Source of the DNA: a virus
Virus record (IMG/VR): IMGVR_UViG_3300021077_000022
Location: 1 to 51,091 of that record
DNA: 51,091 nucleotides
Direction: 5' to 3' (one strand)
The notes under the pieces are model-generated. The model did no database searches and was not told where the DNA came from. It saw only the letters and a program-made list of their open reading frames with translations. Numbering within the stretch: position 1 is the stretch's first letter; each line of letters starts with the position of its first letter. This document shows, one piece after another, positions 1 through 51,091 of the stretch. The translations under genes and the position numbers were made by a program.

Positions 1-61
1 ATAAGGGGTCGTTGGGGCCGGCCGCCACGGAGGATAGTTCGCCGGTGGGGGGCGAGGGGGT

Positions 62-244
62 GTGGCAATTGCCGAAGTCGCCATATTGGCGATCAAGGAG
101 GAATTGAAGCGCACTGTGGAGGGGGCGAGTCGGGACGGGGGATCGGTGATTACGGAAGTTAGGCCGGGGGTATTTGGGAGGGTAGGGGGGCGGGTGCGGG
201 TAAAGCCTGGTGGGGTCCAACGTGGGACTCCGGATGGTGGGTGA
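62..244 (+). CDS. Hypothetical small protein
   Basis: A 60-residue frame opening at GTG 62, after an in-frame stop at 35-37. The N-terminal half (AIAEVAILAIKEELKRTVE) could be helical; the rest is Gly/Arg/Val-rich and follows the G-rich base composition, so it may not be coding. The evidence for it is mainly position: its stop is followed at once by the next ATG (246), as in the rest of this operon. It contains the 14-bp repeat at 215-228. I do not recognise it. Confidence 0.35.
   Translation: MAIAEVAILAIKEELKRTVEGASRDGGSVITEVRPGVFGRVGGRVRVKPGGVQRGTPDGG
215..228 (+). promoter_or_regulatory. 14-bp near-palindromic element, copy 1
   Basis: GTCCAACGTGGGAC, the consensus form of an element found eleven times in this window. 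It ends 17 nt before the ATG at 246. Inferred to be a binding site for a phage regulator. Confidence 0.6.
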
Positions 245-245
245 G

Positions 246-350
246 ATGCGGGAATTCAGGAGGCTTGCACATCGAAAATGCAATATGCGCAGAGGAAACA
301 TCCCACTAGGGCCGCTCATCGAAGAGGCGCACGCGAAAGGGAAGCCGTGA
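246..350 (+). CDS. Hypothetical small basic protein (34 aa)
   Basis: ATG 246 follows the previous stop by one base and a GGTGGGTGAG purine stretch serves as ribosome site. The product is 34 residues, Arg/Lys-rich, with no recognised domain. Its TGA (348-350) overlaps the GTG start of the next gene in a GTGA arrangement, which supports translation as part of the operon. Confidence 0.45.
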   Translation: MREFRRLAHRKCNMRRGNIPLGPLIEEAHAKGKP

Positions 351-556
351 GCGCAGAAGAGAAGCGACACGTCCGCTGGCGCCTTGTGGGCGATCCCGGA
401 TCGTACTGGACATGCTGGGAACTGAATGGTGAGCGAGTAATCATGGGCGATCCAAAGCGCCTACGCAAAGGCAAAAAGCCGGTGAACGTAGATGATCGGA
501 TACTGAGCATTCTGGCGAGTAGAGAGAAGCGTGCAAGGCGGTATGGCAAGCCATGA
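347..556 (+). CDS. Hypothetical protein (69 aa)
   Basis: Start placed at GTG 347, preceded by AAAGGGAAG and overlapping the upstream stop by four bases. The middle (VRWRLVGDPGSYWTCWELNG) looks like a small beta-rich fold and the C-terminus is basic. Its TGA overlaps the next ATG (553). No family recognised; an earlier in-frame ATG at 278 is less likely because it lacks the overlap. Confidence 0.5.
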   Translation: MSAEEKRHVRWRLVGDPGSYWTCWELNGERVIMGDPKRLRKGKKPVNVDDRILSILASREKRARRYGKP

Positions 557-744
557 GCATCGCTTCCAAATCGGACTTTCGGGCGCGAAAGTGCTTGCGG
601 AGTAGGGCGGACAGGAGCATAATGGAAGTGTCGGGCCTGCTGTTCGACACGGAAGACCGGGCGCTGGGGGGTGCTTCCTCACTCCCCACACCGGCCGTCT
701 CAGGAAGGAGACGAATTGAAGCCATCAAAGTCTCAGAAGCGTAG
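553..744 (+). CDS. Hypothetical protein (63 aa)
   Basis: Starts in an ATGA overlap with the previous gene. The sequence is Arg/Ser-rich and unremarkable; its last nine codons overlap the next gene, whose ribosome site AGGAAGGAG is inside it. No function suggested. Confidence 0.4.
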   Translation: MSIASKSDFRARKCLRSRADRSIMEVSGLLFDTEDRALGGASSLPTPAVSGRRRIEAIKVSEA

Positions 745-874
745 AGCGCAGCGTAAGCGCGCCAAGATTCGCAGGTTTCAAGAGCGTAACAACACTCCGC
801 CTCTCAGTTCCTTCAATCCACCTCTCGGCAAGGAGCCGTTCAACCCAGACAGCTACCCGGAGTTGCGTGCATGA
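716..874 (+). CDS. Small basic protein (52 aa)
   Basis: Start chosen at TTG 716 because AGGAAGGAG lies six bases upstream; an in-frame upstream extension to 671 has no such site. The N-terminal half is a run of Lys/Arg (KPSKSQKRRAQRKRAKIRR) and would bind nucleic acid; the C-terminal half is Pro/Asn-rich. Stop overlaps the next ATG (871) as ATGA. Function unknown. Confidence 0.5.
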   Translation: MKPSKSQKRRAQRKRAKIRRFQERNNTPPLSSFNPPLGKEPFNPDSYPELRA

Positions 875-948
875 GCCTACTCCCCTACTTCAAGTGGTTT
901 CCTGCGGACGCCGCTGGAGATGAGAAGTACGCCGACAACGGAGAATAA
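871..948 (+). CDS. Micro-ORF (25 aa)
   Basis: ATGA overlap with the preceding gene, 25 codons, Trp/Tyr in the first third and acidic end. Supported only by its operon position; no function recognised. Confidence 0.35.
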   Translation: MSLLPYFKWFPADAAGDEKYADNGE

Positions 949-991
949 GGCCCGGTTTGAGCATACCGATGCTTGGCAGTGGAGAGTGAAC

Positions 992-1144
992 ATGCTCCCG
1001 GCTACGTTTTTGAGGGGACGCCGGTGGGAAGATCAAGCGGCGCCGGCGGTGGCAGCCGATAACGGTCGCCCACGTCGGCTTACCCCGACCGAAGAGGCAA
1101 TTGCAGAAGCGAAAGAAAGGCGAATACATGAAAACGCAACCTGA
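992..1144 (+). CDS. Hypothetical protein (50 aa)
   Basis: ATG 992 is preceded at good distance by GGAGAG (981-986), which is why it is preferred over the in-frame ATG at 920. The product is Ala/Arg-rich with a C-terminal helix (TPTEEAIAEAKERR). It overlaps the start of the next gene. No domain recognised. Confidence 0.45.
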   Translation: MLPATFLRGRRWEDQAAPAVAADNGRPRRLTPTEEAIAEAKERRIHENAT

Positions 1145-1577
1145 ACCTGAAGAGGAATGTCCCGAGGAATTGGTTGGGACGTTTTCCCGGTCCCCGAATT
1201 ACCCTCGCGATAAGGAGGGGGTGCTTTTCCTCGCCCAAGGTCTTGCGAAGGCAGCCAAGGCCTCAGGAATCGCAGCAGCGGCCATTGTAGCGAGATGCCA
1301 GGAGCTTTCCGCGTTCTGCCCGACCGATTACGATTTCCAGCAGGTTGCAATCGAGCTTGCGATGGCCTCGCGCCCGGCGCCGCCAAAGGGATGCCGGGAA
1401 TGCCATGGAACTGGCTGGCGTTCGTTCGTACTCCATGTGAAGACCGGCGCTGGGGAATACGATGCCGACTTCGCCGATCACTGCGATTGCGAGCTTGGCC
1501 GGTTCCGGCGCGCGGCGGAGTATGAGCGAAAGCGGAAGGCGGAAGAGAAGCGCGGGTTGGTGAGGGTGGCGGATTGA
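1128..1577 (+). CDS. Zinc-binding-like hypothetical protein (149 aa)
   Basis: Start at ATG 1128 behind AAAGG, overlapping the previous stop. A central alpha-helical, Ala-rich segment is followed near residues 95-100 by CRECHGTGW, a zinc-finger-like knuckle resembling those of DnaJ-type modules, and later by a CDC pair near residue 124, which could complete a metal site. The C-terminus is a charged helix. The stop overlaps the methyltransferase start (TTGA). Role unknown; a nucleic-acid or protein adaptor is possible. Confidence 0.55.
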   Translation: MKTQPEPEEECPEELVGTFSRSPNYPRDKEGVLFLAQGLAKAAKASGIAAAAIVARCQELSAFCPTDYDFQQVAIELAMASRPAPPKGCRECHGTGWRSFVLHVKTGAGEYDADFADHCDCELGRFRRAAEYERKRKAEEKRGLVRVAD

Positions 1578-2350
1578 AGCCTCTTTGCATAGATTTGTAC
1601 GCAGGATTAGGCGGCTGGACCGAAGGCTTTCTCGCTGAGGGTTACGACTGCATCGGGTTCGATATCGAGCGCCATCAATACGGCGAAGAGAAGTATCCAG
1701 CGCAGTTGGTGCTCCAGGACGTGCTCACACTTCACGGTTCTCAGTTTCGCAATGCGGCCATCATCGTGGCGTCTCCTCCGTGCCAGGCGTACAGCTACCG
1801 AGCGATGCCGTGGAAGCGCGCGAAGTCACTGCCACCACCCGATAACAGCCTGTTCGAAGCGTGTTTTCGGATTCAGCGGGAAGCGTGCGAGGCGACCGGG
1901 GGACACATTCCGATGGTGGTCGAGAACGTGCGCGGCGCGCAGAAGTGGGTGGGGCGTGCCATGTGGCACTTTGGGAGCTTTTACTTTTGGGGAGACGTGC
2001 CAGCGATCATGCCAGCGCAATCATACCGCAAAAACTCAGGAGGTAGTTGGTTTGGACAGCGGGACGGAAGGCTATTGGAACGAAATGATCCGCGCGATAT
2101 GCGTCGTAACGCGGATGGTGAGTTCACTGTGATGGGGCGCACCGGTGGTCACAATCATCCAGGAAAGGCACTGGATGGAATAAAGCCGCATGGCTCTGGA
2201 GCAGTATGGTTCGACAGCGGAATCTGCAAAAGTTCATCGCGCTCCGATGCCCGCAAAGCTGCCAGCGCTCGCATAGCGAAAATTCCGCGCCCGCTGTCGG
2301 AATGGATTGCGCGGATCTACAGGCCGCTGGAGTCCCCCCATGCCGGTTAG
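1574..2350 (+). CDS. DNA cytosine-5 methyltransferase
   Basis: A 258-residue protein with the hallmarks of C5 cytosine methyltransferases: motif I DLYAGLGGWTEGF (residues 7-19) for S-adenosylmethionine, motif IV with the catalytic Cys in SPPCQAY (about residues 67-73), and motif VI VVENVRG (about 115-121). The C-terminal 120 residues would hold target recognition and the motif IX/X region. It is short for the family, as in many phage enzymes. Start is TTG 1574, overlapping the upstream stop. It probably methylates phage DNA against host restriction. No partner restriction enzyme is visible, so it is an orphan enzyme. Confidence 0.85.
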   Translation: MKPLCIDLYAGLGGWTEGFLAEGYDCIGFDIERHQYGEEKYPAQLVLQDVLTLHGSQFRNAAIIVASPPCQAYSYRAMPWKRAKSLPPPDNSLFEACFRIQREACEATGGHIPMVVENVRGAQKWVGRAMWHFGSFYFWGDVPAIMPAQSYRKNSGGSWFGQRDGRLLERNDPRDMRRNADGEFTVMGRTGGHNHPGKALDGIKPHGSGAVWFDSGICKSSSRSDARKAASARIAKIPRPLSEWIARIYRPLESPHAG

Positions 2351-2984
2351 GATGCTTCCCGAGGCGCCGGCAGATGGCCGGATGGCGGAACTAGACCGAC
2401 TGGTATCCGCTGGCCATGGAAATCGGCTTTGCCTTGTGTGCTCGGTACCATGCAAGATCAAGTACTGTTCGCCGGAATGCCGCCGTGCCGGAAGGAGGAG
2501 CGGTGATGGAACGAGACAAGGTGATTTGCCGAGACAAGAAATTTGGCGATGCGGTGAAATTACGGCACGGATTGTGCTGGACGAGTCTGCTGGTTGGCAG
2601 GCCGTCACTTGGGCAAGCAATGGCGATCAGGCTCACTCCCACCCGCGCTCACAAGATAGCCAATGCGCTTACGGAGTGGGCAGACAAACAGAAGGGCGGC
2701 GCGCGATGACGATAGAAGAACAGGCTAAGTTGCGCGATGTGTTGCACATACAGAGCGGAGATAGGATCGTTTCGGCGTGGGCTGAGAACGCACGCGGGCC
2801 AGGGTGGCAAAACCAGTTATTTATCGTACTGGTTGAACAACACAGCGATGGAAAAATGCGAGTTGAATCCGTTCAAGTGAGGGAAGCGACTCCATGCATG
2901 ATAGCCATCTTCGATATATGCGCAGCGGCGCACAAGTCGCTAATGGACAGCATGAAGGCGGCGGAGGTGACAAAGCAATGGTGA
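2340..2984 (+). CDS. Zinc-ribbon protein, unusually overlapping two genes
   Basis: The frame beginning at ATG 2340 (overlapping the methyltransferase end) encodes a clear zinc knuckle: CLVCSVPCKIKYCSPECRR near residues 35-53. Unexpectedly it has no stop after this domain. It runs on through the whole of the differently framed gene at 2506-2709 and joins the frame of the gene at 2706-2984. Either the zinc protein lost its stop and is a 214-residue fusion, or only its first part is meaningful. The zinc knuckle is visible; the full-length product is uncertain. Confidence 0.4.
   Translation: MPVRMLPEAPADGRMAELDRLVSAGHGNRLCLVCSVPCKIKYCSPECRRAGRRSGDGTRQGDLPRQEIWRCGEITARIVLDESAGWQAVTWASNGDQAHSHPRSQDSQCAYGVGRQTEGRRAMTIEEQAKLRDVLHIQSGDRIVSAWAENARGPGWQNQLFIVLVEQHSDGKMRVESVQVREATPCMIAIFDICAAAHKSLMDSMKAAEVTKQW
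2506..2709 (+). CDS. Hypothetical protein (67 aa)
   Basis: ATG 2506 has a strong ribosome site (GGAAGGAGGAG) and the stop overlaps the next ATG (2706, ATGA). The product ends in an amphipathic helix (RAHKIANALTEWADKQ). It lies entirely within the zinc-ribbon frame, but its start signals and natural composition make it the better-supported gene in this stretch. Function unknown. Confidence 0.55.
   Translation: MERDKVICRDKKFGDAVKLRHGLCWTSLLVGRPSLGQAMAIRLTPTRAHKIANALTEWADKQKGGAR
2706..2984 (+). CDS. Hypothetical protein (92 aa)
   Basis: Starts by ATGA overlap. The sequence has a beta-rich middle (QNQLFIVLVEQHSDGKMRVESVQ) and a helical C-terminus, like a small alpha/beta domain. It shares its frame with the upstream zinc-ribbon ORF, so it could be made both alone and as a fusion tail. 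No family recognised. Confidence 0.5.
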   Translation: MTIEEQAKLRDVLHIQSGDRIVSAWAENARGPGWQNQLFIVLVEQHSDGKMRVESVQVREATPCMIAIFDICAAAHKSLMDSMKAAEVTKQW

Positions 2985-3196
2985 GAGATCCACGCTTAGA
3001 CCCGCAGCCGGGCGACGTGCTGCGGAAGGGGACAATGGTTAGGAAGGTAATTCGCATCGATAAAGCCTATTCCGATTCACAAGGTGATGACGTGGCACAC
3101 ACACGGAATGGGGGAAAACGGGAGCGCTACATTTTCGTTTGCAACTGGCGCCGCTGGGCAAAGGGAGCCGAGGTGGTGAGCGGAGGCGAGAAATGA
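2978..3196 (+). CDS. Hypothetical protein (72 aa)
   Basis: Start at ATG 2978 with GGAGGTG seven bases upstream. The sequence (GDVLRKGTMVRKVIRID, then RERYIFVCNWRRW) suggests a small beta-barrel, possibly nucleic-acid binding. The stop overlaps the next ATG. Function unknown. Confidence 0.5.
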   Translation: MVRDPRLDPQPGDVLRKGTMVRKVIRIDKAYSDSQGDDVAHTRNGGKRERYIFVCNWRRWAKGAEVVSGGEK

Positions 3197-3507
3197 GCGA
3201 CTACAACTCTCCGGCGAATGATACGCTGTGCTTCAGGCTGGCAGAATCGCGCCGAGAAGTACAGCGCGCCCACAAGGAGAATAAATCTCTCCGCGCTCGT
3301 GTCGCGGAGTTGGAGTCGGACGCCAGGCGGTTCGTGTGGTATTTCTGTTCGTGCAAGAATAGCGATTTCATCACGGCTTGTCTCAATGGAGCGTTAGGCG
3401 GATATACTCTCGACCAGTGGCGCGAATTAATCGACAAAGCCATGTCGTCCGAGCGTCCAGTGCCGGAGGATAAGCCGACAACTCATCTAGAGGAAGGAAT
3501 GCGATGA
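3193..3507 (+). CDS. Coiled-coil hypothetical protein (104 aa)
   Basis: ATGA overlap at both ends. Residues 12-42 (FRLAESRREVQRAHKENK and on) form a likely coiled coil; the second half has an aromatic segment with two Cys (WYFCSC) and an acidic tail. No recognised family. Confidence 0.5.
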   Translation: MSDYNSPANDTLCFRLAESRREVQRAHKENKSLRARVAELESDARRFVWYFCSCKNSDFITACLNGALGGYTLDQWRELIDKAMSSERPVPEDKPTTHLEEGMR

Positions 3508-4889
3508 GCGAAAGCACGAAGATTGAATGGTGTGATGCAAGTTGGAACCCGATTCGCGGATGCTCGATGGCGAAGGGCAGCGAGACCGGCGGCTGTCTGA
3601 ACTGCTACGCGGCGCGGATGTGCGCGCGTGGTCTGCCGGGCCTGAACTCGCCCACCACCGGCGAGCCGTTTGCCGTCATGCGCGATTCCGGCCCGCGCTG
3701 GACCGGCAAGGTGGAACTGATCGAGTCCGCGCTGGAGCTGCCGTTGCACTGGCGCAAGCCGCGCCGGATCTTTGTGAATTCGATGAGCGACTTGTTCCAT
3801 GAGTCGCTACCCAATGAGGCGATTGACCGCGTGTTCGCGGTGATGGCGCTGTGTCCGCAGCACACATTCCAGGTGCTTACGAAGAGGCCGGAGCGTATGG
3901 TGGCATATCTCACGGGTGGTCCATGGGGGCACATCGAACAACGTGCGAGTGAGACTATCGGAACTCGGCGCGAAATTCCAGTCGAGCATCTACCTCTGGC
4001 GCACGTCCACTTTGGCATCTCCTGCGAGAACCAAGAGACCGCCGACGCGCGCATTCCGCTACTGCTTCAGACTCCGGCCGCGGTGCGGTTCCTGAGCCTG
4101 GAGCCTTTACTTTCTCCGGTGGATTTGTCAAAATGGTTATATGACAACACAAGATCGCGAGTTCCTGGCACAGATAGCATTGGGCTGGTTCAAGGTTACG
4201 ACGAGTGGCGAGATCCACCGCATGGTGAAATTCGGGGGCGGGGGAACGACGCCGAGCCTGCACCGAATTTCGGAAACTCGGGCCGAGCGAAGCTGCTCTC
4301 GCGAGGGCGGCTATCTCAGGGTGATGTTTATGGGATCGGCTGGAAGGATGAAGGTGTCGGCTCACCGAATTGTTTGGATGGTGTCGAACCATTCGGACAT
4401 CTCGGCTCCGATGGAGATCAACCACAAGAACGGAAACAAGCGGGACAACCGCCCAGGGAATCTGGAACTGGTTACCAGGGCAGAGAACGTCATCCATTCT
4501 TTCAGGGAACTTCCCCGGAAGAAGAAAGCTCAGCGAGGAGCGGCCAACCCTATGGCGAAGATGACGCAATCGCAGGTGGACGAGATCCGGGCGCTCTGGA
4601 GAGCCAGGGTGATGAGTCAGAGAGAGATCGGGGCTCACTTCGGCATAACACAGTCAGCGGTATCGGCGATAGTTCTTCGGAGATCCTGGTAGGCATTCAC
4701 CAAGTCATAGTCGGCGGCGAGAGCGGCCCTGGAGCGCGCCCGATGCATCCCGACTGGGTGCGCTCGATCCGCGACCAGTGCGTTGCGGCTGGCGTGCCGT
4801 TCTTCTTCAAGCAGGCTATAATAGGAGGGAAGAAGGTTTCAATGCCAGAACTAGACGCGAGCCGCCATGCGGAAATTCCAAGGTCTTAG
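3504..4889 (+). CDS. Gp37/Gp68 (DUF5131) family protein carrying an inserted HNH gene
   Basis: The N-terminal ~210 residues are a good match to the phage Gp37/Gp68 family: the opening TKIEWCDASWNPIRGC, the cysteine cluster GGCLNCYAARMC thought to hold an iron-sulfur cluster, RIFVNSMSDLFHE, and LTKRPERM. The family C-terminal block VIVGGESGPGARPMHP and FFFKQ returns only near residue 410. The ~185 residues between are low-complexity Gly/Pro/Arg/Glu sequence. They coincide with an HNH endonuclease gene in another frame (4141-4692). The host frame stays open through the insert. Whether the 461-residue product folds is unknown; the family's exact role is not established. Confidence 0.75.
   Translation: MSESTKIEWCDASWNPIRGCSMAKGSETGGCLNCYAARMCARGLPGLNSPTTGEPFAVMRDSGPRWTGKVELIESALELPLHWRKPRRIFVNSMSDLFHESLPNEAIDRVFAVMALCPQHTFQVLTKRPERMVAYLTGGPWGHIEQRASETIGTRREIPVEHLPLAHVHFGISCENQETADARIPLLLQTPAAVRFLSLEPLLSPVDLSKWLYDNTRSRVPGTDSIGLVQGYDEWRDPPHGEIRGRGNDAEPAPNFGNSGRAKLLSRGRLSQGDVYGIGWKDEGVGSPNCLDGVEPFGHLGSDGDQPQERKQAGQPPRESGTGYQGRERHPFFQGTSPEEESSARSGQPYGEDDAIAGGRDPGALESQGDESERDRGSLRHNTVSGIGDSSSEILVGIHQVIVGGESGPGARPMHPDWVRSIRDQCVAAGVPFFFKQAIIGGKKVSMPELDASRHAEIPRS
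4141..4692 (+). CDS. HNH homing endonuclease nested in the DUF5131 gene
   Basis: A 183-residue protein in a different frame inside the DUF5131 gene. It has an HNH_3-type core: SAHRIVWMV (first His), then MEINHKNGNKRDNRPGNLEL (the NHKNG...N-N-LEL signature) and a following helix, about residues 70-120. The C-terminal 40 residues (KMTQSQVDEIRALW, SQREIGAHFGITQSAVSAI) form a helix-turn-helix for target recognition. This is the domain order of free-standing homing endonucleases. No good ribosome site precedes ATG 4141, so expression may be low or coupled to the host ORF. Insertion limits appear to match the ORF ends closely. Confidence 0.85.
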   Translation: MTTQDREFLAQIALGWFKVTTSGEIHRMVKFGGGGTTPSLHRISETRAERSCSREGGYLRVMFMGSAGRMKVSAHRIVWMVSNHSDISAPMEINHKNGNKRDNRPGNLELVTRAENVIHSFRELPRKKKAQRGAANPMAKMTQSQVDEIRALWRARVMSQREIGAHFGITQSAVSAIVLRRSW

Positions 4890-5349
4890 CAGGTCTGAAC
4901 AGTACCGACGGCACAAGAAGGCAAAGGCGCTGGGGGTGGGAGTGGATGAGGTTCCCGACACGCGCGGTCACCACGAGAACCACGTGAAGGGAAGTCGCAC
5001 CGCCAGGTGGAATAATGGGCGCATTTTTAGTTCCCACGGATATGTAAAGATTCGGGTGGGAAAAAGCCACCCGCTGGCGGACCCAAACGGATACGCTTAT
5101 GAGCATCTGGTGGTATGGGTATCGGCCGGGAATACCCTTCCGAAAAAAGGCGAACTTCTGCACCACGAAGACGAAGACGGGGCTAATAACCGTATCGAAA
5201 ACCTGAAGCTCAAATCGAAGTCGAAGCATGGCGCTGACCATATATCTCAAAGGGTTCGGGATGATCTAGGCAGACTTACCCCCAAGCGCGCCGCTGGGCG
5301 CCTCCTCGATGGCCGCACGTGGGACGAACTGCCGGAGCCAAAGCAATGA
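4867..5349 (+). CDS. HNH homing endonuclease with a DUF5131-like tail
   Basis: A 160-residue protein beginning inside the end of the DUF5131 frame. The HNH_3 signature is clear at about residues 80-120: YAYEHLVVWV, LLHHEDEDGANNRIENLKL. The last ~20 residues, KRAAGRLLDGRTWDELPEP, do not belong to an HNH enzyme. From memory they closely resemble the usual C-terminus of Gp37/Gp68 proteins. I infer that a second HNH gene landed at the 3' end of the DUF5131 gene and captured its tail. Its stop overlaps the next ATG (5346). Confidence 0.75.
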   Translation: MRKFQGLSRSEQYRRHKKAKALGVGVDEVPDTRGHHENHVKGSRTARWNNGRIFSSHGYVKIRVGKSHPLADPNGYAYEHLVVWVSAGNTLPKKGELLHHEDEDGANNRIENLKLKSKSKHGADHISQRVRDDLGRLTPKRAAGRLLDGRTWDELPEPKQ

Positions 5350-5606
5350 CGATCACAGACGCGGCGATACGGAAGGCGGTTATGCGGTGGCCGCTGATCG
5401 TCCGAAGCTGCCCCGGATACGCCTGGAGTTGGGGACACCACAGCACGGGAGACATGCTGGAAGCGTTAGGCGCACCGCGTGACTATCCAACCCCAGCTAA
5501 GCACTCCTACTGCCAGGTCGAGCCTTACGTGGACCGCCCGAAGTCTGATCGCAGGTGGGACAAGCCGGGCGCGGGGCGGCGGGCTGTGACAGAATTGCGC
5601 TGGTGA
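5346..5606 (+). CDS. Hypothetical protein (86 aa)
   Basis: Starts by ATGA overlap with the HNH gene. Contains a Trp/His-rich segment (YAWSWGHHSTGDMLEALG) and a basic C-terminus. No domain recognised. Confidence 0.5.
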   Translation: MTITDAAIRKAVMRWPLIVRSCPGYAWSWGHHSTGDMLEALGAPRDYPTPAKHSYCQVEPYVDRPKSDRRWDKPGAGRRAVTELRW

Positions 5607-5610
5607 CGCC

Positions 5611-5856
5611 ATGAAAAAACGCAAAGGGCTTTACAAGTACGATGGATATCTGGCCTTCCGCGTGGCCGCTGAGGCTCACCACGCGATTCTTCCGACGGCT
5701 GAGTGTGATGGCGGAAGCCGCACGATGGGAGCTATCTTCCGCGCTCTGGACAAGGCGTATACGGATGGCATCGAGGACGCGTTGCAACTGAGCGACGAGG
5801 AACTGAAGCGGGAGCGGAGAAAGATCCAGCCAAAGCATCCCGACCAGGACGTGTGA
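5611..5856 (+). CDS. Hypothetical protein (81 aa)
   Basis: ATG 5611 comes five bases after the previous stop, in the same 'tgacgcc' context that precedes the methyltransferase remnant at 5861. Basic N-terminus, helical Glu/Arg-rich C-terminal half (LSDEELKRERRK). Function unknown. Confidence 0.5.
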   Translation: MKKRKGLYKYDGYLAFRVAAEAHHAILPTAECDGGSRTMGAIFRALDKAYTDGIEDALQLSDEELKRERRKIQPKHPDQDV

Positions 5857-5860
5857 CGCC

Positions 5861-5917
5861 ATGAGCAAGCCACTGCGGGTTCTAATCGCGTGCGAATTCT
5901 CGGGAAAGGAGGCGTAA
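5861..5917 (+). pseudogene. N-terminal remnant of a phage methyltransferase-like gene
   Basis: The 18-codon frame reads MSKPLRVLIACEFSG followed by three unrelated residues and a stop. The VLIACEFSG opening is the typical N-terminus of a widespread phage SAM-dependent methyltransferase-like protein, which continues for a further ~150-200 residues in intact copies. Nothing of the rest is visible downstream, where another small gene begins at 5923. I read it as a deletion remnant; a short leader peptide cannot be excluded. Confidence 0.55.
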
Positions 5918-5922
5918 CTTCC

Positions 5923-6147
5923 ATGATTCGTGGTCCGTATCGCATTGAAAGGCCCGTGCTTCTCCCCGATGATGACGACGACAGGGACGCTACCCCGCTA
6001 AACCAGGCATACGAGAATCGGGTCAAGGACGCGAGGTCCATGCTCCGGTGCGGTAAATCGCACGAAGCCATCCGGCAAATCCACGGAGGCGCGGTTCTTG
6101 CGGAAGTGCTGGAGTCGGAGCGGGAGTCGCGAAGATTTAGACATTGA
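5923..6147 (+). CDS. Hypothetical protein (74 aa)
   Basis: Start at ATG 5923, with GGAGG 10 bases upstream inside the methyltransferase remnant. An acidic run (PDDDDDRD) is followed by two helices (NQAYENRVKDARSMLR and SHEAIRQIH). It is the last gene before the promoter at 6144. No family recognised. Confidence 0.5.
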   Translation: MIRGPYRIERPVLLPDDDDDRDATPLNQAYENRVKDARSMLRCGKSHEAIRQIHGGAVLAEVLESERESRRFRH

Positions 6148-6172
6148 CTTGTCTATTGACTTCTGGTAAGGT
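6144..6172 (+). promoter_or_regulatory. Sigma70-like promoter for the ParB-like gene
   Basis: TTGACT (6144-6149), 17 bp, TAAGGT (6167-6172) with an extended -10 TG at 6164-6165. The -10 hexamer is weak but the -35 and TG compensate. The predicted start near 6179 puts the palindrome at 6181-6194 on the first transcribed bases. Confidence 0.55.
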
Positions 6173-6180
6173 GAATTCGA

Positions 6181-6194
6181 GTCCAACGTGAGAC
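6181..6194 (+). promoter_or_regulatory. 14-bp near-palindromic element, copy 2 (operator-like)
   Basis: GTCCAACGTGAGAC, two right-half differences from the perfect palindrome. It lies directly downstream of a promoter and 15 nt before ATG 6210, the expected place for a repressor operator. Confidence 0.65.
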
Positions 6195-6209
6195 TCGAAG
6201 AAAGTGCAG

Positions 6210-7043
6210 ATGACTCCCGCTTACGCATCCACCAAGGTGGTTCCTATTGAAAGAATCGTGGAAGATCCATCGATTCAGGTGCGAGTTTCGATCGATCCCA
6301 GAGAGGTTAAAGTTCAGGAGGCTCTCATTCAAGAGCATGGGTTTGTGGATGGAGTTGTGCTGTACTACGAGAATGACCCATCGACCGACCCGCTCCTTTT
6401 GTCGGACGGATTCCATCGGCTTGCAGCTTACCGTAATCTCGGCCACACTCAAGTTCGAGCCATACTGCGCAAAGGAGACAAGTCCGACGCTCTGAGGTAT
6501 GCCATCAAGAACAACTGCCACCACGGCGCCCGGATGACGAATGCCGATAAGCGCCGCGCCGCCGAACTGGCAGTAGTGGACGAACGCATTGGAGAGTTGG
6601 ATGACAAGGAAATTGCCCGCATGATCGGCGTGTCCGTGTCTTTGGTGGCCGGCGTGAGACGTGGGGAGACCAAGGAAGCGAGGCGGCGTAAGGCGGTGGA
6701 GAGACGGCAAGGTAAGTCCGGGTCGGGTGGGGAATCCGTTCATCCAGTCGTCGCGCACGAGCGCCACCACGAGGACAAGCGGCCAACGAAGGCCATGCGT
6801 CTTGCGCAGATCATGGAGGATCTTCGGCTCGACGTCATCGAGGAAGCCGATCTGGTCGGCCTAACGGAAACGAAGTCGGCCGCATACCACTTCCTGCCGA
6901 AGGCCGGAGGGTCCATCTCCCTGAAGATCGTCAACAAGGATGGACTCCCAATGGTTGAGCTTCCGGTGACGATCGTGAAGGAGTGGAAGTATGAGCAGGT
7001 CGTCCTCAAGTTGGAGGACGGAAAGGTGGGGATGGTGGAATGA
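6210..7043 (+). CDS. ParB/Spo0J-like DNA-binding protein
   Basis: 277 residues. The N-terminal domain (about 10-95) has the ParB-type fold signals, including a conserved ALIQEHGFVDGVVL segment and LLSDGFHRLAAYRNLG, the DGxHR motif of the ParB/Srx nucleotide-binding family. A helix-turn-helix follows at about 125-145 (DDKEIARMIGVSVSLVAGVRRG). The C-terminal ~90 residues are not recognised. Start taken as ATG 6210 (GTG 6204 in frame is possible). Phage ParB-like proteins act as DNA-binding regulators or partition factors. The palindrome beside its own promoter makes autoregulation plausible. ATGA overlap with the next gene. Confidence 0.75.
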   Translation: MTPAYASTKVVPIERIVEDPSIQVRVSIDPREVKVQEALIQEHGFVDGVVLYYENDPSTDPLLLSDGFHRLAAYRNLGHTQVRAILRKGDKSDALRYAIKNNCHHGARMTNADKRRAAELAVVDERIGELDDKEIARMIGVSVSLVAGVRRGETKEARRRKAVERRQGKSGSGGESVHPVVAHERHHEDKRPTKAMRLAQIMEDLRLDVIEEADLVGLTETKSAAYHFLPKAGGSISLKIVNKDGLPMVELPVTIVKEWKYEQVVLKLEDGKVGMVE

Positions 7044-7291
7044 GTAAGTGGGACCTCACATTCGAAATCATCAAGACTATGGGGATGCTGTACGAGGTTC
7101 GCTTCCAAGGTCCGAAAAAGCTCGGAGCCGCGATGGAGCGCTTCTACAACTTGAGGGGAGTGTTGGATTATATGCCGCAGGAATGGCTCAATGCGAACGA
7201 TGCAGCCAGCGAGTTCCTGGACTACATTTACACCGGGTCACCAGAGCCGGAGTGGCTGAAAGAAGCCGAGTATGACTCCAAGAGAACTTAG
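7040..7291 (+). CDS. Hypothetical protein (83 aa)
   Basis: ATGA overlap with the ParB-like gene. Mixed alpha/beta composition with many aromatic residues (WDLTFEIIKTMGMLYEVRF) and an acidic C-terminus. No domain recognised; co-transcribed with the ParB-like gene. Confidence 0.55.
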   Translation: MSKWDLTFEIIKTMGMLYEVRFQGPKKLGAAMERFYNLRGVLDYMPQEWLNANDAASEFLDYIYTGSPEPEWLKEAEYDSKRT

Positions 7292-7601
7292 GATCGCGGT
7301 TCGGGACGGCCGCATGACCGCCGTGGACCCTTCCATCTACATAAATGGCTACCCCCCTCCCTTGGAATGGCCGAAATGGAAAAGAGATCGGCTCAGGGCG
7401 GCAATACGGGCGGCTATTCTTTTCATGCGCGGCACGGGGTGGCGGGGAGTTATGGGGGATTTGTCCCGCCGTGGATTTCTGAAGAAGGAAACCGTGTCCA
7501 AGGCACGCGTTGCTCAGTACGTTAAGGTCGGGATTGCGTACCTGATGAAGCAGGGATGCTTCGAAGTGGTTAAGAATTCGGGGAAGAAAAGTGACAGTTG
7601 A
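7272..7601 (+). CDS. Hypothetical protein (109 aa)
   Basis: Overlaps the previous gene by 20 bases. Basic and partly helical (KRDRLRAAIRAAILFMRGTG; VSKARVAQYVKVGIAYL). The C-terminal half could be a winged-helix-like or small helical domain, but no family is recognised. Confidence 0.5.
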   Translation: MTPRELRIAVRDGRMTAVDPSIYINGYPPPLEWPKWKRDRLRAAIRAAILFMRGTGWRGVMGDLSRRGFLKKETVSKARVAQYVKVGIAYLMKQGCFEVVKNSGKKSDS

Positions 7602-8064
7602 ATTAGCCGTGCAGTGGATCGGGATTCTGTTTGCCGCTGTCCTGGCCGTAGGGGCGGCTTTCAAGATAGTGCGGGATGTCATTCTGTACCGCAAGCCATC
7701 CGTGGATGCTCCTGCCGGTCCAGTGGATGACCAAGCGGAGGATGGAACTATCTTCCGTAAAATTGCCGAGCAGCTAAACGTCTGGTCGTCCAACCAGAAG
7801 TCGCAGTCCGATAGAATGATTGCGGTGCTCGATTCCATGGCCTTGTCGTTCGATAAGTTCGCCAGGGGTCAAGATCGCTGGATGAAGCAAATGTTCGGAG
7901 GGGACGGCGGAGGGTACTCTGAAATGACGGATGCCGAGGGCGAGCTTCGCGAGCGGGCCGAAGGTATTCGACGCCGGTATGGGGTGACTTGGGAAGAGGC
8001 CATGGACCGCGCGAAAAAGACTTTTGTGTACGATCCAGACGCTAAAATGCGGGACAATGTGTAG
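7591..8064 (+). CDS. Single-pass membrane protein with coiled coil (157 aa)
   Basis: GTG 7591 is preceded by GGGAAG. Residues 4-26 (ELAVQWIGILFAAVLAVGAA) form one membrane helix with the N-terminus short and outside-type; the rest is polar with a helical segment and a basic/acidic C-terminal domain (GVTWEEAMDRAKKTF). The architecture fits a membrane-anchored phage accessory protein. A lysis role cannot be claimed, since no endolysin lies nearby. Confidence 0.6.
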   Translation: MTVELAVQWIGILFAAVLAVGAAFKIVRDVILYRKPSVDAPAGPVDDQAEDGTIFRKIAEQLNVWSSNQKSQSDRMIAVLDSMALSFDKFARGQDRWMKQMFGGDGGGYSEMTDAEGELRERAEGIRRRYGVTWEEAMDRAKKTFVYDPDAKMRDNV

Positions 8065-8248
8065 CGAAAATCAAAGAAAGGAGAACACGCCTAGCGCGGA
8101 AGTCCAACTCATCAAGACGTAGCCAGTACGGAGCACGTCCCACTTGGAAGACAGCGGGCCGTGCAGAGCTTTGAGACTTGGGCCGGCTACAACAACTCTG
8201 AGGGGAGTCGGGAAGGCGGCTTGGGTTTCAGGGCTCTGCAAGGAATGT

Positions 8249-9244
8249 ATGGATAAGTCACTTAAAGATCGGTTCGCCAAACACATTTACAAATCACTCG
8301 AACGGCAACTCAAGAGGACCCAGGACCCAATCGTACTGTCTGAGGATATTGTGGATGCGGTTGAGTTGATCTACGATATTGTCCACGAGCAGGAGGGGAT
8401 CGCTTCAGTCCCCACATCATTGCAGGGTCCCACGTTGGACCGCGCGGAAAGTTCTCGCGTCGATACCCCGCCTCCCCCAAGGGGGGCATTGGTCCATAAG
8501 GATGTCGCCACCGACCCCGGAGAGGCTAAGCCTGTAATACTGATGCCGGGAGATCCTGGATTCAGCGATACCACTCCAAATGAAGTTGAGAGGAAGGTAT
8601 TTTCCGCCGGCTCTGGAGTCAGAAGGAGAGCCACGTCTAACCCAAGGAAACCTTCCAATCTGGTTGAGACTCCGAAGTGGGACGTTTCCGACTTGATATC
8701 CCTGATCGACCAGAATACCCCGGATACTATCGAGTTCACCCCGGATGGTATGGAAGGGTCGAAGGTCGTTATCGTGGCGCGCAAAAACATTCAGAACCAA
8801 GTTGGTATGGGAAGCGTACTGTTGACCTACAAGCACGCCGCCGTGGGGGATAATACTGGCGGAGGGGCAGTAGAAGGTAAAAGTGTGTCCCTTGGACTTC
8901 TGACTGCCCGAGTGCCGTTTAGCGTGTACGATGAGACTCAGGACATCGGGAACGCGATAGACGGCCCCAAGGGGATCACGGTGCAACTGAGGGGAATGTA
9001 TAAGGCCCGTCCAGAGACCATGGAACCGTTTCTTTCCGGCTCCGCTCCGAGGTTGGGACCTGGTATGGCGGGAGTTGACCCGATGGGGGACTCGCTGGAG
9101 GAGAGGTTGACTCCTGGGCTCAAGTCCGTATCCGATCCATATGCCAGTAAAGGGGACGATTCCATACTTCGAGAGCACCTGTTGAACTTATCTAGATCGA
9201 ACGCCGGCCTGGTCCCGTCAGGAAAGGGATCGAACTCTCGCTAA
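8249..9244 (+). CDS. Hypothetical protein (331 aa), Pro/Ser-rich
   Basis: Start set at ATG 8249, preceded by AAGGA. The frame is open back to TTG 8144, and that extension includes a segment ending SGLCKEC, which resembles half of a zinc knuckle. The N-terminal ~60 residues are helical, then a long Pro/Ser/Asp linker, then a C-terminal region with a beta-rich block (SKVVIVARKNIQNQVGMGSV). No family recognised. A reverse-orientation 14-bp repeat lies inside (8427-8440). The 180-base stretch 8065-8248 holds no other gene I can support. Confidence 0.55.
   Translation: MDKSLKDRFAKHIYKSLERQLKRTQDPIVLSEDIVDAVELIYDIVHEQEGIASVPTSLQGPTLDRAESSRVDTPPPPRGALVHKDVATDPGEAKPVILMPGDPGFSDTTPNEVERKVFSAGSGVRRRATSNPRKPSNLVETPKWDVSDLISLIDQNTPDTIEFTPDGMEGSKVVIVARKNIQNQVGMGSVLLTYKHAAVGDNTGGGAVEGKSVSLGLLTARVPFSVYDETQDIGNAIDGPKGITVQLRGMYKARPETMEPFLSGSAPRLGPGMAGVDPMGDSLEERLTPGLKSVSDPYASKGDDSILREHLLNLSRSNAGLVPSGKGSNSR
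8427..8440 (-). promoter_or_regulatory. 14-bp near-palindromic element, copy 3 (intragenic, reverse)
   Basis: Reads GTCCCACGTTGGAC on the plus strand, the exact reverse complement of the consensus. It is inside a coding region with no promoter nearby, so it would act, if at all, as an intragenic binding site. Confidence 0.5.
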
Positions 9245-9339
9245 ACGAGTGGTTTCGGGGTACCATAAACATGAACGGAATTCATCAGCGCCTCGGTAGA
9301 CTTAACATTTTTGCACGAATCAGACGATTGGAGAAACAA

Positions 9340-9606
9340 ATGGGTACAATTGCAGAACAACTCAATACCGTTCAGACGTCCCTTACCGCAACACAGGCGG
9401 ATGTGGCGTCGCTCGCAACCGGCATTACTGGGCTGGAAGCGACCATCGCTCAACTACAGCAATCTGTCGCCAACGAAGGCGACAACTTAACCGCCGCAAC
9501 GCAGGCCATCCTCACTGGTTTGGTGGCGCAGGCTGCCGCCGCTAAGACCTCGGCCGACGCCGCCGTGGCGGAACTCCCGGCACCGGCAACTCCCCCCACA
9601 GCGTAA
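9340..9606 (+). CDS. Small coiled-coil protein (88 aa)
   Basis: ATG 9340 is chosen because GGAG lies seven bases upstream; the in-frame ATG at 9271 has none. The protein is almost one coiled coil (EQLNTVQTSLTATQADVASL and on) ending in an Ala/Pro-rich tail. It resembles small phage virion-associated coiled-coil proteins, but the role is not known. A long terminator-like hairpin follows immediately. Confidence 0.6.
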   Translation: MGTIAEQLNTVQTSLTATQADVASLATGITGLEATIAQLQQSVANEGDNLTAATQAILTGLVAQAAAAKTSADAAVAELPAPATPPTA

Positions 9607-9617
9607 CACCCCGCACC

Positions 9618-9673
9618 AACAGAGTAGCCCGCATCCGACATGAACCGATATGCCGTATGCGGGTTGCTCTGTT
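9618..9673 (+). terminator. Long hairpin, likely terminator
   Basis: A 17-bp stem (9618-9634 with 9657-9673; two G-U pairs) containing AGAGTAGCCCGCAT on the left, 22-nt loop, followed by TTGTATT. The U-run is poor, but the stem is very stable and separates the small coiled-coil gene from the terminase promoter. Confidence 0.65.
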
Positions 9674-9677
9674 TGTA

Positions 9678-9705
9678 TTGACTGATCGCTTGGGTTTGGT
9701 ACTAT
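9678..9705 (+). promoter_or_regulatory. Promoter giving a leaderless terminase-module mRNA
   Basis: TTGACT (9678-9683), 16 bp, TACTAT (9700-9705). The GTG start codon lies only six bases further (9712), so transcription should start at or beside the start codon. No ribosome site is present. Confidence 0.65.
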
Positions 9706-9711
9706 GTAAGC

Positions 9712-10218
9712 GTGACAGATAGAAAGAAGCCCAGATTAACTCCTATTGCGGTGGCCATGAAGCAGGCGGAGAAGAGCCGACCTGCGGATGTAACCCCCGA
9801 TCCAGTACTGCTGAACATCCCCCCTAGTCTCGCAGCCCGAAAAATAACATCCAAGAGCATAGCAAGCGGAAGCTATCAGAATGCCATGAGGGCGGCATGT
9901 GCCCCTCAGGTACTCTTGGAGTACTTTCGAGCACTGGTGACCGGGATTAAGAACGTTGACCCGGCCATCATGAGGCAGGCAGGTGAGATATACCAGATGC
10001 TTGGTGGCAAGAACGGAGTTAACATAAACCTCCAACAGAACAACGTAAACCAAACGGCCAACGTTTCGGCATCGCGAGATAGGGGATTATCCTCTCCCGA
10101 TGATATGTTCCGCATGCTGGCGGCCGAAAGGGAACAGCGGTTGCTTTCCCCTAGCCGGACGGTTGAATTGGTGGCGACTCCGGTAAGCTACGAGAAGGAA
10201 AAGCCAACAGAGGAATAG
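9712..10218 (+). CDS. Candidate terminase small subunit
   Basis: 168 residues at the usual place of a small terminase, four bases before the large-terminase start. The N-terminus is basic; the middle is helical (SIASGSYQNAMRAAC; VLLEYFRALVTGIKNVDPA); a Asn/Gln-rich linker (NLQQNNVNQTANV) precedes a charged tail. The helical centre could be the DNA-binding/oligomerising part, but no diagnostic motif is seen. Assignment rests on position. Expressed from a promoter that appears to give a leaderless GTG-start mRNA. Confidence 0.5.
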   Translation: MTDRKKPRLTPIAVAMKQAEKSRPADVTPDPVLLNIPPSLAARKITSKSIASGSYQNAMRAACAPQVLLEYFRALVTGIKNVDPAIMRQAGEIYQMLGGKNGVNINLQQNNVNQTANVSASRDRGLSSPDDMFRMLAAEREQRLLSPSRTVELVATPVSYEKEKPTEE

Positions 10219-10221
10219 CCC

Positions 10222-12492
10222 ATGTGGAAGCGAGACCCCGGTGTTTCCACGATGATTGAGTATTTCGATCGGGGCATCCCTGGTCGATTGAAGATGACCG
10301 AGGACAACTGGGCCGGCCTCTCATCGATCGATAAGTTCGCGGCGATTGGCAGTTTGCCTGACGGGAAAAACCTCAAAGAGGCGATTCTTGAGCAAGGTCG
10401 AGAATGCGCGAACGACTTCAGTTATGCCGCCCGGAACTACTTCTGGATCACCAATAAGAAGAAGAAGGAGCAGTTGTTCTCCTTATGGGAGAGCCAATAC
10501 CTGATTCTCGATAAGTACTACGAACTCAAAGCCAAGGGAAGAGCGCAGAAGATTATCGTGCTGAAGGCTCGGCAACTCGGATGTAGCCGATTGATCGAAT
10601 CCATGATTGCGTGGCGCGCGATGTTTTTCCCAAACACGAATGCGATCGTTGTGTCGGTTGACCAGAAGCACTCCTCATTCCTGTTCGGCTACATGCTCTA
10701 CATCTACGACCATATGCCGTGGTGGCTGAAGCCGATGGCGGCACAACGAAAAGAAGAGGCCGGCCTTTTTTTTGAGAACGACGATGCATCGCAGAGGTCC
10801 AGGTTCCCCGGCATGAATTCCAGGGTAATGGTTCAGTGGTCTAACCAGTATTCGGGAGTCGGCCAGGGCATCCCCGTGGATGCGTGCCACATTTCCGAGT
10901 TCGCGAATTACGATGAGGATGACCTCGAAGCCATCGTCAACGAGGACCTGGGGAACTCGATGGCGGATGAGCCCGAAGTATTCGGCTTTATGGAGGGGAC
11001 CGGGCAGGGGGCCGGCACGGCGGCGCATCGGATTTGGAACGCGAACGAGGAACGCCTCGACCTCGGCAAGTGGCCCAAGTGGTACCCCCTGTTTCTCCCT
11101 AGCTTCTTCGAGACGACCCGCGTTCTCGCGCCCCCAAGTGGCTGGCATATCCAGGAGCCAGAGAGGGTGATGCGAGAGCGGACCAAGAAGGAATGGTGTC
11201 GCTGCAATAATCCAGAATGCGGGAAGTACAAGAAGGGGGTCTTACTCGGAGAACCAGTCGCCGGATCGGCATGCCCGGATTGCAAGGTCGGCACGCTCGT
11301 TCCCATGATGCTTACCGACGGCCAGTGTTTCTGGCATCAGGACAATCGTGAGCAGGCCGAGGCTCAGGGGGAAAAGGCAAAAAAGCAATGGAAGCAGGAG
11401 CAGTGCGTCACCAGTGAGGAGGCGTGGCAGGTAAGCGGCTACGTGATGTTCAATGATGCCTGCCGGGAATGGGTTAATAGCACGATCAGCCACGACCCGA
11501 TAAAAAAGGGAAAGATATACCGGGACACCGGAGAAGTCCACGGAGCCCGCCCCAAAACCAAGGAAGACGATCGTCAGGTGTGCTATGTCCCCTCCTGTAA
11601 CGTCGATCATCGTCATGACGAAACCCCGCTTTCGGTTTGGGAGGAGCCGCATCCGGGCAGGCAGTACGTGGTCGGTGTGGATGTGAGCGAGGGGATCGGA
11701 CAGGACTTCAGCGTTATTTTTGTCAATAAGGTTGGCCGGACGGCCGGAGAGCCTGACGAGCAAGCGGCGGTTTGGCGCGACAATCGCACAAAACCAAAAG
11801 AGTTGGCGTTCTACTGTAATGTGATTGGTCGCTGGTATAACGATGCAATGATGTGCATCGAGTACAACACTTACCAGACCACTGGCGACGACATTATATA
11901 CGTCTATCAGTATCCGAACGTGTTTCGGTGGAAGAACAAGGAGGTCATTAACCCACTGACCCATAAGTGGCACTGGTGGACCAAAGTAAACACCAAATCC
12001 TACCTTCACCAGACGGCTGTGGACTGGCTTCTGTCGAGAGCATGGATAATCAGATCGCCTAATTTCGCCAAGGAAATCACGACATACCGCAAGGAGGAGT
12101 TCGACTCCAGGGTGTTCGGTGCCGAGTCCGGATTCCACGATGACGAGGCGATGGCGGGAATGATTTCCTTGTACTGCGCTCATGAGTTGGATTGCGACCA
12201 ATCGGGGAGAGTTCGTGTACCCAGCCTCGTCGAGGTCCAACGTCCAGCCAGATACCGCTGCTATTGTGGTTCTTGTAGGTTCGGGGAATCTAGGGATTCC
12301 GATGGAGGTTGGTCTTGGGTGTGCGACAACCCGGACAGGGAGTACCGCTGTCCGGAGTGCGGGTCGATTCAATTGCGAGCGATACCGCTGGAGACCCCGC
12401 ACGATAGCAGTTTGGATTTCGATGGTGTGATGGCGATGATGGGGAAGCGTCCAGAGGGCCAAGCCCAAGAGGTATCCGTGGACTACTTGTGA
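10222..12492 (+). CDS. terL: Terminase large subunit
   Basis: 756 residues: ATP-dependent DNA packaging motor. ATPase domain: Walker A-like KARQLGCS (about residues 115-122) and Walker B-like DACHISEFANY (about 219-229). Nuclease domain (RNase H-like): VVGVDVSEGIGQDFS (first Asp, about 482), CIEYNT (acidic, about 545) and FHDDEAMAGM (about 635). Unusually there are two zinc-ribbon-like insertions: CRCNNPECGK...CPDCK at about 328-355, and a C-terminal CYCGSC...CPECG at about 681-715. The protein is therefore longer than the usual 450-600 residues. Start ATG 10222 follows AGAGGAATAG. Confidence 0.92.
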   Translation: MWKRDPGVSTMIEYFDRGIPGRLKMTEDNWAGLSSIDKFAAIGSLPDGKNLKEAILEQGRECANDFSYAARNYFWITNKKKKEQLFSLWESQYLILDKYYELKAKGRAQKIIVLKARQLGCSRLIESMIAWRAMFFPNTNAIVVSVDQKHSSFLFGYMLYIYDHMPWWLKPMAAQRKEEAGLFFENDDASQRSRFPGMNSRVMVQWSNQYSGVGQGIPVDACHISEFANYDEDDLEAIVNEDLGNSMADEPEVFGFMEGTGQGAGTAAHRIWNANEERLDLGKWPKWYPLFLPSFFETTRVLAPPSGWHIQEPERVMRERTKKEWCRCNNPECGKYKKGVLLGEPVAGSACPDCKVGTLVPMMLTDGQCFWHQDNREQAEAQGEKAKKQWKQEQCVTSEEAWQVSGYVMFNDACREWVNSTISHDPIKKGKIYRDTGEVHGARPKTKEDDRQVCYVPSCNVDHRHDETPLSVWEEPHPGRQYVVGVDVSEGIGQDFSVIFVNKVGRTAGEPDEQAAVWRDNRTKPKELAFYCNVIGRWYNDAMMCIEYNTYQTTGDDIIYVYQYPNVFRWKNKEVINPLTHKWHWWTKVNTKSYLHQTAVDWLLSRAWIIRSPNFAKEITTYRKEEFDSRVFGAESGFHDDEAMAGMISLYCAHELDCDQSGRVRVPSLVEVQRPARYRCYCGSCRFGESRDSDGGWSWVCDNPDREYRCPECGSIQLRAIPLETPHDSSLDFDGVMAMMGKRPEGQAQEVSVDYL

Positions 12493-12496
12493 CCAC

Positions 12497-12525
12497 TTGC
12501 AGTCAAGAGGGAAAGGGTTTAGTAT
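12497..12525 (+). promoter_or_regulatory. Promoter for a leaderless mRNA (12532 gene)
   Basis: TTGCAG (12497-12502), 17 bp, TAGTAT (12520-12525), with ATG six bases later at 12532. No ribosome site is seen before that ATG. Confidence 0.6.
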
Positions 12526-12531
12526 AGGGCC

Positions 12532-13125
12532 ATGGCAAAACCTTCTACCGTGCGATTTAACTTACAGGTTGACCTCCAACCGGAAGAGGTCCCGACACTC
12601 ATTGGGCTGGTTGATGGAGACCAGAACGAAGTTCAGAAATTGTCCACGTTGTCCGAGTCGCTGCTTCACGACACTTCCGGTGGCGGCATGATGCTCACGC
12701 CAGACGAGATGGCGCGGATCACCGAAGCCACGGGATTAGACCCTAACTGCGGCGAGGACCTCATTCCGCTCTTGTCGGAAGCGTCCGGAAAAGAGGAGGG
12801 GAAATTGACCTTCAAGATTTCGGTCGATCCCGTATATGAGGCGTATTACAGGGAGGCGGCCGAGATGCAGGGGCGCTCGGTAAAGGAGCTGGTTCAAGAC
12901 ATAATCAATACAATCATGGACAACGATCCCCTTCAGTACAACATGGGAAATTTTGGATTCCCCGAGGTTTTCCGCATGCTTCCAAAGGACAAGGAAGGGG
13001 TAGAGCAATTGCTCGGCGGAAAATTCCAGGACGGGATGTCGCTGGTGTCCCTGATTCGGAAGGCTCTCGGAAGCGACATGTTTGAGGGGATGGTCGATTC
13101 GCCATCCCAAACGGGGGAGAAATAA
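12532..13125 (+). CDS. Protein with a ribbon-helix-helix-like domain (197 aa)
   Basis: The segment at about residues 87-127 (KLTFKISVDPVYEAYYREAA, then QGRSVKELVQDIINTI) has the strand-helix-helix pattern of Arc/MetJ-type ribbon-helix-helix DNA-binding domains. Flanking regions are unrecognised: an N-terminal acidic part and a C-terminal helical part. The gene has its own promoter and apparently a leaderless transcript, as many phage repressor genes do. It is one of three candidates for binding the 14-bp palindromes. Stop overlaps the next ATG by one base. Confidence 0.55.
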   Translation: MAKPSTVRFNLQVDLQPEEVPTLIGLVDGDQNEVQKLSTLSESLLHDTSGGGMMLTPDEMARITEATGLDPNCGEDLIPLLSEASGKEEGKLTFKISVDPVYEAYYREAAEMQGRSVKELVQDIINTIMDNDPLQYNMGNFGFPEVFRMLPKDKEGVEQLLGGKFQDGMSLVSLIRKALGSDMFEGMVDSPSQTGEK

Positions 13126-13292
13126 TGGATAAAGTTGAGGCTATGCTGTCACCTATCAGGGATGCGATCTTCCATGGTGAGCTTACCAACAAAGAACTTG
13201 CGTTCGCCTACGGAGCGCTGCAATCCTTGGCCGATCTCTCCGCTGGCCTCGCCGGCATTAAGTCAAGGTCCAACGTGGGACTGGAGGTGTAA
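13125..13292 (+). CDS. Small helical protein (55 aa)
   Basis: TAATG overlap with the previous gene and GGGGGAG upstream. Predicted helical throughout (KVEAMLSPIRDAIFHGELTN, then a second Ala/Leu helix), so probably a small helical hairpin. The last codons carry the palindrome at 13268-13281. Unknown function. Confidence 0.55.
   Translation: MDKVEAMLSPIRDAIFHGELTNKELAFAYGALQSLADLSAGLAGIKSRSNVGLEV
13268..13281 (+). promoter_or_regulatory. 14-bp near-palindromic element, copy 4
   Basis: GTCCAACGTGGGAC within the 3' end of the 55-residue gene, ending 14 nt before the TTG start at 13296 and directly before that gene's GGAGG ribosome site. Confidence 0.6.
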
Positions 13293-13295
13293 GTC

Positions 13296-13748
13296 TTGCC
13301 CCTGTTTACCGAGGCGTGCATATCACCGGATTGCGTCCTTGATGGTGATTCCACCGACGAGTACTACAAGCACTGGAACGACCCCCAGCGTCCCTGTGTG
13401 GCGTGCGGCGGCCCAACCAAGAGGTTTCCGAGCCAGTTCTCCAGCCCCTTCATGGGGGAGATGTCCCGTCGGTATGTGGATACATCGCTGGATGACGGAC
13501 ATCGGAAGGATCTCTCGCATTGGGTTTTTGAAAAAGGACCGGACGGAAAGGTTAAGCCTTCCCTGATATCAACATTCCAAGAGCAGAGGGAATACTGTAA
13601 GCGGAATGGCCTAGCCAATCCATCCGATCTCGACAGTAATTGCGAGGTATCCGAGGACGGCCGGAGATTCCAAAAGGCTACCGCAACGCTCCAAGACCTT
13701 AAAGAGTTGGAAAAGAAGACTGTTGCGCAACCAGCCAATCCAGCCTAA
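13296..13748 (+). CDS. Zinc-ribbon-containing protein (150 aa)
   Basis: TTG 13296 behind GGAGGTG. The N-terminus carries a probable zinc ribbon: CISPDC at residues 8-13 and CVACGG at about 34-39. The rest is polar, ending in a helix (ATLQDLKELEKK). The arrangement is like small zinc-ribbon proteins found beside portal genes in phages, perhaps a structural or assembly accessory. No specific function known. Confidence 0.55.
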   Translation: MPLFTEACISPDCVLDGDSTDEYYKHWNDPQRPCVACGGPTKRFPSQFSSPFMGEMSRRYVDTSLDDGHRKDLSHWVFEKGPDGKVKPSLISTFQEQREYCKRNGLANPSDLDSNCEVSEDGRRFQKATATLQDLKELEKKTVAQPANPA

Positions 13749-13768
13749 ACTATCGGCAGGAGGCTTCC

Positions 13769-13870
13769 ATGAAGCGACACAAGAGCGGCCGTAAGGTCAA
13801 GGGCGGTAACGACCCCCGGCAACCGAACGCTCCGCATCGGGCAACCCGCAAGCCAAAGGCTCGCCGTTGA
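13769..13870 (+). CDS. Polybasic micro-protein (33 aa)
   Basis: ATG 13769 with GCAGGAGG upstream, good spacing. Thirteen of 33 residues are Lys or Arg (MKRHKSGRKVKGG and so on), with several Pro and His. It precedes the portal gene. Similar very basic micro-ORFs lie downstream at 16234 and 16360. A nucleic-acid-binding, possibly packaged peptide is a guess. Confidence 0.5.
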   Translation: MKRHKSGRKVKGGNDPRQPNAPHRATRKPKARR

Positions 13871-13871
13871 T

Positions 13872-13889
13872 CTCTCTCTGCCGTGAGAA
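13872..13889 (+). repeat. 18-nt element upstream of portal
   Basis: CTCTCTCTGCCGTGAGAA, identical to 34041-34058; both copies are followed within a few bases by AGCGT and lie just before a start codon (13905 and 34068). A shorter 13-nt match occurs in reverse at 21654-21666. A small TCTC/GAGA hairpin is possible in RNA. Confidence 0.55.
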
Positions 13890-13904
13890 CAGCGTGATTC
13901 AAAA

Positions 13905-15773
13905 ATGGCTTCTTTAGCGATCATCCCGCGCGCGGATATCCAAAGACCCTCTGGCTCCATCGACCGAGCTTCTGGGTACGAGAGGCGCATTTTGGCATGG
14001 AGGGACTCCCTGCTACGGCAAGGCATGGAGGAGATGAGGTCGTGGAAGGACCTCCAGGAAATCGACAAAGTAATCGACTTAATCGAAGGTCGTTTTTACC
14101 AAGAAAACCGGCCCGCTTACAAGTCCCGATACTATGATGGGTACCTCGGCGATATGCGCCGGGAGGCCATTTCATCCCTCAGCCAGATTAGACCCACCAT
14201 AGACGTTACCTCGTCGGTGGACGCTTATAAGACCCAGGCCGAAACCGTCCACAAGTACATCCGTTCGATGTGGTTCAAGTTGAACTTGGACATGACGGTT
14301 GTGGATTGGATCGACCACGCTCTGTTCGGAACCGGGTTTCTGAAGCACGTTGCTGGAGAGAACCAGTTCCAATTCTCCGCCCATGGGGCGGATCAAGTTA
14401 TCCCGGTTCTGTGCAACGGGGACATCCAGGAATCGGCGGCCGTAATCTACCAGAATTACAAACCGCTTCCGTATTTCTATGCCAAGTTCGGCAAGGAGAA
14501 ATGCGCTGGCCTAGAGCGTTACACGGTCAACCTGAGCCGCGCGCTATCGCAGGACAAGTACGTTCGCCCGTCCAGCGTCCCGGAATATTCCTGGAACGCG
14601 ATGAGCCCGGCCATGAAGCGTCGGATGTCCATGCGCGGAGGCCCAGTCCGGCAATCGGAGGGGACGTATGTGCCGTTCCCGGTGATCGAGTTGAAAGAGG
14701 TGTACTTCGACGACTGGAGCATCAACGAATCGTCAAACGATATTTTGGTTCAGAATGAAAGTTTGGACCTGAGCGAGTACAACTACCACTACATCGTACC
14801 TCCTGGGGCACGCTTGTTTCCAAGGAAGCGATTGGTGGTGTTTGCCGGGGATCGCATTATGTACGACGGCCCAAGTCCTTTTTGGCATGGGCTTTACCCG
14901 TTCACGATGCTACAACTAAACCCCTGCGTGTGGAGTCCCGGAGGGATTTCGAAGTATCGGGATTTGATTCCTCTCGTGAGGGCGTGCAACCGGATCGGGG
15001 CAGGAGTGGAAGAGGCGATTGGGAGGGCACTGAACCTGAATCTGGTCAGTAAGCGCGGGGCGATGCCCGAGGCTGTCTGGGATGCCTTGCAGCCCGGTAA
15101 GCCAGCGCAAAAGATTCTGATGAACCCTATCGCTCAAAAGGGGGACATCTACTACATGGATGGCCCGAATTTGCCGGCCTACACGGGAGATTTCCAGCGA
15201 TACCTGATCGACACAATCAAGCACCGGTCCGGCTCATTGGACATCTCGGGTCTTGCTAAAAAGAAGCAGGTTCCCGGCGGGGATTCTATCGAACAGATGC
15301 GCGACGTGATGAGTGGCCCATTCCAATTGGAGAGCCGCTACGTGGAGGTTGCGGTTGAACAAGTTGGCACCCAAATGGTCTCAAATGTGTTCCAGTACGC
15401 CACCTTGGATGGCCGCATGAGATTGCTTGGGGCGGACGGCATGACGCCGGAGGATTTCGACTATCGGTCCGGAGATATGATCCCTTCCTCGGAGCCAATC
15501 TTCGATTTCTGGAAACTGTTCTCGTTCAAAATCGCACCCGGATCGGCCCATGGAAGTTCGAAGATTCAGAAAAAAGTGGAGGCCGTTACGCTTTACAAGG
15601 CGGGTGCCTTGTCTCTCCATGGCCTTTACCGTCAAATGGAATTCCCGGAGAACCCCGATGTCATTATTGGCGAGATGCAAAAGGAGCACGAGATGGGAAT
15701 CGGCGGACCGCCAAAGGGAGCGGGCAAGCAAAGTCGCCCGAACCGAGCGCAGAGAACGGGATCGGCCTTATAG
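13905..15773 (+). CDS. Portal protein
   Basis: 622 residues, the size expected for podovirus-type portals. Features include a helical N-terminal region with the RPTIDVTSS block (about 97-105), the VDWIDHALFGTGFLKH segment (about 133-148) typical of portal clip/wing regions, and RYLIDTIKHRSGSLDISG (about 428-445). It follows terminase and precedes scaffold and capsid, which fixes the assignment. Forms the dodecameric DNA gate at one capsid vertex. No convincing ribosome site precedes ATG 13905; the conserved 18-nt element lies there instead. Confidence 0.85.
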   Translation: MASLAIIPRADIQRPSGSIDRASGYERRILAWRDSLLRQGMEEMRSWKDLQEIDKVIDLIEGRFYQENRPAYKSRYYDGYLGDMRREAISSLSQIRPTIDVTSSVDAYKTQAETVHKYIRSMWFKLNLDMTVVDWIDHALFGTGFLKHVAGENQFQFSAHGADQVIPVLCNGDIQESAAVIYQNYKPLPYFYAKFGKEKCAGLERYTVNLSRALSQDKYVRPSSVPEYSWNAMSPAMKRRMSMRGGPVRQSEGTYVPFPVIELKEVYFDDWSINESSNDILVQNESLDLSEYNYHYIVPPGARLFPRKRLVVFAGDRIMYDGPSPFWHGLYPFTMLQLNPCVWSPGGISKYRDLIPLVRACNRIGAGVEEAIGRALNLNLVSKRGAMPEAVWDALQPGKPAQKILMNPIAQKGDIYYMDGPNLPAYTGDFQRYLIDTIKHRSGSLDISGLAKKKQVPGGDSIEQMRDVMSGPFQLESRYVEVAVEQVGTQMVSNVFQYATLDGRMRLLGADGMTPEDFDYRSGDMIPSSEPIFDFWKLFSFKIAPGSAHGSSKIQKKVEAVTLYKAGALSLHGLYRQMEFPENPDVIIGEMQKEHEMGIGGPPKGAGKQSRPNRAQRTGSAL

Positions 15774-15777
15774 CGCA

Positions 15778-15791
15778 GTCTCACGTTGGAC
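15778..15791 (-). promoter_or_regulatory. 14-bp near-palindromic element, copy 5 (reverse)
   Basis: GTCTCACGTTGGAC on the plus strand, the exact reverse complement of copy 2. It lies between the portal stop and the convergent minus-strand gene, so it is not at a promoter. Confidence 0.55.
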
Positions 15792-15821
15792 TGCTAAGTT
15801 CGTTTGTCTGGATAGCGTCAT

Positions 15822-15842
15822 GCGGCTTAGTTACAAAGCCGC
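15822..15842. terminator. Convergent-gene hairpin
   Basis: GCGGCTT (15822-15828) pairs with AAGCCGC (15836-15842); a second GGCTTCAGCC hairpin follows. It sits between convergent genes and may end transcription in both directions. No U-tract is present, so terminator function is uncertain. Confidence 0.4.
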
Positions 15843-15863
15843 CGGCTTCAGCCGCGCGGTTGC

Positions 15864-16097
15864 TTACTCTTCCCCCAGCAGTATTCTCTGGATCTGGATG
15901 TACCGCTCGTACTTGATGATTACGGCCAGCGGCGTGTTGCGCTTTTGATCCTGAACCAAGAGAGGCCGGCGCAGGGCCTTAATGGTCTTCCCGGTAAGCA
16001 ACCTCAACTTGCTGGTCCCGATATACTCCAAAGACGGGTCCAAAAACGGAACATCGGTCTCTTTCTTCCATAGTTTCAAGTCGTTGCGCGTTGCCAT
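15864..16097 (-). CDS. Phd/YefM-like antitoxin or repressor (77 aa)
   Basis: One of only two minus-strand genes. Its order of segments, YIGTSKLRLLTGKTIKAL then RPLLVQDQKRNTPLAVII and KYERYIQIQ, matches the Phd/YefM pattern (short N-terminal strand-helix, 'x-V-T-x-x-G-K-P-V-A-V-L' core, then a Tyr/Glu helix). Such proteins dimerise and bind palindromic operators. No partner toxin is adjacent, so a solo regulator is likelier than a toxin-antitoxin pair. Start set at ATG 16097, because a promoter places the transcript start there (leaderless); an in-frame ATG at 16133 lies within the promoter. Confidence 0.55.
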   Translation of the reverse strand: MATRNDLKLWKKETDVPFLDPSLEYIGTSKLRLLTGKTIKALRRPLLVQDQKRNTPLAVIIKYERYIQIQRILLGEE

Positions 16098-16104
16098 ACC
16101 CAGC

Positions 16105-16133
16105 ATTCTACAAGGAATCCACCCCATATTCAA
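16105..16133 (-). promoter_or_regulatory. Minus-strand promoter, leaderless mRNA
   Basis: On the minus strand TTGAAT (16133-16128), 17 bp, TAGAAT (16110-16105), then seven bases to ATG 16097. Near-consensus hexamers and optimal spacing. Confidence 0.7.
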
Positions 16134-16233
16134 GACATGTTAGGTTTACCCCTCTGTAACGGAGTCGTGCAACTATATTGGCGACACGGCGATACAAGTC
16201 GCCCATCCAAATCTGAGAAGGGAGGATGACTCA

Positions 16234-16275
16234 ATGGCACACCGCAAGTCTCGCAACAAGAAAACCCGCAAGTAA
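16234..16275 (+). CDS. Polybasic micro-ORF (13 aa)
   Basis: MAHRKSRNKKTRK: seven of 13 residues basic. GGAGG lies eight bases before ATG 16234, an ideal ribosome site, which is the main reason to accept such a short ORF. Confidence 0.4.
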   Translation: MAHRKSRNKKTRK

Positions 16276-16293
16276 GTAAACACGCCTCCCGCT

Positions 16294-16336
16294 GGGTGGC
16301 CCGGTGGCGTGACGAAATCAACGAAATAGGCCACCC
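16294..16336 (+). repeat. Inverted repeat between micro-ORFs
   Basis: GGGTGGCC (16294-16301) and GGCCACCC (16329-16336), a perfect 8-bp stem with a 27-nt loop, in the 84-base gap between the two micro-ORFs. Possibly an RNA structure controlling them. Confidence 0.4.
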
Positions 16337-16359
16337 ATTCAAGTCCATGAGTCTTATGT

Positions 16360-16422
16360 ATGGCAAAACGGAAAGGGAGGAAAAAGGCATCGCGCAGGAA
16401 TGTCCGCGTGTATCGCCGATAA
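16360..16422 (+). CDS. Polybasic micro-ORF (20 aa)
   Basis: Twenty residues, eleven of them Lys or Arg (MAKRKGRKKASRRNVRVYRR). No clear ribosome site, but the composition resembles 16234 and 13769. The following gene starts five bases after its stop. Confidence 0.35.
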   Translation: MAKRKGRKKASRRNVRVYRR

Positions 16423-16426
16423 TCGC

Positions 16427-16738
16427 ATGAAGTACCCACCGAACTTTCACTCCACTTCGACCAAGGAGAAGTTGAACCAAGGTCCGAAGGATATGCCTGA
16501 TCGCGGCGGACAAAAACCAAACGCTCAGATCACGGCAACCACCGTCCCCCTCAGCCGCAAGGAAAATCAGGTCGCCCAGTTTGGGAGGTCGCCAAGTCAT
16601 GGTGTTCCTAATTTTGATGGCGCAACGCATGTGAACCTGTCTCGGACGGCGAGCAGCCCGTACGAGAAGGCTGGTGGCCTTAGCGAGACCACCCGGCAGC
16701 ATTCGTTCTTGGGAAAAAGCAGGACAAAGAAGGCGTAA
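16427..16738 (+). CDS. Hypothetical polar protein (103 aa)
   Basis: ATG 16427 just after the micro-ORF stop (an in-frame ATG at 16400 lies inside it). The protein is rich in Ser, Thr, Pro, Lys and Asn with little predicted order, suggesting a flexible virion or assembly factor. TAATG overlap with the next gene. No family recognised. Confidence 0.5.
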   Translation: MKYPPNFHSTSTKEKLNQGPKDMPDRGGQKPNAQITATTVPLSRKENQVAQFGRSPSHGVPNFDGATHVNLSRTASSPYEKAGGLSETTRQHSFLGKSRTKKA

Positions 16739-17103
16739 TGGCCACTGGAGCCACACCACCCCTTCCTCCCGGAATCGTCCAGCAGCAGGACGCCACGCCG
16801 GATCAGCAGCAGTCTGTATTCTCGGCCCAGGGGATGAAGCCTGGGGAAGGGATGCAGGTAGTTCAGCAAGTAATGCAGAAGGTCCAGGAACTCGATAAAT
16901 GGGTGGGCGAGACCAAGCAACTATTGGAATCGTTCGATCCCTCCCTGGTGCCCCTGTTCAAGCCGATCGCCGAGGCTGGCATGAAGCTTGCCGAAGCGGT
17001 TCAAAAGAAGTCGCAGCAAAGTGGAATGGCGAAGGGGAGCCCGCAGGTTCCGCCCCAGCCTCCGCAGAATCCATCTGCCGGACCCCCGAATCCGGGGGTG
17101 TAA
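16738..17103 (+). CDS. Hypothetical capsid-module protein (121 aa)
   Basis: Starts in a TAATG overlap. Pro/Gln-rich ends flank one long helix (MQVVQQVMQKVQELDKWVGE and on, about residues 39-90). Position between portal and scaffold and the coiled-coil make an assembly or scaffold accessory likely, but it is not recognised. Confidence 0.55.
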   Translation: MATGATPPLPPGIVQQQDATPDQQQSVFSAQGMKPGEGMQVVQQVMQKVQELDKWVGETKQLLESFDPSLVPLFKPIAEAGMKLAEAVQKKSQQSGMAKGSPQVPPQPPQNPSAGPPNPGV

Positions 17104-17115
17104 GAAGAGGAAACG

Positions 17116-18039
17116 ATGCCGTTTGAGAATCTATTAGCCGCGATCGCCGACGAAGGCGAACGTGCGAGTTTCAAGACCATCGCCGACAAGTATCCTGCCG
17201 TGAAACGATATGTCGAGTTGGGGGAAGAGGTGGAGCCTCTGTTACCTAGGCTCAGGAGTCTTCAGTATGACAGGGTATTTCCAGCGGTCGAAGAACTGGA
17301 GGGTTGGCGCAATTGGAAGGAAAAGGACTGGCCGGGTTGGGAAACGGAGTACCACCGGATTCAGGATGCGCTCGGAAGTGCCACATTGCGTGTGCAGGAG
17401 CTTGAAGCGCGCGGAGATACCGACATGAATGCTGACGACGTGAAGAAGATCGTGAAAGAAGCGCTGGCCGAGAACGGCGTTGTAGATGAAGCCAAGTTGA
17501 CGGCCAAACTGACGGACCTTGTAGAGAAGCAGGTTCGACCGGAGTTGAATCGGACGGTAAACTCCTGGGGCAATCGATTCCAGGACGTGTATCAGAAGTT
17601 GACCCCGAAGTTTGGGGCGCACGAGAAGACGTTCGGGGAAGGTTTGGATGCTTCGGCGGTTTTCAGTCACATGAAGAAGTTGGCAGAACAGAAGCACGTA
17701 GCAATCGATCAGATCGACCCAGACGAAGCGTACAACGACTTCTACAAGGACAAGTTTTCCACCAGGGAAAAGGAAACCAAGGCGGCCGAGTTGGCTAGAG
17801 CCAAGGAAGAGGGAATCGCCGAAGGTCGCAAATTGGCGGCGGCGGCATCGGGCCGATCGACCAGTCCGGTGGACGGAGGCGGCGGCGGCCGCAAATTGGG
17901 TCCTTTGCAACGCCGGGTGATGGAGAGGAATCGTCCAAAGGAAGGCGATCCGATCGACGCTCCTCTGGGTAAGGGGATCATCTCGCAGCAGTACGCCCAG
18001 CAGAAGCGCGAAAAGGAAATGGCGGGGAGCGCGGCGTAG
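17116..18039 (+). CDS. Putative scaffolding protein
   Basis: 307 residues, highly charged and helical, directly before the major capsid gene: the standard place and character of a phage scaffold. The centre (DMNADDVKKIVKEALAENG to about residue 145) is coiled-coil-like; the C-terminal 80 residues are Lys/Glu-rich with a Gly run (DGGGGGRK) and a basic end, as in scaffolds that bind the inner capsid. GAGGAAACG precedes ATG 17116. Not identified by a specific motif. Confidence 0.65.
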   Translation: MPFENLLAAIADEGERASFKTIADKYPAVKRYVELGEEVEPLLPRLRSLQYDRVFPAVEELEGWRNWKEKDWPGWETEYHRIQDALGSATLRVQELEARGDTDMNADDVKKIVKEALAENGVVDEAKLTAKLTDLVEKQVRPELNRTVNSWGNRFQDVYQKLTPKFGAHEKTFGEGLDASAVFSHMKKLAEQKHVAIDQIDPDEAYNDFYKDKFSTREKETKAAELARAKEEGIAEGRKLAAAASGRSTSPVDGGGGGRKLGPLQRRVMERNRPKEGDPIDAPLGKGIISQQYAQQKREKEMAGSAA

Positions 18040-18066
18040 GAGCCCCCTTTTGGGATGAGGATGAGG

Positions 18067-18771
18067 CTAAGAGACGATCTCAATCCGCCGGTGATTCTGA
18101 AGGTAGAGGATCGCCTTCATGAGAAGGGCGGGGTCGTCGTCGAAGCCCCCCAGCCCGGTATTGCACTTTTCGCAAAGGAGTGCCCGGTGGGTGCCGGGGA
18201 ATCGGTGATCGTGGTCGATGGCCAGCCGGGTGTTCTTTGGCCTCCCGCTTGGCGGTTTTTCGCAGATGGCGCACAGGCCGTTCTGTTCGGCCTCAAGTTC
18301 TGCGCGTCTCTCTGGGGCGACGCCATAGAGCTTTTGCTCCATGTGCTGCCTGCGGGACAGGTGGTTTTTGGGCGTATGGTACCAGTCGAGGGACAGTTTT
18401 CGAGTGCATGGCTTGCAGAGGTTCCCGAAGCCGTCCGGGGAAGAGCAGTGGGCCGGGAATTCATCCACGGCTCGGACCTCTTGGCAGGAGGTGCAGACCT
18501 TTTGGCCGGGACCCACCATTCCGATGAGCGCCGGACAGGCCAAGAGGTGCTTTCTGAAGTGGAGCTTGACGGTCTGGTGGCCGCATCTCCTGCATTCGAT
18601 CACCTTCCCCTTGGGGGCCGGCTCGGGTGGCTTTGGCAGGTTCTTCGGGTTGAGCGCGCACTTCTTTCTGTGCGGCCATATTTCTCTGGCGGAATGCTGT
18701 TCTCCGCAGTGGGGGCAGGCTCGGTACACGCGACCTTTGAGCCTGGGTTTGGTTTGTCGGGGTTGTTCCAT
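18067..18771 (-). CDS. Free-standing endonuclease VII-like (HNH/ββα-metal) nuclease
   Basis: 234 residues on the minus strand. Three zinc modules lead: CPHCGEQHSAREIWPHRKKC (20-39), CRRCGHQTVKLHFRKHLLAC (60-79) and CTSCQEV...CKPC (93-122). The catalytic domain (about 165-215) is recombination endonuclease VII-like: LCAICEKPP, LAIDHDHRFPGTHRALLC, EKCNTGLGGF, with the DHDH pair and zinc Cys. Such genes are common mobile endonucleases. It lies against the intron-split capsid gene, opposite in direction. Its promoter gives an apparently leaderless mRNA and shares the 55-base gap with the capsid ribosome site. Late plus-strand transcripts would be antisense to it. Confidence 0.85.
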   Translation of the reverse strand: MEQPRQTKPRLKGRVYRACPHCGEQHSAREIWPHRKKCALNPKNLPKPPEPAPKGKVIECRRCGHQTVKLHFRKHLLACPALIGMVGPGQKVCTSCQEVRAVDEFPAHCSSPDGFGNLCKPCTRKLSLDWYHTPKNHLSRRQHMEQKLYGVAPERRAELEAEQNGLCAICEKPPSGRPKNTRLAIDHDHRFPGTHRALLCEKCNTGLGGFDDDPALLMKAILYLQNHRRIEIVS

Positions 18772-18777
18772 GTGTCA

Positions 18778-18806
18778 AGTGTACGCCAGCCCCATCAAAA
18801 TGTCAA
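18778..18806 (-). promoter_or_regulatory. Minus-strand promoter, leaderless endonuclease mRNA
   Basis: TTGACA (18806-18801, perfect consensus), 17 bp, TACACT (18783-18778), then six bases to ATG 18771. It ends seven bases before the capsid gene's AGGAGG (18813-18818). Confidence 0.72.
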
Positions 18807-18826
18807 CTATTTAGGAGGTAGACAAA

Positions 18827-20068
18827 GTGGCACTCCAACTTACGGAGCTTGACGCCTACGTTTACGATCACATCGTCGATAAGACAACGGATTAAGAATC
18901 AGTCCCTTAGCGGAGTAATCCGCTTCGAATAACCCCGTGAATTGCTGGGAAACCTAAAGCCGACAGGGCCAAGGCAATCAGCAGCGAAGCCCAGAGATGG
19001 GAACGTTCAACGGCCATCGCCGGAAGGCGAGTAGGGTCAAGCGACCCGAAGCGCGGGGCACCCCTTATGAGGGTGATGATATGGTCTGAGCTGCGGACGA
19101 AAGCCGCAGAAGGTCGGGAGTTAGCGATCCCGGTCGTAACACAACTGATCATCTACGGTGCAGATCCAGCATTTACGCGCTTGAGTCAGCAGAATGCCGA
19201 GCGATTCAGTGGCAACAGCAGAATTCGCAGACCCGTGATCGTGGGCGAGCTCAACGGCGACTTCATGGGCAAGGGCGAGACCATGAACATCTCGTTCGTG
19301 ACCACGGACGCGGCGATCACGGTGGACCTGAAGGTAGCGTGGGTAAATATCACGCTATACGGATGGGACGCGATGAACGACGACGGCCCGGAGGCGATTT
19401 TCAATCAGGTGGAGATGAAGTTTCTTAACGCCTCGTTGAAGATGGCCAAACTGCTCGCCGTCAACATGTACCAGAACGGCCAAGCCTCGACGGGCCGGCA
19501 GAAGTACTTGAACGGGTTTGCCGAGTGGTACGACGATGGCACCAACTACCCAACGGTCGGCGGCCAGAACCGGACGGATATAAACGGCATCCCGAACGGC
19601 ACGGTAGGCGGCTTGAACGCCTATCAGGCGACGCTGACGACGTTCACGTTGGCGCAACTCAATACAGCATACGGCAACGCGTGCTGGGGGTCGGATCACC
19701 CGGATATGATCGTCGCGACACAGAACGGCTGGAACTTGATCTGGCAGGGAACGCAGCCGGCGATGCGGTATGCTAACACCGACAACGACTTGGCTAACGT
19801 TGGATTCCAAAATTTCAAGTTCAACGCGGCCGACGTCGTGATTTCTCGGTACCTGCCGTCCGGGTCCTCGCCGATTGGGCAGATGTACGGATTGAATACC
19901 GCCTATATCGAGTGGTGGTTCTCGCAGGTTGACCTGTTCCAGTTTGGCTTTACGGGGTTCAAGGGCGTGAACAACTCGATCGATGTGAGCGGCCAGTTCA
20001 TCTGCGGATCGAATTTGATGGTGCCTAGCCCCAGGACCGGGTTCGCTCTGCACTCAAGTCTTTTCTAA
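18827..20068 (+). CDS. Major capsid protein, split by a group I intron
   Basis: Proposed as joined 18827-18892 and 19133-20068, 333 residues after splicing. Exon 1 begins at GTG 18827 with AGGAGGT seven bases upstream and encodes MALQLTELDAYVYDHIVDKT-T-D; the intron's first bases are TAA, an immediate in-frame stop. Exon 2 continues VVTQLIIYGADPAFTRLSQQ, a natural continuation of a phage coat N-terminal helix. The remainder is a coat-like alpha/beta protein (VAWVNITLYGWDAMNDDGPE). The position after the scaffold supports capsid identity. An ORF caller would wrongly start it at ATG 19067, inside the ribozyme, without a ribosome site. Confidence 0.8.
18893..19132 (+). ncRNA. Group I self-splicing intron in the capsid gene
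   Basis: About 240 nt. P1: exon GGAT (18889-18892) pairs with GTCC (18902-18905), giving the expected U-G pair at the 5' splice site. P2: AGCGGA/TCCGCT (18909-18914/18919-18924). P3: CCGTGAA (18935-18941) with TTCAACGG (19006-19013). P4: CTGGG/CCCAG (18945-18949/18990-18994). P7: CCAT/ATGG (19014-19017/19081-19084). P8: CGCC-GGAA-GGCG (19018-19029). P9: CTGCGG/CCGCAG (19091-19096/19104-19109). GTTCAACGGCC and GATATGGTC match the conserved core (R and S) strings. It has no internal ORF. The 3' boundary (G19132) is chosen for frame and the terminal-G rule and is less certain; P10 is not obvious. Confidence 0.85.
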
Positions 20069-20091
20069 CTGGTGGTGATGAGGATTAACCG

Positions 20092-20616
20092 ATGACACAG
20101 CAAGGACTAGCAACCAATCTCGGCGGCGCAATCCAGTTCTGGAGTTTCCAGTTCACGTACAATGACCTGACCAGCCAGACCTCGGCTTCGGGCGTTGCGG
20201 CTACCCTGAACCTGTACAATGCGCTCAGCGGCCCGCCGTACAATACGAGCGTCGCGTTCACTCTTGGGCAAGGCAGTTTCATCCTCTATACGAGGGTTAA
20301 ACACTCCACCCCGTTTACTGGCGGATCTCTCACGGGCATGACGGTCAGCGTCGGGAAGTCTGGTGGAGCCGCGAACTTCTTCACCCAGGCGTTCAACGTC
20401 TTCCAGTCTGTCGCCGATGGCACACTGCAAGAGACCTTCGCGCAACCCATGGGGCAGTTGACTTCGGTTACGCCGACGGTCACCTTTACTCCAACGGGAG
20501 ATAAACTGGCGAACTGCACGGCTGGCGTTTTGAATATCGATATGGCCGTAGCCGTGGTAACCACTCCGGCCCAGTATATCGCCAACAACACCGTGATTAA
20601 TTCGAGCGTGCTCTAA
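20092..20616 (+). CDS. Virion accessory/structural protein (174 aa)
   Basis: Directly after the capsid gene with GAGGATTAACC upstream. Beta-rich, Thr/Ser/Gly/Asn-rich sequence (GSFILYTRVKHSTPFTGGSL) without charged clusters suggests a surface-exposed capsid decoration or tail-associated protein. No specific family recognised; the assignment rests on position and composition. Confidence 0.55.
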   Translation: MTQQGLATNLGGAIQFWSFQFTYNDLTSQTSASGVAATLNLYNALSGPPYNTSVAFTLGQGSFILYTRVKHSTPFTGGSLTGMTVSVGKSGGAANFFTQAFNVFQSVADGTLQETFAQPMGQLTSVTPTVTFTPTGDKLANCTAGVLNIDMAVAVVTTPAQYIANNTVINSSVL

Positions 20617-20628
20617 GGGGGGAGATTA

Positions 20629-21156
20629 ATGTCAAACTTTGTTCCTACTCCTTGGCTGTTGCCAAACGGAAATAATCTCTGGTTCTCGGATTCCGTCCCT
20701 ACCTTATCTTCGGACGTGATTGGGATGAACCTCCAGCCAGGCGATTACCTCTGGATCGTCAACACGTCAAGCAACGTGCCCTTCATCTACAAACTGATCG
20801 CCGCGCCGAGCACTACGTACGCTGGCGGGCAGTGGCAGGAAGTTGGCGCCTCCGGCAATGGAATTTTCACGAAGTCGGCGGCTTACACCATCAACGGCAA
20901 TACGGACGCCGTGGTTGTGGTGTCTTCTAACTGCGCTATTACGCTGCCTTCGGCGGTTAGCTTCCCGCTGAAGCGAGTCACGGTAATCAACGGTGCTGCA
21001 ACCAGCACTACGGTGGTTCCGGTGAGTTCCCAAAAGATTGGGAACAGCCACTCCACCAACGCGACTCTCGGGGCAGCCGATTCGGCGATCACTTTGGTTT
21101 CCGATGGAACCCAGTGGTGGCCGGTCAGCAGCACCGGTACGGTGTCGTACAACTAA
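20629..21156 (+). CDS. Virion accessory/structural protein (175 aa)
   Basis: GGGGGGAG lies just before ATG 20629. A short N-terminal part (residues 1-60) precedes a beta-rich domain with the motif TLPSAVSFPLKRVTVINGA, resembling the small beta-prism modules of phage tail-fibre and decoration proteins. Part of the three-gene set after the capsid. Exact role unknown. Confidence 0.55.
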   Translation: MSNFVPTPWLLPNGNNLWFSDSVPTLSSDVIGMNLQPGDYLWIVNTSSNVPFIYKLIAAPSTTYAGGQWQEVGASGNGIFTKSAAYTINGNTDAVVVVSSNCAITLPSAVSFPLKRVTVINGAATSTTVVPVSSQKIGNSHSTNATLGAADSAITLVSDGTQWWPVSSTGTVSYN

Positions 21157-21175
21157 GTGAGGTGAAAACATAGTC

Positions 21176-21646
21176 ATGCTAACCAACGTTTTCCAGAGCG
21201 GAGTACAGCTGAATACCGGAAACAGCATTAACATCAGCTCCGTACCGCAGAATCCGAATACCGAAGCGTACTCGATCGCGTTTACGGGCGCGCTGACCGG
21301 AAGTTCTCCGGTCGGATCATCCTACCAAACGGCAGTTGCGCAGCACGTTTTCACGGCCGACGCCCCCTGTCAGGTAGTGGCGGTTACGGAGCGGCACAGC
21401 GTTCTTGGTTCCACTACCGGGATGCTGGTCCACGCGATTGGATCGACGCCGCTCGGCTCCGGAGCGAATGTGCTCGCTTCCACCATCGACCACACGGCCG
21501 CAGTGGACGTGTACCGCACCGGCACGCTCATCAATTCGACCACGCTGACCCAGTTGGCGACTGGCGATGCGCTCGGATGGCGTTTCACGACTCCAGGGAA
21601 CTATCCTCCGGTTGGCGGAGTGACGGTTACCCTCGCATACATCTAA
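21176..21646 (+). CDS. Virion accessory/structural protein (156 aa)
   Basis: Third small beta-rich gene after the capsid; GAGGTG lies 14 bases before ATG 21176, an unusually long spacing. The protein resembles a jelly-roll-type surface protein (APCQVVAVTERHSVLGSTTG; GDALGWRFTTPGNYP). A strong terminator follows. Confidence 0.55.
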   Translation: MLTNVFQSGVQLNTGNSINISSVPQNPNTEAYSIAFTGALTGSSPVGSSYQTAVAQHVFTADAPCQVVAVTERHSVLGSTTGMLVHAIGSTPLGSGANVLASTIDHTAAVDVYRTGTLINSTTLTQLATGDALGWRFTTPGNYPPVGGVTVTLAYI

Positions 21647-21653
21647 CACAGGC

Positions 21654-21666
21654 TCTCACGGCAGAG
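21654..21666 (-). repeat. 13-nt element, reverse copy
   Basis: TCTCACGGCAGAG, the exact reverse complement of the core shared by 13876-13888 and 34045-34057. It sits between the stop of the last virion gene and the terminator. Confidence 0.5.
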
Positions 21667-21671
21667 GGAAA

Positions 21672-21720
21672 GCGCCGCGCTTGTCGGGTCATCGATCCGA
21701 TGGGCGCGGCGCGTTTTTTT
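21672..21720 (+). terminator. Rho-independent terminator
   Basis: GCGCCGCGC (21672-21680) pairs with GCGCGGCGC (21704-21712), a 9-bp GC stem; the 23-nt loop may itself fold. It is followed by G and seven T (21714-21720). It closes the capsid operon. Confidence 0.9.
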
Positions 21721-21735
21721 CTGCGCGATTACCTC

Positions 21736-21764
21736 TTGACTCTCGGCTCGCAAAGGGATAGACT
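21736..21764 (+). promoter_or_regulatory. Promoter for a leaderless mRNA (21772 gene)
   Basis: TTGACT (21736-21741), 17 bp, TAGACT (21759-21764), and ATG seven bases later at 21772. It lies directly behind the terminator and starts the next transcription unit. Confidence 0.72.
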
Positions 21765-21771
21765 CAAGAGC

Positions 21772-22083
21772 ATGAAAACTCTAATTTTCTCTCTGCTGAT
21801 TTCCCTTCCTTTACTTGCCGCCGATGCACCGAAGGCGGAAACCATCAATATCCCCGATGCGGCCAAGGTTAAAATTCAAGCCGCCAAAATCGACATTCTG
21901 GGAATCGAGAGTCAGATGGCGCAACTCCAGGTCAAGTTCGCGGACCTTTACCGGCAGCACGGAGAAGCGCAGGCCGCTCTCGATCAGGCCGTATCCGATG
22001 CGAAGAAGTCCTTGAATTGCCCCACTTGCACCTTGAGCGACAAGATGGATCTAGTGAAGCCATCCGAAACCCCAAAGAAGTAG
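21772..22083 (+). CDS. Exported coiled-coil protein (103 aa)
   Basis: Start set at ATG 21772, because the promoter ends seven bases before it and the N-terminus becomes a Sec signal peptide (MKTLIFSLLISLPLLAADA). The mature part is a coiled coil (KVKIQAAKIDILGIESQMAQ and on) with one CPTC pair near the end that could form a disulfide. Exported phage proteins of this kind may act in the periplasm, for example in superinfection exclusion; this is speculation. It heads the glycosylation-island operon. Confidence 0.65.
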   Translation: MKTLIFSLLISLPLLAADAPKAETINIPDAAKVKIQAAKIDILGIESQMAQLQVKFADLYRQHGEAQAALDQAVSDAKKSLNCPTCTLSDKMDLVKPSETPKK

Positions 22084-22096
22084 TCCAACGCGGGAC
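22083..22096 (+). promoter_or_regulatory. 14-bp near-palindromic element, copy 6
   Basis: GTCCAACGCGGGAC (one change from consensus). It overlaps the end of the exported-protein gene and ends 16 nt before ATG 22113. Confidence 0.55.
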
Positions 22097-22112
22097 TATT
22101 CGGGATGAATAG

Positions 22113-24350
22113 ATGGCGGGGTATCCAGTAATGCGCGTAACATTCTGCAATACATCGTTGACTTTCGATCCTTGGGATTTCAGAAATCCGGACGATCCCG
22201 GAATTGGAGGGTCTGAGACCGCCGTAGTGGAATGCGCTAGGCGACTGGCCTTGCGCGGACATGAGGTCACCGTGTATGGCACGCTAAGGGAGGATACTCC
22301 TTCTGAGTGGCAGGGAACGCGCTGGCTGCCACTTTCTGAGGCCGATTACTCTCTCCCCGGATGGTGGTTTCTTTCCCGATGCCCGGAGACCCTGGACAAC
22401 TTCTCAGTCGATCATCCCGGCCAAATGATTTGCCTGACCGCGCAAGATGTCTACTACCCACAATTAACCGATGAGCGATGGGAGAAGTTGGACCGCTTTA
22501 TCGCTCTCTGCCCAACGCATGTGAGATTCACTAAAGATAAATACCCCAAGTACGCTCACAAAGTGTTTGGCGGATTCAATGGGATCAGGAACGACGTAAT
22601 CCGGGAGATTGAGTCCGTCAACCCGCCGGTCAGAAACCCACGGAAGATAATCTTCGCGTCTTCACCGGATCGTGGGCTTTTACCGCTTCTGAAAATATTC
22701 AGGCGAGCGCGTCAGAGGGTCCATGATCTTGAATTGGTAGTGGCCTATGGGTTCGACAACATCGAGAAGATCATCGCGTCGAACCCGCCGACGAACCACT
22801 GGAGAACCATCTACGATGAGGCTATGCGTGAGATGCGTCAGCCGGGGGTCACGTGGATGGGGAGGATCGGACAGAGGCAGTTGATTCGCGAGAAACTGTC
22901 CTGCGGGATGAGTGTTCACCCGACGATGTTCATGGAGACGGGATTTATCTCAGGGATAGAGGAAATGGCCTGCGGAGCGATCCCGATCCTCAGTCCGACG
23001 TGGGCGGCGGGGGATTACTGCAAACACGGGGTATGGATTTTTGGCGATCCCGACGACGCACTCACCCAAGCTCGGTACGTCGGGGAAATCTTCAGGCTCG
23101 CGAGGCAGCCTGAACTTCAGGAACATATTCGCGCGGAAATGATGCCGCGAGCGAGAAATGCATTCAATTGGGAGCGCTATGTGGATCTGGTGGAATCCTG
23201 GATGTACGGGTTGGAGGGCCACCGCAATAGTTTCTTTCAGTTCAACTTTGCGCTGAAGCACGCCAAGGGGGCGGGTAGAATCCTTAACGTAGGGTGCTGC
23301 GACGATGCGGGTGAGATGAGCAAGATCGGGGCCGTTAATGTTGACAAGTTCGAGTTTGACGATCACCTGAAGACGCGGAACGCGGCGGACATTATCTCGG
23401 ATGCGCGAGATCTTCCCCGACCGTTCCAGTCGCACTCATTCGATATGGTCTGTTCCACGGACATGCTGGAGCATTTTCCAACCGACGAGGTTCCGGAGCA
23501 ATTGGAGAAATTTAAGGCGTGCTTGAAGCCGGGTGGTCGGATTCTCTTCACGGTCCCGAACGACACGCGGAATCCCAACCCAGACGACACCAATGTTCGT
23601 GGGTACGGAGGGCATCATCATTGCCCTCCGGAGGTGATTGATCGCTGGTTACGCGATGCTCGATTGAGGGCTGTAGTGCGACAGCCTATCGAATATGGAT
23701 TCGATGATATATGCGGGGAGGGTGTCGTGGCGGTGGATGACTCCCCTAAGCACTCTGTGGTGTTCCTTACTTACGACCCCGATGGCAAGATGAAAGAGAT
23801 GGTTGAGCGGAGCCTGTCTTTGATACGGCAGCATGCGCCGGGGGTAGAAATCATCATAGCGGACGATAAGGGAAAGTGCGCTGCGATCAATAACGGATTC
23901 GCAAAGACTAAAGGGGAGTACATCCATGTAGTTTGCAACGACATGATGATTCATGACCCGGACTGGCTGGAAACGATGGCTGTTCCGAATACGCTGACTG
24001 GATGGGCGCCCAGGACGTTCGTGCTGACGGGACAGATTCTTCCCGAGATGTCTTTGTTTTGTGTCCCGAGGAATATCTACGAGGCCATCGGAAGAGTAGT
24101 ATGGGATACTGCGTACGAGGATGGGTATGGTTTTGACGATGAGTCCTTGATCGCCCGCGTCAAATTAGCTGGGTTCAACGTAGAGATTCGGCCGGTGAAG
24201 GGGGATCACTTGTGTCTCCAGACCCACAAGAACTATTTCACGTCGGAAAAGTTCGGTCAAATGTATGATCGAAATATGGAGGTGTTCAAGAGGGAGTTCG
24301 ACCACATAAAGCCTGTCGGCGGATGGCTCAACTATAAGAGGCCGGCATGA
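22113..24350 (+). CDS. Trifunctional GT4 - methyltransferase - GT2 fusion
   Basis: 745 residues with three domains. Residues ~7-385: GT-B glycosyltransferase of family 4 type (GIGGSETAVVECARRLALRG near 29; VTWMGRIGQRQLIREKLSCG; later EEMACGAIPILSP). Residues ~390-545: class I SAM methyltransferase (RILNVGCC..., then SFDMVCSTDMLEHFP and LKPGGRILFTVPND). Residues ~548-745: GT-A/family 2 transferase (SVVFLTYD, IIIADDKGKCAAINNGF, VCNDMM as the metal-binding region). Together they could build and methylate a glycan in one polypeptide. ATG 22113 or 22131 could be the start. The stop overlaps the next ATG. Confidence 0.85.
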   Translation: MAGYPVMRVTFCNTSLTFDPWDFRNPDDPGIGGSETAVVECARRLALRGHEVTVYGTLREDTPSEWQGTRWLPLSEADYSLPGWWFLSRCPETLDNFSVDHPGQMICLTAQDVYYPQLTDERWEKLDRFIALCPTHVRFTKDKYPKYAHKVFGGFNGIRNDVIREIESVNPPVRNPRKIIFASSPDRGLLPLLKIFRRARQRVHDLELVVAYGFDNIEKIIASNPPTNHWRTIYDEAMREMRQPGVTWMGRIGQRQLIREKLSCGMSVHPTMFMETGFISGIEEMACGAIPILSPTWAAGDYCKHGVWIFGDPDDALTQARYVGEIFRLARQPELQEHIRAEMMPRARNAFNWERYVDLVESWMYGLEGHRNSFFQFNFALKHAKGAGRILNVGCCDDAGEMSKIGAVNVDKFEFDDHLKTRNAADIISDARDLPRPFQSHSFDMVCSTDMLEHFPTDEVPEQLEKFKACLKPGGRILFTVPNDTRNPNPDDTNVRGYGGHHHCPPEVIDRWLRDARLRAVVRQPIEYGFDDICGEGVVAVDDSPKHSVVFLTYDPDGKMKEMVERSLSLIRQHAPGVEIIIADDKGKCAAINNGFAKTKGEYIHVVCNDMMIHDPDWLETMAVPNTLTGWAPRTFVLTGQILPEMSLFCVPRNIYEAIGRVVWDTAYEDGYGFDDESLIARVKLAGFNVEIRPVKGDHLCLQTHKNYFTSEKFGQMYDRNMEVFKREFDHIKPVGGWLNYKRPA

Positions 24351-25516
24351 GAACGGCCACATTGGTAGTCACTACCATCAACGACCCGCTGGTATTGGAG
24401 TCGTACGGGAAAAACTTTGACGATTACGGACATCTGGAACAGGTGCGGGTAATCGTCATCCCGGACAGGAAAACACCTCCGGCGGCTTTTTCCACGTGCG
24501 GTAGGTTGCGGGACGCCGGATTGAAAGTATTGTGTCCAACGTTGGACGACCAAGATAGATTCCTGAACCGTCTTGGCCTCACTCCCGACTTCATCCCATA
24601 CAACTCAGACAACCGACGTAACGTTGGGTACTTGATGGCGCTGGAAGACCATTCAGATTTCCTGATTTCAATCGACGACGATAACTGGTGCCGGGGAGAT
24701 TCGGACTATTTCGGGGAACACGAATATGGATTATTTGGGACAGTAAAGTCGGAGGTGTCATCGGGGCCGGCAAGATTCCTCAATCCGATCCATCCGATGG
24801 GATGGTATGGGACTTCCTGTCCGGTGTATGCTCGCGGGTTCCCATACTTCGCTCGATTTGTAGATGGCGAGTCGCAGGTGTCGGCCGTAAGTCCAAACGC
24901 ACCTATAGATGTGGCTATTAGTGCCGGGCTATGGCTTCGAGATCCCGACGTAGATGCAATGACATGGCTGTCGGCTAAGCCCCGGTTAGATTCAGTGGTG
25001 TCGCAGATTGAGGTTAATGCAATTGACGGCGGCAGGGTTGTTTTGGGCGATACAATGTGGGCTCCCGTAAACTCCCAAAACACCGCCATCGCCAGGAAGT
25101 TGATCCCGTCATATTACTTCCTTCGTATGGGATACCCTATAAAAGGAACCAGGGTAGGTCGCATGGGGGATATATTCTCTGGATATTTCGCCTTGGCTTG
25201 CGCTAAAGCTGTCGGATGTTCGGCCTGTTTCGGGAAGCCTCTTGTGGACCATCGCAGGAACAGCCACGACTACCTCAATGACCTATCTTCCGAACTCCCA
25301 GCGATTATGATGCTGGATAATATCCTGCCGTGGCTGATCGATCTGAAGCTAGATTCTAGCGATGTGGGGAGCGCCTATCTATCCCTTTCGGATTCGCTGG
25401 ATTCTCAGGCTGAGCGATTTTCCGGTAGCGTGTGGGACGACGCGACTCGCGGGTTCATTCATCAAATGGCCTACCTGATGAGGGTTTGGCTGGATGCCGT
25501 TAGGAGGATCGGGTGA
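24347..25516 (+). CDS. Reversibly glycosylated polypeptide-like (GT75, UDP-arabinopyranose mutase-like)
   Basis: 389 residues, ATGA overlap. Family signatures of plant-type reversibly glycosylated polypeptides are visible in order: VIPDRKTPPAAF, RRNVGYLMAL with SIDDDNW (metal/nucleotide motif, about residue 105), SAGLWLRDPDVDAMT, APVNSQNTAIARKLIPSYYF, and GRMGDIFSGYFALACAKAVG with DHRRNSHDY. Known members interconvert UDP-arabinopyranose and UDP-arabinofuranose or self-glycosylate. I infer supply of an unusual nucleotide sugar to the neighbouring transferases. A perfect palindrome (24534-24547) lies within it. Confidence 0.7.
   Translation: MRTATLVVTTINDPLVLESYGKNFDDYGHLEQVRVIVIPDRKTPPAAFSTCGRLRDAGLKVLCPTLDDQDRFLNRLGLTPDFIPYNSDNRRNVGYLMALEDHSDFLISIDDDNWCRGDSDYFGEHEYGLFGTVKSEVSSGPARFLNPIHPMGWYGTSCPVYARGFPYFARFVDGESQVSAVSPNAPIDVAISAGLWLRDPDVDAMTWLSAKPRLDSVVSQIEVNAIDGGRVVLGDTMWAPVNSQNTAIARKLIPSYYFLRMGYPIKGTRVGRMGDIFSGYFALACAKAVGCSACFGKPLVDHRRNSHDYLNDLSSELPAIMMLDNILPWLIDLKLDSSDVGSAYLSLSDSLDSQAERFSGSVWDDATRGFIHQMAYLMRVWLDAVRRIG
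24534..24547. promoter_or_regulatory. 14-bp palindrome, perfect copy 7 (intragenic)
   Basis: GTCCAACGTTGGAC, self-complementary over all 14 bases, inside the GT75-like gene. No promoter is visible nearby. Confidence 0.5.
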
Positions 25517-26172
25517 TCTCGGTTCTCAGCCCAACTATTCGAGGGCTGCAAGCCCTGCGTCCAATTGAGCAGTCGCTGAATGCCCAATCGTTCACTGATT
25601 GGGAATGGCTGGTCGAGTTCGGAAACGGCCGAGAGCACTCCCTGAATAGGGACTTCAACTCCATGCTTCGCCGCGCTCGCGGGGAACTGGTAGTGTTCGC
25701 CGAGGATTGGGTCTGGTTCCCTCTCGATGGCTTAGAGAGATTCTGGGATGCATATCGGGCCATGCCGCAGTGCTTCTTTACGGCTCCGGTTCCCAAGTCC
25801 CCGGCGTTCTGGGAGATGGATGGGAATCTGTTCTACAAGCATCCGCTTGAGTTGGAGTGGAGATCAGAAAATCCCGGATGGGTTCACTGGATGAATTGGG
25901 AGGCTGATTGGGCGGCGGCCCCTCTGGGGGTACTGAAGTCTATTGGTGGATTTGACGAGCGCATGGACCAGAAATGGTCGAACGACAATCAGAACGTATC
26001 GTTTCGGGCCTTCAGGGCCGGCTGTAAGTTTTGGAACGTCATTGATAATCCGGCCGTCGCGCTTAGTCATGACAAGTACTGGAAGCATCCATTCCGCCAC
26101 CTACACGATGCGGAGTGGAGCGAGCGTCAGATCAAGAGGTTTGAGAACGAGCAGTTGCCACCGCTGACATAA
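25513..26172 (+). CDS. Family 2-like glycosyltransferase
   Basis: 219 residues, start GTG 25513 overlapping the previous stop. GT-A features: MISVLSPTIRGLQALRPIEQ opening, SFTDWEWLVEFGNG (nucleotide-binding strand), ELVVFAEDWVWFP, where the usual DxD is replaced by an E-D pair, and SIGGFDERMDQKWSNDNQN acceptor-region motif. Likely adds one sugar in the pathway of the island. Substrate not predictable. Confidence 0.75.
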   Translation: MISVLSPTIRGLQALRPIEQSLNAQSFTDWEWLVEFGNGREHSLNRDFNSMLRRARGELVVFAEDWVWFPLDGLERFWDAYRAMPQCFFTAPVPKSPAFWEMDGNLFYKHPLELEWRSENPGWVHWMNWEADWAAAPLGVLKSIGGFDERMDQKWSNDNQNVSFRAFRAGCKFWNVIDNPAVALSHDKYWKHPFRHLHDAEWSERQIKRFENEQLPPLT

Positions 26173-26183
26173 ACGGAGAATCG

Positions 26184-26885
26184 ATGTTAATTCAGAAAAA
26201 TCTAATTGGGACTATCGGCGTGATGGGGGCGGTTCCTTCGGTCCCTTGGGAGTTCTGTTGGTCTCTGGCCCAGATGATTCAATATAACTCCGAGTTTATG
26301 TGCGGTCCGGGAGAATATATCCACCTGATGTGCCCGAGCACATCGTACCATTCCACAGCCAGGAACCAGCTCGCCGCAGGGTTCATGGGGGAATGGCTGT
26401 TTATGATGGACACCGACCACGCCTTCGACCCCGACATATTACTCCGCATGCTAATGCTGGTTAAACTCCATAACGTCGATGTCCTATCAGCCCTGTATCG
26501 GTACAAGGTATACCCTTATCTTCCGGTGGCCTTCCACTGGAACGAAGAAACGCAGGGGTTTGTTGGCATCGCGGAACTGGATTGGAACGCCATGATCCAA
26601 GAGGTGTCGTGCGTGGGAGCGGGGTGCCTCCTAGTAAGACGCGGGGCATTCGACCGGATCAGGGAGGAACTTCACGAGCAGCCGTTCGACATTATCCATC
26701 CATGGTCGGAGGATTTTTCTTTTTTTGTGCGCCTGCGGAAGTTGGGGATTAAGTCTTGTATATCACCTCTGATCGAAAGCTACCACTTGAACACTCATCG
26801 CGTTACGAGTTCGGATTACGATAGAAGCGCGGTCCAGACATACCCAATCCCATCCGGTGGCGAGATGGTGGTAGGGAAGGCGTAA
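26184..26885 (+). CDS. Glycosyltransferase-like protein (GT-A fold)
   Basis: 233 residues with AACGGAGAATCG before ATG 26184. Contains EWLFMMDTDHAFDPDILLRM, a GT-A DxD motif, and later a GAGCLLVRRGAFDRI segment and a WSEDFSFFVRLRKLG acceptor-side block. This pattern occurs in phage glycosyltransferase-family proteins of unknown acceptor. Fourth and last gene of the island. Confidence 0.75.
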   Translation: MLIQKNLIGTIGVMGAVPSVPWEFCWSLAQMIQYNSEFMCGPGEYIHLMCPSTSYHSTARNQLAAGFMGEWLFMMDTDHAFDPDILLRMLMLVKLHNVDVLSALYRYKVYPYLPVAFHWNEETQGFVGIAELDWNAMIQEVSCVGAGCLLVRRGAFDRIREELHEQPFDIIHPWSEDFSFFVRLRKLGIKSCISPLIESYHLNTHRVTSSDYDRSAVQTYPIPSGGEMVVGKA

Positions 26886-26907
26886 GGGTATTTCTCTGTT
26901 CGAGTTT

Positions 26908-27077
26908 ATGATTTGCATACTTTATCGCGGGAGTTGGGCGAGCGGGGGGAGCTTGGCGAGCCGGGCGAGTTGGGCGAGCGGGGCGAGCGGGGCGAGTTGG
27001 GCGAGCGGGGCGAGCAGGGCGAGTTGGGCGAGCGGGGCGAGTTGGGCGAGGAGGGGGAGCAGGGCGAGTTGGGTGAT
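26908..27077 (+). repeat. 9-bp minisatellite with conserved 25-nt leader, copy A
   Basis: A 25-nt leader beginning ATGATTTGCATACTTTATC (26908-26932) is followed by about 16 units of a 9-bp repeat of the type GGGCGAGTT/GGGCGAGCG. All frames stay open: GEL/GER triplets in one, WASGAS in another, NSPRSP in reverse. No ribosome site precedes any start, so I treat it as a non-coding repeat. The same leader and shorter arrays recur at 31927 and 32001. Confidence 0.75.
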
Positions 27078-27102
27078 AACAAGAACCTAAAGGAGAGGCG
27101 TA

Positions 27103-27513
27103 ATGAGCGCGGATTTAACAATTCATGTGTTCGAAGGTATCGCCGAACACGACCTAGAAACTTTCTTTTCGGCAACACTCGGTAGCAAGTACCATCACGG
27201 AGGCGTGAAACAAGGAATATGGGAAGAGTCCTATCGGAAGATCTCCCGTACACCCTCCGTTTGGGTCGGCCAGGTCTCTTGGCTGAAGTGTGCACTATCC
27301 AATGATCCGGATACCTACGTCCCAGGACCAGTAGAGGCTATCAGTGAATTGGTCGGGGAAGACCTCCCAGCCATAGATGATTTATTCATCTCTCGGGCTG
27401 CCGAAGCGATGGCGCTCGCTAATTCGACATCGTACAGTGTAGCCAAACCTGGAGATGTTGTCGAGTTCCTGCAAACACACAAAGGAAAACGGGTGTTCAC
27501 GGTTAGTTGGTGA
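27103..27513 (+). CDS. Hypothetical protein (136 aa)
   Basis: AAAGGAGAGGC precedes ATG 27103. Mixed alpha/beta protein with Trp-rich segments (VWVGQVSWLK) and a C-terminal strand; no domain recognised. It follows the minisatellite and starts a small pair of unknown genes before the recombination cassette. Confidence 0.6.
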   Translation: MSADLTIHVFEGIAEHDLETFFSATLGSKYHHGGVKQGIWEESYRKISRTPSVWVGQVSWLKCALSNDPDTYVPGPVEAISELVGEDLPAIDDLFISRAAEAMALANSTSYSVAKPGDVVEFLQTHKGKRVFTVSW

Positions 27514-27528
27514 CAAGGATACGAAAAT

Positions 27529-28089
27529 ATGACAATTGTTCAGCGTGCGATCATCACACATCCAGACGGGAAGCGCGAGATGCTTTCCTTGTTCCGCGTG
27601 GAGCCTACCGTATTCCGCTGGATTGATCATGGAAAACCGTGGGATGGCATCGATTTTATTGAGGCCAATATGGCCATCAAGAGCCTCCGTATGACGATCG
27701 AATCCAACCCATCCTACGTCGGGTACGATCTGACCTTTTATGCCGTGGAACCGCCGCCGGCAGAGAGGGCATCGCTACGAATCGGGGAACTTCCCGCTGG
27801 ATTGACGCTCCCGATAGACTCAGTAGCTCGCATTATCCAGGAAGAGACCGGCATCGACAATCTCATTGAGTCGATCAACCTGCTCTTAACTTACGAGTTT
27901 CCGAGGCGCCTCCAGCCGAAACCGCCAGGGCTTGATCTCACTTGGGGTGGCCTATGCCTCTCGGTAATCGAGGCTTTGGAGGTCGCACAGAAATCCAACC
28001 TAGGGAATCTCAAGGCCGAACTTTCCAAGGGGATCGAGAAGATCCATGCCTATTCGAACATGCCAAATCGCGGAGGTAAACCGCAGTGA
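27529..28089 (+). CDS. Hypothetical protein (186 aa)
   Basis: AAGGAT precedes ATG 27529 at nine bases. An N-terminal beta-rich half (EMLSLFRVEPTVFRWIDHGK) and a C-terminal helical half (LCLSVIEALEVAQKSNLGNL). The stop overlaps the GTG start of the next gene (GTGA). No known family. Confidence 0.6.
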   Translation: MTIVQRAIITHPDGKREMLSLFRVEPTVFRWIDHGKPWDGIDFIEANMAIKSLRMTIESNPSYVGYDLTFYAVEPPPAERASLRIGELPAGLTLPIDSVARIIQEETGIDNLIESINLLLTYEFPRRLQPKPPGLDLTWGGLCLSVIEALEVAQKSNLGNLKAELSKGIEKIHAYSNMPNRGGKPQ

Positions 28090-28247
28090 TTGTTGACATT
28101 ACCACCTTCACTGAACCCTCCGACCCAGACTTTGAAGAGGTTAGCGGTCTAGCACTTGCCGGACTTTCGCTGGAGGAAATGCGGCGATACTGGGCCTTGC
28201 GTCACCCATCCAATAAACCTCTTGACTCTAGCAAAGAGTCGGCGTAG
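28086..28247 (+). CDS. Small hypothetical protein (53 aa)
   Basis: GTG 28086 overlaps the previous stop by four bases. Acidic N-terminus then a helix (LSLEEMRRYWALRHP). Its TAG stop is part of the -10 hexamer of the recT promoter. Function unknown. Confidence 0.5.
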   Translation: MIVDITTFTEPSDPDFEEVSGLALAGLSLEEMRRYWALRHPSNKPLDSSKESA

Positions 28248-28250
28248 AAT
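28222..28250 (+). promoter_or_regulatory. Promoter of the recombination cassette
   Basis: TTGACT (28222-28227), 17 bp, TAGAAT (28245-28250): one of the best promoters in the window. The palindrome at 28265-28278 lies at about +8 to +21, then AAGGAG and TTG 28296. Confidence 0.8.
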
Positions 28251-28264
28251 CACGAAAGAGATCA

Positions 28265-28278
28265 GTCCAACGTTGGAC
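28265..28278. promoter_or_regulatory. 14-bp palindrome, perfect copy 8 (operator-like)
   Basis: GTCCAACGTTGGAC between a near-consensus promoter and the recT-like start, ending 17 nt before TTG 28296. The clearest operator position of the set. Confidence 0.75.
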
Positions 28279-28295
28279 AATAAGGAGAGACGACA

Positions 28296-30161
28296 TTGAG
28301 CGCACCATCGCATCCCGAACAGAGTACGGAAGTAACCGCGTCGCAGTCATCCGTCGAAGTTCCGATTGAGGTACTCCGCTACAAAGAGGAACTCGCTTCC
28401 AAAATGGGGCTTCCTAGCCCCTACGGCATGAGCCTACTGAAGCAATACTGTGAGGACCTCGTAGCCTCCGGCATGGTCCCATCGTACTTCAACAAGAACC
28501 CCATGGCCGTATACACCGCCGCCATGCGCGGGCGGGAGATGGGCCTAGATCCCACCGAATCCATCATGGAGACTTTCTGGCCTGCCCCAGGCGGAAAGTT
28601 AGGCATCTACGCGAATAAACTTCTAGACTTGCTCCATCGGGGCGGAGTCACAAGCAAGTTCATCTGCGAGACAAGGGAGCGCTGTGAGATCCTCTTTACG
28701 CCTCCAAACAAACACGAGCCCTACACGGCCGTGTTCGACTTTTCCGAAGCTGTTTCGGCCGGTCTGGTGAAGCCCGACGGAAACTACAAGAAATGGCCGT
28801 CCGATATGTGCAAGGCCCGCGCCATTGCTCGCGGAGCAAGAGCGCTTATCGGGACCTATAAGGGATCGGCTAATATTTACGTGAAGGAGGAGTTGGAGGA
28901 TCTCGACTCCCCATCCGACACCGCCGAGTCCGACCGGAATCGCGCCGATACCATCGCAGCGCGGGAGGATATGAAGGTCGCCCTCAAGCCAAAAGCGGAA
29001 AAGAGACCCGCTAAATCCGAGGTGGTCGAGATCAAGTACCAGCCAGAGAATCCGACAACTGAAGCGCCAGCGGAGCCCAATACTCCCGTCCCACCCGCAG
29101 AGGCTACTCACACCGAAGAAACCCCGGAGGGGGATGCCGCGAGGCAACCCCAGAATCAGGAGCCGACAAAGTATGTCATCCATCGAGTGTTTTCGACTGG
29201 CAATGACAAGGAACGAGTGTTACCAACCGAAGAGTTGCCCGACTCACGGGAAGAAATGGCTAGTATCAGGGCGCAGGCACTCGCGAATGAAAACAGCGCC
29301 TCATTCATCGTTTTCGAAGTGAGCGGATCTGGGGGGCCTCGGCAAGTGGGCCGGTTCGATCCCCCGAAGCCCATCAAGCACCCCGATAAGCCCCGAGGGA
29401 ACCCAGTAGCTGATTCGGCGGGATCAACCCCCACTCAAGACAACCAGACCACCCAAGAAGAGCATGTTTTGGACCCAAGAAAGGCCCTGATTGATCGGCT
29501 CACCCCTCTGTCTGCCTCTCTGAATCTGAATGGAAAGACGGCCATGGCGAGATTTCGTGCTTTCTTTTCTGGCTATTTTGGGTTGGGACTTTCAGAACTT
29601 CCGAAAAATCCGGCTGACTATACAGTAGCCATTGAGGAACTGGAAGCGTGCATTAGCGGGGATGCGCTGGAATTCAGCGCCGGGCCGGAAGAGGCCGGCA
29701 AGCGGAGGGCATCTTGGGCGCGAGAAACGCGCGGAAATCTGGAAGCGCAATGGCCGAACGACCCAAAGAATGTGTCTCTTGGAGTCACCTTGGCTCGCCG
29801 CTGGATGCTTTCCCCGCAGAATTTCATGAACTGGATGGGGCAGAAAGTAATCGGCCTCACGATCATGCCGCCAGAAGACGCAAACGCTTATATGCGACTC
29901 ATGCTTGCGACCCCTGTCAGCCGTGACGGAGGGAAACTGCTTACGTGCTGCCGGAAACACGACATCTCGATGGCGAAAGCGGTAGAGCAAATAGAATCCA
30001 GGGCGCTCAATGGGGCACTGGAACTATCGCAGGAGAAGGCCGTCCAGAACGCGATCGACGCTTGGATCTTGAACGTTAAGGAGTACGTTGGGAATTCTTC
30101 CGGCGCCGCCCAAGGTCCAGCGGCTAAGGAAGAGGATGGGCTGTTCGACGATTTGGTGTAG
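28296..30161 (+). CDS. RecT-family single-strand annealing protein, long form
   Basis: 621 residues, TTG start behind AAGGAG. Residues ~50-205 carry the RecT pattern: MAVYTAAMRGREMGLDPTES, a GKLGIYANKL block, then FDFSEAVSAGLVKPDG, YKKWPSDMCKARAIARGARA and a following ANIYVKEEL. RecT proteins anneal complementary DNA strands in phage recombination. A long Pro/Glu/Thr linker (about 230-400) leads to a C-terminal helical domain (about 400-600) I do not recognise. Usual RecT is ~270 residues, so the C-terminal half is an extra module. The next gene is a nuclease, as expected for a two-component recombinase. Confidence 0.75.
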   Translation: MSAPSHPEQSTEVTASQSSVEVPIEVLRYKEELASKMGLPSPYGMSLLKQYCEDLVASGMVPSYFNKNPMAVYTAAMRGREMGLDPTESIMETFWPAPGGKLGIYANKLLDLLHRGGVTSKFICETRERCEILFTPPNKHEPYTAVFDFSEAVSAGLVKPDGNYKKWPSDMCKARAIARGARALIGTYKGSANIYVKEELEDLDSPSDTAESDRNRADTIAAREDMKVALKPKAEKRPAKSEVVEIKYQPENPTTEAPAEPNTPVPPAEATHTEETPEGDAARQPQNQEPTKYVIHRVFSTGNDKERVLPTEELPDSREEMASIRAQALANENSASFIVFEVSGSGGPRQVGRFDPPKPIKHPDKPRGNPVADSAGSTPTQDNQTTQEEHVLDPRKALIDRLTPLSASLNLNGKTAMARFRAFFSGYFGLGLSELPKNPADYTVAIEELEACISGDALEFSAGPEEAGKRRASWARETRGNLEAQWPNDPKNVSLGVTLARRWMLSPQNFMNWMGQKVIGLTIMPPEDANAYMRLMLATPVSRDGGKLLTCCRKHDISMAKAVEQIESRALNGALELSQEKAVQNAIDAWILNVKEYVGNSSGAAQGPAAKEEDGLFDDLV

Positions 30162-30166
30162 AGGCG

Positions 30167-30832
30167 ATGCCTATTCTAACATTCGACGAAGAGACCCACG
30201 CTTACCGACTCGATGGTCGATGGATTCCCGGATGCACGCGCATCCTGTCCGACATGGGATACGTAAGGGGGGCGGAGTATTTCACCGAAGAGTCCCGAGT
30301 CCGAGGCCGGCAGATCCACAGGGCATGTCACCTTGTGGATCTGCATGCCCCGGAAGCGGAGACTCTCGAAGAGGTCCTAGACGTGATGGATCTCGGGACA
30401 ACCATTCAACCATACGTGGCTGGATGGCTGTGGTTCAAGAGATCGACAGGGTTTGTCCCGGTCGGCCACGAGACGCCGCTCTACTTGGCAGACATGAACG
30501 TGGCCGGCACGCCGGACGTGTGGGGCTACTTCAGGTCAAACGCGAGAAGAACCGTGGTTGATCTGAAAAGTTGGAAGAGTCAGGGACCTAAGCCGAAGCG
30601 GGCATCCGAGTTACAAGTTAATGGCGGATACAAGCCCATGCTTCGACAGGCCGGATTCGACGCTCAGGATGCGGTGGTTGTGAAACTTCCTGGCGACGGG
30701 AGTTTTCGCCAATACCCATGCACAAACCCGCTGGACGAGGCTATTTTTCGGTCATGCTGTTTTGTTTGGCATGACCGCGCTAACAACAAACTGATTGACG
30801 GTCTTGAGGGGCCGTCCGAAGTGGAGAACTAA
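30167..30832 (+). CDS. PD-(D/E)XK exonuclease (RecB/Cas4-like)
   Basis: 221 residues. Nuclease core: residues 45-50 RGRQIHRAC (helix with His), then GTPDVWGYF (the PD Asp, about residue 118) and VVDLKSWK (the D-x-K, about 132), with ELQVNGGYKPML as the following Q-type helix. This is the layout of RecB-like phage exonucleases that resect DNA ends for RecT. It starts five bases after the RecT-like stop and overlaps the next gene by one base. Confidence 0.8.
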   Translation: MPILTFDEETHAYRLDGRWIPGCTRILSDMGYVRGAEYFTEESRVRGRQIHRACHLVDLHAPEAETLEEVLDVMDLGTTIQPYVAGWLWFKRSTGFVPVGHETPLYLADMNVAGTPDVWGYFRSNARRTVVDLKSWKSQGPKPKRASELQVNGGYKPMLRQAGFDAQDAVVVKLPGDGSFRQYPCTNPLDEAIFRSCCFVWHDRANNKLIDGLEGPSEVEN

Positions 30833-31626
30833 TGCCAACGAATTCCACAGCCATCGTTCCATTCTCTGCCGCAACACTGAAGACGCAAGCTAAGCAGGTG
30901 AGCGTGCTTTTGGACGTGGATGTCCCCGCCCTGCAACTGGAGGTGGACAGTTATACAAATGGTCTTGCGACCATGCAGGTGCAGGCCAAAAATTTCAAGA
31001 TATCCGACGACCAGGCCTACGCCGACGCCATGCAGTTAATGCGAATAGCCCAAGAGCGGGAATCTGGACTTACAGAGGTGTGGAAGCGGTTCAAGGACGT
31101 AATCAACCCAGCGCGCAATACCATCCTTGAGTTGGAGCACTCCACGGTAGACCCATTCACGGCTATCAAAAAAACCCTACAGTGGAAGGGAGAGAAGTAT
31201 CTGAACGACAAGGCATACGCCAAAAAGCAGGCCGAGTCCGCATTTGCCAGAATCGCCGAAGAGGCCCGGCTGCGGCTTAACCAAGAAGCCGATGATCTGA
31301 TGGCGCGCGGCCGTGTGACTGAGGCACAAGCCAAAACGTACGAGTCCGCTATCACTGTAACCCCCACCCTCCCCAACGCCGTGCCGACCGTATCCGACGC
31401 CAAGGTAGGGACGAGATCCACCGGATCTGTCACGGACCTCATAGCCTTTGCGAAAGCCATCGTAGAGGGACAAGTAGACCTCATGCAGGAGGTCAAACCA
31501 GGAGATTCCAGGCCGATTCTGATTGTGGATCAAGTCGTCCTCAACGCGGTCGTATCCCGCCATCTGGACGGGTTGAACTGGCCCGGAATTACCGTCACTT
31601 TCAGCGCCAAGATATCATCCCGGTAG
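30832..31626 (+). CDS. Coiled-coil protein of the recombination cassette (264 aa)
   Basis: Overlaps the nuclease stop by one base (TAATG). Residues ~60-165 are a long helix-rich region (RESGLTEVWKRFKDVINPAR; EKYLNDKAYAKKQAESAFAR) that likely forms a coiled coil. The final ~70 residues are more globular (PILIVDQVVLNAVVSRHLDG). Its place suggests a recombination or nuclease-inhibitor accessory, but no family is identified. Confidence 0.6.
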   Translation: MPTNSTAIVPFSAATLKTQAKQVSVLLDVDVPALQLEVDSYTNGLATMQVQAKNFKISDDQAYADAMQLMRIAQERESGLTEVWKRFKDVINPARNTILELEHSTVDPFTAIKKTLQWKGEKYLNDKAYAKKQAESAFARIAEEARLRLNQEADDLMARGRVTEAQAKTYESAITVTPTLPNAVPTVSDAKVGTRSTGSVTDLIAFAKAIVEGQVDLMQEVKPGDSRPILIVDQVVLNAVVSRHLDGLNWPGITVTFSAKISSR

Positions 31627-31642
31627 CCACTCCTTTGAGTGG
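31625..31642 (+). repeat. Short perfect hairpin after the coiled-coil gene
   Basis: GCCACTC (from the stop codon region) pairs with GAGTGGC across a CTTT loop. No U-tract, so possibly an RNA processing or stability element rather than a terminator. Confidence 0.4.
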
Positions 31643-31661
31643 CATGAATAGGAGTAGCAAC

Positions 31662-31910
31662 GTGATAATTTACACCGAAGATCGCTTCCAGAATCCCAGT
31701 TCGAACGTGAAGCAGTTGGGCTATGACCGTGGCACCCAAACCGTCAGAGTTTCGTTCAAAAATAAAACTGGCTCGATCACGGCGGAATGGGACTATTGGC
31801 CAGTCCCGGAAGACCACTTCCTGAACGACATCATGGATGCCCCATCCGTAGGAGTGGCTGTCAACCAGTACCTCATCAAGAGCACATGCGAACGGATAAA
31901 AGTTCGGTAG
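31662..31910 (+). CDS. KTSC-domain protein (82 aa)
   Basis: Start placed at GTG 31662 since AGGAG lies seven bases upstream. The body reads like a KTSC domain: SSNVKQLGYDRGTQTVRVSF, then EWDYWPVPEDHFLNDIM and PSVGVAVNQYLI, matching the 'Y-x-V-P...f...l..A.S.G..fn..i' pattern. KTSC domains are short and often fused to or adjacent to nucleic-acid enzymes in phages; function unclear. Confidence 0.6.
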   Translation: MIIYTEDRFQNPSSNVKQLGYDRGTQTVRVSFKNKTGSITAEWDYWPVPEDHFLNDIMDAPSVGVAVNQYLIKSTCERIKVR

Positions 31911-31926
31911 TAAAAATAATAATTCC

Positions 31927-31990
31927 ATGATTTGCATACTTTATCGCGGGATTTGGGCGAGCGGGGCGAGTTTGGCGAGTTGGGTGAGTT
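31927..31990 (+). repeat. Minisatellite copy B
   Basis: Leader (31927-31951) identical to copy A except near the end, followed by about four 9-bp units (GGGCGAGCG, GGGCGAGTT and variants). Copy C begins 74 bases further on. The AT-rich stretch just before may be intergenic promoter-like sequence, but no clear hexamers were found. Confidence 0.65.
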
Positions 31991-32000
31991 GGTAGACCTT

Positions 32001-32058
32001 ATGATTTGCATACTTTATCGCGGGAGTTGGGCGAGCGGGGCGAGCCGGGCGAGCAGGG
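32001..32058 (+). repeat. Minisatellite copy C
   Basis: Same 25-nt leader (32001-32025), then about three to four 9-bp units, running almost to the ribosome site of the 32082 gene. A TATACT (32059-32064) directly follows the array but lacks a usable -35. Confidence 0.65.
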
Positions 32059-32074
32059 TATACTGAATGAGGAG

Positions 32075-32088
32075 GTCCAACGTGGGAC
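32075..32088 (+). promoter_or_regulatory. 14-bp near-palindromic element, copy 9 (over start codon)
   Basis: GTCCAACGTGGGAC overlapping the end of AGGAGG and the GTG start at 32082. Here a bound protein or RNA structure would directly block initiation. Confidence 0.6.
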
Positions 32089-32351
32089 AGGCAGACTTCG
32101 AACGGTTCATTAGCGATCTCACCCCGCTTCAAGGGAAGAAATTTAAGGGTCCAGATCAGGCCGCAATGCAGGCTCGGGAAAGAATCGAGCATCGTGATCG
32201 ACAAGCATTCGCCCCCGGAGGAGAATGGACACCGCCGACTGAAGCCGAGGTCAAGCAGCGTGAAAAAGACTGGCATGCGGTTAGGGCGATGGATCGCCGG
32301 AAAACAAGAGGCGGCCAGACGTACCACAAGGGTGACCTAATCTCCGAATAG
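32082..32351 (+). CDS. Hypothetical protein (89 aa)
   Basis: GTG 32082 with AGGAGG six bases upstream; an in-frame ATG at 32067 lies before the ribosome site and is less likely. Polar and basic, with a helical centre (EAEVKQREKDWHAVRAMDRR). No family recognised. Confidence 0.5.
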   Translation: MGQADFERFISDLTPLQGKKFKGPDQAAMQARERIEHRDRQAFAPGGEWTPPTEAEVKQREKDWHAVRAMDRRKTRGGQTYHKGDLISE

Positions 32352-32361
32352 GGCATCGTGG

Positions 32362-32586
32362 ATGAACCAGTCGAACCCAGGATGGGAGGTGTGGGTGGGA
32401 CCGGACGGCAATCACATAATCCCAATCGGGGACTGGATGGCTCATTCCCACTCGAAACATTGCTCATGCATCCCGTATGTAGACTCCTGCCTTGTTCCTC
32501 CAGCTATAGTGCATCACGCAGCAGACATGCGTGAGTACACGGAGCCGGACCATATCCCAGGACTTTACGAGGGGGTGTCTAATTAG
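32362..32586 (+). CDS. Small Cys/His-rich hypothetical protein (74 aa)
   Basis: ATG 32362 ten bases after the previous stop. Contains HSKHCSCIPYVDSC, then a HHAADMREYTEPD segment. The Cys/His pattern suggests a metal site, but no known family. The stop is directly followed by the connector gene. Confidence 0.5.
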   Translation: MNQSNPGWEVWVGPDGNHIIPIGDWMAHSHSKHCSCIPYVDSCLVPPAIVHHAADMREYTEPDHIPGLYEGVSN

Positions 32587-33252
32587 ATGCCAACCTTCAC
32601 TTTGGCGGAACTTTCGCAGTTCGTATACGATGGGCTCGACAACAACCAAGGTCTATACCCCCCATCTCAGGTCACCAGCGTATTGAATGAGGTACTGCGC
32701 AAGACGAACCTTCTTGTCGGATGGAATCAGAGCATCGTCCCTGTCCCTGGGTTCACCGTAGCCAACCAACTCCTGTATTCGGCCCCTCTAGGAATTCTAA
32801 TCCCCACTAAAGTCTACTTTGAGGAGCGCGAACTGGAGAAATACACGCTCCCTAAATTGGCGCAGAAATACCGGAACTGGGCAGTCGATCTGAGCACCTA
32901 CGAGGGTCAGGTCGCCAGGTGGTTTCCGATCGGACTTACAACGTTCGGTATTCATCCACTGGACGCTCACGGGGGATCGCTACTGGAAGTCCAGGGGGTC
33001 GCGCCGATAACGCCGCTCGTCAATGCAGGAGATACGGTCACACTGAACGATGAACTTTGCGAAATTCTCGTTAAGTACTGTCGCGGCCGCATCATGCTCA
33101 AAGAGCAAGGAGCCCCCTTTACTGCGGCCAGTGCGGCGTACCAGGAATTCATCCGCTCCATGAAGGGGATGGTTATGTGGGAGAACCTGACCTTCCCCCG
33201 ATATTTCCTTGACGTAGCGGAATCAGTGGGAGAAGGGAAGGGGGAATCCTGA
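32587..33252 (+). CDS. Putative head-tail connector/adaptor protein (221 aa)
   Basis: Starts right after the previous stop; GAGGGGG upstream. A helical N-terminus (TLAELSQFVYDGLDNNQG), a beta domain, and a C-terminal helical pair (ELCEILVKYCRGRIMLKEQG) are like adaptor proteins that sit under portals of short-tailed phages. The next gene has a similar build, and both precede the nozzle-like protein region. Assigned by architecture and position only. Confidence 0.5.
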   Translation: MPTFTLAELSQFVYDGLDNNQGLYPPSQVTSVLNEVLRKTNLLVGWNQSIVPVPGFTVANQLLYSAPLGILIPTKVYFEERELEKYTLPKLAQKYRNWAVDLSTYEGQVARWFPIGLTTFGIHPLDAHGGSLLEVQGVAPITPLVNAGDTVTLNDELCEILVKYCRGRIMLKEQGAPFTAASAAYQEFIRSMKGMVMWENLTFPRYFLDVAESVGEGKGES

Positions 33253-33992
33253 TGGCCACACTGAGCGACGTGTACTCCCGGTACTGCTACGACGTGAGTG
33301 AGGACGGCGGGCTCATCCTCGGATGTCTTACAGTGCAGCAATTCCTTGATCTCGCCAATCTCACCTTGCTCGATTTCCTGAAGCAGACCGGGTGCCTGAA
33401 AAGGGTATTTACGCAAACGATTTTTGCTGGAGTCCCTACGTACACCATCCCAGACGACATCATGAATATCGAGTCGGTATTCCTCGCCGGAAGATGGATC
33501 CCGAAGGCTACCGTGTCCCAACTTAACGAGACTCATCGAGGATGGCGCAGGGAGAACGCGATTCCACAGTACTACTACACCGACAACCTCCCCCCGAAGA
33601 CGATTGGCCTTGCGCCGGCCCCAAACTACAATTCCGTGTACATCCCCGGATCTAGCGAGCCAGACCCTCCGCACGGGCAATACGACTCGTTTAGCATGAC
33701 GGATTCCAGCGGAGCGACGTGGACCCCAGACCAGCACCGAGGATTGTCGATTGTGGGAACCAGGAAGGCCACTACACAAATGGCAACGGTCAATGACCCC
33801 ATCCCCCTTCTTCCCGACGATCTGGCCCTTCTGGGGATTCTTTGGGGAATCCATGAGCGGGTATTTTCCGGGGATAACGAACTCAAGAACGCTCAAGCGG
33901 CGGCCTTCTCGCACGCGCAGTACCAGGAAACGGTGAACGCAATGTCCGCAATCACGGGAGAGCCGGTGGCGCAGGACCAGAAACAGCCATAG
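33252..33992 (+). CDS. Putative connector/adaptor protein 2 (246 aa)
   Basis: TGATG overlap with the previous gene. N-terminal helix (LTVQQFLDLANLTLLDFLKQ), central beta region (FTQTIFAGVPTYTIPDDIMN), and a C-terminal helical end (LALLGILWGIHERVFSGDNE). It resembles the neighbour in plan, suggesting two related connector layers or a connector and tail adaptor. No family proven. Confidence 0.5.
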   Translation: MATLSDVYSRYCYDVSEDGGLILGCLTVQQFLDLANLTLLDFLKQTGCLKRVFTQTIFAGVPTYTIPDDIMNIESVFLAGRWIPKATVSQLNETHRGWRRENAIPQYYYTDNLPPKTIGLAPAPNYNSVYIPGSSEPDPPHGQYDSFSMTDSSGATWTPDQHRGLSIVGTRKATTQMATVNDPIPLLPDDLALLGILWGIHERVFSGDNELKNAQAAAFSHAQYQETVNAMSAITGEPVAQDQKQP

Positions 33993-33999
33993 TCGCGTA

Positions 34000-34028
34000 T
34001 TGGCTAGATGAGGATTTGGACCTATAAT
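34000..34028 (+). promoter_or_regulatory. Strong promoter for the fibre gene
   Basis: TTGGCT (34000-34005), 17 bp, TATAAT (34023-34028, perfect). Predicted start near 34035; the leader carries the 18-nt element (34041-34058) and AAGGAG before ATG 34068. Confidence 0.75.
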
Positions 34029-34040
34029 TCGTGTAGGCGC

Positions 34041-34058
34041 CTCTCTCTGCCGTGAGAA
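34041..34058 (+). repeat. 18-nt element upstream of fibre gene
   Basis: CTCTCTCTGCCGTGAGAA, identical to the portal-side copy (13872-13889). Here it directly precedes the GGAGCG ribosome site and lies in the transcribed leader. Confidence 0.6.
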
Positions 34059-34067
34059 GGAGCGTCA

Positions 34068-37000
34068 ATGCGGAAACTCGTCATTCTCTCGATCATTGCG
34101 GTGTCCAACGTGGGACTGCTCGCGCAGTCTATCCAGCGATCCGTCACGGAGACGGTCGTCTATGGGGTTAGCAGTTCTTGGGCTGGTGAGTGTGCCGCTG
34201 GAGTCGTCAGCAACCTAAGCGCTATCAGCCGAAGCAATTACTATCACTCCTTCGGCGTTACGTCCGGTTCGGGATCTTGGTCGGTTTCGCTGAATTATTC
34301 CGATGTGTCCTGCACGGCCGGGCCGTGGACCAGTTTTGGAACTGGATCATCGATTAATCAGGCCAGCAGCCCACCCATCGCCTTCGGGTATGGGAATCAC
34401 AAGTACATTCAGATTGCAATTACCGGGAACGCAATCGGTACGTACACGGCAATCCAGACACCATATATCGCATCGGGCGGCAGTGGTGGGTCTGTTACAT
34501 TTCCAATCACGATTGCTCAAGGCGGAACGAACGGGACAACTTCATCGGGAGCGCTAGCTAATCTGCTGAGCGGAAATTCGCAGGGGACCTATACGAACAA
34601 GGTCCAAATGGCCGGCACGAACTCTGGGGTTTCTGGGGCGCTGTTTTGCGATGATGCAAGCGGCAACGCCACAACCTCCGGGTGTTTGCCGATCAAGATC
34701 GCTCAAGGCGGGACCAACGCCACAACGTCATCGACGGCTCTCGCGAATCTCCTGAGTGGTAACGTTCAGGGAACGTATACCAATAAAGTTCAAATGGCTG
34801 GAACGAATTCCGGGGTCGCGGGGACGCTACTCTGCGATGATGCGAGTGGGAACACGACGACCTCGGGGTGTTCGACCAGCAGTATGAGTTGGCCGGTAGC
34901 GTCTGGCATCGCAGTGTACTCCGGGTCAAGTTCATGGGGGACCTCACTCGCGGTACCATTGCTCCCGGCGTATGGCGGCACTGGGACGAATAACACGGTT
35001 GGTTCGGCGGGACATGTACTCAGGTCGAATGGGTCCGCGTATGTGGATGCGGCACTTCAAGCGGCGGACATTCCTGCATTGAACTACCAGACTCCGATTA
35101 CGACCGGAACTACGTCTCAGTATCTGCGAGGTGATCTATCTCTGGCTCCGTTCCCAACCAATTTAAGTTCGTTCACCAACGGTCCGGGGTTCATATCGGG
35201 GAACCAGTCAATCACTTGGAGTGCGAGCGGAGACATATCCGGTTCCGCTAATGGCACCGTGACGCTCAGTCCATCCCTGACAGTGGCTGGCTTGAAGTCG
35301 GTCCCATTCTGCACTGGGTTCTCTCCCACCGCTGGGCAGGCTTTGGCGTACAGTACGAGCCTTAGCCCGAACCCGTGTTGGACCGCATCGACAGTTTCCG
35401 GTACGGGGGCTAATGCCCTCGGCAACTACTGGGTCTCTAGCGTGACGAATGCTCCGACGAATGCTGTGGTAGTTGGAACCTCGATGTCCACGGGCATCAT
35501 GAAGGTCACGGTTTCCGGTGGCGTGGCAACCCCCTCCACTGCCGTAGCGGGAGACTTCCCGACTCTGAATCAGAGTACAACCGGGAATGCGGCAACCGCG
35601 ACAACCACGGGTCAATTGAATAGTGTGGCGCTCTCTACGCTCGCCACGGGTCCTCTGTGCAATACGAATGCCACCGGAATCCCTTACGCTTGCCTGACTT
35701 CAGATATCAGCACGATGTTCGGATCGACTACGGCACACTACGTTTATGCTTCTCCTAGCGGGGGAGCCGGACTCCCCTCGTTCCGGCTCTTGGTGGCGTC
35801 CGACATTCCGTCACTAGCGTATCTTTCCTCGACTATTCCAGGAAGTTCCGGGCAGTACATCTACAATAATTCCGGGGTTCTCGGCGCGAAAACGATTGCA
35901 GCCGCCGACTTGCCGGCGGCGCTGTCCAGTTCCACGAGCGTAAATGGAACCTCCATCCCGGCATCGCAGACCTTGATCTATTCGGGGGGATCGATCGGCA
36001 CCCCAAGCAGCGGCATCGCAACGAACCTAACGGGGCTTCCCTTGACCACTGGAGTCACCGGGTTGCTCCCATTGGCAAACTTCGCGCAAGGGACCTCCAG
36101 CACGGTATTGATGGGCCAAGGAACCGGAAATGCGTCTTCCTACATATCGGTTTCCAACTGCGGAGATTCGACACACGCCGTGTCGTTTAGCAGTGGGACG
36201 TGGGGATGCCAAGCGATTTCCGCCACGGCCACCGCAGGCGGGTCGAACGGAAATTTGCAGTACAACAACAGCACGGCTATAGGCGGTATCAGTGGGTGGA
36301 ACACGAACGGAACCACCACGATTACAGCGAGCGCCACTTCAGTCCTGGACATGCACGCCGCCACCAACACAGCAGACTTCCTCTTGCCGGGTGCATTTGG
36401 AACTGGAATTTTACGGGTTACTACCAGCACGGGAGCGGTTGGTAGTTCGGAAATCAGCGGAGACTGCACAACGAGTGGATCGAATGCGATCACATGCACC
36501 AAGACTAGCGGAACCGCTTTTACCTCGGCGGCGACCACGGCCATTGGGACAAGCGGGGCAACGATCCCCTTACTGAGTACGGCAAACACTTGGACGTTAG
36601 CGCAAACCTTCTCCGCTGCAATCACATCGCCAAGCTTGGGGACTGGAACGAGTCCGCCATCGGTAGCATGGTTTACTGGAACGGCTGGACTTACCGGAAT
36701 CACATTCGGGACCTGTTCTGGGACGATCCCGTCTGGGTCAGCGTGGCTTTGCGCCAACTCAACCGGAAACGTACTTCAGATGTCTCTTGGGAGTGCTGGT
36801 CTGCTGACGATCCCGCAGATCGCCGACAGTCCAACGGCCAAGGGATTGGCATATTACGATGCGTCTGTAACCACCACGCTGGACTCCTCGGCGGATTTTA
36901 CGATCACTTCTCATACGGTGGCCGGCGGGGCCAGTGCGATTTTCGATATGTCCTCAGCGACAGGAACCGCAGCATTTAAGGTGCCTTCGAATACTTCAAA

Positions 37001-38567
37001 TACCGCATCTTCCGTGGCAACGGTAGATTACGACACCTCCAATTCGAACTATCACGGCTACAATGGAGCCGATTCGATCATCGCCCTGTTCCCAACCGCA
37101 AGCGTTCCTAGCACGGGGCATATGGTTTCGGTGACGGTTTCAAGCGGGAAGGTCACCTTATCGGATGGGGGTTCTATTGGAACCGCAGCCGCAGCCGCCA
37201 CAGCTTCCGCATGTAGTGGGAATAACTGGTCCCAGGGGTGGACTAGCGGATCAAACAATTGCGCTCAGGTAGGCGTCAGTAATCTGAGCGGTTTTGGAAC
37301 GGGAGTAGCCACTTTCCTGGCCACTCCCAGCGGGGCCAATTTGGCGTCTGCCCTTACCTCCGCCGTTCCAATCTCGGTCGGTGGAACTAACGCCACGAGC
37401 GCGGCGGCGGGAACAGTCCCCAATGCCACCAGCACCACAGCCTCTTCGTGGACGCTGACGCCAACGCTGGGTGTTGCATCAACGAGCACCGGAACTTGGT
37501 CTTTCGCTAATGCTGGGAACGCTTTCACTTTTACAATCGGATCATCGGCCAGTACTACGGCCAGCAATACAATTCTGGGGCCTACAGCAGTCATCGCAAG
37601 CGGACACTTTATTGGATGCACCACGTCCACCACGACTTGCACCTTAACCGATGAAGGGGCGGTCGGGTCACTTGCAAATCTTTCTGCGTTGCCGTTTGAT
37701 ACTGGGGCGGGCCACCTCACTACGCCAACGGCGGACCTCAGTGTAACATGGCCAAACACGGCATCTAATGGTCTCATCTTGGCTGGGGGAGCCCCGGCCA
37801 GTTCCGCTGGGAATGGGACGGCGGCGATGCCCTTGCTTACTGTCAATGGGGTTACTGGAGGGGCTACCTCATCGACTGGTACCAATACAGGCGGTACAGG
37901 AAGTTCTCCTGCTATCTCGGCTGGAATAGGAGGTGCGGCTACTGGTTCAGGAACCACCTCCACCGTCGGCGGATCGGGAGGTTCTGTTACCTTAACTGCT
38001 GGTGCTGGGGGAGCTGGGGGAGCCGGAAACGATTCTGGTGGTGCTGGTGGCAACGTTGTACTAACACCCGGAGCAGGAGGTGCAAAGTCAGGTAGTGGAA
38101 CGGCAGGAGCCACTGGAAACGTCCGAATCACCACCTTTGCTACTGCCGGTTTTGTTGCCAATGACGCTTCGGGGAACTTGAGCACCAGCACGTCCCCCAC
38201 AATCCGGCAGTGTACGGAGATATGGGGAGGTTCAGGAACCTCTTTCGCATTGACCGCTGGAGATGATGCAGTGGCTAATATGGGATGCTACAACGGAACA
38301 GGGAAGACTTGGACCCTGACGGCCGTTACCTGCGCCTCCGACAGCGCATCCAATACCACCACGGTGAATCCCACATTCGGAGCTTCCGGAACGGGGACAA
38401 CTATTCTTAGCGGTGCCCTCACTTGTGGCAACAGCAATGCGATGAGTTCGAGCGGGAGTATATCGAATGCGACAATCGCATCGGGGAACGGCATAATCCC
38501 GGCAATGGCAGGGACTCTCACCGGGACTCACATTGTGCTGAATTTCGTATACACAATGGCAAATTAG
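34068..38567 (+). CDS. Giant fibre-like protein with signal peptide (1499 aa)
   Basis: Begins with a Sec signal peptide (MRKLVILSIIAV...LLAQS). The rest is Gly/Thr/Ser/Asn-rich and beta-repetitive. Residues ~145-270 hold two copies of a 62-residue unit (IAQGGTN...TSSGALANLLSG), a common phage tail-fibre repeat, followed by variants such as GGTNATSAAAGTVPNATS. A Gly-rich stretch (about 1265-1350) is collagen-like in appearance. The C-terminus is beta-rich. The protein would form a long trimeric fibre. The signal peptide is unexpected for a virion protein. A palindrome copy overlaps the signal peptide codons. Confidence 0.75.
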   Translation: MRKLVILSIIAVSNVGLLAQSIQRSVTETVVYGVSSSWAGECAAGVVSNLSAISRSNYYHSFGVTSGSGSWSVSLNYSDVSCTAGPWTSFGTGSSINQASSPPIAFGYGNHKYIQIAITGNAIGTYTAIQTPYIASGGSGGSVTFPITIAQGGTNGTTSSGALANLLSGNSQGTYTNKVQMAGTNSGVSGALFCDDASGNATTSGCLPIKIAQGGTNATTSSTALANLLSGNVQGTYTNKVQMAGTNSGVAGTLLCDDASGNTTTSGCSTSSMSWPVASGIAVYSGSSSWGTSLAVPLLPAYGGTGTNNTVGSAGHVLRSNGSAYVDAALQAADIPALNYQTPITTGTTSQYLRGDLSLAPFPTNLSSFTNGPGFISGNQSITWSASGDISGSANGTVTLSPSLTVAGLKSVPFCTGFSPTAGQALAYSTSLSPNPCWTASTVSGTGANALGNYWVSSVTNAPTNAVVVGTSMSTGIMKVTVSGGVATPSTAVAGDFPTLNQSTTGNAATATTTGQLNSVALSTLATGPLCNTNATGIPYACLTSDISTMFGSTTAHYVYASPSGGAGLPSFRLLVASDIPSLAYLSSTIPGSSGQYIYNNSGVLGAKTIAAADLPAALSSSTSVNGTSIPASQTLIYSGGSIGTPSSGIATNLTGLPLTTGVTGLLPLANFAQGTSSTVLMGQGTGNASSYISVSNCGDSTHAVSFSSGTWGCQAISATATAGGSNGNLQYNNSTAIGGISGWNTNGTTTITASATSVLDMHAATNTADFLLPGAFGTGILRVTTSTGAVGSSEISGDCTTSGSNAITCTKTSGTAFTSAATTAIGTSGATIPLLSTANTWTLAQTFSAAITSPSLGTGTSPPSVAWFTGTAGLTGITFGTCSGTIPSGSAWLCANSTGNVLQMSLGSAGLLTIPQIADSPTAKGLAYYDASVTTTLDSSADFTITSHTVAGGASAIFDMSSATGTAAFKVPSNTSNTASSVATVDYDTSNSNYHGYNGADSIIALFPTASVPSTGHMVSVTVSSGKVTLSDGGSIGTAAAAATASACSGNNWSQGWTSGSNNCAQVGVSNLSGFGTGVATFLATPSGANLASALTSAVPISVGGTNATSAAAGTVPNATSTTASSWTLTPTLGVASTSTGTWSFANAGNAFTFTIGSSASTTASNTILGPTAVIASGHFIGCTTSTTTCTLTDEGAVGSLANLSALPFDTGAGHLTTPTADLSVTWPNTASNGLILAGGAPASSAGNGTAAMPLLTVNGVTGGATSSTGTNTGGTGSSPAISAGIGGAATGSGTTSTVGGSGGSVTLTAGAGGAGGAGNDSGGAGGNVVLTPGAGGAKSGSGTAGATGNVRITTFATAGFVANDASGNLSTSTSPTIRQCTEIWGGSGTSFALTAGDDAVANMGCYNGTGKTWTLTAVTCASDSASNTTTVNPTFGASGTGTTILSGALTCGNSNAMSSSGSISNATIASGNGIIPAMAGTLTGTHIVLNFVYTMAN
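34103..34116 (+). promoter_or_regulatory. 14-bp near-palindromic element, copy 10 (intragenic)
   Basis: GTCCAACGTGGGAC inside codons for the signal peptide, about 68 bases after the predicted transcript start of a strong promoter: a possible roadblock operator. Confidence 0.55.
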
Positions 38568-38575
38568 GGGTCTGA

Positions 38576-41134
38576 ATGAAAAAACTGTTAATCGTGTTTC
38601 TGTTCTCGATGACTTCCTGGGCGGCCATATCTCGCGATGGGTACTGCTCTGGAACGACTAACTGTACGGTGGCCGGAGGTGGCGGGAGCGGGGCGTCAGC
38701 GTCTGGGGATCTTATGCTCGCTTTCGCTTATCGTAATGCAAGCACTACTGCCCCAAGCCTGCCTTCGGGATACACCGCAGTGTATAACTCCAGCGGCGGT
38801 TCTACGAATTCATTTCGCGTCTATTGTCACGTGGCATCGGGGACTAGCGACGCTACGGGCACGGCTACGAACGCTACGGGAATTGTTGCCGTCTGGTACA
38901 GCGGAGTTCCCTCATCTGTCACGACGGCTAATTGCGGGACTTCTGGCGTGGCGATTGGTATCGCGGCGGCGGAGAATGCGTCTCAAATCGCCTCTTCTAC
39001 TACCGTGAATTACCGGGGAGTCGCCTTGGCCTCAGGCACTTCAAGTTCATGGGTGGTCGGGTTCATGGGGGACAATGTGGCATCGGACAATTGCACCCCA
39101 AGCACGATGACTGGATTGTTGACGGCGAACCAAGTCACACTGAGCGATACAAATGCGGCAGTGGCAAGTTGGGCCGCTGCCACTTGCTCAGTCACCAGCG
39201 CAACTTATCGGAGCTTCGTCCTGGAGGTTTTGGGCGCAGACTCTGGAGCGGGGAGCGGTACGCCATCTCTGGTGCAGTCTTTTGGCGGGGCTGGACAAAC
39301 AACTTCATTCACTGGTCAATCCACCACACTGAGTGCGGCTATCACGAGCGGGGCCACCACGATGACGATAGCCGCCGCATCAAGCATCGCCAACACAAAC
39401 TCTCTTATTATCGATCCGGGGACCTCTTCGGCCGAGATCGTTTTCGTGTCTTCGGGTGGGGGAACAACTACGTTGACCGTTGTGCGAGGGCAATGGGGGA
39501 CGACGGCGGTCGCTCATGTATCTGGCGCTTATGTAAGCGGGTTCGATCTTGAGACGTTCGGACACAACACCGGACAGGGGAATATGATTGCCCTGATATT
39601 TAATGCAGGTAATAATACGACGGTCCCCCGCGTTTCTGACGACCAGAACAACGCTTATTTCTATGCCGAATGCAACGATACTGGAAACTCGAATGCTCTC
39701 TGGTTGGCATACGCCACGAACGTCGCGGCGGGAGCGAGAAAAGTATACGTTAGTTGGACTAGCGCGGGAGGTCCGGGGAACATTGGAATTATCGGAGCCG
39801 AATTCACCAACGTAGCATTGTCTGCCGCCGTGGAGGCATCCTCGTGCAACTTCCCTGGGACTACGGAAACTGGAGCGCAAACTGCCACTGCCGGCTCGGT
39901 GACCCCAACCAATTCCAGCGATCTTGTGATCCAGGCAACTTCGGCATTGAATACGATTAACCCGACAGCGGGCTTTACGTACACGGCTGGTAGCCAGAGC
40001 AACATAACTTGGGCTTTATTTTCCGCTGAGGACGCTTACGACGTCGGAGCGCAATGGGGGGTGTACTCTTCCACTGCGGCCATGAATGCCAGCATGACGC
40101 AGAATGCCGGATCTACAAGCGCCGGATTTCAGAGTCTGGCTGTGTTCTTTAGGCGTTCTTCTGCCGGGACATCCGCTCCAGCCGGGATGCAGATACTGTC
40201 TAAGAAATCCGTCAATGTGGATGTTTCCGCCCCATGGAACAGCAATCCAAGAACGGTGCAGGTGCCCTGCCCAACATCTACGAATCTTGTCGTTTTGGAG
40301 TATCAGGTAGGGCAATTCTCGAATGGGCAGGATGTTTATAACGTTACATCTAGCGGGAATACATTTCTGCCAATGTCTCCGGTTACGATTAGTTTGAGTT
40401 CAGGGATAAACAGTAGTGTGACCTCCATGTCGGTGTCTTCTGGAGCGTCTGTCACCAATAACGACTACTTGCAGATAGATGGAGGATTGACTACTAACGA
40501 GATTGTCCAAGTTACAGCCGGAGGGGGGACGTCTACGCTGACAATTACTCGCGGTCAAATGGGGACTACTGGTCAGTCGCATTCCGCATCGGCCAGAATC
40601 ACGGATATAACTCCAGGGTGCGCATCGGAGAGCTGCACCCATAACTATTACGCGGGAGGGGCGTCTTGGGGGCCTACTTCTACGCTCACGATGAACTTCT
40701 CGGCAATGGCAGATGCAGTGGACTGGGCCGAGATTTACTGCGTTAGCGGGGCAGCCTCTTCCCCATACGATAAAACGGTGGATGCAACCGGGAGCCAGGG
40801 AGCGGCTGGGAATCTTACGTTGGTCTCCCTCTCACCGTCCACCTCTAATGGGATCGTATTTGTGGATGGGTCTCAAGCGCTGAATACCACCAACGGATTC
40901 ACTACCGCTGGGATGTATTATGACGGATGCTACTGGTCTAACGAGGCAACCGGTTCAGCGGGGTGCGCGGAAAACAATCCTTGGGGTCACTATGCCAATC
41001 CCGGAACCAGTTCCTACACGTTCATCGCCACTCAAGTGAGTGGAACCACGGCGGCGGGTACCTGGGATGCCCAGGCCGATGCGTTTAAGTGGAACAACGG
41101 AGTAAAACGTCGTCGAGTTGAGGTCGTGCATTAA
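38576..41134 (+). CDS. Exported repeat-rich fibre/adhesin-like protein (852 aa)
   Basis: AGGGG precedes ATG 38576. Signal peptide MKKLLIVFLFSMTSWAAIS. Several beta modules follow. Two related motifs occur near residues 240-320 and 595-680: a T-L-S-x-A-I-x-S strand, then EIVFVSSGGGTTTLTVVRGQ in the first and EIVQVTAGGGTSTLTITRGQ in the second. This Ig-like/phage 'RGQ-GTT' unit is common in fibre and tail-surface proteins. Cysteines are frequent and may form disulfides after export. Likely surface-exposed; specific ligand unknown. Confidence 0.65.
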   Translation: MKKLLIVFLFSMTSWAAISRDGYCSGTTNCTVAGGGGSGASASGDLMLAFAYRNASTTAPSLPSGYTAVYNSSGGSTNSFRVYCHVASGTSDATGTATNATGIVAVWYSGVPSSVTTANCGTSGVAIGIAAAENASQIASSTTVNYRGVALASGTSSSWVVGFMGDNVASDNCTPSTMTGLLTANQVTLSDTNAAVASWAAATCSVTSATYRSFVLEVLGADSGAGSGTPSLVQSFGGAGQTTSFTGQSTTLSAAITSGATTMTIAAASSIANTNSLIIDPGTSSAEIVFVSSGGGTTTLTVVRGQWGTTAVAHVSGAYVSGFDLETFGHNTGQGNMIALIFNAGNNTTVPRVSDDQNNAYFYAECNDTGNSNALWLAYATNVAAGARKVYVSWTSAGGPGNIGIIGAEFTNVALSAAVEASSCNFPGTTETGAQTATAGSVTPTNSSDLVIQATSALNTINPTAGFTYTAGSQSNITWALFSAEDAYDVGAQWGVYSSTAAMNASMTQNAGSTSAGFQSLAVFFRRSSAGTSAPAGMQILSKKSVNVDVSAPWNSNPRTVQVPCPTSTNLVVLEYQVGQFSNGQDVYNVTSSGNTFLPMSPVTISLSSGINSSVTSMSVSSGASVTNNDYLQIDGGLTTNEIVQVTAGGGTSTLTITRGQMGTTGQSHSASARITDITPGCASESCTHNYYAGGASWGPTSTLTMNFSAMADAVDWAEIYCVSGAASSPYDKTVDATGSQGAAGNLTLVSLSPSTSNGIVFVDGSQALNTTNGFTTAGMYYDGCYWSNEATGSAGCAENNPWGHYANPGTSSYTFIATQVSGTTAAGTWDAQADAFKWNNGVKRRRVEVVH

Positions 41135-42768
41135 TGAAATTCGCAATCGCATTCCTCATCGTGTGCGCTGATGCTTTAGCGGCCGGTGGCTCCTGCCCCA
41201 GCGGGGCGAACTATCTCAACGCCACTACTGGGGCACTGGTTACATTATCCAGTCTTGGTGTGACGAGTTGCTATTACGTTTCCTCTGGTGGGGTCGATAC
41301 CGCATCGGGAACTAGCGAGTCAACCCCATGGCTTCACGCTCCGGGGATGGCTAACTGCTCGAACAACTGTGCGTCCGCAAGCGTAAACGGCGGGGTTGGC
41401 ATTATCCTTCGAGGCGGCGACTCATGGCATTTCTCGGGACGAGGAACCCCAGTTGGACTTCCTTGGGGAATCACCGGGATGGTGGGAAGTGCTGGATCTC
41501 CAAACTATTTCGGCGTCGATCCGACGTGGAGCGGTGGGTCTTGGGCTCGCCCGGTGATGCAGGGAGATAACGCGCACAGCACGTCTGGAGTCTCCAGTTG
41601 CGCGCATCAGGATACAAGTTGGTACGCGCAGGTTGAGGCAGACGAGCATTACGTCATTGTGGACAATTTTGAGTGGGATGGCATGTGTTGGGGGGGGTAT
41701 CAGAATCTACCATCGTATCTTACAGTGCAAAGCTACGGCGGAGCGGCCGACCACATCATCATCGAGAACCAGTACTTCCATGGATGGACGCATGTGACGT
41801 TTTCCTCCTGTAACGCTGGCGTAAGCGGGAATTGCGATGGAGGGACCGGAGTTACGGGAGGGAGCAATCAAACCGAGGCCGTGGGAGACCAATTTGTTGC
41901 CAACGTGGTGGATGGATCGGATTCCGACCCAACGAGTTTCGATGCGTGGTATGGAGATTGCTACGATATACACAGCAGCGTATTCCGGTACGCATCGAAC
42001 GGGGTGATTTGCAATGACATGCATACTTTCCACGATAACCTTATCGAGCATATCGCGGAATCTACCGACGGGCAGACCCACTCGAATGGATTCGAGTTCA
42101 ACTCCGAGTACCCGGCTACGAACACGATCTACAATAACCTCATCCGGCACACAACAGCCGCCGTTACGTGCTGGGTAAACCCAGCCCAAGTAGACTACGA
42201 TTGGAACAACGTCGTGTACGACACCGTTGGTCAGGGATGGGATATCGATACGACGGGTGGCGGCACCGCGATGTATTTCTACAACAACACCATCGAGGGT
42301 GGCGGGGTTGGATGTACCGCTGGGAGTTATTGTCCGGGGGGAAATTGGGAGGGAATACTAAATAATAACGTCTTCATCAATGGAGGAGTGGTCGGCACGC
42401 CAACCTCTCAGACCAATTCCGTCGTGTACTCTAGCGACGCCGCCGCTAACACTGCCGGTCTTTCGGCGTCCAATAACTACTCCCCGGACAGCCAGAACTG
42501 CAATGGGGTAAATTCCCCGATATGCCCCGTGGGTAACGGAAATAATCTGACATCATCTTGGGCCGTAGGGTATTCCACTGCTGCCACAACGAGCGCCTGC
42601 ATGTATCATCACATCACGCACTCTGTAAGTTGCCCGGCGATTACCGCCATATCCAGACCGTCCAGTGGAGCGTGGGATGTTGGGGCGTATATGTATCAGG
42701 CTAGCGGTTCGGGAGGGGTAACGCGTGCTGGTCCAGTGATTGTAACTGGTCCAGCGGTACAGCACTAA
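41134..42768 (+). CDS. Exported right-handed beta-helix protein (544 aa)
   Basis: TAATG overlap with the previous gene. Signal peptide MKFAIAFLIVCADALAAG. The body has the look of a parallel beta-helix: repeating short strands with N-x-x-F/Y motifs (VIVDNFEWDG, IIIENQYFHGWT, YDIHSSVFRYASNG, FHDNLIEHI, YNNLIRHTT, FYNNTIEGGG). It ends SGAWDVGAYMY, typical of secreted beta-helix proteins. Many Cys pairs suggest disulfides. Related folds cleave polysaccharides, so a depolymerase or binding role is possible; no catalytic residues were identified. Confidence 0.7.
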   Translation: MKFAIAFLIVCADALAAGGSCPSGANYLNATTGALVTLSSLGVTSCYYVSSGGVDTASGTSESTPWLHAPGMANCSNNCASASVNGGVGIILRGGDSWHFSGRGTPVGLPWGITGMVGSAGSPNYFGVDPTWSGGSWARPVMQGDNAHSTSGVSSCAHQDTSWYAQVEADEHYVIVDNFEWDGMCWGGYQNLPSYLTVQSYGGAADHIIIENQYFHGWTHVTFSSCNAGVSGNCDGGTGVTGGSNQTEAVGDQFVANVVDGSDSDPTSFDAWYGDCYDIHSSVFRYASNGVICNDMHTFHDNLIEHIAESTDGQTHSNGFEFNSEYPATNTIYNNLIRHTTAAVTCWVNPAQVDYDWNNVVYDTVGQGWDIDTTGGGTAMYFYNNTIEGGGVGCTAGSYCPGGNWEGILNNNVFINGGVVGTPTSQTNSVVYSSDAAANTAGLSASNNYSPDSQNCNGVNSPICPVGNGNNLTSSWAVGYSTAATTSACMYHHITHSVSCPAITAISRPSSGAWDVGAYMYQASGSGGVTRAGPVIVTGPAVQH

Positions 42769-45700
42769 TGGCAGACATAAAGACGGCGAAATTCCAATTC
42801 GGGTCTAAGGGGCTCACCACGAAGGAGTCTGGGACTCAACTGACCGACGGCCAGTATCGATCGATCAGCAACGTGGAGGTCAAGCAGGAGGGGTCGATTT
42901 CCAGCCGATCCGGGATGAGTTTCCTCGGATCTACCCCGCTCAGTTCGGGGCAGATTGCGTATGCGATCCAGAAGCTCGTAAACTCCCCAGGTGAGGCTCC
43001 AGAAACCCCCGCGAGCAATCTCCGCTATTTTGGCCTGACCGCCATACTGCCGGGTCTGTCGAATGCCCTGTGGAGAACTGTCAACTATACCGTTTTCACC
43101 AAGGTAGCCAATTACATAAATACCCTTGCTGGAGGGTTCAGCAAGGCGTTTAAGTTGGCCGCCTATGCCGCAGGGAATGTTGGTGGAAGTTGGGCATTCA
43201 TTGCCAGCGAACTTCAGATGCTCAAGGACAATGGGAACGCCCCGTATTCCTCCACATTGCCCAACGGAAACGTACTCCACAATTGGGGCATTCTGCCGGC
43301 GGCTGGAGTTGCCCTGGCTTCCGCTTACGACAATGTTTCCTCCCAGGGTAGAGTAATCTCGGTCGTATTCACGGCCGGCAGTGATGATTGCTTCATCCCA
43401 TACGGGACATGGACTACATCTAGCGGAGCGAGTGGGACCGGGGCTAGTGGAACGTTCACCTCTCAAGTTAGGTCAGGGGACACCGCTGGGAGCTTGACGT
43501 CATTCACTATCGTTAACCCAGGAAACGGGTACTCCTCTTTAGCGGCTAACCAGATCTTGTTTCAAGGTGGCGGCGGTATCGTCGGCAACCCTGGGCAGAG
43601 CACATTGGTGTTCACGGTTGGAGGGACAGGGGACCTTAACGGCGGAACCAGCACCAGCCCCAGTCAGTCCACCGCTTACGATTATCGATTTACGTATCTT
43701 GCGACGGACACCAATGCCGAAGGTAATCCTTCGCAGACCATGCTGACGGACAGCGCGGTCACACAATCCGGGTTTGGCGGAGACGGGTTGACATATTCCG
43801 GTCAGCCTATTTCTGTCTGCTACGAAGCCGTTAAGGTGTTGGTGTACGGGAGCACGGACCCTCAGATTGCGAAGATCAACATTTACCGGAGGGGCGGTCT
43901 CCTTTATGACGCTTGGAGGTTGGTGGGTTCCGTAAATAACCCAGGCACATTCACTCAGGTTTCATTCATCGATAGCGTCGCCGATGTGGATCTGGAGCCG
44001 AGCGGACTACTTGAGACCGACAACGACCCTCCGGTACCCAGTGCTCCTTCCAACCCGCTCACGGGTTCGTTCAGCGGATCTGTCGGTGCTGGCGTGCAGA
44101 CGGTATCCCTCAGTCTTGGATACCTGACAAATAATAACACTGCTGGAGGGACGCTCATCAACGCGGGCACGCTTGTTCACCTGAACTATAACAACCCTGA
44201 GGATGTCATCATTCAGCAGGTTGTTAGCCGTACGCAATTCGTAGCATTCTTTCAACACAACCACCCACAGGACCCGAATGGGCATTACGCGGACTACGAG
44301 ATCGACACGCTATGCAATCAGGCGTGCTTCACGGTTGTCCCGTATCAGCAATTTCTGCTTGTGGCGGGAGACCCCAATAACCCACACTACCTCTACCGGA
44401 GCAAGGGAGACCAGCCGGAATCTTTTTCCGTCTCTCCGGCCGATGGGTCGGTCTCTGTGGTCACGGCCGGAACGCCATCGAATCCCATTCAGGACATTTG
44501 CATCTTTCGCGGTCAGATCGTCACGCTTAATCTATACTCCATCTTCGAGACATTAATTTCAGAGGGATCTCTGGTTCAGCCAGTCCAGGTGGGTAACCGG
44601 GGAGTTGTGGGACGCCGGGCGTGGTGTCAGACGGATACGGAAATCTGGTTTCTGGCCGTGGATGGGGTCTACTCTTGGGATGGTGGAAACCTGCGCAAGC
44701 GGTCCGAGTCCATCGATTCTATTTTCCATGGAGGAGGGACAGCATCTGGGGCTACTTTCGGGCAGGAAGTAAACGGATTTCCCCCACTAGACACAACCAA
44801 TTGGGCACAGTGTCAAATGGAAAACGTCCGTGGCGAGATCCATTTAGTCTACGAGGATACGGTTGGGAATTTAGGCCACTTGATCTGTGAGCCTCGTTTT
44901 GGAGATCGATGGAGGCCTTTTGTTACATCCTTCGCTTCAATCATCCCTGGGGTATTCTATACGGAGCCAGATACTGGGTCCATGGTGGGCATCGCATCGG
45001 TCACGGGAGGGAGCAATGTAGACTGCATCAAGTATGACCAGGAGGTGATCCAAGGCGGAATCAACTACACGAGCGACTTATTCACCACCGACCCTACCAC
45101 TCAAGGATACCCAATCCCATTCTCGATCACTCTCCCGTGGTTCGACTTCGGAGCACCGGAAACCCTTAAGGTCTTGGAGGAGGTGCTTCTGGATCTAGAC
45201 GTCACCGGAAACACCGCCACGGGATCTCTCAGCATCGATGTCCTACAGAATTTCTCAGACACGGCAGTCAGCACAATCACGGTCCCCCTGCCCTTGACGG
45301 ACTATGCTTCCGGAACGAATACCGGACGAAAGCTAATTTCCCTGCTTCCTGGAATGCAGAACGTGAGTCCGCCTACGGTTTACGGGCAGCAGGGAAGGTC
45401 ATTCTCTTATCGGATTTACGGCAGCGCCTATCCCGCTAGGATGACATTCTTCTCGCTCATCATGAAGTACTGCGATGTTGGGGCGCAGACCACCAGCGGA
45501 GCAACGGACTGGATGAATCTTGGGTGTAAGTTCGACAAGAAGCTTTACCAGATGACGGTGGAGTTCGACACCCAGGGGATTGACCAAACCATAGTCATGG
45601 ACGTTCGCACTGGGAGGGACTCGTCCCTGTACGGAGAGGCGATACAGAGCTTCCGCTTGAACTGCCCAGTCATCAACGGTCCGAGCCGGGCATTGAAGAC

Positions 45701-48700
45701 ATTCCCGATCGCCGACGGGATAATTGTTAAGGAGGTTCGCTTGCGGCCATCGGGTCCTCCTCCCACCGGATTTACTTACAACACCGCATCCACTCTGTTC
45801 TTCCGCATTCTCAACGTGGACTTCGTAAAGGAGGATTACCCACCAGATATCTGCGCATTCACCCCATGGGAAGACGGAGGCTACGAATACGATAAGTACG
45901 CCAATCAGATTGACCTGGAGGTGAACACAAACAACTACCCCATCACCGTCAACGTGCAGGCCGACGGATCTAACGTGACCGTAGGCGGCATTCCATGGAC
46001 TTTCACTGTAACCACCACTGAAAGTGACAGGCGCCGAAATGTTACTCTCCCGCCGGGGTTGGTTGGGAAGAAGTGGAGGCTGTTCGTTAACACTACTCAG
46101 TCGTCGATCGCCAGTTCGGGAGGGATGTTCCAGTTGTTCAGCCACCGCTTCTCTTTCCAGAATGCCGATAAGGGAGAAGTTGCGCATTCGATGGATTGGG
46201 ATGACCTTGGGCACCCCTACGATAAGTATCTGAGAACGGTCACAGTTGAGTGGGACTTGTCTCTTGCGCCCGGAGGAACCCAAGTAATACTTCAACTGGA
46301 CATCATTAACGGAATTGGCGGCGGCACCGAGGTGTCCAGCGTGGGACAATTCACATTGACCGGGAATCGAAGCAAGGCCACATTCCCATTATCGGCTGAC
46401 TTGATCGCCAAGTTGATTCGCCTGTATCCGGTTACCTCTCCTCTGCCAATTGGGTTTAAGGAGTGGAAATACTCATTTGAGAAAACCGACTACCCTCCTG
46501 ACATTATTTACACGACGGATTGGAAGGTAGCCCAGGGTCCTAACGAGGAAAACCCTTCGTGGCTATGGCTCGATATCGACACCGCTAACGTGCCGGCCAG
46601 TGTTAACCTCGTTAACGAATCCGGGGTTGTCGCCGTTACGGCCAACCACAGGGGGACCATCGATCTAAGAAAGAACAGTTACCCAATCCCCGCTGACAAC
46701 TTCGGGAGAATGTGGCGCTTGGTAATGAGCAACGGGGTTGGCGGGAAAATACAAGTGTTCGATTGGGGGGTTTCCCGGTGGGCTCCATTCTCCGAAGGTT
46801 CCCCGGAGACTCCCCCGGATAACGTATTGTGGACTCCCTTTCAATTGGCGAATAGCCAAGACCAGCAGAACCCAAACTGGGTCTGGGTGGATATGGACAC
46901 GGCCGCCGTAGGGGCCAGCATTCAACTGGTGAGTAACAATGGGGTGGCTATGACGTTTCTGCACTTCGGAGTTCCGCAGGATAGGAAACAGTCGTATCCA
47001 GTCCCAGTAGACACATTCGGTCAAATGTGGCGGCTTCTCATCACGCCGGGTACGAATGGAAAGTCCAAACTTTACAATTGGGGAATCTCTCGGTGGAAGC
47101 CATACGACTTAGCGGGCGATGAAATCCCGCCACTCACGGTCCTCTGGACTCCATGGAGAGACGCGGAGACAAGCAACGACAAGAACCCAACTTGGGTAGT
47201 CGTGGATGCCAATACGGGAGGCATAGCGGCTTCGGTTCAATTAGTCAATGAGTCCGGGGCGCAATTCACCTTCAGCCATACGGGAACTGCCGACTCCAGG
47301 AAGTCCATCTACGCTATCCCGGCGGACCTGTTCGGTAAGATGTGGAGACTCCTTATCGCGCCGGGTTCTGGCGGATTTTTCCAGCTATTCCAGTGGGGGT
47401 TGGCGCGGTGGGCTCCATTTGAGGAAGGCGGCGCACATGACCCCCCCGAGGTTCTATTGTGGACGCCGTGGAATACATTCGGTCATCCCTACGCAAAGAC
47501 GGCCAAAAACCTCATTCTCACCGTAGATACCGAAGGGGCAAACGCTTCCGTGAAACTACAAACTGGAGAATCCGGAACTGTCGAGACCTTCACGGTTAAT
47601 ACGACGTATGACAATCGTAGGGTCGTTTTTCCGATTCCGGCCGACACGGTAGGAAAGCAGTGGAGGTTGCTGGTCACGCCAACCGGGAAGTTCAAGTTGT
47701 GGGATTGGAGTCTAGACAAGATCGACTATCCGGCCGACTCGGTTCTGTTCACCGAGTGGAAGGACGCCCAAACCAACGACGACAAGAACCCAACCTGGGT
47801 CTGGGTGGACGCGGACACTGGGGGAGTGGCCGGCTCCGTGGCGCTAATGAACGAGAACGGGAACGTGTTCAGTTTCAGTCATACGGGTACCGTCACCAGT
47901 CGGAAGGTCAATTATGCAATACCCGCAGACATCTTCGGAAAAATGTGGCGGCTCATCATCACCCCAGGTTCCAATGGAAGATTCCAGTTGTTCGATTGGG
48001 GAATCATGCGGTGGTCTCCATTTGAGGAGGGCGGAGCGATCGATCCGCCAGACCAAATCCTATGGACGCCATGGAACAGTTTTGGGTGGCCGTACGAGAA
48101 GATCGCCCGGAATCTGATAATGACGGCAGATACTGAGGGTTCCGTATCTATCGTGAATTTACAGACTGGAGAGTCCGGGACGGTCGCATCCTTCAATATC
48201 AATACTAGCTACGATGATCGCAGGGTAGTTCTCGCTTGCCCGTCTAATCTAATCGGTACGCAATGGAGGCTCCTGATTTCCGCGTCGCCAACCTTCAAAT
48301 TATGGGATTGGAGTCTGGACTGCATTAAAGAGCCGGCGGCGGTGACATGGTTTGATACATACGAGCAAACGCTTGGGTACAAGTTCTGGAAGTTACAGAA
48401 GCAGTTCTGGTTAATGTATTCGTGCTCCTCATACATTTCCGCAACAATCACCACGGATACTGGAGTGTACTCGTTCGTATTGCCTCCCCATGCCACAAGA
48501 GCGGAGGAAAGGATGCTGCTGCCAAGTGTGTTTGGGCTTGGGTTAAACAAGACTCGAATATGGAGGCTTCAACTGTCTTCATCCTCATCATTCAAGCTAT
48601 ATCAGGAGGGATCGGGGGTAGAGTTCCTTCCGCTCGGGGCGGATCGCCACGCTTCTTATAAGCAGATGACTATCAGTGAGATGATGACTCTTGGCGAGGG

Positions 48701-48710
48701 TGGAGATTAG
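42768..48710 (+). CDS. Giant tail/nozzle-like protein with beta repeats (1980 aa)
   Basis: N-terminal ~600 residues resemble a short-tailed phage nozzle/tubular protein: FGSKGLTTKESGTQLTDGQY, ISNVEVKQEGSISSRSGMS, and later CWYxxT-like EIWFLAVDGVYSWDGGN. From about residue 900 to 1900 run ~10 beta-sandwich repeats of two kinds. One carries the pattern NPTWVxVDxDTGG ... HTGTxxSRK ... IPADxFGKMWRL ... FxWGxxRWxPFEEGG ... LWTPW. The other carries NLIxTxDTEG ... LQTGESGTV ... YDxRRVV ... GxQWRLL ... FKLWDWSLD. No signal peptide. Likely a virion tail component with a long outer stalk. One palindrome variant lies inside. Confidence 0.65.
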   Translation: MADIKTAKFQFGSKGLTTKESGTQLTDGQYRSISNVEVKQEGSISSRSGMSFLGSTPLSSGQIAYAIQKLVNSPGEAPETPASNLRYFGLTAILPGLSNALWRTVNYTVFTKVANYINTLAGGFSKAFKLAAYAAGNVGGSWAFIASELQMLKDNGNAPYSSTLPNGNVLHNWGILPAAGVALASAYDNVSSQGRVISVVFTAGSDDCFIPYGTWTTSSGASGTGASGTFTSQVRSGDTAGSLTSFTIVNPGNGYSSLAANQILFQGGGGIVGNPGQSTLVFTVGGTGDLNGGTSTSPSQSTAYDYRFTYLATDTNAEGNPSQTMLTDSAVTQSGFGGDGLTYSGQPISVCYEAVKVLVYGSTDPQIAKINIYRRGGLLYDAWRLVGSVNNPGTFTQVSFIDSVADVDLEPSGLLETDNDPPVPSAPSNPLTGSFSGSVGAGVQTVSLSLGYLTNNNTAGGTLINAGTLVHLNYNNPEDVIIQQVVSRTQFVAFFQHNHPQDPNGHYADYEIDTLCNQACFTVVPYQQFLLVAGDPNNPHYLYRSKGDQPESFSVSPADGSVSVVTAGTPSNPIQDICIFRGQIVTLNLYSIFETLISEGSLVQPVQVGNRGVVGRRAWCQTDTEIWFLAVDGVYSWDGGNLRKRSESIDSIFHGGGTASGATFGQEVNGFPPLDTTNWAQCQMENVRGEIHLVYEDTVGNLGHLICEPRFGDRWRPFVTSFASIIPGVFYTEPDTGSMVGIASVTGGSNVDCIKYDQEVIQGGINYTSDLFTTDPTTQGYPIPFSITLPWFDFGAPETLKVLEEVLLDLDVTGNTATGSLSIDVLQNFSDTAVSTITVPLPLTDYASGTNTGRKLISLLPGMQNVSPPTVYGQQGRSFSYRIYGSAYPARMTFFSLIMKYCDVGAQTTSGATDWMNLGCKFDKKLYQMTVEFDTQGIDQTIVMDVRTGRDSSLYGEAIQSFRLNCPVINGPSRALKTFPIADGIIVKEVRLRPSGPPPTGFTYNTASTLFFRILNVDFVKEDYPPDICAFTPWEDGGYEYDKYANQIDLEVNTNNYPITVNVQADGSNVTVGGIPWTFTVTTTESDRRRNVTLPPGLVGKKWRLFVNTTQSSIASSGGMFQLFSHRFSFQNADKGEVAHSMDWDDLGHPYDKYLRTVTVEWDLSLAPGGTQVILQLDIINGIGGGTEVSSVGQFTLTGNRSKATFPLSADLIAKLIRLYPVTSPLPIGFKEWKYSFEKTDYPPDIIYTTDWKVAQGPNEENPSWLWLDIDTANVPASVNLVNESGVVAVTANHRGTIDLRKNSYPIPADNFGRMWRLVMSNGVGGKIQVFDWGVSRWAPFSEGSPETPPDNVLWTPFQLANSQDQQNPNWVWVDMDTAAVGASIQLVSNNGVAMTFLHFGVPQDRKQSYPVPVDTFGQMWRLLITPGTNGKSKLYNWGISRWKPYDLAGDEIPPLTVLWTPWRDAETSNDKNPTWVVVDANTGGIAASVQLVNESGAQFTFSHTGTADSRKSIYAIPADLFGKMWRLLIAPGSGGFFQLFQWGLARWAPFEEGGAHDPPEVLLWTPWNTFGHPYAKTAKNLILTVDTEGANASVKLQTGESGTVETFTVNTTYDNRRVVFPIPADTVGKQWRLLVTPTGKFKLWDWSLDKIDYPADSVLFTEWKDAQTNDDKNPTWVWVDADTGGVAGSVALMNENGNVFSFSHTGTVTSRKVNYAIPADIFGKMWRLIITPGSNGRFQLFDWGIMRWSPFEEGGAIDPPDQILWTPWNSFGWPYEKIARNLIMTADTEGSVSIVNLQTGESGTVASFNINTSYDDRRVVLACPSNLIGTQWRLLISASPTFKLWDWSLDCIKEPAAVTWFDTYEQTLGYKFWKLQKQFWLMYSCSSYISATITTDTGVYSFVLPPHATRAEERMLLPSVFGLGLNKTRIWRLQLSSSSSFKLYQEGSGVEFLPLGADRHASYKQMTISEMMTLGEGGD
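46334..46347 (+). promoter_or_regulatory. 14-bp element, divergent copy 11 (intragenic)
   Basis: GTCCAGCGTGGGAC, one change from consensus, in the giant tail gene. Weakest member of the set. Confidence 0.35.
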
Positions 48711-48712
48711 CG

Positions 48713-49417
48713 GTGCAAGTACCATTCACTTGTGTCCAGACGGACTTCACGGGACCCTGTACGCGGTTTAATACCCTCATCCAGAGAATCTGCAACAGCA
48801 TCGACACAAGTTCCGGAGTGATTCTGGCAGACGTCTACGCCAATAGAAGTAACTACTCAGCAGCATCGAACCAGGGAAGCCTGTTTGTGGCAACCGATCA
48901 GTCCGTCATCTACCAGTCTCAGGTGCAGAGTGGGCAAGCGCAGTGGAAGTACGCTGGCGGAATCATCTTCGGGACGATTTCGGGAAACGGGGGCCTGCTA
49001 TCCACCGATGCCGGGGTTCTTTTACTGACCAGCGCATCCCCGTATAAGCTTTACCGCTGGAGCGGTTCACAGTGGGTTGACGTAAGCCCTGGCACGACGG
49101 GATCTGGCAGCGGGAGTGGATCAGGATCAGGCGGCGCAGCGAATATACTCACCTACCAGAAAACTCTCGCGAGCGGTTCGGTCGCGGTGGCATCCCCAAG
49201 CTCTCCGGTGGCGAACACGATGCTGTTGGTTGTACTCACTCAGGATGCCACTGGCGGTTGGCAGCCAACGTGGGATGCAACTTATGTGGGATATCCGAAT
49301 TCTCTATCACAAACAAAGCACGGAACTTCCTGCATATTCCTTTTCGTCGGACTAGTGGTTTCAGGGACGGGGTACTGGGTCTTGATTTCCCAACCCGTGA
49401 TAGGATTGACGTTATGA
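48713..49417 (+). CDS. Tail-associated protein (234 aa)
   Basis: GTG 48713 with GGTGGAG upstream. Two beta-rich halves are joined by a SGSGSGSGSGG linker near residue 135. The N-terminal half (QGSLFVATDQSVIYQSQVQS) resembles tail-tip or fibre-attachment modules; the C-terminal half is small and hydrophobic. No signal peptide. Precise role unknown. Confidence 0.5.
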   Translation: MQVPFTCVQTDFTGPCTRFNTLIQRICNSIDTSSGVILADVYANRSNYSAASNQGSLFVATDQSVIYQSQVQSGQAQWKYAGGIIFGTISGNGGLLSTDAGVLLLTSASPYKLYRWSGSQWVDVSPGTTGSGSGSGSGSGGAANILTYQKTLASGSVAVASPSSPVANTMLLVVLTQDATGGWQPTWDATYVGYPNSLSQTKHGTSCIFLFVGLVVSGTGYWVLISQPVIGLTL

Positions 49418-49425
49418 GGTGGATT

Positions 49426-51091
49426 ATGAAAAGCAAGTTGGTATCTGGGCTGTTTCTGGCAGTTGGACTCTTGGCTCAGAGTAACGCTCCGCAATTGGAC
49501 TCGACGACTGGATCGGTGATTCTCCCAAACTTGTCCACCGCATCAGTGCAGTTCAACTACGCGAAGTCTGGTCCAACTCCGTCCTACTGGAGCATCCTCG
49601 GGTACCCTGTCAGTAGCTTGGTGTTCAGTGACAACGTACCGGGGACAAGCACGACGAATCCGATCCTAGCGCTTTCCACCGACAACACCCATGCCAACGT
49701 TACCATTTCCGGGGTGAGCGGACAGGCGTCTGACTTATTGGACATCCAAATCACCCCAGGAAACCCAAACGCCGCGTGGGTGGACAACCAAGGCCATCTC
49801 ACTGTGGGAATTTATAGTGGTAGCAAGCCAAGTGTGATGGAGAATATGAACACGTATGGGATTAATTTCGGGATGTACGGCGATGGGTCCGGGACTGGAT
49901 TTTTGAAATGGTACGCTTCGGGAGGTTCCAGCGTCAACTGGCAGATGACAGGGGCGGGAACCGGAGACCTCATGATGTACGATTCCGTGGGAGACACTCC
50001 GTTTGACCTAACCACTAACACTGGGACCGGCAATGCCCTGAATCTAGTGGCATCGCTGAATGTCGAGCCGTCCTATGTCGGGATAGCCACGTTCCCTACT
50101 TTTATTGTCCAGAACGGATCAAGGACGGCCACGGTAGCGGAGTTCTGGCACACCGCTCGCGGCTTCACTGGGGCGGCAGACTTATGGATTGACAATGCCG
50201 GCGGAACGCATATTGCGAACTGCGTCAGTGGGTGTAGCGGTGGGACTTCGCAGTGGACCACAATCACATCTCCGAACGGAATCTATTATTCAGCGGGAGG
50301 GGTTCTGATCGGAACCGCAACCCCCCCCACCACATTCGAAAGCCTAAGTGTGGTCTCGGGAAGCCTTGGCCTTTACGGCGACGGATCTTCCACGGGATTT
50401 CTCAAGTTCTATTCGGGGAATACTTTTGAGGGTCAGGTGTCCGCATCCTCGGGGGCTTTCGTTTTCCAGAATAGCGTTGGTGGAACGATGCTTTCCATAT
50501 CCACCGGGTCTAACCTCTCTTATGGGACGCTAAACGTTATTGGAAATTCGAGCGAGCCGACAGGATTCCCTACATTTCTTGTTCAGCAGCCGGGGAGTTC
50601 CGGGTCGAACACTGCGGAGTTTTGGCACGGAAGTCGCGGGGCACCTGGAGCGGCAGATTTATATATCGATTCTTCCGGTGGAACCCATATTGCAAACTGC
50701 GTTAGTGGATGTGGCGGTGGAACGCAGTGGACCACAATCTCCTCACCCACTGGGATCTACTACACCAACAAAGTCCTCATTGGGGTCTCCACTTGGCCGG
50801 GTACGGCAGAGACATTGAATGTGACCGGAGCTTCGGGTGGGACGATTGGCCTTTACGGCGACGGATCTTCCACGGGGCTCCTGAAGTTTTATAACGCCGC
50901 AGGGACTACGATGGAATCCCAAGTGAGCGGGTCAACGGGATCGATCGTTTTCCAGAATAGCGTTGGTGGAACGATGCTGTCTGTGTCCACGGGAATTAAC
51001 CTGTCATACGGAACATTGGACGTTATCGGAAACTCCAGCGAGCCGACAGGATTCCCTACATTTCTTGTTCAGCAGCCGGGGAGTTCCGGGT
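49426..51091 (+). CDS. Exported repeat-containing fibre-like protein, 3' end cut by window
   Basis: GAGGTGG precedes ATG 49426; the frame stays open to the window end (555 codons). It starts with a Sec signal peptide (MKSKLVSGLFLAVGLLAQS). The body is built of ~162-residue repeats: each has GLYGDGSSTGFLKFY, FQNSVGGTMLS, then EPTGFPTFLVQQPG, a FWHGSRGAPGAADLYID strand and a THIANCVSGC-x-GGTxxWTTI end. Two full and one partial copy are visible, with period 486 bp between the last two; DNA matches there are almost exact (for example 50551-50607 and 51037-51091). Likely a surface/fibre protein; the C-terminus is outside the window. Confidence 0.75.
   Translation, partial: MKSKLVSGLFLAVGLLAQSNAPQLDSTTGSVILPNLSTASVQFNYAKSGPTPSYWSILGYPVSSLVFSDNVPGTSTTNPILALSTDNTHANVTISGVSGQASDLLDIQITPGNPNAAWVDNQGHLTVGIYSGSKPSVMENMNTYGINFGMYGDGSGTGFLKWYASGGSSVNWQMTGAGTGDLMMYDSVGDTPFDLTTNTGTGNALNLVASLNVEPSYVGIATFPTFIVQNGSRTATVAEFWHTARGFTGAADLWIDNAGGTHIANCVSGCSGGTSQWTTITSPNGIYYSAGGVLIGTATPPTTFESLSVVSGSLGLYGDGSSTGFLKFYSGNTFEGQVSASSGAFVFQNSVGGTMLSISTGSNLSYGTLNVIGNSSEPTGFPTFLVQQPGSSGSNTAEFWHGSRGAPGAADLYIDSSGGTHIANCVSGCGGGTQWTTISSPTGIYYTNKVLIGVSTWPGTAETLNVTGASGGTIGLYGDGSSTGLLKFYNAAGTTMESQVSGSTGSIVFQNSVGGTMLSVSTGINLSYGTLDVIGNSSEPTGFPTFLVQQPGSSG

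Follow-up and report, generated by a model that had tools for sequence, protein, structure and literature searches.

The window analysed here, the whole 51,091-nt stretch of a 51 kb IMG/VR virus contig, raises the question of why the reading frame at the start of its major capsid gene runs into a stop codon after 22 codons, and of how the sequence that separates these codons from the rest of the gene came to lie there. Comparison with homologues indicates that the interruption is almost certainly real and that it is very probably a self-splicing group I intron, the removal of which would restore a 328-residue coat protein. Taken together with the spread of this intron in the company of a neighboring nuclease gene by collaborative homing, the reading as a whole is one that we consider likely. 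The parts of the capsid gene are:

18813 to 18818, plus strand: ribosome-binding site AGGAGG of the capsid gene (sequence)
18827 to 18892, plus strand: capsid exon 1, GTG start, 22 codons (matches the N-termini of intronless homologues)
18893 to 19147, plus strand: group I intron of the capsid gene, 255 nt, without an ORF (RF00028; empty site in L004-L006; covariation)
19148 to 20068, plus strand: capsid exon 2, 306 codons and stop (PHROG 9953 major head protein, E 4.8e-20)

An intron in the major capsid gene

As an earlier, sequence-only reading of this DNA described, the ribosome site and the GTG at 18827 open a frame of 22 codons that meets TAA at 18893-18895. This in-frame triplet, UAA in the RNA, opens the intron; the last intron nucleotide is G. 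The Rfam Intron_gpI model (RF00028, gathering score 50 bits) matches 18883-19109 on the plus strand over its full length (model 1-253) with 66.2 bits (E 1.2e-14), and across the 51,091-nt window this is the sole Rfam match above gathering. Intronless alleles (L004-L006), which came to light when exon 2 was used to look for relatives and whose capsid is 94% identical to the window protein, read unbroken across the joint as VALQLTELDAYVY(D)(H/Y)IVDKTTD-IIYGADPAFTRL, with the joint itself at ...DKTTD/IIYGADP. Because these alleles are uninterrupted at the junction, the splice site can be placed between codons 22 and 23, as had been proposed, and the ORF-less intron measures 255 nt instead of the ~240 nt first estimated. 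Exon 1 residues (MALxLTELDAYxxxxIVxxTTD) are found in the intronless coats, and wherever the gene start of an intronless relative is complete, even at ~42% identity, the exon 1 region is present. Lack of a covariance match, or homologous coats that lack exon 1, had been named beforehand as findings that would speak against an intron; the covariance search returned a match above gathering and the coats carry exon 1. An assembly artefact was also considered as the source of the interruption and is unlikely because the intron and its surrounding sequence recur in two further assemblies, L002 and L003. From the comparison, splicing of the capsid mRNA is near certain, and we infer that it takes place in vivo.

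If the capsid message were left unspliced, translation would stop at the TAA after 22 residues, whereas self-removal of the intron would join codon 22 to exon 2 and yield the 328-residue protein. The major capsid protein is among the phage proteins expressed most highly, so splicing of this intron must be efficient. The alternative without splicing is that the ATG at 19067, inside the insert, starts a 333-residue coat protein and that exon 1 is an unrelated leader peptide. The frame 19067-20068 is indeed open, and it is the source of the 333 residues that had been given as the length of the spliced protein; it is the unspliced frame, with a start within the intron, and the spliced protein has 22+306 = 328 residues. 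Exon 1 residues are, however, contiguous with exon 2 in intronless homologues, no ribosome site could be seen by eye before 19067, the corresponding frame is closed by stops within the introns of L007, L016 and L023, and the RNA structure covaries across related introns, as detailed below. Translation from 19067 was rejected on the strength of the homologues and of the stops in the relatives' introns, and we give the reading without splicing almost no credence. Thus, the earlier interpretation stands as to the group I intron, the splice, the TAA and the start that a mechanical call would misplace at 19067 with the loss of exon 1, and is corrected as to the lengths of protein and intron. Gene callers that ignore introns put the start of this capsid gene within the intron.

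Some observations on the gene and its relatives may be recorded here. At the homologous capsid start position, L023 has ACG (3695) and L207 has ATT (1948), each with a good ribosome site before it. A capsid homologue on L208, a contig binned to Alphaproteobacteria, has an in-frame TAG at ~2170, which could reflect a pseudogene, an error or stop-codon reading. The capsid relatives L207 and L209 lie on MAG contigs assigned by binning to Candidatus Sulfotelmatobacter and to uncultured Acidobacteria, a hint that the hosts may be acidobacterial. Positions 22113-24350 of the window, downstream of the capsid gene, encode a 745-aa protein with glycosyltransferase and methyltransferase domains.

Covariation in the intron RNA

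The structural elements referred to below are:

18902 to 18905, plus strand: internal guide sequence GUCC, pairing with exon GGAU at 18889-18892 (P1); covaries with the exon over six insertion sites
18933 to 18939, plus strand: 5′ strand of P3, partner 19052-19058; covariation
19012 to 19016, plus strand: 5′ strand of P7, partner 19082-19086; covariation

Eight homologous introns from seven lineages were aligned, each delimited as in the window with the help of intronless homologues. In this alignment, 94.1% of the cells in the group I helices (P1, P2, P3, P4, P5, P7, P7.1, P7.2, P8, P9 and P9.1) are paired, a value that falls to 30–43% when the partners are slid, and changes on both sides are seen in 32 of the 58 pairs, a count matched by 0 of 500 shuffles. 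The P3-P7 core covaries, and all seven helices that had been drawn from the window alone (P1, P2, P3, P4, P7, P8 and P9) are paired over the eight introns, P9 being the least well supported (paired in 70% of cells, with some misalignment). The fold of the window intron has a z-score of -3.0. Between the 5′ strand of P7 and the 3′ strand of P3 lie the covarying hairpins P7.1 and P7.2, by which introns are placed in subgroup IA2; the present intron may belong there.

P1 of the window is GGAU/GUCC and places a U-G pair at the 5′ splice site. In all eight cases, the last nucleotide of the 5′ exon is a U that faces a G and the last of the intron is a G, and the rest of the guide helix covaries with the exon (GGAU/GUCC, GCCU/GGGC, GCGU/GCGC, UGAU/GUCA and CGAU/GUCG). 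By reading, a good P10 with the 3′ exon was not found in the window intron; a P10 of 3–4 pairs was found in the same way in several relatives' introns. Seven of the eight introns are 235–258 nt long and that of L207 is 308 nt. Each has an in-frame stop at its 5′ site or soon after; such stops are common in introns of this kind and are thought to bar ribosomes from the folding intron (PMC3984707).

Six insertion sites in one capsid family

Within the capsid family, the eight introns occupy the following positions, counted from the capsid start codon:

nt 27: L016
nt 31: L007, first intron
nt 42: L207
nt 57: L023
nt 66: the window, L007 second intron, L039
nt 155: L189

The first 66 nt, out of 984, contain five of the six sites (p ~8e-6 if sites were uniform along the gene). 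Two introns, with a 35-nt exon between them, are found within the first 22 codons in L007 (3446-4010), L008-L011 and L022. When 17 related records, nine of them with introns, were searched whole, all RF00028 matches lay in the capsid gene. A single origin of the capsid introns was considered, as a first intron tree grouped six of the eight, but closer introns from other genes dissolved this grouping; in the expanded tree the capsid introns form a weakly supported mix and common descent is not claimed. The record L016 also has nine tRNA matches clustered in 1.6 kb (5800-7406).

The diversity of insertion sites and the paired introns of some relatives had no place in the sequence-only reading, nor had the gene just upstream:

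18067 to 18771, minus strand: free-standing gene for a 234-aa nuclease of endonuclease VII type (DHHRN) (Pfam, PHROG, PDB, DHHRN residues)

A free-standing nuclease gene upstream

The nuclease gene is on the opposite strand, with 55 nt between it and the downstream exon 1 and a scaffold-like structural gene on its other side; it forms with exon 1 and the intron a ~1.1 kb cassette (18067-19147). Its product matches Pfam PF02945 (E 4.2e-19) and PHROG endonuclease VII (E 1.9e-32), and its closest solved structure in PDB is that of the DHHRN enzyme Hpy99I (E 2.5e-8). DHHRN enzymes are recognized by the D-H-x-H, R and N residues, two CxxC pairs and a C-terminal catalytic motif, the C-terminal position being that of the homing-endonuclease clade and not of the resolvase clade (PMC6083498). 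By these sequence criteria the window protein is a putative DHHRN homing endonuclease, with N-terminal zinc-binding motifs, a C-terminal catalytic motif and intact DHHRN residues, and nine of nine homologues keep all the catalytic residues at the C-terminus. Its specificity would presumably be for a target in exon 1 or at the exon junction.

Between pairs of lineages, nuclease identity is mostly 27–46% and is uncorrelated with capsid identity (Spearman -0.22, Mantel p 0.83): the window and L012 share 83% in the capsid and 31% in the nuclease, and L016 and L017 share 67% and 57%, respectively. A gene that moves, or is replaced, by itself would be expected to show such independence. The identity comparison is used by itself here because the nuclease tree, with its long branches, is barely resolved.

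Probable collaborative homing and its alternatives

In the experimental precedent for collaborative homing, that of F-CphI and the psbA intron, cutting of the intronless gene by the nuclease is followed by repair that moves both elements, and the intron prevents self-cutting (PMC6083498). The locus studied here has the composition expected of such a system, an ORF-less intron and an adjacent free-standing nuclease that are present or absent jointly. The nuclease gene is found in all seven intron-bearing lineages, where it directly precedes the capsid gene and lies on the minus strand, and is absent from 14 of the 16 intronless lineages of the capsid family; the two remaining lineages, L012/L014 and L017-L020, have the nuclease without an intron and deviate from strict joint presence. 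No intron without the nuclease was found among the seven intron-bearing lineages. The association has a Fisher p of 1.5e-4 with lineages taken as independent; as they are not, it was also computed within the inner capsid clade, where p is 0.024. Since no relative in this capsid family was found to have the intron without the nuclease, the intron probably spreads with its neighbor, and we hold the homing partnership of the two to be fairly probable. In a mixed infection, the nuclease would cut intron-free capsid genes near their 5′ end, and repair from the intron-bearing phage would copy the nuclease gene and the intron together. The intron would split the nuclease target and thereby shield its own genome from being cut, and the insertion sites at nt 27–66 could all lie within one nuclease target. 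Sliding identity among the window, L005 and L007 gave no clear co-conversion tract; the empty allele closest to the window is ~82% identical to it in the DNA of exon 2, which is too divergent for such a tract to show clearly.

It is also conceivable that the intron is a plain group I intron and the nuclease a mere neighbor, a homing endonuclease that spreads alone while introns hitch-hike or are inherited independently. Free-standing nucleases are common near structural genes (PMC10448857), and the two lineages with the nuclease alone fit this explanation. Against it stand the co-occurrence (7/7 versus 2/16), the crowding of five of the six sites beside the nuclease gene, and the base rate, as the domain model that recovers the nuclease in all nine carriers places such a gene within 1 kb of 0 of 166 matches to other phage group I introns.

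Other capsid families provide evidence on both sides. Close intron relatives in other genes were sought by pattern, in a search that is biased and yields no rate; it gave six distinct loci, four of them in other capsid genes (L227, a distant PHROG 9953 type; L228, a P22-type coat; L225, SU10-type; L231, Phage_capsid_3/N4-type). The capsids of L254, which represents the same locus as L227, and of L255 are 98% identical, yet a free-standing nuclease (PHROG endonuclease), together with an ORF-less intron after a nine-codon exon 1, is present in L254, and L255 has neither. Identity in the flanking DNA is 92% and 90%, and the changed tract stops at the 3′ splice site. This pair, which argues against a mere neighbor, is an independent parallel for the joint presence of nuclease and intron in a distant capsid. 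Among P22-type coats, a family unrelated to that of the window capsid, an intron accompanied by an upstream LAGLIDADG gene (Pfam LAGLIDADG_3) is found in L243-L245. L247-L250, with a P22-type coat, have a similar ORF-less intron near codon 10 (~2122-2382) and no adjacent nuclease, as chance neighbors would allow; the link between intron and nuclease is thus strong and not universal. Taking both sides together, we regard independent spread of the two elements as unlikely. Group I intron matches were also noted in the capsid genes of L231 (three, at 1764-3527, N4/Phage_capsid_3-type) and L225 (4461-4691, the same in L241, SU10-type).

Two routes to a target shared by a free-standing nuclease and a separate intron have been raised, one of them being nuclease turnover (PMC10448857). 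Applied here, turnover would mean that the intron formerly encoded its own nuclease and lost it, the free-standing gene being a later replacement. The great differences between the nucleases of most lineage pairs look as if the gene had been repeatedly replaced. No remnant ORF was found in any of the eight introns, however, not even in the longer one of L207, and nuclease-only lineages exist while intron-only lineages were not found in this capsid family, so that turnover seems improbable. The same distribution of lineages suggests, as a tentative variant of collaborative homing that we would not favor at present, that the nuclease came first and then recruited introns, its target stretch acting as a trap for any group I intron that lands there. 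A landed intron would be selected since splitting the target protects the genome, giving six positions from nt 27 to nt 155 and, in one lineage, two introns at once. If true, this would show in which sequence the steps towards collaborative homing occur.

Comparison with known systems

Phage capsid genes with group I introns are already known (PMC3706429), as is collaborative homing, including with this nuclease family. In the open-access literature we found no description of the collaborative-homing combination in a capsid gene, nor of several insertion sites beside one nuclease locus. In Cluster J mycobacteriophages, LittleE likewise has a capsid-gene intron, thought to be group I, the splicing of which was shown by RT-PCR and protein sequencing; that intron differs in being ~819 bp long and in carrying, on the other strand, a LAGLIDADG-like gene of its own (PMC3706429). 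A capsid-gene intron is also reported for Tuc2009, as cited in PMC3706429. In T4, the separate nuclease MobE is likewise reported to drive homing of the nrdB intron in trans (in a study cited in PMC3984707). That intron carries the defunct nuclease I-TevIII, whereas the present capsid intron carries none. The collaborative homing loci of T3/T7-like phages and of the ICP1 terminase also have the nuclease gene outside the intron and differ in nuclease family and in gene (PMC10448857).

The F-CphI/psbA system of cyanophage S-PM2 (PMC6083498) likewise has an ORF-less group I intron in a phage gene and an adjacent free-standing nuclease that belongs, like the present one, to the Endo VII/DHHRN family and has its catalytic motif at the C-terminus. 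Here, in contrast, the host gene is that of the major capsid protein, the nuclease lies upstream on the opposite strand, and the introns of relatives occupy six sites, with two introns in one lineage. The distribution of introns and nuclease is the unusually informative part of this locus: the capsid family forms a natural series, from neither element through the nuclease alone and the nuclease with one intron, at any of six sites, to the nuclease with two, which permits a direct test of the order of events and of the nuclease target.

Follow-up and report, generated by a model that had tools for sequence, protein, structure and literature searches.

Predicted secretion signals on the large tail-fibre-like proteins of an uncultured phage and its relatives

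Signal peptides in the tail module of the window

The DNA analyzed (IMG/VR record IMGVR_UViG_3300021077_000022, positions 1 to 51,091; hereafter the window, i.e. the whole stretch of 51,091 nucleotides) encodes on its plus strand a major capsid protein (MCP; 19067..20068), by which its relatives were found, and a tail module. The module includes a weaker adaptor-like protein (32587..33252) and a tail adaptor-like protein (SU10_adaptor, PF24175; 33252..33992), neither with a signal peptide (SP), the latter being the upstream neighbour of the SP-bearing fibre genes. These are gene 34068 (34068..38567), encoding a fibre-like protein of 1499 aa with GGTNGTTSS-type repeats and 24 Cys; gene 38576 (38576..41134; fibre-like, 852 aa, 14 Cys); and gene 41134 (41134..42768; 544 aa, 17 Cys in the mature part), whose product is beta-helix-like by its motifs. 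A nozzle-like tail protein with C-terminal repeats of ~100 aa (42768..48710) and a small tail protein (48713..49417), resembling that at 11801-12904 in the related phage G008, follow, and a further fibre-like SP gene (49414..51091) continues 3' beyond the contig end. Upstream, gene 21772 (21772..22083) encodes an SP protein of 103 aa. It has a CxxC motif and a mature part that is charged and looks helical; with a homologue in G008 (56% over 80 aa), it is a candidate periplasmic fibre-folding helper.

An earlier note on this DNA had proposed that five of these genes begin with Sec signal peptides and that the nozzle-like and small tail genes do not, and direct reading of the N-termini bore out both statements. 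With the cleavage point placed by eye, the SP proteins begin MRKLVILSIIAVSNVGLLA/QSIQ (34068), MKKLLIVFLFSMTSWA/AISR (38576), MKFAIAFLIVCADALA/AGGS (41134), MRWIMKSKLVSGLFLAVGLLA/QSNA (49414) and MKTLIFSLLISLPLLA/ADAP (21772), all of the SPase I type, with a basic n-region, a hydrophobic core, small residues at -3/-1 and no lipobox according to a home-made caller; the N-termini of 42768 (MADIKTAKFQFGSKG) and 48713 (VQVPFTCVQTDF) have no SP. The start at 49426, from which the note had read the last gene, is the second in-frame ATG of 49414, and the shorter N-terminus is still an SP. Start positions of the SP genes are well fixed: in 34068, 38576 and 41134, no earlier start is possible between the preceding stop and the one used, 34068 is preceded by AAGGAG, 38576 starts 8 bp after the end of the preceding gene and 41134 overlaps its predecessor by 1 bp. 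In 34068, the SP is encoded by 19 codons (34068..34124, plus strand), with predicted cleavage before Gln20; Lys3 and Gln20 are invariant in a five-sequence alignment while the core drifts. Sec export of the window's SP proteins is a well-supported prediction from sequence.

The rule-based caller scores the basic n-region, hydrophobic core and small -3/-1 residues, with a cut-off of at least 30. On 80 kb of E. coli it picked out LamB, MalE, MalM, TolB, CpoB and ModA, and on lambda Lom, Bor and Rz, but was also positive on some membrane proteins, e.g. MalF and MalG. Scores in the window were 37.0 (34068), 39.0 (38576), 38.5 (41134), 39.7 (49414) and 36.9 (21772, called only from its internal ATG), reached by 41, 1, 27, 7 and 18 per 1000 shuffles of residues 2-45, respectively. 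The prediction that the note had proposed as a check gave, at this cut-off, 4 of 46 window genes, exactly the four large ones that it had named. Reliance on a home-made caller, with 41/1000 shuffles equalling the score of 34068, counts against the reading favoured below. Fibre-like composition alone was rejected as a trigger: none of 188 internal Met and none of 3288 pseudo-starts within 20 fibre-like proteins were called, and SP-less fibres of lambda, a Bradyrhizobium phage and Tunturi 3 and 4 contradict it as well.

Signal peptides in related uncultured and cultured phages

Across the window and six related uncultured phages (G003, G008, G011, G012, G014 and G415), the same caller found SPs in 18/20 large fibre-like proteins vs 20/406 other genes (p=2.5e-19). 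The two SP-less members of the 20 (MHRLLPLFLFLSPAWA/TQYY and MILLSLVLLSLSW) have hydrophobic N-termini as well, and one SP protein of 647 aa (G008 17974-19917) was left out of the counts, the probable causes being the choice of start and the filter for overlaps. Under other criteria, the SP share among fibre-like proteins ranged from 17/19 to 20/30; with a 150-aa cut-off, the SP-less members include 48713 and small genes adjoining the capsid gene. The only large fibre candidates without SP are the nozzle and the 48713 type; the nozzle-like protein is a possible SP-less receptor binder, and that its repeats or the 48713 type could serve in this way is a point against the favoured reading. The pattern that the note had asked for in related phages was found, also in the cultured Tunturi 1 and 2, and SPs on large fibre-like proteins are a trait of a whole group of soil phages, not of the window alone.

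The 34068 family carries SPs in 8/8 loci (five distinct sequences besides the window's), and Gln+1 is invariant in the five-sequence alignment. Likeness within the family stops after about 260 residues, the N-terminal domain (conserved in its mature part at about residues 20-135) being followed by an unrelated C-terminal part, so that these proteins resemble fibres with conserved attachment domains. The order adaptor, SP fibre(s), nozzle recurs in the window, G008, G011 and G415, and in G012 the nozzle directly follows the 34068-family gene. The family combines features expected of tail fibres (a tail-module gene, a low-complexity shaft and a conserved N-/variable C-terminus), while 38576 and 41134 share them by position and composition alone. 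Some clusters of SP fibres are located away from the tail module (G014 69932-82692, G011 30678-34044 and G415 21273-28472), an observation that speaks against the favoured reading.

Tunturi 1 and 2 (PP887698 and PP885685) are Tunturiibacter phages with hosts among the Acidobacteriota (PMC11924767). Like the window, they are podoviruses with distantly homologous terminase (24% for Tunturi 2), portal, MCP and nozzle, and with SPs on all large fibre-like genes, adjoining a tail protein gene, although their SP fibres match none of the window's at E<=1e-4. In Tunturi 2, gp12, gp13, gp14 and gp17 all begin with SPs, gp13 scoring 29.3, just below the cut-off; Tunturi 1 repeats the pattern in its tail module. 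Tunturi 3 has SPs on 0/4 fibre-like proteins (the scan covered 50 kb from the start of each of Tunturi 2, 3 and 4, and 15.5 kb of Tunturi 1). The host as origin of the trait was rejected, since Tunturi 2 and 3 differ despite one listed host strain, X5P2. The accessible text of PMC11924767 makes no mention of SPs; 'signal' occurs twice in its main text, one instance being the name of a tool in the reference list. Myxococcus phages Mx8 (p64) and Mx9 (p14) resemble the window in an SP ahead of a tail-fibre-like protein and in an MCP of the same distant family, but have a single such gene, close to an antirepressor gene; Stenotrophomonas phage BUCT555 and Bradyrhizobium phage ppBjS10J-1 carry a homologous domain without SP. 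No published description of SP-bearing fibres in such tailed phages was found in the literature.

Domains, cysteines and export signatures

Searches of 50,697 phage records with the nozzle and the four SP proteins gave no match. Scans of IMG/VR with terminase, capsid protein and the mature 34068 domain returned relatives, and those with nozzle, 41134, 38576 and Tunturi 2 gp12 returned none. None of the four large window proteins matches Pfam or a PHROG tail family (for 41134, no Pfam, PHROG or NCBIfam match at all), and NCBIfam yielded nothing informative on the window's SP proteins; 38576 hits phrog_7578, a family of unknown function, at E=0.0012, and the 49414 protein gives a sub-threshold match to DUF1589. 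The model of the 34068 N-domain was mediocre (pLDDT 68.7) and had no significant fold match, and 41134 modelled alone reached pLDDT 30.7; given such low confidence, no conclusion was drawn from folds. Profile and fold searches thus recognized no fibre or attachment domain in these four proteins, a further point against the favoured reading. Elsewhere, SP proteins match collagen-type tail-fibre PHROGs (G011 32071), a Pel9A-like beta-helix with choice-of-anchor Q (G014 77644), LamG and DUF2341 (G011 30678), a chitobiase C-terminal domain with a beta-helix (Tunturi 2 gp17) and, weakly, pectate lyase (gp14).

SP fibres are rich in Cys: the density in 23 fibre-like proteins from phages that bear SPs exceeds that in 8 SP-less ones (p=7e-5), and even Cys counts occur in 23/33 vs 141/310 (p=0.007). 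The note's remark that frequent Cys in 38576 and 41134 fits export and disulfides is in line with their 14 and 17 Cys and with this enrichment. Gln at the predicted +1 is usual among SP fibres, as it may be in the likely hosts: [AG]Q at residues 13-31 was present in 25/37 phage SP proteins vs 42/382 others, in 10/30 of the Acidobacteriota set and in 7/19 of a Sulfotelmatobacter MAG; within the window, it characterizes 34068 and 49414 and not 38576, 41134 or 21772. In the window fibres, we found no autotransporter domain, outer-membrane barrel, PEP-CTERM motif or lipobox, and SP fibres in general have no obvious outer-membrane anchor; PEP-CTERM was absent from all 17 complete clade fibres, and a single clade fibre, from G014, has a lipobox-like motif. 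Display on the outer membrane seems unlikely, and type II secretion is possible. An internal hydrophobic stretch in 4/17 complete clade fibres again runs counter to the favoured reading.

Proposed export of tail fibres and competing explanations

Tailed phages assemble in the cytoplasm by textbook account, and they are not known to fetch parts from the periplasm, which counts against the reading preferred here. Because nearly every large tail-fibre-like protein here carries a secretion signal, parts expected to stay intracellular until lysis are probably sent through the membrane first. Our preferred reading, held tentatively, its chances almost balanced, is that the products of the SP genes are long tail fibres and tailspike-like depolymerases belonging to the phage itself, exported as pre-proteins that join the tails at lysis. 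A shade more tentatively, we suggest a two-compartment virion, with capsid and tail tube made in the cytoplasm and Sec-exported, disulfide-bonded fibres, served by phage-encoded periplasmic helpers, joining only at lysis. Late in infection, the fibres would be made when the tail operon is translated, the Sec translocase of the host would export them, and SPase I would remove the signal, often leaving an N-terminal Gln, a step well supported as sequence predictions go; the periplasmic fibres are perhaps N-terminally cyclised. There they would fold and acquire disulfide bonds precluded in the cytoplasm, as the observed Cys enrichment suggests, perhaps assisted by small SP coiled-coil proteins encoded alongside. 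Having no anchor, they would stay periplasmic during the cytoplasmic assembly of capsids, adaptors and nozzle. Lysis would mix the compartments, the conserved mature N-domain may dock fibres on finished tails, and the variable C-terminal part would bind or degrade the host surface, surplus fibres remaining free.

The main rival, which we regard as a real though lesser prospect, is that the SP proteins never enter the virion and act as free secreted enzymes or decoys, binding or degrading polysaccharides so as to clear exopolysaccharide for progeny, shield receptors or, once the cell has lysed, serve as decoys, with the nozzle and 48713-like proteins as receptor binders. Exported-enzyme-like domains on G014 77644, G011 30678 and Tunturi 2 gp17 and gp14 favour it, as do SP clusters distant from the tail module. 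Pantoea WceF (PMC7949094) is an exported enzyme with a tailspike-fold beta-helix trimer, although a bacterial gene with a Tat signal and no virion. Porphyromonas gingivalis Nixviridae phages carry five SP genes, predicted to obey the Q-rule of their host (PMC10367356), which are of unknown function and, unlike the window's, are not presented as fibres. Lom and Bor of lambda, detected by the same caller, are likewise phage-encoded exported proteins (prophage genes), but small outer-membrane ones, not fibre-like. Free effectors fit less well with the conserved N-domain and variable C-terminus of the 34068 family, its place between adaptor and nozzle and the collagen-type tail-fibre matches of G011 32071; moreover, with nearly all large fibre candidates exported, also in a plaque-forming isolate, few receptor-binding candidates would remain. 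The 34068-type pattern and tail-operon position fit true tail fibres at least as well as a surface-coating role. Of the note's suggestions, export during infection stands as a prediction (conserved SPs, Cys, Gln+1, cultured phages); coating or remodelling the host surface or blocking other phages is possible, but the window fibres lack autotransporter, PEP-CTERM and lipobox features.

Uncleaved hydrophobic N-termini might instead tether fibres at the inner membrane for tail maturation or act as virion attachment motifs, and several cores are indeed long and hydrophobic, and some small SP proteins resemble membrane anchors; the good -3/-1 residues, the [AG]Q excess, Gln+1 kept invariant despite core drift and the Cys enrichment make this improbable. 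Still less credence is given to adhesins or secreted enzymes taken from the host and retained as cargo, despite exported-protein domains in some SP proteins and the resemblance of phage SPs to those of Acidobacteriota, since synteny with tail genes is kept across divergent phages and searches run without a positive control placed the 34068 mature N-domain in 0/396 Acidobacteriota genomes and 41134 in 0/247 genomes. The note's proposal of acquired host adhesin genes is thus unsupported for the 34068 family, which lies in a conserved tail module. That the pattern arose from N-termini hydrophobic by chance, misplaced starts or chimeric contigs is hardly credible: the SPs are rule-based predictions and the fibre-like class is defined by composition, but internal positions gave no calls, and the SPs are conserved across independent records as well as in the annotated CDS of isolates with sequenced genomes.

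Filamentous phages make virion proteins, e.g. the coat protein pIII, with Sec signals, but are extruded and membrane-assembled, not tailed. A lineage exporting nearly all its fibre-like proteins would either break the rule of cytoplasmic assembly or deploy a tail-fibre-like secretome during infection. An SP is thus no safe reason for ruling a phage protein out of the virion or labelling it a host gene. Tunturi 1 and 2, with SP fibres, and Tunturi 3, without, on one listed cultured host strain, make the question directly testable. Acidobacteriota abound in soil and their phage biology is scant, and either outcome would alter the reading of receptor binding, superinfection exclusion and biofilm effects in them.

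Signal peptides in the window

Inspection of N-termini bore out the distinction drawn in the earlier note, which had claimed that five genes (the large, fibre-like 34068, 38576, 41134 and 49414/49426, and the small 21772, named by start position) begin with Sec-type signals and that two neighbours, the nozzle-like 42768 and the tail gene 48713, do not: textbook Sec/SPase I N-termini were read in all five and in neither neighbour. The signal-peptide (SP) prediction proposed there was performed with a rule-based caller built for this analysis (cut-off 30) and tested on E. coli, lambda and T7, which called four of the 46 window genes, namely the four large ones; 21772 scored 36.9 from its own ATG. 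Across 80 kb of E. coli sequence the caller recovered LamB, MalE, MalM, TolB, CpoB and ModA, along with certain membrane proteins; its hits in lambda were Lom, Bor, Rz and RexB, and none of the 37 T7 genes was called. At internal positions of 20 fibre-like proteins, it fired at 0/188 Met residues and 0/3288 pseudo-starts. The scores of the five SP genes were matched in 41, 1, 27, 7 and 18 of 1000 shuffles of residues 2-45, so that little is accounted for by composition alone.

The phage, its relatives and their probable host

The virus record of 51,091 bases, identical with the window, carries a terminase gene at 10222, a capsid protein gene at 19067 (phrog_9953) and genes for two SU10-adaptor-like tail proteins at 32587 and 33252. 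The nozzle-like protein (42768-48710; 1980 aa), with several tryptophan-rich repeats of ~100 aa in its C-terminal half, is a possible SP-less receptor binder; open frames of related nozzles span 1084-1797 aa. Relatives of the phage were retrieved via capsid protein search. A scan of 84,980 species, with one genome each, yielded one relative, in a Candidatus Sulfotelmatobacter MAG, and a search within Acidobacteriota gave capsid matches in 3 of 396 genomes; on these grounds the host is probably an acidobacterium.

Head genes of the phage group were observed on a 3.7-kb contig (JASIKQ010000143.1) binned in a Candidatus Sulfotelmatobacter MAG. Between the capsid and tail adaptor genes lies a conserved block (window 22113-26885; 29195-33233 and 32872-36950 in the related uncultured phages G008 and G014) of what we take to be glycosyltransferase- and methyltransferase-like genes, which may modify the virion or host surface. 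Tandem repeats of 9/18/27 bp with related units, GGGCGAGCG and TTGGGCGAG, occur at window 26931-27073 and 31953-31992.

Signal peptides in related and cultured phages

The search for the same pattern in related phages, also suggested earlier, revealed that it is common to the window's phage group. Among genes called in the window and in fetched stretches of six related uncultured phages (G003, G008, G011, G012, G014 and G415), SPs were predicted in 18 of 20 proteins that were fibre-like in composition and no shorter than 300 aa, versus 20 of 406 other genes (p=2.5e-19, seven-phage set). The two proteins without a call are visibly hydrophobic at the N-terminus (MHRLLPLFLFLSPAWA, then TQYY; MILLSLVLLSLSW), and another SP fibre, G008 17974-19917, stands outside this count, having been dropped by the gene filter. 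The 34068 family was searched with the mature domain alone, to keep the SP from influencing which loci were retrieved; all eight loci, comprising five distinct sequences, carry an SP, with Lys3 and Gln20 (+1) invariant and the hydrophobic core drifting in the first five-sequence alignment. In the window, G008, G011 and G415 the gene is flanked by adaptor (assigned in relatives from N-terminal likeness) and nozzle, and in G012 it directly precedes the nozzle; likeness of relatives to 34068 stops after ~260 residues.

A recurrent companion near SP fibres is an SP protein of ~100 aa with a charged, helical-looking body (G008 33564 and 40489, G014 51877, G415 24271). The window protein 21772-22083 and its homologue G008 33564-33902 (L059 14564-14902) share a conserved CxxC (CPTC / CENC) near the C-terminus. 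We infer that these small proteins may be periplasmic folding or trimerisation helpers. Tunturi 2 gp15 is similar in size and place, with no SP call.

Tunturi 1 and 2 are podoviruses of Tunturiibacter (Acidobacteriota) (PMC11924767). Both have SP-like starts (e.g., MKKFIQLALLFILPAAASA, then QTAA; MKWLSRLGLILLWPVAGFA, then QTTG) on gp12, gp13, gp14, gp16 and gp17, downstream of the tail protein gp11; gp13, at 29.3, scores slightly below the cut-off. Although the terminase, portal-like protein, capsid protein and nozzle of Tunturi 2 match those of the window at 24-30% identity, its SP fibres have no sequence match to the window's. By the same composition rule, SPs were found on 0/4 fibre-like proteins in the first 50 kb of Tunturi 3 (a podovirus with, as recorded, the same host strain) and 0/1 in that of Tunturi 4. 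Control phages gave 0/1 (lambda), 0/2 (a Bradyrhizobium phage) and 1/1 (Mx8), T7 and crAss001 having no proteins of fibre-like composition. In the myxophages Mx8 (p64, L098 36781-37854) and Mx9 (p14, L142 5383-6459) an SP precedes the fibre domain, whereas in BUCT555 (Stenotrophomonas) and the Bradyrhizobium phage this type of domain begins at the N-terminus, without SP.

The genome results and discussion sections of the Tunturi paper do not mention signal peptides, and its main text has the word 'signal' twice, the passage shown being the name of a program in its bibliography (PMC11924767). No description of tail fibres with Sec signals as a group trait was found in the open-access literature covered, preprints apart.

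Probable export and proposed fate of the fibre-like proteins

Cysteine was denser in a set of 19 fibre-like proteins from the group, 17 of which have an SP call (0.6-3.1 per 100 aa), and in four from Tunturi 2 (1.5-2.6) than in eight fibres that lack an SP (0-1.14; p=7e-5). Even Cys numbers were found in 23/33 SP proteins versus 141/310 others (p=0.007), a weak difference that hinges on predicted cleavage sites. The dipeptide [AG]Q at residues 13-31 occurs in 25/37 SP proteins versus 42/382 others, and in bacterial SPs in 10/30 (Acidobacteriota) and 7/19 (Sulfotelmatobacter MAG), samples that share five stretches. Exposure of Gln by SPase I, the Q-rule, is described as Bacteroidetes-specific (PMC5837995), and P. 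gingivalis phages are noted to have five predicted Q-rule SP genes with no function assigned (PMC10367356). The frequent Gln at +1 in Acidobacteriota SPs suggests that a Q-rule-like bias extends beyond Bacteroidetes. No PEP-CTERM motif was present in 17 complete group fibres; one lipobox-like motif was found, in a G014 fibre, and none in window fibres.

The SPs, Cys content and Gln+1 argue for export, and the lack of an anchor for a stop in the periplasm, where the SP fibres would be halted until docking onto virions at lysis. We hold this reading tentatively, at a little short of even confidence. Late joining to finished particles is known for the P22 tailspike. The main rival, that these proteins are free secreted enzymes or decoys, agrees with the exported-enzyme-like domains on some SP proteins and with SP clusters located outside the tail module; fibre-like architecture, placement in the tail operon, a conserved N-domain with a variable C-part and the scarcity of SP-less receptor-binding candidates point instead to virion fibres, and we regard free secretion as a real but lesser possibility. 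The genes 38576 and 41134 have no relatives among 10 of the related records, and in G008 the SP gene 17974 occupies their place; the export signal is therefore kept even as the proteins that it exports are replaced.
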